Assembly: GCF_025751535.1 (NCBI RefSeq)
Contig: NZ_JAOWLC010000017.1
Location: forward strand, 1-49,526
DNA length: 49,526 nucleotides
Direction of reading: 5' to 3'
Source of the DNA: Lentibacter sp. XHP0401
GTDB lineage: Bacteria > Pseudomonadota > Alphaproteobacteria > Rhodobacterales > Rhodobacteraceae
This document shows, piece after piece, positions 1 through 49,526 of the stretch (position 1 is its first letter; the number at the start of each line of letters is the position of its first letter). Under the pieces are notes generated by a model. The model was given only the letters and a program-made list of their open reading frames with translations. It did not search any database and was not told where the DNA came from. A program made the position numbers and the translations under genes.

Positions 1-77
1 GACTAATGCGACGAAGGACGATCGCAGGATACGGCGCGGCCGGTGCCGGTGCAATTGCCTTGACGCTCTTCGTCGGT
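1..77. repeat. Terminal direct repeat (circular-contig overlap)
   Basis: Bases 1-77 are identical to bases 49450-49526. The repeat begins inside the end of the PCu(A)C gene and includes the start of the SCO gene, and both reading frames run through the join without interruption. This is what an assembler leaves when a circular molecule is written linearly; 77 is a common k-mer length. The true length would be 49,449 bp. A biological terminal repeat is much less likely. Confidence 0.95.
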
Positions 78-632
78 TGGTGGCGGGTCGACGGACCCGG
101 TGCGCCCGAACCTATCGGGCAGCGGCCTATGGCTCTGACCGAGATGGATTTCCGCCTGACTGACCATGAAGGCAACGAGGTCGGGCCGGAAACCCTGATC
201 GGGCGACCGACGATGGCGTTCTTCGGTTTCACTTACTGCCCCGATGTCTGCCCGACCACGCTCTCGGACATTTCAGGTTGGCTCGACGATTTAGGAGACG
301 AAGCCAAACAGCTAAACGTGGTTTTCATCACGGTCGATCCCGAGCGCGATACCGTCGAGGCGATGGCAGAATATGTCAGTTATTTCCACCCAGCGATCCG
401 CGGCTGGACGGGACCGGAGGGGCAGATTGCGCGCATCGCGGACGGCTTCCGCGCTGCCTACGAGCGGGTGCCCACGGAAGGCGGCGACTACACGATGAAC
501 CACACGGCCAGCGTCTTCCTGTTCGGTGCTGCTGGACGGTTCGTCACCATGATTGACTATCATGAACCGAGGGAATTCGCGGTACCGAAGATCCGCCGCG
601 CGTTGGAAGAAGAAACGGAGGGGGCGACATGA
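6..632 (+). CDS. SCO1/SenC-family protein (second copy in operon)
   Basis: Predicted 208-residue membrane-anchored periplasmic thioredoxin-fold protein of the SCO1/SenC/PrrC family, which binds copper and reduces or metallates the CuA site of cytochrome oxidase. The metal site is complete: CPDVC gives C78 and C82, and H166 lies in NHTASVF; the DPERDT motif follows at about 111. One membrane segment is at residues 7-25. The ATG overlaps the stop of the PCu(A)C gene by one base once the circle is closed (position 6 equals 49455), and its own stop overlaps the M23 gene by four, so translation is probably coupled. A paralogue sits four genes upstream at 47278. Family assignment is firm; a specific role in metal resistance is inferred from the operon. 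Confidence 0.93.
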   Translation: MRRRTIAGYGAAGAGAIALTLFVGWWRVDGPGAPEPIGQRPMALTEMDFRLTDHEGNEVGPETLIGRPTMAFFGFTYCPDVCPTTLSDISGWLDDLGDEAKQLNVVFITVDPERDTVEAMAEYVSYFHPAIRGWTGPEGQIARIADGFRAAYERVPTEGGDYTMNHTASVFLFGAAGRFVTMIDYHEPREFAVPKIRRALEEETEGAT

Positions 633-2002
633 GGCTCAGAACTTTTGCGGCAGGTGTCGCGCTTGCGGGGACCGTTTCGGGGGCGGCTATCGCCTTCCTC
701 GATGTTCTGTCGAAAGAACCCGTGCCGCCAGAACTTGCCCAGGCAGGTAGCTGGATGCCCCAGCGTCCTGAAGCTCCCCGGAGGCTGGACATTCCGTTGT
801 CGCTGCCAGCTACGGCGTGGGCGGAAGATACACCCCGCCTCGGCCCCTTGCCCCTGCTGCAGGTCGCTGTTGTTGACAGGCCGATGCAGGCGATCGAACC
901 GCCCCTGTTGACTTGGTCTCGCGACATCTCTTCTGGTGAAACGCTCGACTCCTTGCTTTCCGAAGCCGGTCTTGCGGGAGCCGACCGGGCGGAAGTCGCC
1001 CTTGCACTTGGCGCGGAATACGATCTGCGACGGTTGCGGCCGGGGAATTCGGTCACTGTTGTTTCGACTATGGATGGCAGCCCCCGCACCGTCTCGCTCG
1101 CCGTCGAGGACGGGGTGCGGATCGAGGTGCTTTTTGGCGAGCAGGTGTCCACGCAGGTCGTGGCGCCGGATCCGGAGATCGTAACCCTTGCTGGGGAGGC
1201 CGTGATCGACACCTCGATCTTCGCGGCACTCGACAATGCCGGCATCCCCGCCCGATTTGCCGTGGACCTTGCGCAAATGCTGGGTGGAACCGTGGATTTC
1301 CGCCGTGAGATGGCTGGAGGCGAGACACTAAGGCTTCTCTGGCGCGAGACGCGCGTCGGCGATGACAGGATCGGACAGCCGGACCTCGCCTTCGCCGCAC
1401 TGGAAATCGGCGATTCGCTTTACGAGATCGTTTGGCCGGACGACGGCAGCGGTCAGGCGACGATCTACGTCGATGGCGAGGCGCTTCGCGTCTTTGCACA
1501 GCCGGTCGAGGGCGCGCGCCTTAGCTCGGTGTTCGGGCGCCGCACACATCCGGTCTACGGAAACGTCCGGATGCACACCGGCGTCGATTTTGCCGCGGCA
1601 AGCGGGACGCCGGTACGGACGACGGCACCGGGCCGGGTTAGCTTCATCGGCTGGCGAGGCGGCTATGGACGCGTGGTCGAAATCTCTCACGGCTCCGAGA
1701 CCATGACGCGCTACGCGCATCTCAGCGCCGTGCCGGAGGGCCTAACACAGGGCCAACGCGTGGCGGCGGGAGATGTGATCGGCCGCGTTGGCGCAACCGG
1801 CACAGCGACAGGTCCCAACCTGCACTACGAAGTCCTCGTAGATGGGCGTCCGACTGACCCTCTCTCTGACGACCGGCTCGCAGAAGCCGCAGAGAAAGAG
1901 GTGGATGATACCGCCGCGCTGTTGCGTCTGACCGAGGCGCGCGCGCTTCTGACTGAAAACCTTGACAGCGAAATTGCCCAGACGACAACCGAAAGGCTCT
2001 GA
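629..2002 (+). CDS. M23-family murein endopeptidase
   Basis: A 457-residue exported zinc metallopeptidase, expected to cut peptide crosslinks in periplasmic peptidoglycan. The N-terminus has a signal or anchor segment (about 5-24). Residues 90-300 resemble the substrate-regulating N-terminal region of cell-division-type M23 enzymes. The C-terminal LytM domain (about 296-410) has all key residues: H316 and D320 in HTGVD, H364 in YAHLS and H399 in LHYEV, so it should be active. The ATG overlaps the upstream SCO stop (ATGA). A peptidoglycan hydrolase within a metal operon, beside two L,D-transpeptidase genes, suggests that wall remodelling is part of the response; that is inference. Confidence 0.9.
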   Translation: MRLRTFAAGVALAGTVSGAAIAFLDVLSKEPVPPELAQAGSWMPQRPEAPRRLDIPLSLPATAWAEDTPRLGPLPLLQVAVVDRPMQAIEPPLLTWSRDISSGETLDSLLSEAGLAGADRAEVALALGAEYDLRRLRPGNSVTVVSTMDGSPRTVSLAVEDGVRIEVLFGEQVSTQVVAPDPEIVTLAGEAVIDTSIFAALDNAGIPARFAVDLAQMLGGTVDFRREMAGGETLRLLWRETRVGDDRIGQPDLAFAALEIGDSLYEIVWPDDGSGQATIYVDGEALRVFAQPVEGARLSSVFGRRTHPVYGNVRMHTGVDFAAASGTPVRTTAPGRVSFIGWRGGYGRVVEISHGSETMTRYAHLSAVPEGLTQGQRVAAGDVIGRVGATGTATGPNLHYEVLVDGRPTDPLSDDRLAEAAEKEVDDTAALLRLTEARALLTENLDSEIAQTTTERL

Positions 2003-2005
2003 CCC

Positions 2006-2461
2006 ATGAAACGCATGACCCAAGCTCTGACCATCGCGCTCGCCCTGTTCCCGGCGGCCCAGGCCCTCGCAGAGGCAACAGCGATAGACGTCCGCAAGAC
2101 CAACGGATGCGGCTGCTGCCTGTCCTGGATGAACCATCTCGAGGAAAACGGATTCGCGCCGACGGGCGAGAACATGTTTGGCGGGTCGCTGGTTCGTTTC
2201 AAGCTCGACAACGGCGTGCCGCAGCGCATGGTCTCCTGCCATACCGCGCTCATAGAGGGCTACGTGATTGAAGGCCATGTCCCGGCCGCTGATATCCGCC
2301 GCCTTCTTGAGGAACGCCCGGACGCTGTCGGCCTCGCCGTTCCGGGAATGCCCTATGGCTCGCCCGGCATGGGGCCGGAAGAAAACCGTGAAGCTTATGA
2401 TGTCTTCCTCATCCGCGAGAACGGGTCGACCGAAGTCTTTTCAAGCTACGCCGAAGGATAA
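2006..2461 (+). CDS. DUF411 periplasmic metal-binding protein
   Basis: A 151-residue secreted protein with a cleavable signal peptide (cut near ALA-EA, residues 20-24). The mature start carries CGCC (C35, C37, C38) and a later C78-H79 pair, the hallmark of DUF411, the family of the CopG protein found in copper and silver clusters. The fold is a thioredoxin-like copper-binding domain. It begins three bases after the M23 stop and belongs to the same operon as the SCO and PCu(A)C copper chaperones. It probably buffers or reduces periplasmic copper; the sequence does not reveal the exact reaction. Confidence 0.88.
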   Translation: MKRMTQALTIALALFPAAQALAEATAIDVRKTNGCGCCLSWMNHLEENGFAPTGENMFGGSLVRFKLDNGVPQRMVSCHTALIEGYVIEGHVPAADIRRLLEERPDAVGLAVPGMPYGSPGMGPEENREAYDVFLIRENGSTEVFSSYAEG

Positions 2462-2473
2462 TCTGGCCCGCTT

Positions 2474-3256
2474 ATGGAAAACCTGTCTCCGATAATGCTC
2501 GGCTTTCTCGGAAGCCTTGCCGCCGGATCGCTAACGGCAGTCGGAGCAATTCCCGTGCTGTTCGGGCGCATCCCGTCGCGGGCGACGCGCGATCTGTCGC
2601 TCGGCTTCGCTGCCGGCGTCATGCTCTCAGCCTCGTTCTTTTCTCTGATCATCCCGGCATTGGATGCGGCGGAGCCGATGTTCGAAAACGGCGCGATGCC
2701 TGCGGCCATCGTTTGCGTCTCCATCCTTTTGGGCATGGGGGCCGTTGCATTGATGAATGAAAGGCTGCCGCACGAGCATTTCAGAACGGGACGCGAAGGG
2801 CCCGAAGCGGCGTCCTTACGGCGGGTCTGGCTGTTCATCATCGCGATCACGATCCACAACTTCCCCGAAGGCCTCGCGGTCGGAGTTGGCTTCGGTTCCG
2901 GAGGTATGGAGGGCGGTCTGCCACTCGCTATCGGCATCGGGCTTCAGAATGCGCCTGAAGGGCTGGCCGTCGCGGTATCCCTGTTGGGCGAAGGATATCC
3001 GAAGCTGCGCGCATGGGGCATCGCCGCGCTAACGGGCATGGTCGAGCCGATTGGCGGTTTGCTCGGGGCGGGCATCATCACACTGTCGGAACCGCTGCTG
3101 CCATGGGGCTTGGCCTTTGCCGCAGGCGCCATGCTCTATGTCATCAGCCACGAAATCATCCCCGAAACCCATCGCAGCGGCCATCAGAACAAGGCAACGC
3201 TCGGCTTGGCCGTCGGGCTCGTTTTGATGCTTTTTCTCGATGTTTGGTTGGGGTGA
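2474..3256 (+). CDS. ZIP-family divalent metal transporter
   Basis: A 260-residue polytopic membrane protein with about eight hydrophobic segments. The two ZIP signatures are visible: HNFPEG (H128) in TM4 and QNAPEG (Q158, E162) in TM5, as in the GufA-like branch where the TM5 histidine is replaced. A short loop containing PHEHF (around residue 98) may bind metal. ZIP proteins normally move Zn2+ or other divalent ions into the cytoplasm, so its presence in an apparent resistance operon is unusual. It may restore zinc while a toxic ion is exported, or work in reverse. The ATG lies 12 bases after the DUF411 stop. Confidence 0.9.
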   Translation: MENLSPIMLGFLGSLAAGSLTAVGAIPVLFGRIPSRATRDLSLGFAAGVMLSASFFSLIIPALDAAEPMFENGAMPAAIVCVSILLGMGAVALMNERLPHEHFRTGREGPEAASLRRVWLFIIAITIHNFPEGLAVGVGFGSGGMEGGLPLAIGIGLQNAPEGLAVAVSLLGEGYPKLRAWGIAALTGMVEPIGGLLGAGIITLSEPLLPWGLAFAAGAMLYVISHEIIPETHRSGHQNKATLGLAVGLVLMLFLDVWLG

Positions 3257-3260
3257 CGCA

Positions 3261-3743
3261 ATGCCAGTGCATAAACTATCTCCGGTGATCGGTATTTTTG
3301 CGGCGCTTACCGCTTTCGTAATCGATCAGATCACAAAAGCCATTGTTGTGGCGAATGCGGCCTCCTTAAGCACTGGAATCGCCGTGTTTCCAGGTTTTAA
3401 CCTTGTCTTTTATCGCAATGATGGCGTCACTTTCGGACTACTTGGCGGCGCACCATGGTGGAGCCTCATAGCTCTCGCTCTTGCCATCTGCGGCTGGCTG
3501 GGGGTTATGCTGTTTCGCGCCGAAAATGCGGTTGAAACGCTCGCTTTCGGAGCGATCATCGGTGGAGCCTTGGGCAATGTTATTGACCGTGTGCGATATC
3601 GGGCTGTAACGGACTTCCTGGATTTCTACATCAACTCAACGCATTGGCCTGCCTTCAACATGGCCGATGTATTTGTCGTCAGTGGCGTGGGGCTCTTGCT
3701 GGCCGCACCCTGGATCAGTGCGCGGCGTCCGATCAAGTCGTGA
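3261..3743 (+). CDS. lspA: Lipoprotein signal peptidase II
   Basis: A 160-residue inner-membrane aspartic protease that removes the signal peptide of prolipoproteins after diacylglyceryl transfer. Four membrane segments are visible. The catalytic dyad is D109 (GNVIDR) and D126 (FNMADVF); FNLVFYRNDGVTFG and VTDFLDF are also conserved. An ATG at 3240 would add seven residues and overlap the ZIP gene; ATG 3261 lies four bases after the ZIP stop and gives the usual N-terminus. Plasmid copies of lspA are known in metal operons (for example the lspA-like half of PbrBC in Cupriavidus), so a metal-linked paralogue fits. The next gene, lnt, overlaps its stop. Confidence 0.94.
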   Translation: MPVHKLSPVIGIFAALTAFVIDQITKAIVVANAASLSTGIAVFPGFNLVFYRNDGVTFGLLGGAPWWSLIALALAICGWLGVMLFRAENAVETLAFGAIIGGALGNVIDRVRYRAVTDFLDFYINSTHWPAFNMADVFVVSGVGLLLAAPWISARRPIKS

Positions 3744-5317
3744 AGCCGGTAATTCTGAACTGCTTCGCTCTGCGCAAACCTCTGCTCTCGCGGATGACGC
3801 TTGGTTTCGCCGCCGGGGCGCTGACCGTCCTAACCTTCCCGCCTTTCTCGATTCTCCTGCTTGCTCCCGGTGCCTATTCTGCGTTGTTTGTCGGTCTTCG
3901 CGACCTCTCCTTCGGGCGTGCCTTTCTCGTCGGCTGGGCGTTTGGTCTCGGCCAGTTCGGTTTCGGGATTTCGTGGATCGCGGAAAGTTTCTACGTCGAG
4001 GCCGAGCGTTTCGGGGCGCTGGCGATCCCGGCCGTCGCGGGATTGTCCGCAGGTCTTGCGATTTTCCCGGCCATTGCCGCCGTGCTCTTCGTCGAAATCG
4101 CGCGGCGCAGAGCCATGGGCAGTCTCCTGGCCTGCCTCCTGTTCGCGACCTCCTGGACCGTGGCCGAGTGGTTGCGCGGTCACGTTCTGACAGGTTTTCC
4201 GTGGAACCTCGCCGGCTACGCTCTTGTTGATTACGCCGCCCTTCGCCAGCACGCCGCCTGGGTGGGAAGTTATGGGCTAAGCTTTCTCACCGTGTTCGTA
4301 GCGGCACTCCCCGGCGCGGCTCTCATGGCGGTCAGGCGACAACGATTGATCATCTCGCTCATGCCGCTGGCCGGCATCGTGACGATGTGGGCCATCGGCA
4401 CGCTTCGCCTCCAGTCGGATGCACCACAGCCACCGGATGTCGACCTGCGCATCGTTCAGGGCAACGTACCCCAAGCGGAGAAATGGGCGCCCGAGAACCG
4501 CGAGGCGACCTTCGCGCGCTATATCGAGCTTTCAACCCAGCCCGGCGATTTCGACGTTCTTCTCTGGCCGGAAACCGCCTTTCCCGGTTTCCTCGATGAG
4601 GATGCCCAGGCGCGATCCCGTATCGCGGCTGCGCTTCCGGACGGCAGCGTGCTGCTCACCGGAGTGCCAGACCGTGTACCGAGTGAGGATGGCACCCGAT
4701 ATTTCAACACCGTCCAGGCTTTTGACGATAACAGTGAGATCCTGACCGGATACGCGAAACACCATCTCGTGCCCTTTGGCGAATACGTGCCATTCCGCGG
4801 CTGGTTGCCGATCGAGCGGCTGACGGCGGGGCTGGGCGATTTTACGCCCGGACCGGGTCCGCGCACCCTTGCGCTTCCGGGTATGCCGCTGGTCGCCGTG
4901 GCGATCTGCTATGAGATCATTTTCCCGGGCCATGTGGTCGACGACATGTTCCGACCCGACTGGATTTTTAACGCGACGAACGATTCCTGGTTTGGAACCA
5001 GCATCGGACCCGAGCAGCATCTGGCTTCCGCACGTATGCGCGCCGTAGAGGAAGGCCTTCCTGTCATCCGAGCCGCGAATACGGGCATCTCTGCGGTCAT
5101 CGACGCGAACGGAGAGATCATTGCGCGGCTCGATACAGGGGAAAGGGGCATCATCGACGCTGATCTTCCCTCAGCGCAGCCGCCTACGCCATATGCGCTT
5201 TTCGGGGACGGGATGTTGCTGGCGCTCATCTTGGCTTCGTGGAGCTGGGCTCTGGCGGCCAATGCGACGGCTAACTACCGCCGCATGAGAAAGACCGTCA
5301 TGCAAAGATGTGGATAG
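3740..5317 (+). CDS. lnt: Apolipoprotein N-acyltransferase
   Basis: A predicted 525-residue inner-membrane enzyme that adds the third acyl chain to apolipoproteins. The hydrophobic N-terminal half carries several membrane segments and the C-terminal half is a nitrilase-type domain with the complete triad E278 (WPETAF), K340 (YAKHHLVPFGEYVP) and C390 (AICYEIIFP), close to E. coli Lnt spacing. The start is taken as the GTG at 3740, which overlaps the lspA stop (GTGA); an earlier in-frame ATG at 3644 would extend deep into lspA. In E. coli this gene was first named cutE for copper sensitivity. Its last 20 bases overlap the convergent L,D-transpeptidase gene. Confidence 0.94.
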   Translation: MKPVILNCFALRKPLLSRMTLGFAAGALTVLTFPPFSILLLAPGAYSALFVGLRDLSFGRAFLVGWAFGLGQFGFGISWIAESFYVEAERFGALAIPAVAGLSAGLAIFPAIAAVLFVEIARRRAMGSLLACLLFATSWTVAEWLRGHVLTGFPWNLAGYALVDYAALRQHAAWVGSYGLSFLTVFVAALPGAALMAVRRQRLIISLMPLAGIVTMWAIGTLRLQSDAPQPPDVDLRIVQGNVPQAEKWAPENREATFARYIELSTQPGDFDVLLWPETAFPGFLDEDAQARSRIAAALPDGSVLLTGVPDRVPSEDGTRYFNTVQAFDDNSEILTGYAKHHLVPFGEYVPFRGWLPIERLTAGLGDFTPGPGPRTLALPGMPLVAVAICYEIIFPGHVVDDMFRPDWIFNATNDSWFGTSIGPEQHLASARMRAVEEGLPVIRAANTGISAVIDANGEIIARLDTGERGIIDADLPSAQPPTPYALFGDGMLLALILASWSWALAANATANYRRMRKTVMQRCG

Positions 5318-5810
5318 GCGTTCCGTCCTTCACCATTGCATAGATGTCCTCGATCTGCCGATCTGTGACTGCGATGCAGCCAGCTGTCCAGTCGCGGATG
5401 TCCGTCGGGTCGATGCCGGGGCGTGGACCACCATGGATGAAGATGTCGCCGCCGGGGGAAAGGCCCTGCGCTGCGGCAAAGGCGATGTCGGCCTCATTTG
5501 GATAAGAGATGCCAACTGAAAGATGATACGTACTTTCAGGGTTGCGCTTATCGACTATGTAGGTGCCCTCCGGGGTCCGACCGTCTCCCTCGAATTGCTT
5601 GTGACCCTGAGGAGCGAAGCCCAGCCCGATCGGATAGGTTTGCAGCACGCGATCGGATCCGTCGAGAACAAGCAAACGCTGTCCCTTGTAGAGCCGAAGT
5701 CGCGTCACTTCGGGTCCGTCATAGCTGCGGAACTTGCCGGCACAGCCCGACAAAAAGGCCGCTAAGCCACCCAACAGGACGGCGCGGCGGGGAAATCGGA
5801 TGGTTTTCAC
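5298..5810 (-). CDS. L,D-transpeptidase (YkuD) lipoprotein
   Basis: A 170-residue YkuD-domain enzyme expected to form 3-3 peptidoglycan crosslinks or attach proteins to murein. The N-terminus (RRAVLLGGLAAFLSGC) has a lipobox, so C23 should be lipidated by the LspA and Lnt encoded just upstream on the other strand. The catalytic region is intact: H126 in FIHGG and C145 in WTAGCIAV. It lies 63 bases downstream of the P-type ATPase gene in the same direction and could be read from that gene's MerR-type promoter. Its 3' end overlaps lnt tail to tail by 20 bp. Confidence 0.9.
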   Translation of the reverse strand: MKTIRFPRRAVLLGGLAAFLSGCAGKFRSYDGPEVTRLRLYKGQRLLVLDGSDRVLQTYPIGLGFAPQGHKQFEGDGRTPEGTYIVDKRNPESTYHLSVGISYPNEADIAFAAAQGLSPGGDIFIHGGPRPGIDPTDIRDWTAGCIAVTDRQIEDIYAMVKDGTPIHIFA

Positions 5811-5873
5811 TGCTCGATGCCTCTTTCGTGAGGTCTGATATGGACATTATGTTACCTTGCAAATGCTGCGTGA

Positions 5874-8228
5874 TCAATGTCCGTGGGCAAGCGCGGCCTT
5901 TGCCATCTGTGACCCAACCTGCTCGCCACCGGACGGCGGTGCCTTGGCCTCTTGGCTGTTGAGCAGGCGCAGGGCGTTCGCCACCACCAGCAATGACACA
6001 CCCACGTCGGCTGCAATAGCGCCCCACATCGATGCCATTCCGAACGCGGTAGCGACAACGAAAACTCCCTTGGTCGCCAAGGAAATACCGATGTTCTGAT
6101 GGATAATCGACATTGTCCGGCGCGAATGACCGATCAGCCAAGGCACCTTGCCGAGGTCGTCGGTCATGAGGGCAATGTCCGCCGTCTCGATTGCCGCGTC
6201 AGAACCAACCGCACCCATCGCGATGGCATAATGCGCGCGCGCCATTGCGGGAGCATCGTTCACCCCGTCGCCGATCATGGCAACCATGTCATGAGTTTTG
6301 ACCAGTTCTTCGATGGCTGTCACCTTGTCTTCGGGCAGAAGCTCAGCGCGCACCTCGTCGATACCGACCTCGGCGGCAACGGCGCGCGCTGTTCGCTCGT
6401 TGTCACCGGTCAGCATGACGATGGTCTTCACGCCCTGCGCGTGAAGTTGCGCCACGATGCCCTTGGCATCAGGGCGGATGCGATCGCGCAGTTCAAGAAT
6501 GCCCGTCACACCGGATTCATCGCCGACAGCGACAAGGGTGCTGCCGGCGCCTTCGATCCGCTCCCGCAGATCCTTCGGAATGGCGTCGCCGAAACCCTTC
6601 TCCTCGGCAAACCGGTCCGACCCCAGCCAGATCGACCGTCCGTCAGTGCGTCCTTCAAGTCCCCTGCCGGGAATGGTGCGGGTATCCTCTGCGGCGGACA
6701 CCTTGACGCCGTCGGCCTCCGCCCGCGCGAGAATGGCACGCGCCAAAGGGTGCGACGAACGTGCCTCCAGTCCTGCGGCGAGGGTCATCAGATCTTGCGC
6801 TGAAGCCCCGCCCAGCGGGTGCACCGCCGCCACTTCCGGCTGGCCCATGGTGATTGTGCCGGTCTTGTCCATGGCCAGCGCCGTCGTCCTGCCCGGCGCC
6901 TCTACATAGGCACCGCCCTTGATGAGGACGCCCGCCCGCGCCGAAGCGGTGAGCGCTGCGACGATGGAGACAGGGGTCGAGATGACCAGAGCACATGGGC
7001 AAGCGATCACCAGCAGCACGAGGGCATTGTAGAACCAGTAATCCCAGGCTCCGCCGAAGATAAGCGGCGGCAGTAGCGCAATTGCGACGGCGAGAGCCAT
7101 GACGATAGGCGTGTAGATGCGGGCGAACTTTGCCACCCACTGTTCCACGGGCGCGCGGCGGGCATGAGCGTCGCCGACCATGCGGATGATCTTGGCCAAG
7201 ACGGTATCCGAGGCGGCCTTCGTGGCGCGCACCGTTAGTGTACCTTCGCCGTTGATCGTGCCCGCATAGACCTCGTCTCCGGCCTCTTTGGGTATCAAAG
7301 CACTTTCGCCGGTGATCGGCGCCTGGTCGACCGCGCCCGCGCCACCCGTCACCAGGCCGTCGAGCGGGATACGGTCGCCACCGCGTACAATAAAGCTTGA
7401 GCCTACGGCGACTTGCGCCGCCGGCATGTCGGTCTCGCTTCCGTCATCGCGGATCACGCGCGCGGTGGGTGGCGCAAGATCCAGGAGCGCCGACACCGCG
7501 TTCCGCGCGCGCCCAACGCTCCAGCTTTCGAGAAAGAGGGACAGCGAAAAGAAAAAAGCCACTGTCGCTGCCTCGAAGAATTCACCGAGCCCGATGGCTC
7601 CGGCGACTGCGACAACCATCAGCAGGTTCATGTCGGGCGACAGCCGACGTGCGGACGACCATGCCTTCGGTGCCACAAGCCAAACGCCGAATAGGATAGC
7701 AACTGCAAAAAGCCCTGCCTCGGCCAGCGGCATCGGCGCTTCGCCGTGCCCCGCGAAGAGGCCGAGCGCCCCGCCCATACCTGTCTCGACGATGTGCCAG
7801 AGAAAACCCGCCGCCCAGAAGCCGCCGCTGAGAGCTGTAAACAGCCGCTGTCGTGCAAGATGGGCCGCTTGGTCGACCGACGCGTTCTCGGCATTCCACG
7901 GCTTCGCGGTCATGCCGGTGCTCGCGACAAGTTCCGCAACTTCGTCGTCCGATACACTCTTTGCGCTGTCGAGAATGGTCATCCTCCCGTTGATCACATC
8001 GAACGCGAGATGCTCGGCCCCGCCGATCTGTGGGCCGATTACCTTATTCAAGATCGCGACCTCCTCGGCGCAATCGAGGCCGGACACCTGAAAACTGCGC
8101 CCGCCGGTTGGGGCGGGCGTCGTCGGTGCGATGTCGCCGCACGTTCCGGCGCTACCACAGCAACTGCCGCCGCTTGCCTGGGCATCTTCGGCGTGATCGT
8201 GATCGTGGCGGTGGGTGTCGGACGGCAT
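5874..8228 (-). CDS. Zn/Cd/Pb-translocating P1B-type ATPase
   Basis: A 784-residue heavy-metal exporter of the ZntA/CadA group. The cytoplasmic N-terminus is His/Cys-rich (THRHDHDH, then GGSCCGSAGTCG), followed by a ferredoxin-like domain with GLDCAEE, where the usual second cysteine of the CxxC is missing. Later landmarks are CPC (C410, C412) in ACPCALVIST, the phosphorylation site D454 in DKTGTI, and [11 protein letters not shown] near the C-terminus. CPC followed by LVISTP favours Zn2+/Cd2+/Pb2+ over Cu+. Expression is predicted from the MerR-type promoter 33 bp upstream of the ATG. Ion preference is inferred from motifs and from the cysteine pattern of the plasmid MerR protein. Confidence 0.93.
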   Translation of the reverse strand: MPSDTHRHDHDHAEDAQASGGSCCGSAGTCGDIAPTTPAPTGGRSFQVSGLDCAEEVAILNKVIGPQIGGAEHLAFDVINGRMTILDSAKSVSDDEVAELVASTGMTAKPWNAENASVDQAAHLARQRLFTALSGGFWAAGFLWHIVETGMGGALGLFAGHGEAPMPLAEAGLFAVAILFGVWLVAPKAWSSARRLSPDMNLLMVVAVAGAIGLGEFFEAATVAFFFSLSLFLESWSVGRARNAVSALLDLAPPTARVIRDDGSETDMPAAQVAVGSSFIVRGGDRIPLDGLVTGGAGAVDQAPITGESALIPKEAGDEVYAGTINGEGTLTVRATKAASDTVLAKIIRMVGDAHARRAPVEQWVAKFARIYTPIVMALAVAIALLPPLIFGGAWDYWFYNALVLLVIACPCALVISTPVSIVAALTASARAGVLIKGGAYVEAPGRTTALAMDKTGTITMGQPEVAAVHPLGGASAQDLMTLAAGLEARSSHPLARAILARAEADGVKVSAAEDTRTIPGRGLEGRTDGRSIWLGSDRFAEEKGFGDAIPKDLRERIEGAGSTLVAVGDESGVTGILELRDRIRPDAKGIVAQLHAQGVKTIVMLTGDNERTARAVAAEVGIDEVRAELLPEDKVTAIEELVKTHDMVAMIGDGVNDAPAMARAHYAIAMGAVGSDAAIETADIALMTDDLGKVPWLIGHSRRTMSIIHQNIGISLATKGVFVVATAFGMASMWGAIAADVGVSLLVVANALRLLNSQEAKAPPSGGEQVGSQMAKAALAHGH

Positions 8229-8260
8229 GAACGGACCTCTGGATTCGGGTGCTTTGTCAT

Positions 8261-8291
8261 GACATAGCCCCTACAGTAGCTAGAGCTTCAA
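8261..8291 (-). promoter_or_regulatory. MerR-type promoter/operator of the P-type ATPase
   Basis: On the minus strand: -35 TTGAAG (8286-8291), exactly 19 bp, -10 TATGTC (8261-8266). The spacer CTCTAGCTACTGTAGGGGC holds an imperfect dyad CxCTA-N7-TAGxG. Overlong 19-bp spacers with a dyad are the signature of MerR-family activation. Three further sites with the same TTGAA[C/G]-CT start occur on the plasmid. Confidence 0.85.
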
Positions 8292-8410
8292 GAGAAAAGT
8301 TCGGTGGTATTTCCGTTTGTTTTCTTGCTAGACGATCCGACGACAGCCTCAATCACGGCGTGAGGCATAAAGAGCCGATACTAAGAAAAACAGAAAGGAA
8401 AGGAAACTCG

Positions 8411-8695
8411 ATGCAGGTTTTGATGCTGAAGCAAAAAATGATGGTTGCGGTGGCGCTTTTGCTCACGACAGGATGCGCCATCCAGCCGACAGGGCCGAAC
8501 GACACGGCAGACCAGACGGGCAACGTTCCCGAAGCCGTGGTTGCGATGGCCGCTCCGGATCAGGATGTTGCAACGGCGCGCCTCATGCCGGAAGACGGCT
8601 GCTATTGGTACGAACACAGCGGGCCGGTCGAAACGACGCTGCTGCCGTTGCGCACGGCGAATGGTAATCCGATCTGCGTGGCACGCGAAGCTTGA
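8411..8695 (+). CDS. Small predicted lipoprotein, unknown function
   Basis: A predicted 94-residue lipoprotein. The start at 8411 follows AGGAAAGGAAACTCG, a good ribosome site; a longer frame from 8249 has no ribosome site and would run through the ATPase promoter. The N-terminus MLKQKMMVAVALLLTTGC is a signal peptide with lipobox TTGC. The mature part has the patterns EDGCYWYEHSGP and GNPICVAREA, giving two cysteines that could pair or bind metal. I do not recognise the family. It diverges from the Zn/Cd ATPase and could share its control region, and it would be a natural substrate of the plasmid LspA/Lnt pair. Confidence 0.72.
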   Translation: MQVLMLKQKMMVAVALLLTTGCAIQPTGPNDTADQTGNVPEAVVAMAAPDQDVATARLMPEDGCYWYEHSGPVETTLLPLRTANGNPICVAREA

Positions 8696-8743
8696 GGACG
8701 CGCCACACGTTGCATCAACGCGCCTCAGACCTACGCACCACAC

Positions 8744-9406
8744 TCAACTTCGCGCGGTGACACTGTCCTCCGCTGAGTACAAATGTGCCGTCGATTCGAT
8801 CTCAACGTTGGGATAAAGTTCGTTAATGTGAGCCATGACCATCCGCACGCAACCCGAACTGGCTCGACCGCCGATACTTCGCGGATAGGGCGTGCCGTGT
8901 ATTCGAAGATAAGTGTCGCGGTCTCCGACGTACAGATAGATGGCTCGTGATCCCAAAGCGTTTTCGGGGCCGGGTTCCATCCCGTCGGCCCATCGTGCGT
9001 TTTCCGGATCCCGCTCGATCATCTTCTGGGTCGGCGTCCAATGCGGCCACCTCACCTTGCGTTTGATCGTGTAGACCCCCGGCTCATATAGGTTGCCCCG
9101 GGCAATGGCCACACCGTAGCGCATTGCGGTCCCGCTCTCCTCGATATGATAGAGATACCGCGCGACTGCATCGACATGGATGTCTCCTGGCACGAGTCCG
9201 GGTTTCGCGACCACGCGCTGGGGCAAAAAGCGCGGGTGTAGGCCCCAAGGGTTTGACGTGGCCGGATCGAATCCGGGCGGCGTGACTTGCGCGTCCCATT
9301 CAGCTTTCTGTGCCTCGGCGGGCCAGGTATCGGCCAACAGGGGGCTGGAAACAGACGCGGAGAATAGCGCCGTTGTTGTTTGAATGAAGTGTCGTCTTGT
9401 CAGCAT
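8744..9406 (-). CDS. Exported L,D-transpeptidase (YkuD), second copy
   Basis: A 220-residue YkuD-domain protein with an N-terminal export signal (TRRHFIQTTTALF, possibly a Tat signal) ending near LLA-DT. The catalytic motif is intact: H170 (LRIHGT) and C186 (RASSGCVRM). Unlike the copy at 5298 it has no lipobox, so it should be soluble in the periplasm. It is preceded by a MerR-type promoter identical in architecture to that of the ATPase gene, so wall crosslinking would be induced with metal efflux. Family and catalysis are well supported; the regulatory link is inferred. Confidence 0.9.
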   Translation of the reverse strand: MLTRRHFIQTTTALFSASVSSPLLADTWPAEAQKAEWDAQVTPPGFDPATSNPWGLHPRFLPQRVVAKPGLVPGDIHVDAVARYLYHIEESGTAMRYGVAIARGNLYEPGVYTIKRKVRWPHWTPTQKMIERDPENARWADGMEPGPENALGSRAIYLYVGDRDTYLRIHGTPYPRSIGGRASSGCVRMVMAHINELYPNVEIESTAHLYSAEDSVTARS

Positions 9407-9467
9407 GTCTTACCCTTTCGGTTCCCACCAGCAATCTATGGCAAGAACGGTATCTGTTCACTTTGAT

Positions 9468-9498
9468 TAGATAAGACTTCTAGTGGCTAGAGGTTCAA
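9468..9498 (-). promoter_or_regulatory. MerR-type promoter/operator of the L,D-transpeptidase
   Basis: Minus strand: -35 TTGAAC (9493-9498), 19-bp spacer CTCTAGCCACTAGAAGTCT, -10 TATCTA (9468-9473). The dyad CTCTAG/CTAGAA closely matches the perfect one at 47216-47232. A merR remnant begins 12 bp beyond it on the other strand, the usual divergent arrangement. Confidence 0.83.
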
Positions 9499-9510
9499 GG
9501 ACATATTTTC

Positions 9511-9600
9511 GTGAACACACACGATCCTTGTGATCCGCAATTTACCATCCGCTACTACGAAAAGATCGGCGCGCCGCCCAGCCTGACCCGGCCTGTTCCC
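9511..9600 (+). pseudogene. merR-family relic
   Basis: From a GTG at 9511 the frame reads FTIRYYEKIG followed by a short Pro/Arg-rich stretch. This matches the second half of a MerR winged-helix (compare [10 protein letters not shown] in the intact MerR at 46677). The first recognition helix is missing and the rest of the protein is lost after about 28 codons. The relic sits directly divergent from a functional-looking MerR operator, so it is probably the remains of that promoter's original regulator. Confidence 0.7.
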
Positions 9601-9985
9601 GAGACCACGGTTGCTGCAGAGTCAGATCCTGTCGAAGCTGGCGATGGAGGAAGGCCATATCGCCCGCTTCGCCTGAGCCGCGAACGCCAGTATGGTGAAC
9701 TTTGACTTGCACGGTGACGGGGGCAGGCAAAGCAGCAACGACAAACAGGGCCGCGCAGTGTCCAAAATACCGGGCGTCTTGCTCGCCGCCTTCACCAGTA
9801 ATCATAGATGGTGAAGGCACAACCGCATGGAAGCGCCGGCCACAGCGACCTTGCGCACTGGCGAGGAGTATCTCCAACTTCGAGCACCTCGATTGCCAAG
9901 GTTCCGGCGGGCTTTGCCTCCTCCTACCGGAACTTTGGCCGACTGGCACGCACCCGTCAGGATACCGAGCGATGACGCTCATCTC
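9601..9985. other. Intergenic stretch of gene debris
   Basis: About 385 bp without a convincing gene. Short frames exist on both strands (for example an open frame ending LLQSQILSKLAMEEGHIARF with a stop at about 9676), but none has a ribosome site or a recognisable full domain. It probably holds remnants of rearranged genes following the merR relic. Confidence 0.5.
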
Positions 9986-11065
9986 TTAGGTCGTGGTGCG
10001 CCACATCCGATATCGTCCCTGCCCAGTCACCTCGCGGATCAGGCCTCGCGTTTCCATCCAGGCGAGGTTTCGCTGGACGGCGGCCCGGCTGGCACCGGTC
10101 AGGGTCTCGGCCATTGGGGCGGAGACGACGGGCCATTCGGTCAGCACGGCACGCAATGCTGGTGGTGTCTTCCCAGAGAGCGGGGCCATCATGTTTTCCG
10201 CCCGAGCTGACCATGTCTGGATATCGTCGAGGTGTCGCATTGCTGTCAGGCATGCTGTTTCCATTCCCTCGAGCCAACGCTCTAAGCGCTCAGCCGATGG
10301 GCCACTGGCGCTCAGCCCCCCTGCCCCGCGTGTAGCCAGAGGCGCAAAGATGGCCCCCCCATTCGAACTCGGGCCTTCGCTGGCGGCAATGCGTGCGGCA
10401 GTAACCGCGGCTTCCATCCGGTCGCCCTGTTGCCCGAGGCCCGCAAGGCTCCAGATGTGAAACCCCATGCAGGCGCGTGTGATCGGGTGCAGGTCGGCGG
10501 CTTGCGCCATCAGGTCAAGCCAACCGCCCGCGCGATCCGCAAAGGGCTCGGCTTCATCCGCCATGTTTTCGGGGTCACGGCGATCGAGGAAAGCGGATAG
10601 GTCCACCTCTGGGCCGGGACCGCCTGTCAGACGCCGCACCGCCCATCCGACACGTGCGAGCGCTGCGGTGTCGTCCTGCACCCCGGACAAGCGCATGGAT
10701 ATCCAAAGCGCCAGCCGATCCGGGCCAATTCGGTCGCCTGCAAACCAGCTGAGGTCTGCCGCCTCCATCAGCGCGAGCCTGTGCCGCCAGCCCTCCGGAC
10801 CACGGTGCAGACGGTCATCCAGTGCGCCAATCCGGCCAGCCACGCGGGCGAGATGGGCGGCATTGCCTGCCTCTGCCTTCCGCCAATCGTCGAGGACTGC
10901 GGTTTCACGCAGCTCTGCCCTCGGTCCGGGCGGCAGATAATCCGGCTCCACTTCCATCGGACCGGGCAGGAACCACAGGTCGTCCTCAGACGCCTCTTCG
11001 AGCCCCTCCTCATCCACTAGAGGGTCGTCAAAAATATCATACTGCGTGGATACTTGAGGCTTCAT
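9986..11065 (-). CDS. RHE_PE00001/DUF1612-like HTH protein
   Basis: A 359-residue predicted cytoplasmic protein, here started at ATG 11065 (a GTG at 11083 would add six residues). The C-terminal part reads LTEWPVVSAPMAETLTG, SRAAVQRNLAWMETRGLI and REVTGQGRYRMW, a winged-helix with a DNA-recognition helix. The remainder is mostly alpha-helical and Ala/Gly/Arg-rich. The pattern fits the RHE_PE00001 family (DUF1612 plus HTH), common on rhizobial and roseobacter plasmids; its biochemical role is unknown to me. A 22-bp palindrome sits immediately upstream of the chosen start, suggesting autoregulation. Family naming is from memory. Confidence 0.68.
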   Translation of the reverse strand: MKPQVSTQYDIFDDPLVDEEGLEEASEDDLWFLPGPMEVEPDYLPPGPRAELRETAVLDDWRKAEAGNAAHLARVAGRIGALDDRLHRGPEGWRHRLALMEAADLSWFAGDRIGPDRLALWISMRLSGVQDDTAALARVGWAVRRLTGGPGPEVDLSAFLDRRDPENMADEAEPFADRAGGWLDLMAQAADLHPITRACMGFHIWSLAGLGQQGDRMEAAVTAARIAASEGPSSNGGAIFAPLATRGAGGLSASGPSAERLERWLEGMETACLTAMRHLDDIQTWSARAENMMAPLSGKTPPALRAVLTEWPVVSAPMAETLTGASRAAVQRNLAWMETRGLIREVTGQGRYRMWRTTT

Positions 11066-11068
11066 ATG

Positions 11069-11090
11069 TGCAAAATACGGCACTTTTGCA
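11069..11090. promoter_or_regulatory. Palindromic operator candidate before the HTH gene
   Basis: TGCAAAA (11069-11075) and TTTTGCA (11084-11090) form a perfect 7-bp inverted repeat around an 8-bp centre. It lies directly upstream of, or over, the start of the HTH gene at 11065, a good position for autorepression. Confidence 0.5.
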
Positions 11091-11291
11091 TTTTACCCAA
11101 GTGTTTTGTCAGAGTGCGCCTGCACACCTTATATAGCACGCGCGCTCGGTGGTCTGCGAGATTTCTCTGATCGCGCTCAGCGTATGGAAACCAACGGCTT
11201 TATGATGAACAACGCCACAGAGCGCGCCATTGCATCTGTTTACAAACGGTCGTTTAGTGCCGCTATATGAAACTGCAAAAGGCCTGTTTTG

Positions 11292-12176
11292 ATGCCATTG
11301 ATAGGCTACGCGCGCGTTTCAACCGAGGATCAAACCCCCCTGCCCCAGTCTGAGGCACTGCAAACTGCAGGATGCGTCGAGATCCATGAAGAGCACGCCT
11401 CTGGCGGCAATCGTTCGCGGCCGGTGCTTGCCCGCGTGTTGGAGCGCGTGGCGAAAGGCGACACGCTGGTTGTCGTGCGCATCGACCGGCTGGCGCGATC
11501 ACTGTCGCATCTCTTGGAGGTGATCGAGCGGCTTGAGGCGAAGGGCGCGTTCTTCCGTTCCATTCAAGACCCGATCGACACGGCCTCGCCGCAGGGCAAG
11601 TTCACGCTGCAAGTCTTGGGTGCTGCGGCCGAGTTTGAGCGCGCCCTGATCCGGGAACGCACGAAGGCCGGCTTGGCGAGCGCAAGGACCAAAGGACGCG
11701 TGGGCGGCAATCCGGGCCTGCGCGCGCGAGACCCTGCCGCACAGCGCAAGGTGCGGCTGGCGCGGCAGGACGGATATATGGAACGACTAAACGAGACCGC
11801 GCAAGACTGGGTGCCGCATGTACGCCGGCTGCGCCCTGATATGGCTTGGGAGGATGTGCTGCGCATCATCAACGGCCCCTTGCCAGAGGCGCGTCGCTGG
11901 ACGCAAAGCCGCCTGCTGCGTGCCGTGAAGGCCTATGTGCGCGACGGCTTCTTAGCAGAAACAGTGCTAAGGCGTGCCGGACGCCGCGAAACGGACGATC
12001 GCCTGCCCGCCATTGTCGCAGGCATCAAGGGCGCCAAACCCGACATGACGCTACAGGCCATCTGTGATCGGCTGGAGACTATGCGTGAGCGGACACCGCG
12101 CGGAAGGTCCAAGTGGCAGCCGTCATCGGTGAAAATGCTACTGGAACGCGCTGAGAAACTTGGGTTGCTTGACTGA
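11292..12176 (+). CDS. Serine recombinase (resolvase/invertase family)
   Basis: A 294-residue site-specific recombinase. The N-terminal catalytic domain has YARVSTEDQ with the nucleophilic serine at position 10, then DRLARS and a GKFTLQVLGAAAEFERALIRERT segment typical of resolvases. The C-terminal region (150-294) is longer than a simple resolvase HTH and ends in KWQPSSVKMLLERAEKLG, resembling the DNA-binding tails of plasmid-borne resolvases. The ATG at 11292 is preferred over a TTG one codon earlier. On a replicon of this size it most likely resolves plasmid multimers; the short inverted repeat AAACG-GT-CGTTT about 45 bp upstream could be part of its site. Confidence 0.88.
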   Translation: MPLIGYARVSTEDQTPLPQSEALQTAGCVEIHEEHASGGNRSRPVLARVLERVAKGDTLVVVRIDRLARSLSHLLEVIERLEAKGAFFRSIQDPIDTASPQGKFTLQVLGAAAEFERALIRERTKAGLASARTKGRVGGNPGLRARDPAAQRKVRLARQDGYMERLNETAQDWVPHVRRLRPDMAWEDVLRIINGPLPEARRWTQSRLLRAVKAYVRDGFLAETVLRRAGRRETDDRLPAIVAGIKGAKPDMTLQAICDRLETMRERTPRGRSKWQPSSVKMLLERAEKLGLLD

Positions 12177-12202
12177 ATTGAGTAGTGCCTGCGCTTGTGT
12201 CT

Positions 12203-12219
12203 GTGTGGTTGAACCACAC
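12203..12219. promoter_or_regulatory. Palindrome upstream of repA (operator candidate)
   Basis: GTGTGGT-TGA-ACCACAC is a perfect 7-3-7 inverted repeat 101 bp before the repA start, in the region that should contain the repABC promoter. RepA proteins of this family autorepress at operators there, so it is a good RepA-box candidate. Confidence 0.55.
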
Positions 12220-12319
12220 CATATCTAGAAAGAGCTTGCACGAATCTGATAGCTCGGGCAATAGTCTCGATAAATAACGCGCGATCACATAAAAAACGCG
12301 CCCACGAATCGAGGCAGAG

Positions 12320-13513
12320 ATGAGCGAAGCTGAGCAGGACCTGGACATTGCCATCGGGCACTACGCAGAACTTCTCGCGTCAAACCTTCATGCGCAACGT
12401 GCGGCCCACTTCCCTCCCGACGCCAAGAAAGTCATGCGCAGCCTGACTAGCGGCGAGGCGGCAGAGTTGCTTGGCGTCGATCATACCTACCTTCGCAAGC
12501 TTCATCGAGAAGGAAAGATCGCTGACGTCGAAACCACCGCGGGCAGCCACCGTCGGTATACACTCGATGATATTTGGGAGATCCGCCACGCCCTAGAGTC
12601 AAACGCGAAGAAGCCTGGGACCTACGTGCCGGGGCGTCGTGCCGGTGACGAGCTTCAGATTGTCTCCGTTGTGAACTTCAAAGGCGGCTCGGGGAAAACG
12701 ACAACATCAGCTCACCTTGCGCAGCGCTTGGCTCTCAAGGGATATCGTGTCCTTGCGATCGATCTGGACCCCCAAGCATCCTTTTCCGCGCTGCATGGCA
12801 TCCAGCCTGAGCTGGACCTGATGGAGGGTGGAACGCTGTATGACGCAGTTCGCTATGATGAACCGGTCCCGATCTCGGAAGTAATCCGTAAAACCTACAT
12901 CCGAGGCCTCGACCTTATCCCCGGGAACCTAGAGCTCATGGAATTCGAACATGAGACGCCGGCTGCCATCCAGCGAGGCGGCGCCCGCGCGTTCTTTGCC
13001 CGTGTGCGTGATGCGCTCGATAGTGTTGAAGCAGACTATGACGTCGTCGTCATCGACTGTCCGCCGCAGCTTGGCTTCCTGACCATGTCTGCCTTGTCGG
13101 CGTCCTCCGGGGTGCTTGTCACCGTTCACCCACAGATGCTCGATCTCATGTCTATGTCGCAGTTTTTGCGCATGACCGCTGATCTGCTTGGCGTCATCCG
13201 GGACGCCGGCGCAAACCTTCGCTTTGACTGGCTGCGTTTCCTGCCAACCCGCTACAAGGTGGGCGACGCACCGCAAACTGAGGTCATTGCCTTCATCCGG
13301 GGGCTTTTCGGCAGGTCCGTTCTGACCAATCACATGGTCGAATCGACTGCGATTTCGGATGCGGGGCTCACAAAGCAGACGCTCTATGAGGCCGACAAGA
13401 AGGAATTCACGCGCCAGACTTTCGATCGCGCGATCGATTCCATGAACGGCGTCAACGACGAGATCGCTGCGATCATTCAGAACACGTGGGGACGCAATGG
13501 CAAGAAAGCCTAA
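12320..13513 (+). CDS. repA: Plasmid partitioning ATPase RepA (ParA type Ia)
   Basis: A 397-residue partition ATPase and autorepressor of a repABC operon. Residues 40-90 form a winged-helix (SGEAAELLGVDHTYLRKLHREGKI). The Walker-type loop KGGSGKTT is at 121-128 with the signature lysine at 121, followed by AIDLDPQAS (148-153) and VVIDCPPQLG. The start ATG follows GAGGCAGAG. RepA and RepB overlap by 17 bp, showing one operon. It partners RepB and the parS-like palindromes after repC to segregate plasmid copies. Confidence 0.94.
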   Translation: MSEAEQDLDIAIGHYAELLASNLHAQRAAHFPPDAKKVMRSLTSGEAAELLGVDHTYLRKLHREGKIADVETTAGSHRRYTLDDIWEIRHALESNAKKPGTYVPGRRAGDELQIVSVVNFKGGSGKTTTSAHLAQRLALKGYRVLAIDLDPQASFSALHGIQPELDLMEGGTLYDAVRYDEPVPISEVIRKTYIRGLDLIPGNLELMEFEHETPAAIQRGGARAFFARVRDALDSVEADYDVVVIDCPPQLGFLTMSALSASSGVLVTVHPQMLDLMSMSQFLRMTADLLGVIRDAGANLRFDWLRFLPTRYKVGDAPQTEVIAFIRGLFGRSVLTNHMVESTAISDAGLTKQTLYEADKKEFTRQTFDRAIDSMNGVNDEIAAIIQNTWGRNGKKA

Positions 13514-14429
13514 ACTTGGTCTGCCCTTGCAGACCCTGCGCAACGCGCCCGACGCACTTGAGGGGCGCAGGCTCCGAGGTGGTGTTTTCGAAATCGACCC
13601 CGGTCATATAGAGACTGCAGGTCGGCTAGATGACCGACTTCAGATCGAGATCGAGGGTCTGAGGGCTTCGATTTTCAAGAACGGCCAACGTGTTCCGATC
13701 CTAGTGCGCCCACTTGAGAATGATCGCTACAGCCTGATCTATGGCCGCCGTCGCCTTGAGGCTTGCAGAGAACTTGGGATCAAGGTCCGCGCAATTGTCA
13801 CGGAAATGGAGGGCGATCAGGCGCTTCGCGATCAGTTGCTGGAAAACCAGGAGCGGCGAGATCTGAGCTTTATCGAACGCGCGCTCGTAGCCGCTGCCTT
13901 GCTTGATGGAGACCACCTGGGCGAGTCAGAACGCACCAACAAGGGTGTTGCCGAGGTTCTCAATCTGACCGAGGCCGGGGTTTCGCAGTTGCTAAGCGTT
14001 GTCCGCGCCGTAGGAGAAGATCTTGTCCTGGCCATCGGTGCGGCACCTGGGATCGGCCGACCCCGATGGGAGGAACTCAAGAAGTGTATTGGGGCTGCAG
14101 ATGTGGACCACGAGCGACTCGCAGCCTTGGCCAATGAAACCAAGTCGATCCATTCGGGTGGAATAGATGAGAAGTCCGACCGGGCATTTTTGGCGGTCCT
14201 TTCTGCGGCGGGGAGGACCGAGCACTCCACTTCCTCGACTCGCGCGCGCAGCCAGCCCGAAATGGTCATTCCGGGGGTCGGTGCTGCAACCGTCACGACC
14301 GGACGCCGTGGCAAGCAACTCAAGCTCGAGTTGAAGTCCGAGGACACTGAATTTGTCAGCTGGCTTGAGGGCAACGCCCCCCAGCTGCTTACCGAGCTTC
14401 ATGAGCGCTGGAAGCGATCAGAAGACTGA
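13497..14429 (+). CDS. repB: Plasmid partitioning protein RepB (ParB family)
   Basis: A 310-residue centromere-binding protein. The N-terminal ParB box includes NGQRVPILVRP and YGRRRLEACRELG, then LLENQERRDLSFIERA and an HTH at about 140-175 (NKGVAEVLNLTEAGVSQLLSVV). The C-terminal part (275-310) is a probable dimerisation domain. It binds parS and loads RepA. It begins inside the repA end. The palindromes at 15850-15865 and 15896-15913 are the best parS candidates in the window. Confidence 0.93.
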   Translation: MARKPKLGLPLQTLRNAPDALEGRRLRGGVFEIDPGHIETAGRLDDRLQIEIEGLRASIFKNGQRVPILVRPLENDRYSLIYGRRRLEACRELGIKVRAIVTEMEGDQALRDQLLENQERRDLSFIERALVAAALLDGDHLGESERTNKGVAEVLNLTEAGVSQLLSVVRAVGEDLVLAIGAAPGIGRPRWEELKKCIGAADVDHERLAALANETKSIHSGGIDEKSDRAFLAVLSAAGRTEHSTSSTRARSQPEMVIPGVGAATVTTGRRGKQLKLELKSEDTEFVSWLEGNAPQLLTELHERWKRSED

Positions 14430-14473
14430 GGAAGAGCAACCAACAAAAAGGAGGCACGATACAGGCAAGAATG

Positions 14474-14557
14474 AAAAAGGCCCCGAGAAGCTAGCTTCAC
14501 GAGACCTTTATTAGGTTTCGAACGGGACCAGCCCGCTACAAAACTTCAGTTTTCGCA
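14474..14557 (-). ncRNA. Counter-transcribed RNA of the repABC operon (incompatibility RNA)
   Basis: On the minus strand between repB and repC lie -35 TTGCGG (14587-14592), a 17-bp spacer and -10 TACATT (14564-14569), predicting a start near 14557. About 50 bases on, a long near-perfect stem (14477-14508, centred on GAAGCTAGCTTC) is followed by five Ts, a clear rho-independent terminator at about 14474. The RNA would be roughly 84 nt. Position, strand and terminator match the antisense RNA that limits RepC synthesis in all repABC plasmids. The exact 5' end is inferred. Confidence 0.82.
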
Positions 14558-14642
14558 CCTCTGAATGTAGCGATCTGGCCCCTCTCCCGCAAGCGCAAAG
14601 CGATTCGCGGGCCACTCAAATTTTGCCTTCGTGAATATTTTC

Positions 14643-15854
14643 ATGGAGTACACACCAATTTCGCCGTTTATGCGGCCGATCTCGCACGCCCATCTGCGCG
14701 TGATCGAGCGGCCCGAGGCATCTGTCCCGGGCAAGCCTGTCAACAAGTGGGAGCTTCTGCGCGAGCTGTCAAAGGCGCAGGCCGCCTTTGGGGTCTCTGA
14801 GCGCGATTTGACCGTGCTTCAGGGGCTTCTCAGTTTCTTTCCGGATGATGCGCTTGGCGGAAACACGGAAATGGTTGTCTTTCCATCCAACAAGGCGATC
14901 TGCGAGCGGCTGAACGGCATGCCTTGCTCGACGATGCGTCGTCACCTTGCCCGACTAGTAGAGTCAAGCTTGCTCATGCGGCGCGATAGCCCCAACGGGA
15001 AGCGCTATGTACGCAAGCGTGGCGAAGACCGAGTGGCCTTCGGCTTCGACCTCTCCCCGCTCTATTGCCGGGCAGAGGAGATTGCACGGGCCGCAGAGGC
15101 TGTGCGTGAGGCCGAAGACCGAGTGCGGCGGCTTAGAGAGGTGGTAAGCCTCATGCGTCGCGACCTGGCCGCTCTGGCGGAGTTCGGTGAAGAGATTCAG
15201 CCCGGGCTCGGCCTATGGGATCAGCTAAGCGACACGGCGGTTCTCACAGCCCGAGCTCTTCGCCGCAAGCTTTCGCTCGCGGATCTATCTGCCTATCGGA
15301 CAGAATTGGAGAGCCTTCTCGATCAGGCACGTAACGTGATTGATGGCCCTGATACAGAAGAAATGGACACCAATGATGCCCATTTTGAGCGCCACCATCA
15401 TAATTCAAATAAAGAATCTATAGATCTTGAACCTGCCTTAGAGAAAGGCGGGGCAGCGGCCGGCGCGCCAGAAGCTGATCCATGTGAGCCTGAGGCCGAG
15501 GTTGAAGAACCGGACATGAGGCGGGTGCCGAAGATCCCACTCCACTTAGTGATCGCAAGCTGTCCGTCGCTCAAGACCTTCTATCAGGGTGATATCCGAC
15601 ACTGGCACCAGCTCTTCGACGCGGCCTGCCACGTACGGCCAGCCATGGGGATCAGTGTTTCCGCTTGGGAAGAAGCGCAGCGCTGTATGGGCCCAGAGCA
15701 GGCCTCGATCGTCGTTGTGGCTATGTTGGAACGCTTTGCCGACATTAGATCACCGGGTGGGTACTTGCGGGCGCTGACGTCCAAGGCTGCGGCGGGCGAA
15801 TTCTCTTGCGGGCCGATGGTTATGGCTCTGATCGGTCGGCGAAGTGCGGCTTAA
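14643..15854 (+). CDS. repC: Replication initiator RepC
   Basis: A 403-residue initiator. The N-terminus EYTPISPFMRPISHAHL and the HTH region (FPSNKAICERLNGMPCSTMRRHLARLVE, about 85-115) are characteristic of RepC from repABC plasmids; a charged linker (about 250-300) separates it from the conserved C-terminal part (LRALTSKAAAGEF). The origin is normally inside repC, possibly the AT-richer stretch at 15400-15430. ATG 14643 is favoured over GTG 14631. Translation should be limited by the antisense RNA encoded upstream. The stop codon lies within the first parS-like palindrome. Confidence 0.92.
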   Translation: MEYTPISPFMRPISHAHLRVIERPEASVPGKPVNKWELLRELSKAQAAFGVSERDLTVLQGLLSFFPDDALGGNTEMVVFPSNKAICERLNGMPCSTMRRHLARLVESSLLMRRDSPNGKRYVRKRGEDRVAFGFDLSPLYCRAEEIARAAEAVREAEDRVRRLREVVSLMRRDLAALAEFGEEIQPGLGLWDQLSDTAVLTARALRRKLSLADLSAYRTELESLLDQARNVIDGPDTEEMDTNDAHFERHHHNSNKESIDLEPALEKGGAAAGAPEADPCEPEAEVEEPDMRRVPKIPLHLVIASCPSLKTFYQGDIRHWHQLFDAACHVRPAMGISVSAWEEAQRCMGPEQASIVVVAMLERFADIRSPGGYLRALTSKAAAGEFSCGPMVMALIGRRSAA

Positions 15855-15865
15855 CAGCTGTTAAG
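15850..15865. other. parS-like palindrome 1
   Basis: CTTAACAGCTGTTAAG, a perfect 16-bp palindrome overlapping the repC stop. The central AACAGCTGTT resembles the GTTnnnnGCnnnnAAC consensus of repABC parS sites except for the outer base pair. A second copy follows 47 bp on. Confidence 0.72.
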
Positions 15866-15895
15866 TTCAGACGGGGTCGGGGCTGAGTTGGCATG

Positions 15896-15913
15896 ACTTA
15901 ACAGCTGTTAAGT
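15896..15913. other. parS-like palindrome 2
   Basis: ACTTAACAGCTGTTAAGT, a perfect 18-bp palindrome containing the same 16-bp core as the site at 15850. I found no third copy by eye. Two identical perfect palindromes next to repC, in a repABC plasmid, are best explained as RepB-binding centromere sites. Confidence 0.74.
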
Positions 15914-15939
15914 CGACTCTTGGCAACCACACCGTCAAC

Positions 15940-16023
15940 GAGAGGGAAAGGAGTGTTGGTTTGAGGGTGACGGGAAGTGAGATCGGGAGAGTGGCTTCCG
16001 GCCCCCGTCGTGGAGAAGATCTG
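15940..16023 (+). ncRNA. Conserved purine-rich 5' leader (family 1, copy A)
   Basis: The leader of the large ParB-like gene begins GAGAGGGAAAGGAGTGTTGG (15940-15959) and later has GGGAGAGTGGCTTCC (15985-15999), then GTGGAGAAG as ribosome site. Related elements occur before the genes at 23063, 24904, 25524 and 41883, always 77-96 nt from the start codon. It may be a member of the radC RNA motif, described from proteobacterial mobile-element leaders; that identity is a guess. Confidence 0.6.
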
Positions 16024-18201
16024 ATGACCAAAGCTGTCCAGAAAATCACCCTGTCCCCGTCCCGGGATATCCCTTTCGACAAGCTGGTGCTGAGCCAGTC
16101 CAACGTGCGGCGCATCAAGGCTGGCGTGTCCGTCGAGGAACTGGCCGAAGACATCGCCCGCCGCGGTCTGTTGCAGAGCCTGAGCGTGCGGCCCGTCTTG
16201 GCTGACGATGGCACCGAGACCGGCAAGTTCGAAATCCCGGCCGGTGGCCGTCGGTTCCAAGCATTGTCCCTGCTGGTGAAGCAGAAGCGTTTGGCAAAGA
16301 CCACGCCCATTCCCTGCATCGTGCGCGATGCTGCGTCCGACATCCTGGCCGAGGACGATTCCCTTGCAGAAAACATGCAGCGCGTCGCCCTGCACCCGCT
16401 CGACCAGTTCCGCGGGTTTGTGTCCCTGCGTGACAAGGGTCAGAGCGATGCAGAGATTGCTGCCGCCTTCTTCGTGACGCCGCAAATCGTGAAGCAGCGC
16501 CTGAAACTTGCCTCTGTCGCCCCTGCCCTGCTTGAGATCTATGCCGAGGATGGCATGACGCTGGAGCAGCTCATGGCCTTCACCGTGAACCCCGATCACG
16601 CGCGTCAGGTTCAGGTCTGGGATGTGATCAATTCATCCTGGAACAAGGAGCCATTCCAGATCCGGCGCATGCTCACCGAGACCTCGGTTCGGGCGTCCGA
16701 CCGGCGTGCGGTCTTTGTGGGTGTTGATGCCTACGAAGCGGCGGGCGGCACGATGCTGCACGACCTCTTCCAGGGCGATGACGGCGGTTGGCTCGAGGAC
16801 CCTACCCTGCTCGATCGGCTGGTGAAGGAAAAACTCCAGGCCGAGGCTGAGACGGTTGCGGTTGAGGGCTGGAAGTGGATCGAGGTCGCGCTTGACCTGC
16901 CCTACGGCTACAGCCACGGCCTGCGGACCCTGTCCGGCGATCCGGCACCAATGACGGATGACGAAGGTGGGGCTCATGCCAAGCTGCTCGCCGAGTATCG
17001 TGAGCTCGAAGAGGAATACGCGGGACAGGATGACATCCCCGACGAGATCGACGCGCGGTTTGGCGTGTTGGAAACGGAGATGGAAAAGATCGAGTCCCGG
17101 CCATTGATCTTCGACGCGGAGGAGATCGGGCGGGCAGGGGCGTTCGTCACGCTCGACCGCAACGGCGCGCTGGCAGTCTATCGCGGCTATGTGCGTCCAG
17201 AGGATGAGCCCGTTGACGAAACCGCGGTCCAGGATGGTACTGATCCTGCGGTGTCGGGGCAGGGGGATTATCGTGATCTCACCGATGGCCATGGCAGTGC
17301 CGCTCATGGCGGAACCGTCATCACGTCGGGTGGCCAGCCGATTGGTGGCGACCTGCCGGAGGATGAGGATGACGGAGCGCTGAAGCCACTGCCCGAGCGG
17401 TTGGTCATGGAGTTGACGGCCCACCGGACGCTGGCGCTGCGTGAAGTGATCGGGCGCTCGCCGGATGTGGCGCTGACGCTGCTGCTGCTGAAGCTCGTCA
17501 CGGACACCTTCCGCACCTCCTCTGCTTCGGGAAGCTGTCTCGAAGCCTCAGTGCGTCACGTCTACATGTCGGCGCAGGCGCCCGATCTGAAGGACAGCGT
17601 GGTGGCCAAGCTGGTCGACGAGCGTCATGCGGAATGGGAAGCCGATCTGCCGCTTGGCGACGATGCAGCGCTCTGGGACTATCTGACGGTCCTCGACCAG
17701 GGCAGCCGTCTGGCTCTGCTGGCGCATTGCCTCAGCTTCGGCGTCAACGCGCTGCATGAGAAGGTGAACCCATACGGAGCAGGCATCTCTGCTGGCGGTC
17801 TGACCCGGCGGATGGCGCATGCCGATCTCGTGGCGCGCGCGACAGGTCTCGATATGGTCGAGGCGGGCTGGGAGCCGACGGTCGACACCTATCTCAACCG
17901 CGTGCCCAAGGCCCGCATCCTCGAGGCCGTGCGCGAGGCCAAAGGGGAGGGGACTGCCCAGCTCCTCGATCACCTGAAAAAAGGCGAGATGGCCAGTGAG
18001 GCCGCGCGCTTGCTGAAAGGCAGCGGCTGGTTGCCCGAGGTCCTGCGCCGGAACGATTTCGTGGCGCTGGACGGTGAGGGCTGTGCCGAAGGGCAAGGGG
18101 TGGATGTCGAAGCGGCTGATAGCGTCAGTGAAGCTGACCTTCCCGCATTTCTGACGGATGCCCTGCCTGCTGAAGGCGCGTCGATGCTGGCCGCGGAATA
18201 G
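16024..18201 (+). CDS. Large ParB/Spo0J-like protein
   Basis: A 725-residue protein with a ParB N-terminal nuclease-like domain (about 15-120: LSQSNVRRI, EIPAGGRRFQAL, SLAENMQRVALHP) and an HTH (about 140-175: SDAEIAAAFFVTPQIVKQRLKLA), followed by a long acidic C-terminal part without a domain I can name. It is more than twice the length of RepB and is not the repABC partition partner. Proteins like this head accessory clusters (DUF932, SSB, DUF6878) on alphaproteobacterial plasmids and may act in DNA protection or transfer; the function is not established. ATG 16024 is preferred over 15961 because GGAGAAG precedes it. Confidence 0.82.
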   Translation: MTKAVQKITLSPSRDIPFDKLVLSQSNVRRIKAGVSVEELAEDIARRGLLQSLSVRPVLADDGTETGKFEIPAGGRRFQALSLLVKQKRLAKTTPIPCIVRDAASDILAEDDSLAENMQRVALHPLDQFRGFVSLRDKGQSDAEIAAAFFVTPQIVKQRLKLASVAPALLEIYAEDGMTLEQLMAFTVNPDHARQVQVWDVINSSWNKEPFQIRRMLTETSVRASDRRAVFVGVDAYEAAGGTMLHDLFQGDDGGWLEDPTLLDRLVKEKLQAEAETVAVEGWKWIEVALDLPYGYSHGLRTLSGDPAPMTDDEGGAHAKLLAEYRELEEEYAGQDDIPDEIDARFGVLETEMEKIESRPLIFDAEEIGRAGAFVTLDRNGALAVYRGYVRPEDEPVDETAVQDGTDPAVSGQGDYRDLTDGHGSAAHGGTVITSGGQPIGGDLPEDEDDGALKPLPERLVMELTAHRTLALREVIGRSPDVALTLLLLKLVTDTFRTSSASGSCLEASVRHVYMSAQAPDLKDSVVAKLVDERHAEWEADLPLGDDAALWDYLTVLDQGSRLALLAHCLSFGVNALHEKVNPYGAGISAGGLTRRMAHADLVARATGLDMVEAGWEPTVDTYLNRVPKARILEAVREAKGEGTAQLLDHLKKGEMASEAARLLKGSGWLPEVLRRNDFVALDGEGCAEGQGVDVEAADSVSEADLPAFLTDALPAEGASMLAAE

Positions 18202-18215
18202 CGTGATCCAGCGGG

Positions 18216-18232
18216 GGGCGGATATTCCGCCC
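18216..18232 (+). terminator. Hairpin after the ParB-like gene
   Basis: GGGCGGA-TAT-TCCGCCC is a perfect 7-3-7 hairpin 15 bp after the stop codon. There is no T-run, so it may be a weak terminator or an mRNA 3'-end stabiliser. Confidence 0.5.
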
Positions 18233-18300
18233 TCAATCACCCTATAGTGTAACAATATCAATAAGATGAGTGCAGTTACTCGCATTCAGAATGAGGAATC

Positions 18301-18774
18301 ATGTCTGCAACAACCATCATCGACACCGCGCCCCTCGGGGCGCTCATTCGCTACACCGACGGCAGTCCCAAGCCACCGGCACGCTTCACAAAGAAGCTGG
18401 CGGCCTGGGAGCGGTCGAACGGTGTCGGCCGCCTTGTGAAAAAGGAGCCACCCCGGCCTTACGCGACCTGGACGGCACCGGCCTCCTTCACGCTGCATGA
18501 AGGCAACTTCTCCTCGGACGGGGTCATTCTCGTGACCATCATGCGCAGCCATTCGGCTGACAGCGCCCTCGTCTTTGAGGTGGCCGAGGAGCCGAAGCCC
18601 GGGCAGGTCCGCGTGCTTCTCGACTTCGGCGGCAACTCCGAGCTGCTGCATCTGGCCGCCTCCGTCACCGCCGCCGAGCTTTGGATCGCCAAGGAAGGAT
18701 ACCGCAACGCGCGGCTTGAAATCGTCGGCGATGAAAACAGCGATAGGGCAGGGGGCACGGATGTGGCAGCCTGA
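18301..18774 (+). CDS. Hypothetical plasmid protein
   Basis: A 157-residue soluble protein without signal peptide or membrane segment. I do not recognise the family. The N-terminal third reads like a nucleic-acid or surface-binding module (TPLGALIRYTDG-like start, then KPPARFTKKLAAWERSNG, with several basic residues), and the middle is beta-rich (FTLHEGNFSSDGVILVTIM). It follows the large ParB-like gene by about 100 bp in the same direction and is probably part of the same accessory cluster. Codon use looks like that of its neighbours. Confidence 0.7.
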   Translation: MSATTIIDTAPLGALIRYTDGSPKPPARFTKKLAAWERSNGVGRLVKKEPPRPYATWTAPASFTLHEGNFSSDGVILVTIMRSHSADSALVFEVAEEPKPGQVRVLLDFGGNSELLHLAASVTAAELWIAKEGYRNARLEIVGDENSDRAGGTDVAA

Positions 18775-19113
18775 GCCCAACTGAAACCGAGGGGCCCGCC
18801 AAAGCGCGGGCCTCTCATCCATCACAACCTTGCCCCGCGAAGTCGCGGGGCACCAAGGGAGCCATCCCCAAGCAAGGACGTCTTCAACCAAGAGCCTGGC
18901 CGGAAAGCTGGCGGCATTTCCAAGCATCAGCGGGACAACAGGCTCCAGTCGTCAGGGCACCATCCCCCGCTCGCCATTCCCTTCCTTGGCCCGAATCCTG
19001 TCTTCGAGATCAACCCGCGAGGGGTCGGACTACGGGCGAGCCCGTGCCGCCGGGTGGATTCGGGCGAGCCGAACGCACCCGGTGATGTCAGCCAGTCTTC
19101 GGGCCTGCGAGGT
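18775..19113. other. Non-coding stretch with two strong hairpins
   Basis: No gene seen on either strand. A GC-rich hairpin at about 18791-18818 (GGGGCCCGCC facing GCGGGCCTC) probably ends the upstream transcript. A second (about 18832-18852) has perfect 9-bp arms, GCCCCGCGA and TCGCGGGGC. The rest reads as unstructured leader toward the small gene at 19163. Confidence 0.5.
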
Positions 19114-19152
19114 CCTGTCGCGCGGGGGATGGTCCCCCGCCTCCAAGACAGG
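19114..19152 (+). ncRNA. Structured leader (family 2) of the 54-residue gene
   Basis: CCTGTC (19114-19119) pairs with GACAGG (19147-19152), enclosing a hairpin GCGGGGG-ATGGT-CCCCCGC (19122-19140). The outer stem ends in the GG of the ribosome site GGAG (19151-19154), eight bases before the ATG, so folding could block translation. The same arrangement precedes ssb at 21315-21343. Confidence 0.6.
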
Positions 19153-19162
19153 AGCCAAACAG

Positions 19163-19327
19163 ATGTCCCGCAAAGATGCACACGCCTTCGCAGCCTCCCT
19201 CGCCGCCACCCTCATGGTCTCGATCGTCGTCTTCCAAGCCGGGGATGGAACCTATGGCGCCATTCCCGCCGATGAAATCGACGGCGACGAAGTTCAGGTG
19301 CTGGTTGAGATCGACCCGTGGGCTTAG
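19163..19327 (+). CDS. Small hypothetical protein (54 residues)
   Basis: The ATG at 19163 follows GACAGGAG and gives a 54-residue protein starting MSRKDAHAFAASLAATLMV, with one hydrophobic segment at about residues 8-25 and an acidic tail (ADEIDGDEVQVLVEIDPW). A longer in-frame start at 18830 would run through the hairpins and is unlikely. The hydrophobic part could be a membrane anchor or the core of a small soluble fold. It shares its leader structure with ssb, which suggests a co-regulated role in plasmid DNA metabolism, but I cannot assign a function. Confidence 0.6.
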   Translation: MSRKDAHAFAASLAATLMVSIVVFQAGDGTYGAIPADEIDGDEVQVLVEIDPWA

Positions 19328-19552
19328 GCCCACGGTTTCGAAAAGGGCTCGGCGTCGGGGCAGGGTCACCGATCCGACCCTTTCAACTGTCAACGGCCCC
19401 GGCCGACTGTCAAAATGAGCCAACAATGGTCGGCATAGCTATCCTGACGCGATTGGAGCACACGTCACGGCACTCGATGGCCCTACGAAAGCCGCTTGAA
19501 CATGGACGTGCTACGCCGCAAGCTGTTCTGTGTCGGGTTGAGGTGCCACAGT

Positions 19553-20605
19553 ATGCTCTATAAATCATTGATTTCGTTATATGGATCATCACTGGCGGGT
19601 AAATCGGCTCCCGCTGACGACTTGGTTTGGCACTTCACGCCGTCCGAAGACCTGAAACTCTTTCGCGAGCATGCGCTCGACGCACTGCAGCAGGCCAAAG
19701 TGTACCTTCTCGATCATTTAGCAGCAGCCTACGCCGATTCTCTACATGACGCTGTCGCCAAACAGGCAGCCGAAACCGGTCTACCGGCCATGGCGATCCT
19801 TGGTGAGGTAAAACTACCTGCTGACGTCGTTTGGGTAGAGTTCGACGATCGAGAGCTGGGCGTCGCACGCTTCGAACGGGCTTCTTCTGTGACTAGGTAT
19901 GACGACAAGCCGTCAGGCACCGGCTTGCGCGGCTATCTGCTTGATGATCGTAACGAGCACCATTTGCGCATCACGATGTTCCATCGCCGTGAGAATTCGC
20001 GTGTCGTCGACCCGATCTGCGCCTTGCTCGTCAAGCGAACGCCGGCAGGAGAGCTGAACTATGATAACGTCGAAGTCGAGCTGAGCCGTTCCGTGGTCGA
20101 TTTCCGCGTGCGGAGCGGAGATACGATGGAAATGATCAACGGTCGACGCACGGTGCATCAGGTTGAAACTGGCTACGATCTCTTCATTCCATACGCGCTC
20201 TTTGCCATGCTTGACTCGCCGGATCTGGGCGGAATCATCCCCACGGAAACCGAGACATTCACCAGCAAGAACACGAAGACTGCCCGGAAGTTTGGCAAGT
20301 CCTGGATCCTTGGTGCCCAGAAATCACATCTGACGATCCGGATTGGCCCGAAGGCCGCCGCGCACATGGCGGAAAGGACCGCTCGCCTTGAATTCGAATG
20401 TCAAACCCAAGACGCGCGCAACGGACCCATGCGTCACTGGGTTGCCGAGCATGAGCGGCACTACCGCAGCGGCAAAGTTGTTCTGGTCAAAGGGCACCAC
20501 CGCGGCTATGCGCCTGCTCCCAATCTGCCTACTCGTGTGATGGGGCCAAAACCCGACGAGACAGCGTTCGAGTTTCCCGCAGTCGAGCCGTCAAATCCAA
20601 AATGA
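19553..20605 (+). CDS. Unrecognised 350-residue protein
   Basis: A complete protein of about 350 residues from ATG 19553; earlier in-frame starts (TTG 19496, ATG 19502) give an atypical Cys/Arg-rich N-terminus. There is no signal peptide or membrane segment. Residues from about 85 onward look like mixed alpha/beta fold, and the C-terminal part carries a basic, aromatic motif, MRHWVAEHERHYRSGKVV followed by VKGHHRG, that could bind nucleic acid. The HxRG ending faintly recalls plasmid proteins of the AcrVA2-like group and ImmA-type proteins, but I cannot support either. It lies alone between the small gene at 19163 and an H-NS pseudogene. Confidence 0.65.
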   Translation: MLYKSLISLYGSSLAGKSAPADDLVWHFTPSEDLKLFREHALDALQQAKVYLLDHLAAAYADSLHDAVAKQAAETGLPAMAILGEVKLPADVVWVEFDDRELGVARFERASSVTRYDDKPSGTGLRGYLLDDRNEHHLRITMFHRRENSRVVDPICALLVKRTPAGELNYDNVEVELSRSVVDFRVRSGDTMEMINGRRTVHQVETGYDLFIPYALFAMLDSPDLGGIIPTETETFTSKNTKTARKFGKSWILGAQKSHLTIRIGPKAAAHMAERTARLEFECQTQDARNGPMRHWVAEHERHYRSGKVVLVKGHHRGYAPAPNLPTRVMGPKPDETAFEFPAVEPSNPK

Positions 20606-20623
20606 TCCGGCCGCGTAGCGCCT

Positions 20624-20940
20624 TCATGCCGCCAGATCGTCCTTCGATTTTCCAACAGCCAGCGCCTTCACGAACCACTGCGGTTTGCGCCCGTGACCGG
20701 ATCAGGTGAGCGCAGGGTTCTCAGTGTGACGGTACTTCACCGGGGCAGGCACACGCTTGGTTTTCGTATCTGTGCCGACGAGTTCGGCAAGGAAATAGCC
20801 CAGATCCCGAGCGAAGGCTTCCACCTTGGCGCGGGCTTCCGCCTTCTGCCGATCCTCACAGGTGGAGATAGCCGAGCCGACGCCCTTCTGCATTTCTCCA
20901 GATCCTTGAGTGACAGCGCCGCGAGACCGCAATCAGCCAT
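20624..20940 (-). pseudogene. H-NS/HvrA-like nucleoid protein, broken
   Basis: Read on the minus strand from ATG 20940, the frame starts MADCGLAALSLKDLEK, then must shift by one base (an A seems lost in GAGAAATGCAG) to continue MQKGVGSAISTCEDRQKAEA through VPAPVKYRHTENPALT. A TGA then replaces an expected tryptophan before SGHGRKPQWFVKALAVGKS, the typical AT-hook-like C-terminus of H-NS family proteins, and the frame ends at 20624. One frameshift and one nonsense codon make it inactive. H-NS-type proteins on plasmids silence foreign DNA in the host chromosome. Confidence 0.72.
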
Positions 20941-21314
20941 GCAGAGCCTCGTGTCTTGAATGCTCCGGTATCGATGCCAGCGTCGGCATAGCCCACAACT
21001 CCGGTTAGACGTGGCCACGGTTGGCGGGGGTTGATTATCAGCAGTCGCCGCCAGAGTGGTGCAGGGATTAGGTTCAGATAGGTCCGACTGGCAAGATGAC
21101 AGGGTCCGGCATGTGCTCTCTGCGCCTCTCTGTCCTCTGGGTCCTTCCTTCGACTGACAATCCCCTAATCCCGTTCGGTCTCCTGCGCGCAACCCCGCGC
21201 CAGCCCGGGCCGTGTTGCCCCTTTGGGGCTGCCCGCTCCACCCCGGTCCTCTGGGGGTTTCCGGCGTCCATGCTGTCCACCGTGCACGCGTCACCCGACG
21301 GGCTTTTTCAGGGT
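20941..21314. other. Non-coding stretch upstream of ssb
   Basis: About 370 bp without a supported gene. It should hold the promoters for ssb (plus) and, before decay, the H-NS-like gene (minus). A small perfect hairpin GCCCC-TTT-GGGGC lies near 21219-21231. No recognisable operator or repeat was found. Confidence 0.45.
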
Positions 21315-21343
21315 CTTGTCGAAGGGACGGTCCCGAAGACAGG
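21315..21343 (+). ncRNA. Structured leader (family 2) of ssb
   Basis: CTTGTC (21315-21320) can pair with GACAGG (21338-21343), enclosing GGGA-CGG-TCCC (21324-21334). Here the ribosome site CAGGAG (21349-21354) lies just beyond the stem rather than inside it. The layout copies the leader at 19114. Confidence 0.58.
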
Positions 21344-21360
21344 AAACACAGGAGCTTATC

Positions 21361-21765
21361 ATGCAGAACATCGTCATCCTCGCCGGCAACATCGGTCAGA
21401 ACCCCGAAGCCCGCACCACCCAGGGCGGCACCCAGATCACCAACTTCAGCCTCGCCACCTCGCGCCCCCGCCTCTCGGAAGGTCGCGTGCTGCGCGACGA
21501 CAACGGCTACCGGGTCATGGACACGGAATGGCACCGCATCACCTGCTTCAACGGTCTCGGCAAGACGGTCGCGGAGCATTGCGAAAAGGGCATGAAGGTC
21601 CTCGTCCACGGCCGTATCCACTACAGCAAGTGGATCGACAGCATGGGCAATGACCGCTACGGCTGCGAGATCATCGCCGAGAAGGTCGACTTCCTCAGCC
21701 GTCTGAAATCGGCCGAGGGCCAAGACCCCGAGTTGGTCGACCGCGACGACGAGATCCCGTTCTGA
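21361..21765 (+). CDS. ssb: Single-stranded DNA-binding protein
   Basis: A 134-residue SSB. The OB-fold begins QNIVILAGNIGQNPEAR and includes WHRITCFNGLGKTVAEHCEKG and VLVHGRIHYSKW; the C-terminus ends in DDEIPF, the acidic partner-binding tail, so it should interact with host replication and repair proteins. The linker is very short compared with chromosomal SSB. Plasmid SSBs protect single-stranded DNA during replication or entry into a new host. The ATG is chosen at 21361, seven bases after CAGGAG; a longer frame from 21223 runs through the leader hairpin. Confidence 0.93.
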   Translation: MQNIVILAGNIGQNPEARTTQGGTQITNFSLATSRPRLSEGRVLRDDNGYRVMDTEWHRITCFNGLGKTVAEHCEKGMKVLVHGRIHYSKWIDSMGNDRYGCEIIAEKVDFLSRLKSAEGQDPELVDRDDEIPF

Positions 21766-21859
21766 GGAACGGGGTCTCCCCCTCGGGCCCGGCGGGACAA
21801 CCCGCCGGGTTCGGGGAGCGCCGTAGCCGGTTAGGTCCAGTCTGGCGCTGGCGCACTTA

Positions 21860-21885
21860 TTGACAAACTTTGGCAATCTATGCCA
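21860..21885 (+). promoter_or_regulatory. parDE promoter and operator
   Basis: A consensus -35 TTGACA (21860-21865) is followed by the inverted repeat TGGCA-ATCTA-TGCCA (21871-21885) inside the would-be spacer, about 27 bp before the antitoxin start. An operator overlapping the promoter is the usual site of ParD(-ParE) autorepression. Confidence 0.65.
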
Positions 21886-21911
21886 TCTTCATGAGAAAGG
21901 AGATCAAGACC

Positions 21912-22166
21912 ATGGCCACGATGAATGTCTCATTGCCCGATCCGATGAAGACCTGGGTCGAGGCGCAAACCAAGGATGGGCGCTACAGCAACGCCAGTGA
22001 CTACGTGCGCGATCTAATTCGCCGGGACCAGGACCGCCACCGCGCCATTGCGGAGCTGCAACAGCTCGTCGATGAGGGCATCGCCAGTGGTCCCGCGCGG
22101 CATTTGGATGTCGAAGCATTCCTTGCCCGCAAGCGAGATCAGAATGCCGACACCAAAGGTCACTGA
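21912..22166 (+). CDS. parD: ParD-family antitoxin
   Basis: An 84-residue ribbon-helix-helix antitoxin: MATMNVSLPDPMKTWVEAQ, then GRYSNASDYVRDLIRRDQ, the classical ParD DNA-binding and dimerisation region, followed by a flexible toxin-binding tail. The ATG at 21912 follows AAAGGAGA. The gene overlaps the toxin start by 23 bp, so both are translated from one message. It should neutralise ParE and repress the promoter just upstream. Confidence 0.92.
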   Translation: MATMNVSLPDPMKTWVEAQTKDGRYSNASDYVRDLIRRDQDRHRAIAELQQLVDEGIASGPARHLDVEAFLARKRDQNADTKGH

Positions 22167-22455
22167 ATACCGACTGTCCCCCGCAGCACTAAGCGATCTG
22201 GACGCGATCTGGGATTACACCCTGAGCATCTGGTCTGTTGGCCAGGCTGAAACCTACATCCGCGCGATTGTCAGTGATATGTCTCTGCTGGTTCGACACC
22301 CTGAAATCGCGCGCGAACGACTTGAAATTCGCCCACCGGTGCGGGTGTACCGCTCAGGGTCCCATCTTATCCTTTATCGGATCGAAGACAGCTGGCTGGA
22401 CGTGCTGCGTATTGTGCATGCGCGGCAAAACTGGACGGCTTATCTCAACGAATGA
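22144..22455 (+). CDS. parE: ParE/RelE-superfamily toxin
   Basis: A 103-residue toxin. The N-terminus EYRLSPAALSDLDAIWDYTLSIWSV and the C-terminal LILYRIEDSWLDVLRIVHARQNW match the ParE branch of the RelE/ParE fold, whose members poison DNA gyrase. It starts inside parD. With ParD it forms a post-segregational killing module that stabilises the plasmid. No truncation or frameshift is seen. Confidence 0.91.
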   Translation: MPTPKVTEYRLSPAALSDLDAIWDYTLSIWSVGQAETYIRAIVSDMSLLVRHPEIARERLEIRPPVRVYRSGSHLILYRIEDSWLDVLRIVHARQNWTAYLNE

Positions 22456-22516
22456 TCTTGGCTTCGTGCCAGAAAAGCCAGCGGTCGATGTTTCGCTATC
22501 ATATGAGGATTTGTCC

Positions 22517-22903
22517 ATGAAACCCGCTGACGAAGACCGCATCGCGGCCAACCTTGCGAAGATCATGGCGCTGATCTGCATCCGGAATACACACCTCGAA
22601 GACCTGCACGCAGGCAAGGTGCCGATAACCAGGACGGGGGATTATTCCGATGTCTTCGTGATCGATGCGGAGGGTCGGAAAATACCATGGTTTGAGGCCG
22701 CCCATATCGACGACGTCCAGATGGCAAGCCTGATGCAGGAAATCGTCAATCGCCTATTCACGTTTCACATGAAGAGCGATGATCCGGGTTTCCGGGATGA
22801 CCTTGATCGTTGGATGGCTGTCGCTGGCAAATGGGATGATCCGGTGCTGGATCAGGCCTTCCTTGATGCAATGGCCAGCTTGAAGTCTCGCCCGAACAAT
22901 TAG
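22517..22903 (+). CDS. Hypothetical protein of a mobile-element family
   Basis: A 128-residue soluble, acidic, mostly helical protein starting MKPADEDRIAANLAKIMALICIRNT; an ATG after GAGGATTTGTCC sets the start. The patterns LEDLHAGKVP and GDYSDVFVIDAEGR recall small proteins I associate with plasmids and gene cassettes, but I know of no function. It follows parDE by about 60 bp and may be co-transcribed, although it resembles neither toxin nor antitoxin. Confidence 0.75.
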   Translation: MKPADEDRIAANLAKIMALICIRNTHLEDLHAGKVPITRTGDYSDVFVIDAEGRKIPWFEAAHIDDVQMASLMQEIVNRLFTFHMKSDDPGFRDDLDRWMAVAGKWDDPVLDQAFLDAMASLKSRPNN

Positions 22904-22977
22904 ATCAGCGCCCGGTGTCACTGTGTCTGCGCCGGGCTGCTTGCCGACAGGCGGCGCTCCCATCTCAGCCTGTGTTT

Positions 22978-23062
22978 GAGAGTAAGAGCGAGGCTGGTTG
23001 CTTTCGCGATGGGTTGAAGGCTGGGAGAGTGGCTTCCAGCGCCTATCACGGAGGAATAGCCA
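22978..23062 (+). ncRNA. Conserved purine-rich 5' leader (family 1, copy B)
   Basis: GAGAGTAAGAGCGAGGCTGG begins at 22978 and GGGAGAGTGGCTTCC lies at 23023-23037, the latter identical to 15985-15999 before the ParB-like gene. ACGGAGG supplies the ribosome site for the DUF932 gene, 85 nt from the element's start. Confidence 0.6.
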
Positions 23063-24262
23063 ATGGGCATTGTGGAAGTTTTGGACCCTGTGCAGCCCGC
23101 ACGGACGGGTGGCTACAAGGTGGATGTGAGCCGGGGTGAGCGGAACGGGCGGGTGTCGTCCGAATGGTTCAACCGGCCCGATGACGAGCGGTATCTGTCG
23201 CTCGACGATCTCTGGGCGAGCGTAAAGGGTCGCTCCGAGCGCAGCCGCAGCCGGGTGGTGCAGACCGCCGATATCCGGGTCGAGGCCGCCCGCGACAGCG
23301 CCGAGCGGCTGCACCTGGTCTTGCCGAAAGCGCAGGAGCCGGTCGCGCCCACGCATTGGGCCTTCGGCCAGCTCGCCAGCATCGTCGGCGCGCCGGCCTC
23401 CTACCTGCGGCAGCTGCCCGCGCCATTGGCGGGGATCAACCTGCAATACGGTCTGACCAATCACCGCGCCGAGCAGGTGAAGACCTTCGAGACCGAGGAT
23501 GGCCGCACGGAACTGCGTGCCGTCACCGGTCCTGACTATGGCCGGATCCATGACCATGAGCTGGTTGAGGCGGTGCAGCGCATCGCCGGCAATGGCACGG
23601 GTGACACGCGCTGGAAGGTGCCGGGCGTGCTCGACTGGTCGACCGGGGTCTACAATCCCGATGTCGAAATCAGCCGTGATACCACCACGCTTTATGCCTC
23701 GGACCGCGATGTCTTCCTGTTCCTGGTCGACGATCGCAACCCGATCGAGGCTGGCAAGCTGCCCGATGGCTCCCCCGATCTCTATTTCCGGGGCTTTTAT
23801 TGCTGGAATTCCGAGGTGGGCGCCAAGACGCTCGGCATGGCCAGCTTCTATTTGCGCGCGGTCTGCCAGAACCGCAATCTCTGGGGCGTCGAGGACTTTC
23901 AGGAGATCAAGATCCGGCACTCGAAATACGCAGCTTCCCGGTTTGCCCACGAGGCAGCGCCCGCGCTGACCCGGTTTGCCAATTCCTCGCCGCAGAGTTT
24001 CATGAATGGCATCAAGGCGGCGCGACAGCAGATCGTGGCACGCAGCGACGAGGATCGCGCGGACTTCCTGCGCAAGCGCGGATTCTCAAAAGCGGAGTCG
24101 GGCAAGATCATCGAGAAGGTGCTGATGGAAGAGGGCCATCCGCCCGAGAGCATCTTCGATTTTGTGCAAGGGATCACGCGTCTGGCGCGTGAGAAACCCC
24201 AGCAGGACGCGCGGCTCGACATGGAAGGGCGCGCGAAGAAGCTCCTCGACCGGGTGGGGTGA
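23063..24262 (+). CDS. DUF932 protein
   Basis: A 399-residue protein of the DUF932 family (phage/plasmid-like TIGR03299 type), common on alphaproteobacterial plasmids and in phages; the biochemical role is unknown. Landmarks are HWAFGQLASIVGAPASYLRQLP (about 95-115), AVTGPDYGRIHDHELVEAV, LFLVDD and FYCWNSEVGAKTLGM. It is soluble and of full family length. It sits behind a family-1 leader and near SSB, the ParB-like protein and DUF6878, an association often seen on large plasmids and ICEs. Confidence 0.88.
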   Translation: MGIVEVLDPVQPARTGGYKVDVSRGERNGRVSSEWFNRPDDERYLSLDDLWASVKGRSERSRSRVVQTADIRVEAARDSAERLHLVLPKAQEPVAPTHWAFGQLASIVGAPASYLRQLPAPLAGINLQYGLTNHRAEQVKTFETEDGRTELRAVTGPDYGRIHDHELVEAVQRIAGNGTGDTRWKVPGVLDWSTGVYNPDVEISRDTTTLYASDRDVFLFLVDDRNPIEAGKLPDGSPDLYFRGFYCWNSEVGAKTLGMASFYLRAVCQNRNLWGVEDFQEIKIRHSKYAASRFAHEAAPALTRFANSSPQSFMNGIKAARQQIVARSDEDRADFLRKRGFSKAESGKIIEKVLMEEGHPPESIFDFVQGITRLAREKPQQDARLDMEGRAKKLLDRVG

Positions 24263-24356
24263 CCTGAGTTGGGGCGCCTCGCCGGCGCCCCACTGAAATC
24301 GCCGTGAAGAGCCCATTTCGCCAGATGCTGCGCAGCAGACGGGTGGACGTTTCCGG

Positions 24357-24692
24357 CTAACTTCCCATAAACCGCCGTCTTGCTTCTACGGCTATGTTGT
24401 AGCGTTGCTGCAGGTCGGCGATCAGGGCCATTGCAACGCGTTTGGCGTCATCGCCCTCTGCTTCCCTGTAGCTTTGCTTCGCTGCCTCCAGCAGCTTCTT
24501 GATCTTGAATTCCTCGGGCAGTGTGCCTGCTTCGGCCATTATGCGGACCGCCACTGCTGTCGCCATATCGGTAAACGCCTCGCCCGAGCGGTCGGGCAGC
24601 GGTTTCCCCTCGCCTTCAAGGCCGCGTAATTTGCCCTCTGCGAGGGCTTTCAGGATTTGCCGTTCCACTAGCCGGTTAAGAGACTGGGTCAT
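24357..24692 (-). CDS. DUF1992 / DnaJ homologue subfamily C member 28-like protein
   Basis: A 111-residue small basic protein matching the DUF1992 domain: MTQSLNRLVERQILKALAEG, the GEGKPLPD signature, and EEFKIKKLLEAAKQSYREA. Family members occur alone in bacteria and fused to J-domains in eukaryotes; no biochemical function is settled. It is the only gene on the minus strand in this stretch, facing DUF932, and may be an independent cargo gene. No promoter elements are obvious upstream. Confidence 0.85.
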   Translation of the reverse strand: MTQSLNRLVERQILKALAEGKLRGLEGEGKPLPDRSGEAFTDMATAVAVRIMAEAGTLPEEFKIKKLLEAAKQSYREAEGDDAKRVAMALIADLQQRYNIAVEARRRFMGS

Positions 24693-24814
24693 GCTATATT
24701 GCTGCCTTCTTCCTGATGCCGCCGAGGCAACTATAGCTTAGAAACAAAGCCGACCTTGGAAGTTCTATGCCGAACGTCGGAAAGGTTCGCATTGCCGACA
24801 TAAGTTTTCATCAT

Positions 24815-24903
24815 CCGCCGCCCCTTCGAGGAAGAGGGCGGCGGTTTGGTTTTTGACGGATGAGGTGGGGAGAGAGGCTTCCCGCGCCGTCGGAGATTTT
24901 CAC
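24815..24903 (+). ncRNA. Conserved purine-rich 5' leader (family 1, copy C)
   Basis: Begins with a strong hairpin, CCGCCGCCC (24815-24823) facing GGGCGGCGG (about 24836-24844), whose 3' arm is the copy-C version of the purine element (CGAGGAAGAGGGCGGCGG, 24827-24844). GGGAGAGAGGCTTCCC follows at 24868-24883. An alternative outer stem TCATCCG / CGGATGA is also possible, so two folds may compete. Confidence 0.6.
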
Positions 24904-25422
24904 ATGTTTGACCTTCCCCTCCCAGTCCCGCCGACCACACGCCAAACCGGCTTTACACCGAGCTTCCCGAGTGCGGTTGCAGATCACGGCTTGCCGTTCG
25001 CCCTGACGATGGCAGCCCGAGCGCCTGCCGCCATGATGTCGGGGCAGGCCCGCCAAAAGGTTCTCGATCGTTTCGCCACTCTGGCCAAGGCCATGCAGGG
25101 TGCGATCGATCACGCAGAGCAGTTCACGCCCGATAATGCACTGCAAATCCTGGCGATCCTCGACCGTGACGAACGCCTCGTTCTGGCCGGGGCCGCCAGC
25201 GACGGCGCTGTGGCCTGGTGCCATCCTGTCGCCAATGCCTCCGAGGCCCGGGCGGTGGTGCGTGAGGCGAGTGAGCTGCGGGCGCAATCTCTTCGCGCCG
25301 CCGACTGGCGCGAGCCCGATCTTGCACAGCGGCTGCGTCACCGCGCCGATCTCTTTGAGGCGCGTCTTGTCGATCCGCTCTGGCGCACCTTCGCGGCCCG
25401 CGCCCTGCGGATCGCCGCGTGA
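24904..25422 (+). CDS. Hypothetical plasmid protein
   Basis: A 172-residue protein started at ATG 24904, 11 bases after CGGAG. After a Pro-rich N-terminal 30 residues it is mostly helical (SGQARQKVLDRFATLAKAMQ, LRQRLRHRADLFEARLVDPL-type segments) with no membrane segment. I do not recognise the family. It is followed after about 100 bp by the DUF6878 gene; both have family-1 leaders, so they may be co-regulated at the RNA level. Confidence 0.7.
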   Translation: MFDLPLPVPPTTRQTGFTPSFPSAVADHGLPFALTMAARAPAAMMSGQARQKVLDRFATLAKAMQGAIDHAEQFTPDNALQILAILDRDERLVLAGAASDGAVAWCHPVANASEARAVVREASELRAQSLRAADWREPDLAQRLRHRADLFEARLVDPLWRTFAARALRIAA

Positions 25423-25427
25423 CGCCC

Positions 25428-25523
25428 GAGAGGCAGAGGAGGGCAGGGGGGAAGGTTTGAACCTTGAGGGGACGAGAGAAAGCCCCGTGGTTCACACCCT
25501 TCCACCTATCAAGGAGAAAACCC
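25428..25523 (+). ncRNA. Conserved purine-rich 5' leader (family 1, copy D)
   Basis: GAGAGGCAGAGGAGGGCAGG at 25428-25447 nearly equals the element at 41790 (GAGAGGAAGAGGAGGGCCGG). Downstream, GGTTTGAACC and GGTTCACACC can pair around a GAGGGGACGAGAGAAAGCCCC core. AAGGAG is the ribosome site. Confidence 0.62.
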
Positions 25524-26015
25524 ATGTCCCAGACTGAACCTACCCTCGCCGCGCCGATGGCACCGTCCAGGATCGATTTCGCCGCGATGCTGGCGCGACA
25601 GGCAGAACGCGATGCTCGGGTCACGGCCCTGCGTCCGGCGAACAAAGAGCGGCTTTTTGACGGTCTTGCCGCGGCGGGCATCACCCATGTCACTGTGGTC
25701 TTCGACGGTTACGGGGACAGTGGCCAGATCGAGAGCATTTCGGCCTGGGTCGGCGAGACGGCCGTCGACTTCCCAAGGACCCAGATCGCCTACGCCGCGC
25801 TGACATGGGATGCTCCCGAGGTCGAGATGCGGCAGCTTTCGCTCGAAGATGTCGTCGAGCAGATGGCCTACGATTTTCTCAGCGACACCCACGGAGGATG
25901 GGAAAACAACGACGGCGCCTATGGCGAGTTCTGTTTCGACGCCGCGGCGCGCTGCATCCATCTGGAGTTCAACGAGCGCTTCACCTCGTCCGAACTCTAC
26001 AATCATGAATTTTGA
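25524..26015 (+). CDS. DUF6878-type protein
   Basis: A 163-residue soluble acidic protein. It contains VTVVFDGYGDSGQIESISAW and a C-terminal GGWENNDGAYGEFCFD plus IHLEFNERFTSSELYNHEF, which I associate with DUF6878, a family found on plasmids with DUF6915 and DUF932. The function is unknown. It starts a compact group of small genes: the next ATG is 11 bases after its stop and the following one is within two bases of that gene's end. Confidence 0.78.
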   Translation: MSQTEPTLAAPMAPSRIDFAAMLARQAERDARVTALRPANKERLFDGLAAAGITHVTVVFDGYGDSGQIESISAWVGETAVDFPRTQIAYAALTWDAPEVEMRQLSLEDVVEQMAYDFLSDTHGGWENNDGAYGEFCFDAAARCIHLEFNERFTSSELYNHEF

Positions 26016-26025
26016 GGGGGCGAGC

Positions 26026-26403
26026 ATGGCACATCCCTATCATCACGCCCTTTCCTCGGTGAAGAAATGGGGCGGCACAGTCGACGATACCTTGGCCGTG
26101 CACACCTGGTTCGATGCCAGCAAGCAGATCACAGCAGACTTCCGGCATCGGGCGCTGCGCCACCATGCCGAGGGCATCTTCATGGCCGAGACGATTTTTG
26201 GCCCGACGCTGACCCTTTCGACAGGGCGCGTGATCCCGACCCGTTGGGTGGGCGAACAGCACGTGAAGGAAGACCTCGGCTTCATCCCCAGCTTTGCAGA
26301 CTGGGTAAAGACGATCCGACCCGAGCCCTGGATGGGCCGGGCTGAGAAGATTGAGGCGCAGGTTGATCCGCATAGAACCTCAGTCGTGGCGGAGGGCACC
26401 TGA
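26026..26403 (+). CDS. DUF6915-type protein
   Basis: A 125-residue protein beginning MAHPYHHALSSVKKWGG with a His-rich N-terminus and the segment DFRHRALRHHAEGIFMAE, characteristic of the DUF6915 family as I know it. The histidines could bind metal, but nothing shows this. GAGGGGGCGAGC precedes the ATG at 26026. It lies between the DUF6878 gene and a 65-residue gene in an apparent operon. Confidence 0.75.
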   Translation: MAHPYHHALSSVKKWGGTVDDTLAVHTWFDASKQITADFRHRALRHHAEGIFMAETIFGPTLTLSTGRVIPTRWVGEQHVKEDLGFIPSFADWVKTIRPEPWMGRAEKIEAQVDPHRTSVVAEGT

Positions 26404-26404
26404 A

Positions 26405-26602
26405 ATGAGCGACCCCGCCTATCTGCGCCTCGACGTGCCAACGACGGCTTCCGCCTGCGCCGTCGTCCGCGCGGCGATCCGCGCCCTTCATCCGGACACC
26501 TTGGCGGTGCGCAGCTTTCGAGAGGCGCGCAAGCGCTTCTACCGCGACATGCTCCGCCAGCATGCGGCGCGGCAAACACCTGCGGAACCCCGGTCCGGCT
26601 GA
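26405..26602 (+). CDS. Small hypothetical protein (65 residues)
   Basis: A 65-residue basic protein, MSDPAYLRLDVPTTASACAV followed by RSFREARKRFYRDMLRQHAA. It starts one base after the stop of the DUF6915 gene, so translation is probably coupled. The Arg-rich C-terminal helix suggests nucleic-acid or protein binding. No family recognised. A terminator-like hairpin follows about 45 bp on. Confidence 0.65.
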   Translation: MSDPAYLRLDVPTTASACAVVRAAIRALHPDTLAVRSFREARKRFYRDMLRQHAARQTPAEPRSG

Positions 26603-26646
26603 TCGTTGGGTCCAACCGCACCAATACAGTCCATCCCCCAAACCTT

Positions 26647-26672
26647 GCCCGGCCCTTCGGCCGGGCTTCTTT
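26647..26672 (+). terminator. Rho-independent terminator
   Basis: GCCCGGCC-CTTC-GGCCGGGC, a perfect 8-bp stem with a tetraloop, followed by TTCTTT. It would end the 25524-26602 transcription unit. Confidence 0.7.
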
Positions 26673-26688
26673 CCATCTGGAGACCCCT

Positions 26689-27108
26689 ATGGCTGACTAT
26701 TTCACCCACTTCTCGTGCCTCATCGATGTGGGCACATCTGCAAACGCCATCCGTGCGATCGAACTCTTTGTCCAATTGCGCGACGAGGATGATTTAACCG
26801 ACGATCCTCGGTTCAGTGGCTTTGAGCTGTCACGACAAGACGGGCCTGAGAGCAGCGTTCTCTGGATCCACGACGACGACAGCGGCGACGTCGAAGGCGT
26901 TATCGCCTTCGTGCTGCGGCTTGCCGAAGACCTCGATCTGACCGGTCTCTGGGGATTTGAGTATGCCAACACCTGTTCACGACCCCGATTGGATGCGTTC
27001 GGCGGTGGCGCACATGTCATCGATCTTGGTGCACGCACGACAATCGGCTGGACCAATACCAATGAATGGCTTGCCGCAGCGCTAATCGGGGAGGAGGTCG
27101 ATGCCTGA
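26689..27108 (+). CDS. Hypothetical plasmid protein
   Basis: A 139-residue acidic soluble protein, MADYFTHFSCLIDVGTSANA, with a C-terminal half rich in beta-like segments (VLWIHDDDSGDVEGVIAFVLR). It starts after CTGGAGACCCCT and overlaps the next gene by 8 bp, so the two products probably act together. Both are small plasmid proteins of unknown role; I do not recognise a domain. Confidence 0.7.
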   Translation: MADYFTHFSCLIDVGTSANAIRAIELFVQLRDEDDLTDDPRFSGFELSRQDGPESSVLWIHDDDSGDVEGVIAFVLRLAEDLDLTGLWGFEYANTCSRPRLDAFGGGAHVIDLGARTTIGWTNTNEWLAAALIGEEVDA

Positions 27109-27745
27109 GATCATTTGCACCACGGTCTACCAGTTCCCGGAACTGTCCGACGCGGCCAAAGACTTGGCCCGCAGTTGGTATCGTGAACTCGGGCCGCATG
27201 ACGATTGGTGGGATGCGGTCTATGATGATTTCGAGCGCGTCTGCGAAATTCTCGGCATCCGCCTGAAAACCACGCCCGTTCGGTTGATGGGCGGCGGCAC
27301 GCGCCAGAAACCCTGCATCTGGTTCTCCGGCTTCTGGAGTCAGGGCGATGGCGCGTGCTTTGAAGGGTATTTCCGCCATGCCAAGGGCGCGAACAAGCGC
27401 ATCCGCGACTATGCCCCGACGGATTCGACCCTGCATGGCATCGCCGACCGGCTGTTGGCCGTGCAGCGCCGAAACTTCTACCAGCTTGTCGCCGAGGCGA
27501 GCCATCGGGGCCGATACTCTCACGAATATAGCATGTCCGTGGACGTCACACGCGACAGCGCGACATGGCAGCCCCCCACCGAGGATGCCGAAGAGATCGT
27601 GACCGAGGCGCTGCGCGACCTTGCCCGCTGGCTCTACCGCCAGCTTCACGCCGAGTATGACCACCTCACCTCGGACGACGCCATCGAGGAGGGGATCATC
27701 GTCAACGAATATACCTTCACCAAAGGAGGACGGCGGTTCGGGTGA
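27101..27745 (+). CDS. Plasmid protein, family often labelled stability-system antitoxin
   Basis: A 214-residue soluble protein with patterns PEIICTTVYQFPELSDAAKD, GPHDDWWDAVYDDFERVCEILGI and, near the C-terminus, ALRDLARWLYRQLHAEYDHL followed by NEYTF. Similar proteins are sometimes annotated as antitoxin of a toxin-antitoxin stability system, without evidence that I know of. GGGGAGGAGG is a strong ribosome site inside the upstream gene. A 5'-truncated homologue lies at 29027-29378, on the far side of the Fic/HTH module. Confidence 0.72.
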   Translation: MPEIICTTVYQFPELSDAAKDLARSWYRELGPHDDWWDAVYDDFERVCEILGIRLKTTPVRLMGGGTRQKPCIWFSGFWSQGDGACFEGYFRHAKGANKRIRDYAPTDSTLHGIADRLLAVQRRNFYQLVAEASHRGRYSHEYSMSVDVTRDSATWQPPTEDAEEIVTEALRDLARWLYRQLHAEYDHLTSDDAIEEGIIVNEYTFTKGGRRFG

Positions 27746-27779
27746 ACCGCCACGCCATCTTGCCTGTCGGGGGGGACGG

Positions 27780-28385
27780 CTACCTTGCGAGTGACCGCAC
27801 GAGTGCCACCAATGGCTCGAAGTCGTGCTGATCGGCGGCTCTGAGTGCTGTGATGTAGGCTGACCGGTGCGCACTTTCGGCGTTCAGCGTTCCACCACCA
27901 GACCAGTCGAGGAAGATATCCGGATCGATCTTCGCCAAGTAGGCGTCCGCCATGATCCGCGCCCAACGTCCATTGCCGTTCGCAAAGGGATGGATCCAGA
28001 CAAGACGATGATGCAGGCGCGCCGTGGCTTCCAGCGGCTCGAAGCTTTTGTGGTCGCGCCAGTACCGCGCATCATCGAGGCAGGTGCGCAGCTCTGTTGA
28101 GATGTGCCAGACCGGTACCCCGATGTTCTTGTCGGTCAGACGGAAAACGCCTGCCCAGTCCCAGACTTCCCCGAACAGGCGTTTGTGGATTTCGCGCACC
28201 GCGGCATCTGTCAGGACGTCAAACGATTTTGGGCGCCGGTCGAGCCAGGTAAGGCCTGAGATGATGTTCTCCCCTTCGAGTTCGTTCAGCTCGCCGCGCG
28301 TCGCAATGTGCTTGGCCTTGAGGCCAAGCAACTCGTCGGGCGTCAGGGGGGTGGCGCCGCAAGGTTCGTGAAGCTCGAGCGTCAT
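27780..28385 (-). CDS. Fic-domain protein (mobile mystery protein B type)
   Basis: A 201-residue Fic protein. The active-site loop HPFANGNGRWAR (H132 to R143) has the catalytic His and the Gly/Asn/Arg residues needed for AMP or other nucleotide transfer to a target hydroxyl. It starts within the stop of the preceding HTH gene (ATGA overlap at 28382-28385), the arrangement known as mobile mystery proteins A and B, found on mobile elements and thought to act as a toxin-antitoxin-like pair. I do not see a classical [S/T]xxxE[G/N] inhibitory motif, so the partner may control it. Confidence 0.88.
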   Translation of the reverse strand: MTLELHEPCGATPLTPDELLGLKAKHIATRGELNELEGENIISGLTWLDRRPKSFDVLTDAAVREIHKRLFGEVWDWAGVFRLTDKNIGVPVWHISTELRTCLDDARYWRDHKSFEPLEATARLHHRLVWIHPFANGNGRWARIMADAYLAKIDPDIFLDWSGGGTLNAESAHRSAYITALRAADQHDFEPLVALVRSLAR

Positions 28386-28843
28386 TGCCAGAAATCCCGT
28401 CGACCTTCACGGATGATGTCGGCGGCGAGTTCCTCGATCATCTCGGCTTCGCTGCGCAAACCTTCTGTCTGCTCCTCGAGAGCCATATGCGCCCGGGTGC
28501 GCTGGATAATGCGTCGTGCCTTCGCACGGGCTTGGGCCAGAACGATCTGTTCAACGGGGCCTTCGCGCGGGATGATTGTATAGACAAGGCGGCCGCCCAT
28601 GGCTTCGGCGATCTTCTCCAGTTGGTTCACGGAGATGGTTCCGGCCTGTTCGTTCTGGATCGCGGCATAGATGTTGTTTCGTGAAATCCCGAGGCGTTCA
28701 GCAAGGGCCGGGGCATTCATTCCGATCGCTTCCTGGAAGGTGGCGATCCAGCCGCCGATCGGCTTTGCAAGAGACTTCGCTAGGCTGGCAGCCTGGTTGA
28801 TCCTCTCTTGGGCCTGTCTTTGCTTCGCTCGAGTAACTGACAT
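28382..28843 (-). CDS. HTH regulator (mobile mystery protein A type)
   Basis: A 153-residue protein with an XRE-like HTH at about 45-75 (NAPALAERLGISRNNIYAAIQNEQAGTISVNQLEKIAEAMG) and a helical C-terminus. It precedes the Fic gene in one operon and overlaps it by four bases. Two palindromes GCCACAGNATGGC lie 40-120 bp upstream of its start, one per 66-bp repeat unit, probably its own binding sites. It is the likely repressor and possible antitoxin of the Fic protein. Confidence 0.86.
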   Translation of the reverse strand: MSVTRAKQRQAQERINQAASLAKSLAKPIGGWIATFQEAIGMNAPALAERLGISRNNIYAAIQNEQAGTISVNQLEKIAEAMGGRLVYTIIPREGPVEQIVLAQARAKARRIIQRTRAHMALEEQTEGLRSEAEMIEELAADIIREGRRDFWQ

Positions 28844-28881
28844 CTACCAACCTGTGATCTTGCATTTGCGGTCATTCCGCC

Positions 28882-29013
28882 ATGCCACAGTATGGCATTA
28901 AGATAAAATATGCAATGCTATAGATTTGCATCGCTATCGACTACGATACGCCACAGCATGGCGGATAGTCCATGCTTGCAATGCTACCGAATTGCAAGTC
29001 TGATGATCCGGCA
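28882..29013 (-). promoter_or_regulatory. Duplicated operator of the Fic/HTH module
   Basis: Two diverged 66-bp repeat units. Unit 1 has ATGCCA-CAGTA-TGGCAT (28882-28898) and ATGCAA...TTGCAT (28910-28931); unit 2 has CGCCA-CAGCA-TGGCG (28949-28963) and TTGCAAT-GCTACCGA-ATTGCAA (28976-28997). Both palindrome pairs keep the same 66-bp offset, so the control region was duplicated or evolved two matching sites. Confidence 0.65.
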
Positions 29014-29026
29014 CAGGCCTCAGCTA

Positions 29027-29378
29027 GAAACGCATCCGCAACTACGCTCCACAGGACGCGACCCTGCACGGCATCGCCGACCGGCTGCAGACTATCCGGC
29101 GGCGGAACTTCTATCAGCTCTGCGCCGAAGCCAGCCACCGGGGCCGCCACGCCCACGAGTATACCATGTCCGTGGATGTCACACGCGATAGCACAACCTG
29201 GCAGCCACCAACGGATGACGAGGAGGAGATCGTGACCAAGGCGCTGCGCGACCTTGCCCGGTGGCTTTACCGCCAGCTTCAGGTTGAATATGACGACCTC
29301 AACTCCGACGAAGTCATCGAGGAGGAGATCATCGTTAACGAATACACCTTTACTGAGGCTGGGCGACGGCTTGGGTAA
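29027..29378 (+). pseudogene. 5'-truncated copy of the 27101 gene
   Basis: The open frame reads KRIRNYAPQDATLHGIADRL and runs through ALRDLARWLYRQLQVEYDDL to a normal stop at 29378, aligning with about residues 98-214 of the protein at 27101 with roughly 25 differences in 117 positions. The first half is missing and no start or ribosome site is present. The break coincides with the control region of the Fic/HTH module, so that module probably arrived between two related genes or replaced the first half. Confidence 0.82.
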
Positions 29379-29539
29379 CTGGGCCAATCATGCGGCGGAA
29401 GATACAATCTCTCCGTATCTCAAGGCGTGTTTGAATATTCGCTCTATCAAACCGCCTGAACGGGATCAGCACCAAATTATTGTAAACGGCATCGTGTCTT
29501 GCGGAAAACCCCGGCAAGCCCTAGAAAGTCGCTGACTTT

Positions 29540-29899
29540 ATGCAGAATTGGTTAATGCCGAGACATCTCTTTTCTCTCTTGCTTGCGATTGCCGTCGCAT
29601 TTTTCGGCGTACTTCCGCATGCGGCAATGGCTGGCGAGATGCAGAGAACGTCGGTGTCTTGTCACAATGAACAAACTGTGGTGAGTGGTCACTCCGATGC
29701 AATGGAGCATTGCGGCGGTCCGGATCATGCAATGCCCGGAGCCTGTGCAGTCGCCTGCCTCGGGTCAATTGCAATCTGGTTTACGTCATCGGACGCGGTG
29801 CCTATCGCATTTCGCCCGATTTCGCATCGGGCTGCGGTGTCCCTCGTTTTACGCGGGCGCCCCAGCGATCCGGCCGACCGCCCTCCCAAATCCATATGA
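29540..29899 (+). CDS. Small exported Cys/His/Met protein of the copper island
   Basis: A 119-residue protein (a start at 29555 would be five residues shorter) with a signal peptide (LFSLLLAIAVAFFGVLPHAAMA). The mature part has EMQRTSVSCHNE, HSDAMEHCGGPDHAMPGACAV and VACL, with His, Met and Cys spaced as potential copper ligands; it resembles the small proteins that precede multicopper oxidase genes (CopL-like). It opens the copper operon that continues with the oxidase. Its role is inferred from composition and position. Confidence 0.68.
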   Translation: MQNWLMPRHLFSLLLAIAVAFFGVLPHAAMAGEMQRTSVSCHNEQTVVSGHSDAMEHCGGPDHAMPGACAVACLGSIAIWFTSSDAVPIAFRPISHRAAVSLVLRGRPSDPADRPPKSI

Positions 29900-29973
29900 A
29901 CGGTTGACACGCGGAGCCGTGCTGCGGCTTCTGACCGATGCGCCCCTTTGGGGGCATGATGGATTTATTCAGA

Positions 29974-31470
29974 ATGAGACATGAACTGACACGCCGCGGC
30001 TTTCTGGCTGCATCCGCAGCCTTGGCTGCCACCACCGCCTTACCGCGTTTGGCCTTCGCGCAAACCACACCCCTTACCTTGACTGCACAGACGCGGGTGA
30101 TCGACGTCCGTGGTCGCGCCGCCACCGTCATGGGCCTGACCGATGGAATGGGCAGGCAAGGACTGTTCCTCGACCCCGGTCAAAGATTCCGCGTGGATCT
30201 GACCAATGCTCTGGACGAGGAGACGATCATCCACTGGCACGGTCAGATCCCGCCCAACGCACAGGACGGCGTGCCGAACCTGCCGATGACGCTTTTGCAG
30301 CCCGGCGAGACGCGCAGCTACGACTATGCGCCGATGCCCGGCACGCACTGGATGCACAGTCATGTGCCGGTGCAGGAGATGAGTCTGCTCGCCGCCCCGC
30401 TGATCGTGCGGCGGCCCGAGGATCTGACTGCTGATAGGCAGGAGGTCGTGATGTTCCTGCACGACTTCGCGTTCCGCCCCGCAGCCGAGGTGTTGGCCGA
30501 GATCACGCAAGGCGCTGCCCATCATGACATGAGCAGCATGGACGCACCGGCACAGAACCTGAGCGGGATGTCGGGCAAGGATCATTCCGGCATGTCCATG
30601 CCCGGAATGACCATGGGCGGGATGGGCGCAGGCGGAATGGTCATGGACCTCAACGACTTTGACTTCGACGCCTATCTCGCCAATGACCGCACGCTCGCCG
30701 ACCCAGAGGTGATTGCGGTCGAACGTGGGGGTCGTGTTCTGTTGCGGGTGATCAATGCCGCTGCAGCAACGTCCTTCTGGATCGACACAGGCGGGGTCTC
30801 TGCGCGTCTGGTGGCGGTGGACGGTCACGGTGTTGAGCCGGTGGCGGGCACACGCTTCGGTCTTGCCATGGCGCAGCGTCTTGATCTGGAAATCGACTTG
30901 CCGGACGCGGGTGCCTTCCCGATCCTCGCCCTGCGCGAAGGAGCGAGGGAGCGTACCGGCATCATTCTCGCCACTGCAGGTGCCGAAGTGCGCCGGATCG
31001 ACGATCTGGCCGAAACGGAAAGCAGCGCGTTTGATATCGATCTCGCGCAAGAGGGGCTGCTGCGAGCAGCACGGGCGCAAGGCGCGCCTTCGCTGGCACC
31101 GCGCCCGGTGGACCGTTCGCACATGATCATGCTCGGCGGCGCGATGCAGCCTTACCTCTGGACCATCAACGGGCAGACTTGGGGCAGCCACACGCCGATC
31201 ACCGCCAAAACGGGCGAACGGGTGCATCTGACGTTCCACAACATGTCGATGATGGGGCATCCGATGCACCTGCACGGGCATGTGTTCCAGGTGGTGAACG
31301 TCAACGGACGCAGCCTGGACGGTGCGATCCGCGATACGGTCTATGTGCCACCGATGACGATGGTGACGGTCGCACTTGATGCGGGCGAGGCAGCACGCTG
31401 GATGCTGCATTGTCATCACATGCCACATCTGTTCACCGGCATGATGACAGAGTTCGCCGTCTCAGCCTGA
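29974..31470 (+). CDS. Multicopper oxidase (periplasmic copper-oxidising)
   Basis: A predicted 498-residue oxidase exported by the Tat system (LTRRGFLAASAALAA). All four copper motifs are present: IIHWHG (H87, H89), HWMHSH (H125-H130), HPMHLHGHVF and HCHHMPHLFTGM near the C-terminus. Between the cupredoxin domains is a Met/His-rich segment of about 45 residues (HHDMSSMDA, MSGKDHSGMSMPG, MTMGGMGAGGM), typical of CopA/CueO-type cuprous oxidases. Start choice is uncertain: ATGs at 29938 and 29956 are in frame but have no better ribosome site. It converts Cu(I) to Cu(II) in the periplasm; the two cytochromes c encoded next may take its electrons. Confidence 0.93.
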   Translation: MRHELTRRGFLAASAALAATTALPRLAFAQTTPLTLTAQTRVIDVRGRAATVMGLTDGMGRQGLFLDPGQRFRVDLTNALDEETIIHWHGQIPPNAQDGVPNLPMTLLQPGETRSYDYAPMPGTHWMHSHVPVQEMSLLAAPLIVRRPEDLTADRQEVVMFLHDFAFRPAAEVLAEITQGAAHHDMSSMDAPAQNLSGMSGKDHSGMSMPGMTMGGMGAGGMVMDLNDFDFDAYLANDRTLADPEVIAVERGGRVLLRVINAAAATSFWIDTGGVSARLVAVDGHGVEPVAGTRFGLAMAQRLDLEIDLPDAGAFPILALREGARERTGIILATAGAEVRRIDDLAETESSAFDIDLAQEGLLRAARAQGAPSLAPRPVDRSHMIMLGGAMQPYLWTINGQTWGSHTPITAKTGERVHLTFHNMSMMGHPMHLHGHVFQVVNVNGRSLDGAIRDTVYVPPMTMVTVALDAGEAARWMLHCHHMPHLFTGMMTEFAVSA

Positions 31471-31491
31471 GACGCCCGCTATCGGAGGAGA

Positions 31492-31614
31492 ATGTCCCCC
31501 GGTGGCGAAACAATTTCACAGGCGCGTTTTATCCCGATGGCCAAGTGCCGGAGGCAAGAGTGCCGCACTCCCGCCGCAAGGGTCGGCGAAGACAGATTGG
31601 AGATCGTATCATGA
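31492..31614 (+). CDS. Short ORF coupled to cytochrome c
   Basis: A 40-codon ORF, MSPGGETISQARFIPMAKCR and so on, with an excellent ribosome site (GGAGGAGA directly before the ATG). Its stop overlaps the ATG of the cytochrome c gene (ATGA at 31611-31614). It may be a real small protein or a leader peptide that couples translation of the cytochrome to the oxidase. No homologue known to me. Confidence 0.45.
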   Translation: MSPGGETISQARFIPMAKCRRQECRTPAARVGEDRLEIVS

Positions 31615-32063
31615 ACAAGGGACTTATCGGCGCACTCGTTGTTGTCATCATGGCCGTGGCCGGCTGGTATTGGACACAAGGCCAGACCACCGAAGAACCA
31701 GTTTCCGCCTCTGCCCCGGACGGCGCGCAGATCGCAGGAGCGCCTTTGGCGGATGTCGTCGTGCCCGAGGGGCTTTCGGCCATGGCGCAGCAAGGCGAAA
31801 CTTATTTCAACGCGGTCTGCGCGTCCTGCCATGGCACGAATGCCGCCGGGCAAGACGGCGTCGCACCGCCGCTGGTTCATCAGATCTATGAGCCTGGCCA
31901 CCACGGGGACATGGCGTTCGTTCTGGCGGCGCGGAACGGGGTACGAGCACATCACTGGCCGTTCGGCGACATGCCACCGGTAGAAGAACGGCTTACGGAT
32001 GGTGAACTGGGTGCAATCGTTGCTTATGTGCGCGAGTTGCAGCGCGCCAACGGGATCAACTGA
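31611..32063 (+). CDS. Membrane-anchored c-type cytochrome
   Basis: A 150-residue monohaem cytochrome with an N-terminal membrane anchor (about 5-20) and the haem site CASCH (C70, C73, H74); M121 in GDMPPVEERLTDGE is the probable axial ligand. GAGATCGTATC precedes the start. It lies between the multicopper oxidase and a second cytochrome, so it may shuttle electrons from the oxidase to the respiratory chain. Long His-containing linker QIYEPGHHGDM could also touch copper. Confidence 0.9.
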   Translation: MNKGLIGALVVVIMAVAGWYWTQGQTTEEPVSASAPDGAQIAGAPLADVVVPEGLSAMAQQGETYFNAVCASCHGTNAAGQDGVAPPLVHQIYEPGHHGDMAFVLAARNGVRAHHWPFGDMPPVEERLTDGELGAIVAYVRELQRANGIN

Positions 32064-32112
32064 TGGGGCGGAATTCCGGTTCAGCCCATGTTCGCGCATT
32101 CGGCGAACCGGC

Positions 32113-32556
32113 TTGAGGCCCGGCATCCTCATTCTGGCAGGGATCGTCCTTTTGGGGACTGCCTGGGTCGCGATCCATCTGTTTGCGCGCGACGGTGCCG
32201 CGGTGGCGCGCGGCCGCGTCCTTTACGACACGAACTGCGCCGTCTGCCACGGCCGAAATCTGGAGGGTCAGCCGGACTGGCAAAGCGCGGGGTCTGACGG
32301 GCGTCTCCCCGCGCCGCCCCATGACGCCACCGGCCATACCTGGCATCATTCCGACGCCGATCTGACCGCCTACATCGCCCTTGGTGGCGCGGAGGCGCTG
32401 GCGCAGATGGGTGTGACCTTCAATAGTGCCATGCCGGGTTTCGGAGACGTGCTCAGCACCCAAGAAATCGCGGACATCCTGGCTTATATCAAATCGCACT
32501 GGCCCGAGCGCGAGCGCCAGGTCCAAGCGGAGCGTAGCGCGTCCGACGGCAGATGA
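32113..32556 (+). CDS. Membrane-anchored c-type cytochrome (TTG start)
   Basis: A predicted 147-residue cytochrome with an N-terminal membrane segment (GILILAGIVLLGTAWVAIHLF) and haem site CAVCH (C42, C45, H46). The sequence GHTWHHSD and later MPGF supply possible ligands. No ATG or GTG is available in frame; TTG 32113 gives the natural N-terminus and overlaps the stop of a 17-codon upstream ORF (ATG 32063), which would explain how such a start is used. It ends just before the convergent CopZ-like gene. Confidence 0.8.
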   Translation: MRPGILILAGIVLLGTAWVAIHLFARDGAAVARGRVLYDTNCAVCHGRNLEGQPDWQSAGSDGRLPAPPHDATGHTWHHSDADLTAYIALGGAEALAQMGVTFNSAMPGFGDVLSTQEIADILAYIKSHWPERERQVQAERSASDGR

Positions 32557-32580
32557 CCGAACGACGCACCATGGGGCGGC

Positions 32581-32778
32581 TCAGACCGAAGCCGCAGGAT
32601 ATCCGGCCTCTGCCAGCGACGTCTTGACACGCGCCGCGTCAGTGCTGCTCTCGACCGATATGCGTCGCGCCGCCATATCGAACTCGATGCGTGCCGCCGG
32701 GTCGAGGGCGTGGATCGTTTTTTCGACCGTCGCCTTGCAATGGCCGCAGCTCATGTCGGGAATGTGGAACGTTATCAT
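32581..32778 (-). CDS. copZ: Heavy-metal-associated (CopZ-like) chaperone
   Basis: A 65-residue single HMA domain with MSCGHC (C11, C14), the copper-binding loop of CopZ/Atx1-type chaperones. It lies 23 bp downstream of the copper ATPase gene on the same strand, so it should be co-expressed and deliver Cu(I) to that pump. The middle and C-terminal parts fit the beta-alpha-beta-beta-alpha-beta ferredoxin fold. Confidence 0.9.
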   Translation of the reverse strand: MITFHIPDMSCGHCKATVEKTIHALDPAARIEFDMAARRISVESSTDAARVKTSLAEAGYPAASV

Positions 32779-32801
32779 GCATATCTCCTTTTTTGGTTTG
32801 T

Positions 32802-35135
<2,334 letters not shown>

Positions 35136-35164
35136 ATCGTGCCGACTTTCTTTTGATTTGTTTC

Positions 35165-35195
35165 AGCGTGAGGCATCCAGTCACTGGAACATCAA
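35165..35195 (-). promoter_or_regulatory. CueR-like promoter of copA
   Basis: Minus strand: -35 TTGATG (35190-35195), 19-bp spacer containing TCCAG-TCA-CTGGA (35175-35187), and a weak -10 CACGCT (35165-35170), 30 bp before the copA start. The palindrome is of CueR type (TTCCAGnnnCTGGAA). No CueR gene is on the plasmid, so a chromosomal regulator is implied. Confidence 0.68.
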
Positions 35196-35196
35196 G

Positions 35197-36510
35197 CTAT
35201 TTTTTATGCTGATCGTGATCGGTCTCGCCTATGGGATTGCGAGCGAGAAAGACGCCCACGAACGCGAACACCAGTGCCATGCCGATGACGCCAAGTATGA
35301 CGATCAGCGGGTCGGATTGCCATTTCATCGCCGCGAAGGCGGTCAGGACCACGGCGTCCAGTGCGATCGCGGTCAACATCACCCAGCCGCGTGCCCCGAT
35401 CTCGTGGCATAGGTTTCGGTAAACGCCCGCGTGAATGATCATGTCCATCACGAGATAGAAGAAAGCCCCAAGCGAGGCGATGCGGCTAAGGTCGAAGAAA
35501 ACCGTCAGGACACCTGCAATCACGACGGTATAGACCAGAGTGTGATCCTTGATCGTGCCGGGCATCCCGAAATGGCTGTGCGGGATCATCTTCATCTCGG
35601 TCAGCATGGCCAGCATCCGCGTGACGGCAAAGACGCTCGCGATCAAGCCCGAGGCGGTGGCGACAAGCGCCAGCGCCGCCGTCAGATAGAAGCCGGTCTG
35701 CCCGAGTGCCGGCCTGGCCGCCTCTGCCAAGGCATAGTCCTTGGCCGCTACGATGCGGTCGAGTGTCAGGCTGGAGCCGACTGCGAAGGCGACAAGCAGA
35801 TAGACGATCACGCAGATTGCGATGGATAGAACGATGGCCCGGCCAACGTTGCGGTGCGGTTCGGTGATCTCGGCCCCGCTGTTGGTGATGGTAGTAAAGC
35901 CCTTGAACGCGAGGATCGACAGGGCAACAGAGGCCACAAAGCCGCTAGCACCCGTATCCTGACCGGTTGCCTCGAAGTTGAAGCCGCTCGCCCAGAGGCC
36001 TGCGACTCCGAAAAGCGCAATGCCGCCGACTTTGATGACAGCCATGATGATGGACAGAAGTCCGACCGAGCGGCTGCCTGATACATTGATAATATATGCA
36101 ACGATGATCAACCCGACGCCAATGATCGGGACGAGGACACTTTCCGGGTCGCCGCCAAAGGCCCGCAGCGTGTAGGTGCCGAAGGTCCGTGCGACGAGAC
36201 TTTCGGCGATGACCATCGACAGTGCCATCAGGAGTGCTGCCCCGGCTGCGACCGTTGTCGGGCCGTAGGCTTTCTTCAGAATCATCCCGATGCCGCCCGC
36301 CGACGGAAAGGCGTTCGACATCTTGATGTAAGTGTAGGCACTGAACGCGGTCACGATCGCACCGGCGACGAACGAGAGAGGAAAAAATGGCCCTGCAAGC
36401 TCAGCAATCTGTCCGGTCAGCGCGAAGATGCCCGCACCGATCATCACACCTGTGCCCATGGCAACCGCGCCCGGCAGAGTGATGCTGTTCTCTTTATAGC
36501 CTTCTGCCAT
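35197..36510 (-). CDS. APC-superfamily amino acid permease
   Basis: A 437-residue inner-membrane transporter with about 12 segments. The start MAEGYKENSITLPGAVAMG at 36510 overlaps the stop of the TVP38 gene (TGATG); GVMIGAGIFALTGQIAELAG is the typical TM1 of APC permeases. Substrate is unknown. Its place between TVP38 and the copper pump suggests co-transcription, but the copA promoter lies between this gene and copA, so copA can be expressed alone. Confidence 0.86.
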   Translation of the reverse strand: MAEGYKENSITLPGAVAMGTGVMIGAGIFALTGQIAELAGPFFPLSFVAGAIVTAFSAYTYIKMSNAFPSAGGIGMILKKAYGPTTVAAGAALLMALSMVIAESLVARTFGTYTLRAFGGDPESVLVPIIGVGLIIVAYIINVSGSRSVGLLSIIMAVIKVGGIALFGVAGLWASGFNFEATGQDTGASGFVASVALSILAFKGFTTITNSGAEITEPHRNVGRAIVLSIAICVIVYLLVAFAVGSSLTLDRIVAAKDYALAEAARPALGQTGFYLTAALALVATASGLIASVFAVTRMLAMLTEMKMIPHSHFGMPGTIKDHTLVYTVVIAGVLTVFFDLSRIASLGAFFYLVMDMIIHAGVYRNLCHEIGARGWVMLTAIALDAVVLTAFAAMKWQSDPLIVILGVIGMALVFAFVGVFLARNPIGETDHDQHKK

Positions 36511-37181
36511 CAGGTTTTCTTTCCAGAGTGTTGCCTGGTTGCGATCCAGAGAAGGGGCAATCCGGTGATCAGACCGAGCCCCAGCACCGCCCATGTGGTC
36601 CGACCAATATCGCCGCTGACAGCTTCACCGCCAAAATGCGCGAGGACAAAACTCGCCGGAATGATGCCCGCCAGCGTCGCCAGTGCGAAACGCCAGGCGT
36701 GCAGGCGGCTGAGCCCCGCTGCGTAGCTGATAACGTCGAAGGACACGAAGGGCATCAGGCGGCTGGCAAATACGGTTCCTGTCAGCGCGTTCTGCGATCC
36801 GAGCAGTCCGGCATCAACTCGATCACCGAACACTCGCCGCAAGACATCATGCCCCAGAACCCGTGCCAGACCGAAGGCAATCAGCGCCCCCAGTTCGGCT
36901 CCGATCACCACCTGAACGGTGCCCCAGACATGCCCATAGGCAGCACCTGCGGCCAGGGCTATCGGTGCGCTCGGAATGGGACTGGCGACCACCGCAACGG
37001 TCATGAGGCTGATGATCAATAGAGGGCCCCAGAGGCCCGCGCGCGCCACCAATGTCTCAAGCGTTTTGCGGTCCAGAAGCTGCTGGGCATCAACCAGCAG
37101 CGACGGCGCAAACCACCACACCCCGAGAGCGACCAGCCCGAGGAATGCAATCGTCGCCAGGATGCCGGTGCGCAAGCGCAT
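36510..37181 (-). CDS. TVP38/TMEM64 (DedA-like) membrane protein
   Basis: A 223-residue membrane protein with the family hallmarks: a middle SPIPSAPIALAAGAAYG segment, AFGLARVLGHDVLRR, and FASRLMPFVSFDVISYAAGLS. DedA/TVP38 proteins affect membrane homeostasis and, in some bacteria, metal or proton-motive-force tolerance. It is closely followed by the permease gene and preceded by DUF302. Confidence 0.88.
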   Translation of the reverse strand: MRLRTGILATIAFLGLVALGVWWFAPSLLVDAQQLLDRKTLETLVARAGLWGPLLIISLMTVAVVASPIPSAPIALAAGAAYGHVWGTVQVVIGAELGALIAFGLARVLGHDVLRRVFGDRVDAGLLGSQNALTGTVFASRLMPFVSFDVISYAAGLSRLHAWRFALATLAGIIPASFVLAHFGGEAVSGDIGRTTWAVLGLGLITGLPLLWIATRQHSGKKT

Positions 37182-37182
37182 C

Positions 37183-37569
37183 TCAGATCGCCTCGACCGC
37201 CTTCTTCAGGAGATCGCGCACCTGACCGGCAACGGCATGCAGTTCGGTATTGTCTATCGCTTGCATAGACGCCACCGGGTCAATGGCGCTGACCTCCACA
37301 CCGCCCTCGACCTCGCGCAGGATGACGTTGCAGGGCAGCATCGCGCCGACACGCGGTTCAATTCCAATGGCCTCGTGGGCCATTTTTGGATTGCAGGCAC
37401 CGAGGATGCGATAGGCAGGCATCTCGACATCCAGCTTCTTTTTCATCGTCGCCTTGACGTCGATCTCGGTCAGGATGCCGAATCCCTTGTCGGTTAATGC
37501 CGCGCGAGTGCGCGCGTCGACTGCGTCAAATTCAGCGTCCGCTATCAGGCGGTTGATCGTGTAGTCCAT
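37183..37569 (-). CDS. DUF302 protein
   Basis: A 128-residue protein started at MDYTINRLIAD (37569); a longer frame adds a Cys-rich stretch without a ribosome site. It has the DUF302 core (RTRAALTDKGFGILTEIDV, YRILGACNPKMAHEAI, MLPCNVILRE). The family is common in copper and sulphur-oxidising gene clusters and its function is not established. Two cysteines (GACN and LPCN) might bind metal. One base separates it from the TVP38 gene. Confidence 0.88.
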   Translation of the reverse strand: MDYTINRLIADAEFDAVDARTRAALTDKGFGILTEIDVKATMKKKLDVEMPAYRILGACNPKMAHEAIGIEPRVGAMLPCNVILREVEGGVEVSAIDPVASMQAIDNTELHAVAGQVRDLLKKAVEAI

Positions 37570-37635
37570 TGTCGTTCCTTTCGATTCATGACTTTGATTC
37601 CAGCAGCGACATCTACTTTCCATCCGGCTTCGGCG

Positions 37636-38121
37636 TCATTCTAGTTCGGCGCGCGGTGTGCCTGCAGGTGCCTCGCCGTTCGCCTCGATGTCAGCGATAT
37701 ATCGCTTCATTTCAGCGATTTCGCTGAGCTGCGCTTCGATGATTGCATCTGCCAGTGCCTGGACCCTCGGGTCCGAGATATCGGCCCGCTCGCTGGTCAG
37801 GATGGCGATGGAATGGTGCGGGATCATCGCCCGCATCCAAGCGATGTCGTCGATCGTCTCCTGGCTTCGAACGAGCCAGAGTGACAAGGCGAAGGTTACT
37901 ACGGCGCCTGCGAAAATCGCAAGATTGACCCTCTTGTTGGAATACATACCCAGCATGAAAGCGAGCATGATGATCGCCATCACCGCACCCATATAGATCG
38001 CCATCCACATGCGCGTTTGCGAGAAGAAGATGTGGTCGAGCGCGTAGGTGTTGAGATACATCAATCCAAACATCACGACCGTCGAAGTCGCGATCATTGC
38101 AAAGAAACGTACGTAGTTCAT
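37636..38121 (-). CDS. DUF305-like copper-island membrane protein
   Basis: A 161-residue protein with three or four hydrophobic segments and the DUF305 signature WMRAMIPHHSIAILTSERA (about 95-113), followed by a helical C-terminal segment with paired histidine/methionine-like spacing. DUF305 proteins are typical companions of copper resistance genes. GGAGGT precedes the ATG. Operon with DUF302 and downstream genes is likely. Confidence 0.86.
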   Translation of the reverse strand: MNYVRFFAMIATSTVVMFGLMYLNTYALDHIFFSQTRMWMAIYMGAVMAIIMLAFMLGMYSNKRVNLAIFAGAVVTFALSLWLVRSQETIDDIAWMRAMIPHHSIAILTSERADISDPRVQALADAIIEAQLSEIAEMKRYIADIEANGEAPAGTPRAELE

Positions 38122-38221
38122 TTCTTACCTCCGATTAATTGTCGCACTTATCTCAACTTTATCCGGGCGCCCAACGTTCCCAAATCGAAAATGCCTTGGG
38201 CTTTGCAAGGTAGTGTAGCCA

Positions 38222-38338
38222 CTATTTGCGCAGGTATTTGATCAACGCCGCAATTGCGAGACCGGCCAGCACAAGGATGACGATCATCCAGAGCCAGCCA
38301 AAGCCCATTCCCAAACCCATACCATATCCGTTCATCAT
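38222..38338 (-). CDS. 38-residue membrane peptide
   Basis: A small gene too short for usual ORF callers: MMNGYGMGLGMGFGWLWMIV then a hydrophobic stretch and a basic end (ALIKYLRK). The start follows GGAAGGAACG, a good ribosome site. Met/Gly-rich heads on single-span peptides are common in copper clusters and may bind Cu(I) or fit a pump. It lies between DUF305 and the EF-hand gene on the same strand. Confidence 0.72.
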   Translation of the reverse strand: MMNGYGMGLGMGFGWLWMIVILVLAGLAIAALIKYLRK

Positions 38339-38411
38339 CGTTCCTTCCTGATCTGTGTTGGGGTTGCCCCGCCACACGCGGCGTCGCGCGACTGGCGGGG
38401 AAAATAGTGTG

Positions 38412-38903
38412 TCAGTTATTGCCCATCATGCCGTGTCCCGCGCCCGGCATGTCGCCCTGCCGTCCACTCATGTGGTCTTGCATCATCGCAGCCATTGCCG
38501 CCATTTCAGTGTCCGTCACCTGCGCGTCGCCGTCCGCATCATGCATCTGGAAGGCGCGCACAGTCATCGGTCGGGTATGAGCCGCGTGCATCACCGCAAA
38601 CTCCTCCAGCGAAAGTGTGCCGTTGGCGTCGGTATCATAGGTCGAGAGTTCGGCCTGAATGCCCGCTGTCATTTCTTCGGGGCTGAGCGTGCCATCGCTG
38701 TCGGTGTCAAACGTGGCCATCGCGTAGCTCCCGGACCCACCCATCATCATGCCCATTGCGCGCCCCATCGAGTTGTCATGGCCGCCCATCATGCCCATTC
38801 CGCCGTGCTGCATTTGGGTCTGCTGGGCAATTACCGGCACCGCGACGGCGCCAAGGCCGAGGGCAGCAACAGCGGCGAAGGCGAATTTGGTTGAACGTTT
38901 CAT
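38412..38903 (-). CDS. Exported EF-hand, Met/His-rich protein
   Basis: A 163-residue protein with a signal peptide (FAFAAVAALGLGAVAVPVIAQ), then a Met/Gly/His-rich region (MQHGGMGMMGGHDN, GRAMGMMMGG) and three EF-hand loops: DTDSDGTLSPEE, DTDANGTLSLEE and a partly conserved DADGDAQVTDTE. It could bind calcium and copper in the periplasm. It diverges from the response-regulator gene and may be a target of that two-component system. Confidence 0.85.
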   Translation of the reverse strand: MKRSTKFAFAAVAALGLGAVAVPVIAQQTQMQHGGMGMMGGHDNSMGRAMGMMMGGSGSYAMATFDTDSDGTLSPEEMTAGIQAELSTYDTDANGTLSLEEFAVMHAAHTRPMTVRAFQMHDADGDAQVTDTEMAAMAAMMQDHMSGRQGDMPGAGHGMMGNN

Positions 38904-39083
38904 TCTGTTTTTCCTCTATTGGATTGTGATGAACCCAATTTGGGGCGCAGGTGTCCCATAAGTTTGTCAGCCGGGACGGTCTTTTGTATCAAACTGTCGC
39001 AAACAGCAGCGCAAAGAGGATTCGCGACAATCTTCTGTGCGCTCTGTCAGCAGCTTCGGCTAAGGATGTCATCAGGAGACATT

Positions 39084-39809
39084 ATGACGCCCCATCCGCC
39101 CAACATTCTGATTGTCGATGACCACCGCGAGATTCGCGATGCGCTGGTGAGGTATCTTGAAAAGAATGGCATGCGGGCGACTTCGGCCGCAGACGCCGTG
39201 GCTATGGACGCGGCGATGAAAGTCGGACAGTTCGACCTGATCGTGCTCGATGTGATGATGCCGGGCGAAGATGGTCTGTCGGTTTGTCGCCGCCTGCGCG
39301 CGCAGGGCGGTATCCCGATCCTGATGCTGACCGCCTTGGGTGATGAAACTGACCGCATCGTGGGGCTGGAGGTCGGCGCCGATGACTATCTGCCAAAGCC
39401 GTTCAACCCGCGCGAGTTGCTGGCCCGGATCAAGGCAATCCTGCGCCGGTCCGACCGGGCCGAAGTCGTGGGCGGCAGTCTGGCCGGCCGCCGGCTGGCA
39501 TTCGATCGGTGGGTGCTGGATACCGACCGCCGGACCCTTTCGGAAGCCGACGGCACCGAAGTGGCGCTCACCACCGCCGAGTTCCGCTTGCTCACGGCGT
39601 TTCTGGAACGCCCGCGCTTTGTGCTAAGCCGGGAACAACTGCTCGACCTGACCTCGGGTCGCGCGTCGCAAGTGTTTGATCGAACCATCGACAACCAGAT
39701 CAGTCGCCTGCGTCGCAAGATCGAGGCCGACCCCGCCAAGCCCGCATTGATCGCGACCGTATGGGGGGGTGGCTACAGTCTGGCCGCCGATGTGAGGGCG
39801 CTTCCATGA
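39084..39809 (+). CDS. OmpR-family response regulator
   Basis: A 241-residue regulator from ATG 39084 after AGGAGACATT (an ATG at 39066 is also possible). The receiver domain has ILIVDDH (10-14), the phosphoacceptor D56 in LIVLDVMMP and K at PKPF; the C-terminal winged helix contains LTTAEFRLLTAFLERP and VFDRTIDNQISRLRRKIE. It overlaps the kinase gene by four bases. In this island it probably controls copper genes; related systems include CusR/CopR. Confidence 0.93.
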   Translation: MTPHPPNILIVDDHREIRDALVRYLEKNGMRATSAADAVAMDAAMKVGQFDLIVLDVMMPGEDGLSVCRRLRAQGGIPILMLTALGDETDRIVGLEVGADDYLPKPFNPRELLARIKAILRRSDRAEVVGGSLAGRRLAFDRWVLDTDRRTLSEADGTEVALTTAEFRLLTAFLERPRFVLSREQLLDLTSGRASQVFDRTIDNQISRLRRKIEADPAKPALIATVWGGGYSLAADVRALP

Positions 39810-41209
39810 AACAGCGGCTTTCCTTTCTACGCCAGATCTTCCCGCATTCTCTGGGGGGTCAGTTGCTCGCCATGCTGTTGCTGGCATTGGCCGTCACGCA
39901 GGGACTGGGCCTTTTGTTGCTAACGGACGAGCGCAACCGGGCCGTGCGCGCGGCGCTGGGGTTGGAGGCGGCAGGACGTGCGGCGAATGTGGTATTGTTG
40001 CTGGACGACGCCCCCGCCGATCTGCGCCCTTCCATCTTGCGGGCCGCAGATTCACCACTGGTCCGGTTCGAACTGGGGGCCGAACCGGAGGCGCCGCACA
40101 CTAGCAGCGATGCGGATGTCGTTCTGCGCCAAATCCGGCAGATCCTCGGCGAACCGGAGCGGGAAGTCCGGGCCGATGTCCATGCCCTTGCCGTTGATCC
40201 ATTTCCCACGCCCGACGGCATGCCTGAAGCAATGCGCCCGATGCACGAAGCAATGATGGCGGGACGAACCGACCCTGTCGAGATGACACTGTCGATCCGT
40301 CTGGCGGGGGGCGAATGGTTGAACGTGCGGACGATGTTTCATCGGCCTGGCCTGCAGCTTTCACCGCAAGCCTTGTTGCCACTGTTGCTGATGGCGGTAG
40401 CCGTCGCTTTGGTTGCATGGTGGACTGCGCGTCGGGTGGTTGGCCCGATGCGCGTCCTTTCAGTTGGCGCCGACCGGCTGGGCCGAGGGCTTGAAACGGA
40501 CCCGCTGCCGATAACGGGCCCGGCCGAGGTGCGTGATACCACGCAGGCCTTCAACCGGATGAAAGACCGCCTGACCCGTTTCGTGAACGAGCGTACCCAT
40601 ATGCTTGCGGCCCTGAGCCATGACCTGCGTTCTCCCCTGACCGCGATGCGGCTCAGGATTGAAATGCTGGACGAAACCGAAGACAGTAACCGGCTGAAGG
40701 CATTGGTCGAGGAAATGCAGGCGATGGTCGAGGCCACGCTGGAGTTCGCGCGCGGTGTCGCCAAGGCAGAGCCCACTGCCACGGTCGACCTCACCTCGAT
40801 GCTGACGGATCTGGTGAACGATGTTGGGGGCGACCGCGCAACCCTCGCACCCATCGATCCGCTGTTCGCGACCATCCGTCCCCACGCTCTTAACCGCGCC
40901 CTGCGCAATCTGATCGATAACGCGGTCCGCTACGGTGGCGTCGCCAAGGTGACCCTGACGCAGGAACCGGGGACGGTTATCATATCCATCGCTGACAAGG
41001 GTCCAGGATTACCCGATGATCAGCTTGAGGCTGTGTTTGAACCCTTCATGCGGTTTGAAAGTTCGCGAAGCCGCGACACAGGAGGCGTCGGCCTGGGACT
41101 CGCGATTGCCCGGACCATCATTCAGGCACATGGTGGTTCCGTCTTGCTACGCAACTTGCCAGACCACGGACTGGAAGCCGTCGTGCACTTGCCGCTCGGA
41201 GAGGCGTGA
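39806..41209 (+). CDS. Sensor histidine kinase
   Basis: A 467-residue kinase with two membrane segments (about 18-38 and 190-210), a periplasmic loop, a HAMP domain, the H-box ALSHDLRSPLTAMR (phosphoacceptor H272), N-box LIDNAVRYGG and G-boxes KGPGLPDDQ and GVGLGLAI. It starts in the stop of the regulator gene. The periplasmic loop has PHTSSDADV and PMHEAMMAGRTDPVEM with His and Met that could sense copper. The ligand is inferred from neighbours. Confidence 0.93.
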   Translation: MKQRLSFLRQIFPHSLGGQLLAMLLLALAVTQGLGLLLLTDERNRAVRAALGLEAAGRAANVVLLLDDAPADLRPSILRAADSPLVRFELGAEPEAPHTSSDADVVLRQIRQILGEPEREVRADVHALAVDPFPTPDGMPEAMRPMHEAMMAGRTDPVEMTLSIRLAGGEWLNVRTMFHRPGLQLSPQALLPLLLMAVAVALVAWWTARRVVGPMRVLSVGADRLGRGLETDPLPITGPAEVRDTTQAFNRMKDRLTRFVNERTHMLAALSHDLRSPLTAMRLRIEMLDETEDSNRLKALVEEMQAMVEATLEFARGVAKAEPTATVDLTSMLTDLVNDVGGDRATLAPIDPLFATIRPHALNRALRNLIDNAVRYGGVAKVTLTQEPGTVIISIADKGPGLPDDQLEAVFEPFMRFESSRSRDTGGVGLGLAIARTIIQAHGGSVLLRNLPDHGLEAVVHLPLGEA

Positions 41210-41413
41210 TCAAACCGGACCGCACTCCGAAGTTGGTTCGAACCATGTGCCCAGGTCATACGGAGGCACAGCAATTCATCGAAGCAGGATTTTTTCGGAT
41301 GTGCCGTTAACCGGTCGGTCGTCGCAACCGAACCGATGTGCGGGTTACTGTTACGTTGCAATCGCGCGGAGACTGCAACGAAATGCGGGTGCCTTGATAC
41401 CAGGTGGCTCCGT

Positions 41414-41707
41414 TCACCTGTTCCCGTCGATCCACTTCGACATGAGCCCCTTGTCGCGAAAGCACTCATCCGGCACGGAGCGCCGTTTGATGCGCGCGAG
41501 ACGCTCGGCGAAGGCGACTTGCTTTGAGGTTGGGCGGTCGTCCTGCGCGGCAGGGTTCAGCTTGGCCTGCGCCTCAATCCAGGCGCTGAGCGATCGGCGA
41601 TCCTGCTGAACATCCCACGGCAATAGGGTCTGATTGCGTAGTGCCAGTGATCGCGCATAGGCGATCTGCTTCGGAGTTGCGGGCAGGGCGTAAGTGGTGC
41701 TTTCCAT
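41414..41707 (-). CDS. Small protein with internal repeat, possible SOS gene
   Basis: A 97-residue protein made of two similar halves: ATPKQIAYARSLALRNQTLL ... SLSAWIEAQ and PTSKQVAFAERLARIKRRSV ... LMSKWIDGN. Each half starts with [T/S]xKQxAxAxxLA, perhaps a helix that binds DNA or protein. Related small proteins occur on alphaproteobacterial plasmids; I know no function. GGGAGGTCACTG is its ribosome site. A LexA-like box lies about 35 bp upstream. Confidence 0.68.
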   Translation of the reverse strand: MESTTYALPATPKQIAYARSLALRNQTLLPWDVQQDRRSLSAWIEAQAKLNPAAQDDRPTSKQVAFAERLARIKRRSVPDECFRDKGLMSKWIDGNR

Positions 41708-41741
41708 CAGTGACCTCCCTTCTTAGCTTGGTTTCAAGATA

Positions 41742-41756
41742 GAACATAACAAGAAC
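41742..41756. promoter_or_regulatory. LexA-like (SOS) box
   Basis: GAAC-ATAACAA-GAAC matches the alphaproteobacterial LexA box (GAAC-N7-GAAC, same as GTTC-N7-GTTC). It is 35 bp before the start of the minus-strand gene at 41707. One or two chance matches are expected in this length, so position matters more than the match. Confidence 0.5.
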
Positions 41757-41789
41757 AAAAGCAAGCCACCTGCGGAAATCATGGGGTTT

Positions 41790-41882
41790 GAGAGGAAGAG
41801 GAGGGCCGGGGAAGGTCAGGCCTGAGGGTGCCCGAAAGAGGGTGTCCGGGCCTGACCCTGTTCCTCATTCCGGAGTTTCCCG
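41790..41882 (+). ncRNA. Conserved purine-rich 5' leader (family 1, copy E)
   Basis: GAGAGGAAGAGGAGGGCCGG (41790-41809) opens the leader. A strong stem GGTCAGGCC...GGGCCTGACC (about 41814-41862) follows, with CGGAG as ribosome site. Copy D at 25428 is the closest relative. Confidence 0.62.
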
Positions 41883-42477
41883 ATGACCCATCTCGCCCAT
41901 TTTGCGACCGAGCGCGCACTTGCGCCTGTTGTCCCCATCCCGTCCCTCGATACGGCCGCTGCGATCTTGAGCGTGGCCAAAGCGCTGCAGACTGATCTGG
42001 CGCAAGGTTTCCAGATCGACGCGCTGCGCCTGCGCCTTGAGATGGAGCGCGCCTTTGGCGGCTCTGACGCGACCGGCGCCTGGGACTGGAAGCTGGCCTA
42101 TGAGGTTTGCGAGGTGGCGCTGGTCCTATTCTTGCGGAAATTCGGCCGCGCGCTGTTGGCGCGGGCGGGCTCGCCCGCAGCGCTGCTGCCGATCCTTGCC
42201 AAGGTGTCCGGCCTTTTGCCGACCCATACGCGGCGGTCCGAGGAGATGGAGCGGTTCCAGCAGTTCTCGACGCCGCTGCCTATGGGGCTGGCCGCAATGG
42301 CTGCAGCACAGATCACCGCGCGCGATCTGGTGCTGGAGCCATCGGCTGGGACGGGCCTTCTGGCGGTCCTCGCGGAAATCGCGGGCGGCAGCCTCGCGCT
42401 GAACGAGCTTGCCGACACCCGCGCTGATCTCCTCCGTCGCTTGTTTCCGGGCCGGCCTGTCACGGGCTTTGACGCAG
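41883..42477 (+). pseudogene. Methylase/helicase (strawberry notch-like), 3' part lost
   Basis: The first about 198 codons of a much larger protein. The patterns RRSEEMERFQQFSTPLPMG and LVLEPSAGTGLLAVLAEIAGG are the start of an SAM-binding methylase domain of the kind fused to strawberry-notch-like helicases on plasmids and ICEs (usually over 1,300 residues). Homology ends at TGFDAAP, where an ISL3-type transposase sequence begins, out of frame. The rest of the gene is not in the window. The start, ribosome site and leader are intact, so a truncated protein may still be made. Confidence 0.72.
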
Positions 42478-43648
42478 CCCCTTCCGACGGTCATCGGGAT
42501 CGACGACTGGAGCTGAAGGAAGTCGCAGACCTACGGCACGATCATTGTCGATCTGGAGCGTCGCGTGGTCATCGACGTTCTAGAGGATCGAGATGTCGTC
42601 ACCTGCACCAACTGGCTGAAGCGACATCCCGAGGTGGAAGTGATCAGCAGAGATCGCTGCGGTCTCTACGCCCAGGCTGTCCGGCAAGGTGTGCTGCAGG
42701 CGGAACAGGTCGCTGATCGATTCTATATCGTGCAGAACCTACGAAAGGCCATCGAAGAGGAGATGAACCTTCACGGCCGTGTGACCGGCAGGGCGCTGCT
42801 GTCCGACGCCGACAAGATCACCGCAGCCGGAAGCCTTCTGAAGTCCCGCCTCGCGCACAGGACGTCTCGGGACGAGATTTTCACCACCATCCATGCGCTC
42901 CGAAATCAGGGGCTTACCCTGCAGCGAGATCGGGCAGCGAACAGGGTTCCCGCGTCGCAGCATCGCGAAATTGCTGCAGTTTGAGACGCCGCCCAACCGC
43001 AGGCGGGCAGCTTTGAAACCGACTTCGCCGTGGTACTTTGAAGAGTTCCTGAGCCAAAGTTGGAAGGACGGCATTCGAACTGGAAGCGCCCTTTTCCGTC
43101 TCAGCCAAGAGCGTGGTTACGACGGGAGCCTGACGCATTTACAGCGGCTGCTGGCGGGCTGGCGCCGAGCCGAACAGCAAACGAAGGCCCCCTCCTCGGA
43201 GCACCAGATCTTGAAGCCGGATAGGGACCCGGAAACCGCGCACGCGATCTCCCCGGTCATCGCGGCCGCGCTTTGTATCAAACCCCGCGGAAAGCTCACC
43301 TCGGATCAGGCGCGGAAAGTCGACACTCTCAAGGCCGGCTCTCCCGCCTTCACAACGATGCGCAGCCTCACCATGCGGTTCAACGGCATCATGCGTGGCC
43401 GCCAAGCAGACCCGCTCCCTGCATGGATCGACGACGCGATCGAAACCGACCTGGCGCCCATCGTGTGCTTTGCCCGTACCTTGAACCGGGACTACAATGC
43501 CGTCAAAAACGCAATCGAGATGTCTTGGAGCAACGGCCAGGCGGAAGGTCAGATCAACCGCCTGAAAACCCTCAAACGCGCAATGTAAGGCCGGGCTGGT
43601 CCCTAATTGTTGCGGGCGAGAATGCTACCCTTCCGCCACACAAGGTGA
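42478..43648 (+). pseudogene. ISL3-family transposase, degenerate
   Basis: Reads LPTVIGIDDWS, a stop (TGA replacing a Trp codon), then RKSQTYGTIIVDLERR and RHPEVEVISRDRCGLYAQA. A frameshift near 42905-42930 moves to the frame with SEIGQRTGFPRRSIAKLLQFE and ends WSNGQAEGQINRLKTLKRAM, followed by two further in-frame TAA codons before GRAG and LLRARMLP. The N-terminal zinc-finger part is missing. At least three stops and one frameshift make it dead. A possible right end (GGGCTCTGCCTCACCTTGTG on the minus strand) lies near 43640-43660. Confidence 0.85.
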
Positions 43649-43667
43649 GGCAGAGCCCATTTAAGGG

Positions 43668-43796
43668 CTACGCGACATATCTGTTTGGAGGCCAGATGCG
43701 CTTGGACGGGCGGGCGATCGACCAAAAGAGCGCACCAATCAAAACCAGACCGGACAGCAGGCCTGCGACCACTAGTATGCCTTGGGCAATCGTCAT
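43668..43796 (-). pseudogene. Truncated membrane methyltransferase-like gene
   Basis: The ATG at 43796 overlaps the CDF stop (ATGA) and gives 42 residues: MTIAQGILVVAGLLSGLVLI, then FWSIARPSKRIWPP, like the N-terminus of isoprenylcysteine-methyltransferase-type membrane proteins. It then ends at the boundary of the ISL3 remnant, so the rest of the gene has probably been lost by that insertion. Confidence 0.6.
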
Positions 43797-44710
43797 GAGC
43801 GGTGTCCGAACACCTGCGCCTCCTGATGCGCATTGTCGGTCGCTTCGAATTCAAGCGTGGAATGCTCGATTGAGAAACGTTCATGCAGCACCGATTTGAC
43901 GTTTTCTTTAATTTTGTCGGCCTCACCCATCCGGTCGCGTTCGACAACAATATGGCAGTCCAATGCCGCAGTGCTCTCCTGCATTTGCCACAGGTGGACA
44001 TGATGCACGTTCACAACGCCATCGACACTCTGGATCGCTCTGACCACGTCATTTCCATCAATATCTGGTGGGCTCCCAAGCATCAGGGTTCGAATTGGGC
44101 CCCCTATTTCGGTGAAGGACAGATACAGGATGTAGAGCGCGATGCCGATGGTGATGGCCGGATCCACCCAACGCATATCATAAAGTATAATGAGCGTCCC
44201 GCCGACTATGACGGCCACTGAAGCCAACGCGTCCGAAAGGTTGTGGAGAAACAGCGCGCGGATGTTCACGCTCCCCTTCTGCATCGAATAGGTCAGCATT
44301 GCGGTCAGCGTGTCGACCACAAGCGCAATTCCACCGAGAATGACGACGGTCCACCCCATGACTTCGGGTGGATCAATCATGCGCATGCTACCTTCGTAGA
44401 TCAGGTAGAAGCCGATCACGATCAGGGTGGTGTAGTTGATCAGGGCAGCGACGATTTCGACCCGGCCATAGCCGAAAGTCATGCGCTCATCGGCCGGGCG
44501 GCGCGCGATCTTGCGCGCGGCGAAGGCAATGACAAGCGAGGCCATATCGGAAAAGTTGTGCAGCGCATCGGCGATAAGTGCTAGACTGCCCGACAATATG
44601 CCCCCGACGATTTGCGCAACAGTAAGTAGCCCATTCGCCCAGATCGCGATCGCAACCCGTCGATCCCCAGAATTCGGATCGATATTCGCGTGCCCGTGAT
44701 CATGCGGCAT
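43793..44710 (-). CDS. CDF-family cation efflux protein (CzcD-like)
   Basis: A 305-residue membrane exporter, likely H+-coupled Zn2+/Cd2+ efflux. The start MPHDHGHANID (44710) carries a His-rich N-terminus. TM2 holds ADALHNFSD and TM5 LHNLSDALAS, the two HxxxD zinc-site motifs; the C-terminal domain (about 205-300) includes VHHVHLWQM, another metal-binding element. It overlaps the transglutaminase gene by 11 bp and is read from the MerR-type promoter upstream of that gene. Confidence 0.93.
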   Translation of the reverse strand: MPHDHGHANIDPNSGDRRVAIAIWANGLLTVAQIVGGILSGSLALIADALHNFSDMASLVIAFAARKIARRPADERMTFGYGRVEIVAALINYTTLIVIGFYLIYEGSMRMIDPPEVMGWTVVILGGIALVVDTLTAMLTYSMQKGSVNIRALFLHNLSDALASVAVIVGGTLIILYDMRWVDPAITIGIALYILYLSFTEIGGPIRTLMLGSPPDIDGNDVVRAIQSVDGVVNVHHVHLWQMQESTAALDCHIVVERDRMGEADKIKENVKSVLHERFSIEHSTLEFEATDNAHQEAQVFGHRS

Positions 44711-45461
44711 TGGCAGGCTCCTCATGCGCGTGTGTCGCGCGTCGGTCAGTCTTCAGGCGGCCGCTGCGGAAACCACGTACGCGCGCATTCATCCAGTGGC
44801 GTATTATATGACGGTAAAGGGCACCACGCAGCCTTCCAAAGGATTGCTCATGGGACAAATAGAAGGCGTCGGGCGTATCGTACACGCCGAAATCTTGCAC
44901 GATGCCGGTTTTCTGAATGTAGGTATCTTCTCCGTTCCAGGCGACGGGAGGCGCGCCAAGGCAATCCGTGCCCGCGCCATAACCGCAGAGACTGTCCGTG
45001 TCCGAGAACGATCTTTGCAGGACTTCGAAGAAAGCGTCATCCAGGATGAAGCCTTCAAGGTTGATCCAGGCCCCTTGAAATTCGATCTCTACCCACGAAT
45101 GGAGAATTTCCTCTGGAGCAAGCGGATACACCAACTCTGGGACAACACCGCGCTGCAAGCCTTTGTGGATCGTAAACCCATGCAACCGGCAACGAACGCC
45201 AACACCACGCAGCAGCGCCATTAAGAGCGTGCCTTTCGTATTGCACTGCCCGTAGCCGTCGGAAAGTACCTCGGATGCGGGGATGTCGTCAGCTCGATTG
45301 TATCCGAACGAGATTTCATTTCGAACGAAATCATAGGCAGCTCCGATCCGATCGTATTCGGATAAGTCGCGCCAGCTGCGGCTCTCTATTAGATGCGCAA
45401 GAGGCGCGGCATCAAAATCCAGTAGTTTTGTGGGTGCAAGTAGGGGGTTGGTTATCTGCAA
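44700..45461 (-). CDS. Transglutaminase-like cysteine protein
   Basis: A 253-residue protein with a transglutaminase-like core: SDGYGQCNTKGTLLMALLRGVGV (nucleophilic Cys), ILHSWVEI (His) and a following INLEGFILDD segment that supplies the acidic residue. No signal peptide is evident, so it may be cytoplasmic. It leads a two-gene operon with the CDF exporter under a MerR-type promoter, which suggests metal-induced protein processing. The substrate is unknown. Confidence 0.82.
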   Translation of the reverse strand: MQITNPLLAPTKLLDFDAAPLAHLIESRSWRDLSEYDRIGAAYDFVRNEISFGYNRADDIPASEVLSDGYGQCNTKGTLLMALLRGVGVRCRLHGFTIHKGLQRGVVPELVYPLAPEEILHSWVEIEFQGAWINLEGFILDDAFFEVLQRSFSDTDSLCGYGAGTDCLGAPPVAWNGEDTYIQKTGIVQDFGVYDTPDAFYLSHEQSFGRLRGALYRHIIRHWMNARVRGFRSGRLKTDRRATHAHEEPANAA

Positions 45462-45490
45462 CGGAGTCGCTCCTCGAATCGTCTTGGAAC

Positions 45491-45521
45491 AGACTAGTCT
45501 CTATAGTTACTGTAGCTTCAA
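45491..45521 (-). promoter_or_regulatory. MerR-type promoter/operator of transglutaminase-CDF
   Basis: Minus strand: -35 TTGAAG (45516-45521), 19-bp spacer CTACAGTAACTATAGAGAC with dyad CTACAG/CTATAG, -10 TAGTCT (45491-45496), 30 bp before the start codon. Fourth member of the plasmid MerR operator set. Confidence 0.82.
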
Positions 45522-45550
45522 CCCCTTCTTTTAGAAACGATCTCTCGCAA

Positions 45551-46159
45551 CTACTTGTCCGTGTGAACTGCTTTGTGGTGTTCACCGTGTGCGTCGCGTA
45601 GGATATTGACGCCGTCCCAGGCCGCGATCCCGGCGATAATCACACCGACGACTAGGTCGGGCCAGTTCGTTCCCAGCCAGGCAACGAGGCCACCTGCGAC
45701 CACGATTCCGAGGTTTGCCGCAAAGTCGTTCCAGCTGAAAGTATTGGCCGCGCGGATGTTGACGTCCGGATCTTTGAGCCGAGCGAGCAACCAGACACAA
45801 ACTGAGTTGATGGCCGCCGCGCTCAGCGCCATGACGATCATAACGGTGCCAAGGGGATCCGACCCACCGACATAGCGGCGCCAAGCATCATAAAGGATCC
45901 CGATGGCGAACACGATCAGCAAGCAGCCCGAGACATTCGCCGCACCACGTTTCCATTTCGCAGACCGCGACAATGCAAACAGACTGATTGCGTAGACCAA
46001 GCTGTCTGAAAGGTTGTCGAGCCCGTTTGCGATCAGGGCACTGGAATCCCCGAAGGCCCCGATCGCAAAAAAGGCCATGGCAAGACCCACGTTTAGACCG
46101 AGAACAATCCAAAGGGTGCGTCTTTCGCTTGCTCCTTTTCCTGCAGTCATACTTCCCAT
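45551..46159 (-). CDS. CDF-like membrane protein with altered metal sites
   Basis: A roughly 202-residue protein (start MGSMTAGKG; 46150 is also possible) with six membrane segments like the CDF transporter core, ending soon after TM6 with HGEHHKAVH and no C-terminal domain. The TM2 site reads ANGLDNLSD instead of ADALHNLSD (His to Asp) and TM5 FSWNDFAANLG instead of HxxxD. It belongs to a small cation-transporter subfamily common near metal genes. Substrate may differ from Zn2+/Cd2+. Confidence 0.82.
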   Translation of the reverse strand: MGSMTAGKGASERRTLWIVLGLNVGLAMAFFAIGAFGDSSALIANGLDNLSDSLVYAISLFALSRSAKWKRGAANVSGCLLIVFAIGILYDAWRRYVGGSDPLGTVMIVMALSAAAINSVCVWLLARLKDPDVNIRAANTFSWNDFAANLGIVVAGGLVAWLGTNWPDLVVGVIIAGIAAWDGVNILRDAHGEHHKAVHTDK

Positions 46160-46348
46160 TCCGCTTGGTCGACTATAATCCTTCAACCTCTCGGGCAGAT
46201 CAGAGTTCCGGATTGATTAATAATGGTCAGTTCCATTTACGACCGCCGGGAGCTGTCAGTCAGGCGTCTCAACCAAAGTAGAGCATAGCCCTTTTTATGG
46301 GGCGATGAGATCGCGATTTGAGACGGTTTCAAGTTCAAACCATAAAGT

Positions 46349-46684
46349 TCAATTGGTTCGTGGCGCGGCCAGTATTATAGCTGCGCCGAGCAAGCAAACG
46401 GCTGTGCCAAGCGCATCCCACCTGTCCGGTCTGTGACCCTCTGCAAGCCACATCCACAGTACAGAAGCCGCAATGTAAACTCCGCCGTAGGCGGCAAAGG
46501 CGCGGCCCGCAGCAACCGTTTCGACTTGCGCCAGAAGCCACCCGAATACCACCAAGGCTACAATACCGGGTACGAGCCAGGCCGCGGATGCGCCGAGGCG
46601 CCACCAACTCCAGATCGCGAAACACCCGGCGATCTCGGCCAAGGCCGCAAGCGGATAGGCAAGCGCGGCAGGCATCTCAGGCAC
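46349..46684 (-). CDS. YnfA-family small membrane protein
   Basis: A 111-residue protein with four membrane segments, matching the YnfA/UPF0060 family ([56 protein letters not shown]), which is related to SMR exporters. It overlaps the MerR gene by eight bases, so the two are co-transcribed. A role in metal or drug export is possible but untested. Confidence 0.9.
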
Positions 46685-47105
46685 CGATCTCGTCGTGTTC
46701 GGTCAAACATTCGGAATGATCCCGCAACACCTCAAGCACCTTGCAATCGGCGGTACGTCCACCGCTGCATTCGTGAACCATGCGTTTCAGTTCGGTGCGC
46801 AGCGCCTTCAGACGGGCCATGCGCTGCTCCACCTGCTTAAGCTGGCGACGCGCAATCGCGTCGGCTTCTTCGCAGGGCCGATTGGGCTGGTCGCTGAGGT
46901 CGAGCAGCTCGCGGATCGCATCAAGTGAGAAGCCGAGTTGTCGCGAATGGCGGATAAAGGACAGTCGGTCGAGCTGTGCATTGTCATAGCGCCTCTGTCC
47001 GCCTTCAGTCCGGCCAGGTTCGGGCATGAGCCCGATCTGCTCGTAGTACCGAATGGTCTGCACCTTTGTGCCCGTCTTCTTTGACAGAGTGCCGATCGTG
47101 AGCAT
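46677..47105 (-). CDS. MerR-family Cd/Pb/Zn-type metal sensor
   Basis: A 142-residue regulator. The start at 47105 ([20 protein letters not shown]) follows GGAGG; the longer reading frame adds 23 atypical residues. The winged helix is complete and the dimer helix carries C78. The metal loop C113-SGGRTAD-C121 and C133 follow. C78/C113/C121 matches the three-cysteine pattern of CadR and PbrR proteins rather than the two-cysteine loop of CueR. It diverges from the ten-gene operon and is the only intact MerR gene here, so it probably serves all four matching promoters. Confidence 0.92.
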
Positions 47106-47210
47106 CTTCGCCTCCATGAAAAAGTTACAGTCTTTGTAGGTTTTGCCGCCCCAATAGACAAGTGCCGGATTCACAGACGCGTGAGTTTAAGCCACAACGT
47201 GATTTCGCGC

Positions 47211-47241
47211 TTGAACCTCTAGTAGCTAGAGGATGTAAACG
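47211..47241 (+). promoter_or_regulatory. MerR-type promoter/operator of the ten-gene operon
   Basis: -35 TTGAAC (47211-47216), 19-bp spacer, -10 TAAACG (47236-47241). The spacer contains CCTCTAG-TAG-CTAGAGG (47216-47232), a perfect 7-3-7 palindrome and the best of the four operators. It lies between the divergent merR gene and the SCO gene, 37 bp before the first start codon. Confidence 0.88.
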
Positions 47242-47277
47242 CGACAATAATCAAGAATCAAAATCAGGCGCGCAGGT

Positions 47278-47880
47278 TTGTCCCTTACATCGGCACAGAA
47301 GTTTCTTTGGGTTTTAGCAGGCGCCGCGGCGCTTGCCTTCGTATGGCTTTTGCTCTGGTCGGACTATCGCGCTGACCGCGCCCGAACCGACACCGATCCG
47401 GCGTTTCTCGCCGCATTCGAATTGACGGACCACCAAGGTATGGTCCGCACAGAAGAAGACTTTTCGGGGCGTTGGATGTTGGTATTTTTCGGCTTCAGCA
47501 ACTGCCCCGATGTCTGCCCGACGACACTGTCTGAGGTCGCGGCGGTGATGGACGGTCTGGGCGACAATGCCGCGAGGGTCCAGCCGATTTTCATAACCAT
47601 CGACCCCGAACGGGACACGCCCATGGCACTCGCCGAATTCGTTCCGCAGTTCGATGCGAACATCATCGGGCTGACAGGTACGCCCGAACAGATCGCCGCT
47701 ACATCCGAAACGTTTCCGATCTTCTTTGAACGCATCGAAGAGGCCACAGCGCCGGATGGCTACACAATGGGCCACACGTCACATCTGTTTCTATTCGACC
47801 CCGAGGCAGGCTTTGCAGACTCATGGCCCTATGGCACGTCCGCTGAAGAGATTCTCGCCGATATGGAAGAGAGGATCTGA
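47278..47880 (+). CDS. SCO1/SenC-family protein (first copy)
   Basis: A 200-residue membrane-anchored periplasmic copper/thiol protein; the TTG at 47278 is the best start (no ATG is available before the anchor at residues 8-27). CPDVC supplies C76 and C80, H166 (MGHTSHL) completes the site and ITIDPERDT is conserved. First gene of the operon behind the MerR operator; a second SCO follows four genes later. Their sequences differ clearly, so this is an old duplication or separate recruitment. Confidence 0.92.
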   Translation: MSLTSAQKFLWVLAGAAALAFVWLLLWSDYRADRARTDTDPAFLAAFELTDHQGMVRTEEDFSGRWMLVFFGFSNCPDVCPTTLSEVAAVMDGLGDNAARVQPIFITIDPERDTPMALAEFVPQFDANIIGLTGTPEQIAATSETFPIFFERIEEATAPDGYTMGHTSHLFLFDPEAGFADSWPYGTSAEEILADMEERI

Positions 47881-47885
47881 CCGAC

Positions 47886-48308
47886 ATGAACCGCATACCC
47901 GCAGAAACCGCCCTCGGGCTGGCATGGATCGTTGCCCTCGTCGCCTCGCTTGCTGTACTTTTCATCGGCGAAGTGATGGGGCAGACACCCTGCGTGCTGT
48001 GCTGGTTCCAGCGCGCCTTCATGTTCCCGCTCGCGATCATTCTCGGCCTCGGCCTTTGGTGGCGAGACGGCAGCGTCGGGCGCTATGGCATCGCTCTGGC
48101 GCTTGGTGGTGGCGTGGTCGCCCTGTGGCACATGGGCCTCTACGCGGGCCTGATCCCCGAACGCATCCAGCCCTGCACGGCCACCGGCCCCTCTTGCACC
48201 GATGATAACCAATTGGCCTTCGGCATTCCGATCCCGCTGATGGCGCTGGCCGCCTTCGCGCTGATCGGGTTCCTGTCGGCACTTTCATTGAAGGAAACAC
48301 AAACATGA
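47886..48308 (+). CDS. dsbB: DsbB-family disulphide oxidoreductase
   Basis: A 140-residue inner-membrane protein with four segments. The first periplasmic loop has CVLC (C36, C39) and the second CTATGPSC (C97, C104), the two redox pairs of DsbB. It should reoxidise the DsbA-like protein of the next gene using quinone. The downstream gene starts in its stop (ATGA), so the pair is made together. Placed between SCO and PCu(A)C, it links disulphide formation with periplasmic copper handling. Confidence 0.93.
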   Translation: MNRIPAETALGLAWIVALVASLAVLFIGEVMGQTPCVLCWFQRAFMFPLAIILGLGLWWRDGSVGRYGIALALGGGVVALWHMGLYAGLIPERIQPCTATGPSCTDDNQLAFGIPIPLMALAAFALIGFLSALSLKETQT

Positions 48309-48964
48309 ATCGACGCGGCTTAATCCTGTCCGTTCTCGCCCTCGGCGTTGCCGGTTTCAGCGGAGCCACCTGGTATGCATCCCGCTCCGGCCCGATGGCC
48401 GAAGCAGATCCCGTTGCGCCGGAACTCGCGGACGCAATGATCCGCTCTTACTCGCCCATCCTCGGACCTGCCGACGCGCCCGTCACGATTGTCGAATTCT
48501 TTGACCCGGCCTGCGAGGCTTGCCGCGCCTTCCATCCGATCGTGAAGGACATCATGGCACAGCATGGAGATGCCGTCCGCGTCGTTATCCGCTACACCGC
48601 GTTTCATGGCGAGGCATCCGAGGAAGCAATCCGCGTGCTCGAGGCAGCACGCATGCAAGGCGTTTACGAGCCGGTGCTCGAAGCCGTTCTGCGGGATCAG
48701 CCGAGATGGGCGTCGCACGGCGCGCCTGAGCCCGGTCTGATCCTCCAGATCGCCGCCACTGCCGGACTCGATGCAGAGGCCGCGCGCACGCAAATGCTGG
48801 CACCGGATGTCGTTGCGATCCTGAATCAGGATCGTGCGGACGTCGAAACCGTGGGAGTTCGCCAGACTCCTACTTTCTTTGTAAACGGCAAGTCGCTCGA
48901 TCTGTTCGGGGAGGCAGAACTGCGGCGATTAGTGGCCGCGGAAGTTGCCGCCGTGCAAAGCTGA
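48305..48964 (+). CDS. DsbA-like thiol oxidoreductase
   Basis: A 219-residue exported thioredoxin-fold protein with an N-terminal signal/anchor (about 6-22), active site CEAC (C70, C73) in EFFDPACEACRAF and cis-proline P189 in RQTPTFFVNG. The fold and CxxC position fit DsbA/DsbG-type enzymes. With DsbB it forms an apparently complete oxidative system; metal stress that damages thiols is a plausible reason. Whether it oxidises or isomerises cannot be told. Confidence 0.92.
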   Translation: MNRRGLILSVLALGVAGFSGATWYASRSGPMAEADPVAPELADAMIRSYSPILGPADAPVTIVEFFDPACEACRAFHPIVKDIMAQHGDAVRVVIRYTAFHGEASEEAIRVLEAARMQGVYEPVLEAVLRDQPRWASHGAPEPGLILQIAATAGLDAEAARTQMLAPDVVAILNQDRADVETVGVRQTPTFFVNGKSLDLFGEAELRRLVAAEVAAVQS

Positions 48965-48987
48965 ATGGAAAAGGCAGGACCAAAACG

Positions 48988-49455
48988 ATGAAAAAGATTA
49001 TTATGACGGGCACACTGGCCGCGCTCTTGACCTTTGGAGGGCTCTCAGTGCCCGCACTGGCCGGACCCGTGGATGTCGTCGTCGAAAGCGCGTGGTCCCG
49101 CGCCTCCATAGGGATGAACCGCCCCGGGGCCGCCTACATGACGATCCGCAACACTGGCGACGAGCCGGTGACGCTGATTGGTCTTTCAACACCCCTCGCG
49201 ATGATGCCCGAGATCCACGAGACGAAGACCAATGCCGAAGGTGTGAGTTCCATGAGCCCGGCAGGTGAGATCGCGATCGCCCCGGGCGAGAGCGTCGCGC
49301 TTGAGCCGGGCGGCCTCCACGCGATGTTGATGCGGCTACAACAACCCATGACGGAAGGTGAAACCTTTCCGCTGACCCTACTTTTTGTCGACGGGGGCGA
49401 GGTGACGGTCGAGGTGCCGATCCTTGGCATCGGCGCACGCGGACCGGAAGACTAA
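48988..49455 (+). CDS. PCu(A)C periplasmic copper chaperone
   Basis: A 155-residue exported protein (signal peptide to about ALAG, residue 26) with the PCu(A)C copper site: H77, M89, H111 and M113 in the H-x11-M-x21-HxM arrangement (EIHETK, SSM, GGLHAML). It delivers Cu(I) to cytochrome oxidase or to SCO, and a SCO gene follows immediately, its ATG overlapping this stop across the circular junction. Function by family is firm. Confidence 0.94.
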   Translation: MKKIIMTGTLAALLTFGGLSVPALAGPVDVVVESAWSRASIGMNRPGAAYMTIRNTGDEPVTLIGLSTPLAMMPEIHETKTNAEGVSSMSPAGEIAIAPGESVALEPGGLHAMLMRLQQPMTEGETFPLTLLFVDGGEVTVEVPILGIGARGPED

Positions 49456-49526
49456 TGCGACGAAGGACGATCGCAGGATACGGCGCGGCCGGTGCCGGTG
49501 CAATTGCCTTGACGCTCTTCGTCGGT
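49455..49526 (+). CDS. Start of second SCO gene (duplicate of position 6)
   Basis: The first 24 codons of the SCO gene described at position 6, present here because of the terminal overlap. Not a separate gene. Confidence 0.95.
   Translation, partial: MRRRTIAGYGAAGAGAIALTLFVG

Follow-up and report, generated by a model that had tools for sequence, protein, structure and literature searches.

Metal resistance is usually attributed to pumps, oxidases and chaperones, and SCO and PCu(A)C proteins are known cofactors of oxidase assembly. Several described systems come close to the locus considered here. In the pbr system of Cupriavidus metallidurans one regulator governs an ATPase, a protein for uptake and a putative signal peptidase, and a palindrome sits in a long promoter spacer, as stated in the cited passage (PMC1526738). 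A copper mobile element of Gram-positive bacteria, with lit2 and a second lgt, combines mobile resistance with extra lipoprotein-maturation enzymes according to part of a review (PMC8689077). The pco/sil copper-silver island of enterobacteria has an M23 protein and a DUF411 protein beside copper/silver genes, and SCO/PCu(A)C clusters and Scs systems bring together copper chaperones and thioredoxin-fold oxidoreductases. On plasmid p2 of Shinella zoogloeoides CopC/CopD precede a row made up of DsbA, a peptidyl-prolyl isomerase, a pair of L,D-transpeptidases and LspA; the same neighbourhood holds genes for DsbB-DsbA, SCO, PCu(A)C, a multicopper oxidase and ZIP.

The locus lies in a window of 49,526 nucleotides (the whole stretch of DNA analysed). 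Comparison of the window ends shows the first 77 bases to be the same as the last 77, and with this terminal repeat the contig closes into a circle of 49,449 bp, a RepABC plasmid. Ten genes of the same strand span the join in the order SCO-DsbB-DsbA-PCu(A)C-SCO-M23-DUF411-ZIP-LspA-Lnt behind a MerR-type promoter. The first four occupy positions 47278-49455, the other six 6-5317:

47211..47237, forward strand, MerR-type promoter of the ten-gene operon (19-bp spacer, palindrome CCTCTAGTAGCTAGAGG)
47278..47880, forward strand, SCO1/SenC protein 1 (PF02630; start TTG, may begin later)
47886..48308, forward strand, DsbB (PF02600)
48305..48964, forward strand, DsbA-like thioredoxin-fold protein (PF13462/PF01323)
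48988..49455, forward strand, PCu(A)C copper chaperone (PF04314)
6..632, forward strand, SCO1/SenC protein 2 (PF02630; 1-bp overlap with PCu(A)C across the join)
629..2002, forward strand, M23-family protein (PF01551; first His of the HxH motif replaced by Asn397)
2006..2461, forward strand, DUF411 protein (PF04214)
2474..3256, forward strand, ZIP metal transporter (PF02535)
3261..3743, forward strand, second copy of LspA, lipoprotein signal peptidase (TIGR00077, 108.7 bits, above cut-off)
3740..5317, forward strand, second copy of Lnt, apolipoprotein N-acyltransferase (TIGR00546, 316.8 bits, above cut-off; GTGA overlap with lspA)

The sequence-only reading had proposed such a row across a circular join with gaps of 24 bp or less, and both points hold: all ten genes are backed by Pfam matches, and the nine junctions measure 5, −4, 23, −1, −4, 3, 12, 4 and −4 bp (−4 to +23 bp) over a total length of 7,489 bp, with the starts of Lnt (GTG at 3740) and LspA (ATG at 3261) picked by eye. 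Judged from the sequence, the ten genes would be carried by a single transcript. A consensus sigma-70 scan gave one match in each of two stretches, not above shuffles, and terminator-like sites came to 10 in 43600-49526, where 4.9 would be expected, and to 9 in 1-9500, where the expectation is 8.3; no use was made of them.

Probable functional residues of the block proteins are highly conserved in alignments of relatives. Both SCO proteins keep CxxxC and His166 in 59/59 rows, Blr1131 being the nearest solved structure of the second. DsbB has Cys39, 97 and 104 in 56/56 rows and Cys36 in 55/56, and both cysteines of the DsbA CEAC motif are kept in 58/58. His77, Met89, His111 and Met113 of PCu(A)C are present in 59/59 rows; Cys35, 37, 38 and 78, His79 and 91, and Met115 and 122 of the DUF411 protein in 52/52. 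The top NCBIfam match of the ZIP transporter is ZupT, with a score below the ZupT cut-off. LspA retains Asp109 and Asp136, which we take to be the catalytic aspartate pair, in 49/49 rows. In Lnt, Glu278 is found in 37/37 rows, while Lys340 and Cys390 are each kept in 36, the one other row having a gap; presumably these form the Glu-Lys-Cys triad.

The M23 protein departs from this pattern. It retains His316, Asp320, His399 and His364, which, with the first histidine of HxH, we take to be the zinc ligands and catalytic-motif histidines. Asn397 replaces that first histidine in 59/59 module rows, while M23-only loci have His at this position in 3 of 4 cases, the 3 that cover the column. The combination of zinc ligands and both catalytic-motif histidines that marks MepM/ShyA-type endopeptidases is thus incomplete. 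Because the substitution occurs in every module row, the wall hydrolysis first read into this gene is doubtful; we no longer regard 'ordinary wall hydrolase' as a safe statement, and by its motif the protein might not be an ordinary hydrolase.

The regulator gene diverges from the operon, and further genes of interest flank the block on both sides:

46677..47108, reverse strand, MerR-family metal regulator (Pfam MerR; divergent from the ten-gene operon)
46349..46684, reverse strand, YnfA-family protein (NF002586, above cut-off; overlaps the merR end; in 15/55 loci)
45551..46186, reverse strand, short CDF-like transporter (TIGR01297, 75.9 bits, below the cut-off of 82.35; in 24/55 loci)
44700..45461, reverse strand, transglutaminase-like protein (PF01841; in 35/55 loci)
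43793..44725, reverse strand, CDF cation exporter (TIGR01297, above cut-off; in 39/55 loci)
5298..5810, reverse strand, YafK/DpaA-like L,D-transpeptidase-fold protein (YkuD domain, lipobox Cys23; downstream of CadA)
5874..8228, reverse strand, CadA/ZntA-type P-type ATPase (TIGR01525 and TIGR01512, above cut-off)
8265..8291, reverse strand, MerR-type promoter of cadA, probably also of yafK (promoter pattern)
8744..9406, reverse strand, L,D-transpeptidase Ldt2 (YkuD domain)
9472..9498, reverse strand, MerR-type promoter of ldt2 (promoter pattern, 1 mismatch)

No NCBIfam equivalog cut-off was reached by the MerR protein (CueR 119.4 bits, cut-off 147.4; ZntR 117.7, cut-off 143; CadR-PbrR 113.2, cut-off 151.45). 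CueR gives the top bit score but stays below its cut-off, and the solved structures favour the CadR type, the best matches being the MerR-family protein 5gpe and CadR; CueR is thus one candidate identity among others. Cys79, 114, 122 and 134 are conserved in 54/54 rows, and Cys79 aligns with a CadR cysteine. The resemblance to CadR and the retention of this cysteine point to divalent metals. Two marks of a MerR-family resistance regulon, a MerR protein with metal-binding cysteines and a palindrome within a promoter spacer of 19 or 20 bp (here 19 bp), are found here.

The operator before the operon (47216-47232) has 0 mismatches, whereas 0.02 matches with ≤2 mismatches are expected in the whole window. 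The full promoter pattern, which was defined after the sites had been seen, occurs in 3 copies on the plasmid and in 0/100 shuffles. The single MerR operator described earlier is thus a real site, and two others precede cadA and ldt2. Relatives keep the signature: TTG followed 19 bp on by TA is present in 33/33 distinct sites before SCO1, in 19/20 before CadA and in 12/16 before Ldt2, and in rearranged relatives it is found before Lnt (4/4 sites) and LspA (1/1). With ≤2 mismatches, the 56 loci hold 77 operator sites, where Markov-resampled controls give 0.2, and 70/77 fall at a distance of 20-200 bp before one of ten named genes, in regions that make up 7.2% of the sequence. Before SCO1 of L059, L063, L067, L076-L079 and L147 no operator was found with ≤3 mismatches. 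We infer that the MerR of the plasmid may act at all three promoter sites.

The putative regulon exceeds the ten genes and also takes in CadA, the YafK-like protein and the L,D-transpeptidase. The gap between cadA and yafK is 63 bp. Cys145 of the YafK-like protein is present in 30/30 rows and the lipobox Cys23 in 28/30; when the window was scanned with a simple lipobox pattern, three candidates came up, and on inspection by eye this is the sole credible one. Its match to LdtF_DpaA_YafK is weak (38.6 bits, cut-off 365) and membership is not claimed, while the YkuD domain and Cys145 make DpaA/YafK-like working possible. Ldt2 has Cys186 in 37/37 rows.

Compared with pbr (PbrR, PbrT, PbrA, PbrB, PbrC, PbrD), the locus shares a MerR of the CadR/PbrR kind, a palindrome in a long spacer, a P-type ATPase (CadA, behind the same promoter type), an uptake protein and a predicted signal peptidase (LspA, in the operon); one regulator probably serves both CadA and LspA. 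It differs in the periplasmic functions of its ten-gene block (SCO, PCu(A)C, DsbA/B, M23, DUF411 and Lnt) and in its two L,D-transpeptidase-fold proteins, and none of the genes scanned gave a match to the PbrB family (undecaprenyl pyrophosphate phosphatase). The likeness to the Gram-positive element lies in the extra maturation enzymes; here these are LspA and Lnt in another cell plan, and the cited passage on that element names no Dsb or L,D-transpeptidase (PMC8689077). The pco/sil island shares M23 and DUF411, yet its PcoG-like protein keeps the HLH motif, which the module M23 does not, and the gene table for its 10.6 kb, which declares itself incomplete, lists neither SCO nor PCu(A)C, nor any Dsb, LspA or Lnt. 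A CadR-ATPase-lspA unit adjoins pco on a different Klebsiella plasmid. SCO/PCu(A)C clusters and Scs systems resemble the locus in their chaperones and oxidoreductases, and DsbA weakly matches Scs-type structures; unlike them, the locus has lipoprotein maturation and MerR-type promoters mixed in, and the nearest structure of its DsbA is 3gyk. Shinella zoogloeoides p2 has many of the same parts in another gene order, and the promoter signature was not found in the 14.8-kb stretch searched.

The ten-gene order is not peculiar to this plasmid. A check elsewhere found it exactly in 26/55 Rhodobacterales loci (the window's own excluded) and in 64/80 loci, the best 80 of 349, of an overlapping collection with partly the same genomes. 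It holds down to about 55% M23 identity (L076-L078); the same parts occur in other orders in L085-L088 and L090 (about 45-60% identity) and also in L150 and L151. SCO1, DsbA, SCO2 and M23 stand together in 49/55 loci, while LspA (42/55) and Lnt (33/55) occur less regularly than genes one to six, and in eight of the 80 nearest loci (best 80 of 349) LspA is present and ZIP and Lnt are absent. A multicopper oxidase gene lies near 12/55 loci and also on the window plasmid, a CtaG-like gene near 10/55 and YafK near 32/55. Near-identical DNA crosses genera (12/244 plasmid records at 95-99% identity), and contigs >1 Mb hold 7/55 loci. The module is present on a plasmid of R. litoralis and, with all ten genes, on pDSHI01 of Dinoroseobacter shibae DFL 12. 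That the combination is not known as a system stands within the scope searched: no description of it was found among the matches listed, in openly licensed literature only.

Hosts carry another lnt and another lspA besides the module copies. A second lnt was found in 12/21 genomes with the M23 match, counting that of the window, and in 0/128 without (Fisher p 1.9e-12, with no correction for relatedness). The split between module Lnt and the hosts' other Lnt is supported at 100/100, indicating a separate lineage, and the corresponding LspA split at 100/99. The DsbA/DsbB pair, too, probably comes on top of one in the host. A simple model of 'metal-proof' enzymes, based on loss of cysteines, fails for Lnt because the module copies are not depleted (mean 2.8 cysteines against 2.2 in other copies); depletion is weak in LspA (1.36 against 2.0; 53 module-side rows, five of these from outside the module).

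We lean towards reading the locus as a mobile MerR-controlled regulon of marine bacteria for resistance to metals with an affinity for thiols (Cu/Ag and/or Zn/Cd/Pb), in which metal handling is joined to back-up enzymes of the envelope. Metal bound to the MerR sensor would switch on the three promoters with 19-bp spacers (operon, cadA-yafK, ldt2), whose metal induction we predict from their form. CadA and the CDF exporters would rid the cytoplasm of metal, periplasmic copper would be bound or handed on by SCO, PCu(A)C and DUF411, and ZIP may restore zinc. Sensing of metal would also lead to production of the second DsbA/DsbB, the second LspA and Lnt, the lipidated YafK-like protein and the L,D-transpeptidase, and these spare enzymes could boost or substitute metal-poisoned steps of disulphide formation, lipoprotein maturation and L,D-cross-linking. 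The gene content suggests that metals may be survived partly by replacing poisoned envelope machinery. A conserved row behind a MerR-type metal promoter is consistent with the programme triggered by toxic metal that the sequence-only reading proposed, while replacement or bypass of poisoned enzymes fits better than its 'repair'. A stricter form, in which the plasmid supplies a second LspA-Lnt, DsbA-DsbB and Ldt plus YafK-like set as target replacement, outer-membrane assembly continues under toxic metal although the housekeeping copies are poisoned, and M23 is a zinc-binding or activator protein and no cutter, is possible but tentative.

Published effects of copper touch the same functions, as far as the cited passages go. 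Copper impairs lipoprotein acylation, the cutE locus harbouring lnt (PMC6538781); it disturbs disulphide bonds as well as L,D-transpeptidases (commentary, PMC6593411), inhibits DpaA/YafK (PMC8263019) and, alone among the metal salts tested, inhibits a V. cholerae L,D-transpeptidase (PMC11390936). In E. coli it blocks the Lgt step (PMC6538781, PMC6593411); lgt is not among the ten block genes. These envelope effects belong to copper, whereas the CadR/PbrR-like regulator suggests divalent metals; the inducing metal may be of either kind. In an uncontrolled comparison of two species, R. litoralis had higher zinc and lower copper tolerance than R. denitrificans; ZIP and a Zn ATPase of pRLO149_83 are listed as resistance genes, and the operon is undescribed in the passages cited (PMC3141670). 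A 102-kb metal plasmid of D. shibae gave no Cu, Co or Zn advantage and only slight silver resistance, according to the passage cited (PMC9426580); the module of this species is the one on pDSHI01. These tolerance results, the CadR-like regulator and the lack of lgt speak against our reading, as do the lower constancy of LspA and Lnt, the eight loci that have LspA but neither ZIP nor Lnt, the cysteine counts of module Lnt and the SCO1 genes with no operator found before them.

The locus could instead be an enlarged pbr-like Zn/Cd/Pb system, with a CadR/PbrR-type regulator, a P-type ATPase, ZIP substituting for PbrT, and LspA (PbrC) serving metal precipitation or turnover, a role proposed for it in pbr, the copper and Dsb genes being passengers or a second line. 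The structural matches of MerR and the promoter type common to CadA and LspA speak for it, as do CadR-CadA-lspA and CadR-CDF-lspA units on enterobacterial and Acinetobacter plasmids, the zinc induction of a PbrC-like lspA reported in the cited passage for Mesorhizobium (PMC3668242) and the higher zinc tolerance of R. litoralis (PMC3141670). We nevertheless consider it unlikely, since the most constant part of the locus is SCO-DsbB-DsbA-PCu(A)C-SCO-M23 and not LspA, none of the genes scanned matched a PbrB/UppP family, and Lnt and the L,D-transpeptidase fit nowhere in such a model.

It is quite unlikely that the block is an assembly line devoted to a single metal-stress protein or a few of them, in which a cuproenzyme (a terminal or multicopper oxidase) receives its copper and disulphides from SCO, PCu(A)C and DsbA/B, and LspA/Lnt mature lipoproteins of the regulon, e.g., the YafK-like protein. 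The ties of SCO and PCu(A)C to oxidase assembly, the conserved lipobox cysteine and the neighbouring multicopper oxidase and CtaG-like genes agree with it, but none of the candidate clients is constant (multicopper oxidase, YafK or CtaG), hosts retain another LspA and Lnt, and with only one credible lipobox candidate of three the two enzymes would have few clients. Highly improbable is a selfish gathering of unrelated useful metal genes kept together by horizontal transfer without a single programme: the frequent plasmid location, the near-identical DNA across genera and the variable operon tail suit it, whereas order and overlaps persist across deep divergence, one and the same type of operator precedes the operon, cadA, ldt2 and, in rearranged loci, lnt, and some loci lie on contigs >1 Mb.

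E. coli and many other Gram-negative bacteria cannot live without Lnt. If the back-up reading is true, inducible copies of functions hit by copper would amount to a natural experiment on the importance of each envelope target, and the second Lnt would offer a genetic handle on an otherwise essential enzyme.

The window corresponds to contig C8, one of 28 in a 3.71-Mb genome. Its two ends share 77 identical bases, which mark it as a circle (49,449 bp), and RepA/B/C-type genes are located at 12320-15854. Ten plus-strand genes cross the circular join (47278 to 5317, 7,489 bp in total), with junctions of 5, -4, 23, -1, -4, 3, 12, 4 and -4 bp in gene order. Their Pfam families are, in the same order, SCO1/SenC, DsbB, DsbA-like thioredoxin, PCu(A)C, SCO1/SenC, M23, DUF411, ZIP, signal peptidase II and Lnt; lspA and lnt also pass the NCBIfam cut-offs (108.7 bits against 73.95 and 316.8 against 132.9, respectively). 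These identities and tight junctions bear out the ten-gene operon (hereafter the module) which the sequence-only reading had placed at this location.

In PLSDB, 244 plasmid records match the opening 2.2 kb of the operon, 112 of them containing at least 80% of the query; Pseudosulfitobacter, Phaeobacter and Sulfitobacter are the most frequent genera. A query with the window's first 8 kb is covered to 80% or more in 83 of 1,374 matching records. The M23 protein (E 1e-60 or better) is encoded in 55 of 292 Rhodobacterales genomes (38 of 112 genera) and in 6 of 385 genomes drawn from Alphaproteobacteria, the window's own among them. We examined the neighbourhoods of 55 of its 59 places (loci L037-L091), omitting the window's own and three contig-end pieces. 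The proposed gene order held up: it recurs exactly in 26 of these 55 loci and in 64 of the best 80 of 349 relatives in named genomes, although the two counts are not independent, since the collections overlap (some contigs are equal in size, e.g., 41,971 and 129,161 bases) and the 80 were retained as the closest relatives. Thalassospira profundimaris, which lies outside Rhodobacterales, is among the 64; of the 16 others, six are stretches shorter than 12 kb, and LspA occurs without ZIP or Lnt in eight (L225-L232). SCO1, DsbA, SCO2 and M23 occur together in 49/55 loci, LspA in 42, Lnt in 33 and both in 32, MerR in 46 and CadA in 39. Four of the 55 loci (L080, L081, L083, L084) carry M23 alone, and these proteins are paralogues outside the module. 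The module also occurs outside plasmids, since contigs larger than 1 Mb carry seven of the 55 loci.

The palindrome CCTCTAGTNNCTAGAGG precedes the operon without mismatch (47216-47232), and a copy with one mismatch is located at 9477-9493. The full signature (TTG, a 19-bp spacer containing the palindrome, and TA, with one mismatch allowed) has three sites in the window and none in 100 shuffles; it was defined after the sites in relatives had been seen, so the weight rests on the comparison across loci. The single MerR operator of the sequence-only reading is thus present, but as one of three signature promoters:

47211-47237, plus strand: MerR-type promoter before the ten-gene operon
8265-8291, minus strand: MerR-type promoter before cadA
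9472-9498, minus strand: MerR-type promoter before ldt2

The YafK-like gene follows cadA on the same strand after a 63-bp gap, and the operon, cadA-yafK and ldt2 are predicted to form one MerR regulon with three promoters. A short frame divergent from ldt2 (9511-9705, plus strand) adjoins the ldt2 promoter; its start resembles a MerR N-terminus (TIRYYEKIG), and it is likely to be a remnant of a second merR.

In 56 loci (60 minus the four M23-only loci), 77 palindromes with up to two mismatches were found versus 0.2 in Markov-resampled sequence, and 70 of them sit 20-200 bp upstream of ten named genes, in zones that make up 7.2% of the sequence. With up to three mismatches there are 120 versus 7.2, 105 of them at this distance. 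At distinct sites (up to three mismatches, within 320 bp of the gene, TTG and TA at 19 bp scored) the signature is retained before SCO1 (33/33), CadA (19/20), Ldt2 (12/16, three having TTG on the opposite strand), Lnt (4/4), CDF-type (3/3), LspA (1/1) and M23 (1/1) genes; five sites before a DsbA retain TTG (5/5) and lack TA (0/5). The operator type thus accompanies lnt and ldt in rearranged loci. Among the best 80 of 349 named-genome loci, the first gene within 250 bp of an exact signature is SCO1, CadA or Ldt2 in 97 of 98 cases. The operator before SCO1 is not universal among module loci: no palindrome with up to three mismatches was found there in L059, L063, L067, L076-L079 and L147.

Rearranged relatives L085-L088 (about 45-60% identity) have the order LspA DsbB DsbA ... 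Lnt SCO PCuAC SCO M23 DUF411, and yet other orders occur in L090, L150 and L151. A Shinella plasmid has a row of DsbA, peptidyl-prolyl isomerase, two L,D-transpeptidases and LspA, with CopC/CopD upstream and DsbB-DsbA, SCO, PCu(A)C, multicopper oxidase and ZIP nearby. Such repeated grouping of the same parts in differing orders speaks for a functional tie between them. In a longer form of the operon (L004, 14506-17441), lnt is followed by two further genes, one of the penicillin acylase family and one CtaG-like, for cytochrome oxidase assembly (found in 7/55 and 10/55 loci, respectively).

Exactly two lnt above the cut-off and two or more lspA were found in each of 26 genomes chosen because their module has Lnt, so these hosts retain another lnt and lspA. 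A comparison of 149 Rhodobacterales genomes found a second lnt (E 1e-50) in 12/21 with an M23 match, the window's own counted, versus 0/128 without (Fisher p 1.9e-12, kinship among genomes ignored), and a second lspA in 15/21 versus 6/128; lspA is present in other metal operons too. A 100/100 branch separates 34 distinct module Lnt from 26 other Lnt, and a 100/99 branch separates 46 module-side LspA from 26 others, in a tree with a long-branch warning; five metal-associated LspA that do not belong to the module fall on its side. These splits indicate that module Lnt and LspA are separate lineages, not fresh copies of host genes. The Lnt triad residues are retained in both groups.

The wall hydrolysis attributed to the operon stands less firmly. 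Its M23 protein (nearest solved structures 6muk and 3slu) belongs to the family and, in 59/59 module rows from 57 loci, retains His316, Asp320, His364 and His399, but in every one of these rows Asn takes the place of the first His of HxH. This position is His in all three M23-only loci (of four) covering the column and, unlike in module M23, in the PcoG-like protein of a pco/sil island. As the corresponding His participates in catalysis in LytM, hydrolysis by module M23 should not be assumed.

Other genes of the plasmid include a second copper block in four parts (between 29938 and 41209):

27780-28843, minus strand: Fic-domain protein, with a small HTH protein before it, perhaps a toxin-antitoxin pair
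29938-31470, plus strand: multicopper oxidase
32802-35135, minus strand: P-type ATPase with YHS and heavy-metal-binding domains
37636-38121, minus strand: DUF305 protein
38919-41209, plus strand: response regulator with histidine kinase
42893-43588, plus strand: ISL3-type transposase piece, close to the metal region's left end
43793-44725, minus strand: CDF exporter (39/55 loci), adjoining the next gene
44700-45461, minus strand: transglutaminase-like gene (35/55 loci)
45551-46186, minus strand: short CDF-like protein of 211 residues, below the CDF cut-off (24/55 loci)

The transglutaminase-like and CDF genes are likewise paired in L157, a locus on an Acinetobacter plasmid, next to a regulator of the CadR type, and an isoprenylcysteine carboxylmethyltransferase-family gene adjoins the CDF gene in three relatives (L005 5083-5640, L006 6904-7461, L158 1-75).

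Each half of the module has precedents in known systems: for LspA the predicted signal peptidase of pbr (PMC1526738), for LspA/Lnt the lipoprotein enzymes encoded by lit2 and a second lgt in a Gram-positive copper element (review PMC8689077), and for M23-DUF411 the M23 and DUF411 beside pco/sil. The literature matches listed did not include their combination with Lnt, Dsb and L,D-transpeptidases under promoters of the MerR type, although public records annotate the module genes individually.

In published work, copper impairs lipoprotein acylation in E. coli, with intermediates resembling Lgt depletion, and lnt is located at the cutE locus (PMC6538781); copper in the periplasm disturbs both disulphides and L,D-transpeptidases (commentary PMC6593411); copper inhibits DpaA/YafK (IC50 near 0.1 mM; PMC8263019) and, as no other metal salt tested does, a V. 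cholerae L,D-transpeptidase (PMC11390936). In the regulon, metal-switch promoters of one type would drive DsbA/B, LspA/Lnt, the lipobox-bearing YafK-like protein and L,D-transpeptidase, and these envelope enzymes would be supplied alongside SCO, PCu(A)C, DUF411, CadA and CDF. Against a copper-based back-up, the CadR/PbrR-like sensor argues for divalent metals. The absence of lgt from the ten operon genes also counts against back-up, as do two physiological reports whose evidence is weak and mixed (PMC3141670, PMC9426580), and the cysteine counts of module Lnt and LspA versus the other copies do not help, since metal-proofing was not shown by them. The sensor and the copper-type envelope effects would be compatible if the trigger were thiophilic metals more broadly. 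The simplest and most likely reading is that the regulon would combine metal handling with a back-up of metal-poisoned envelope functions.
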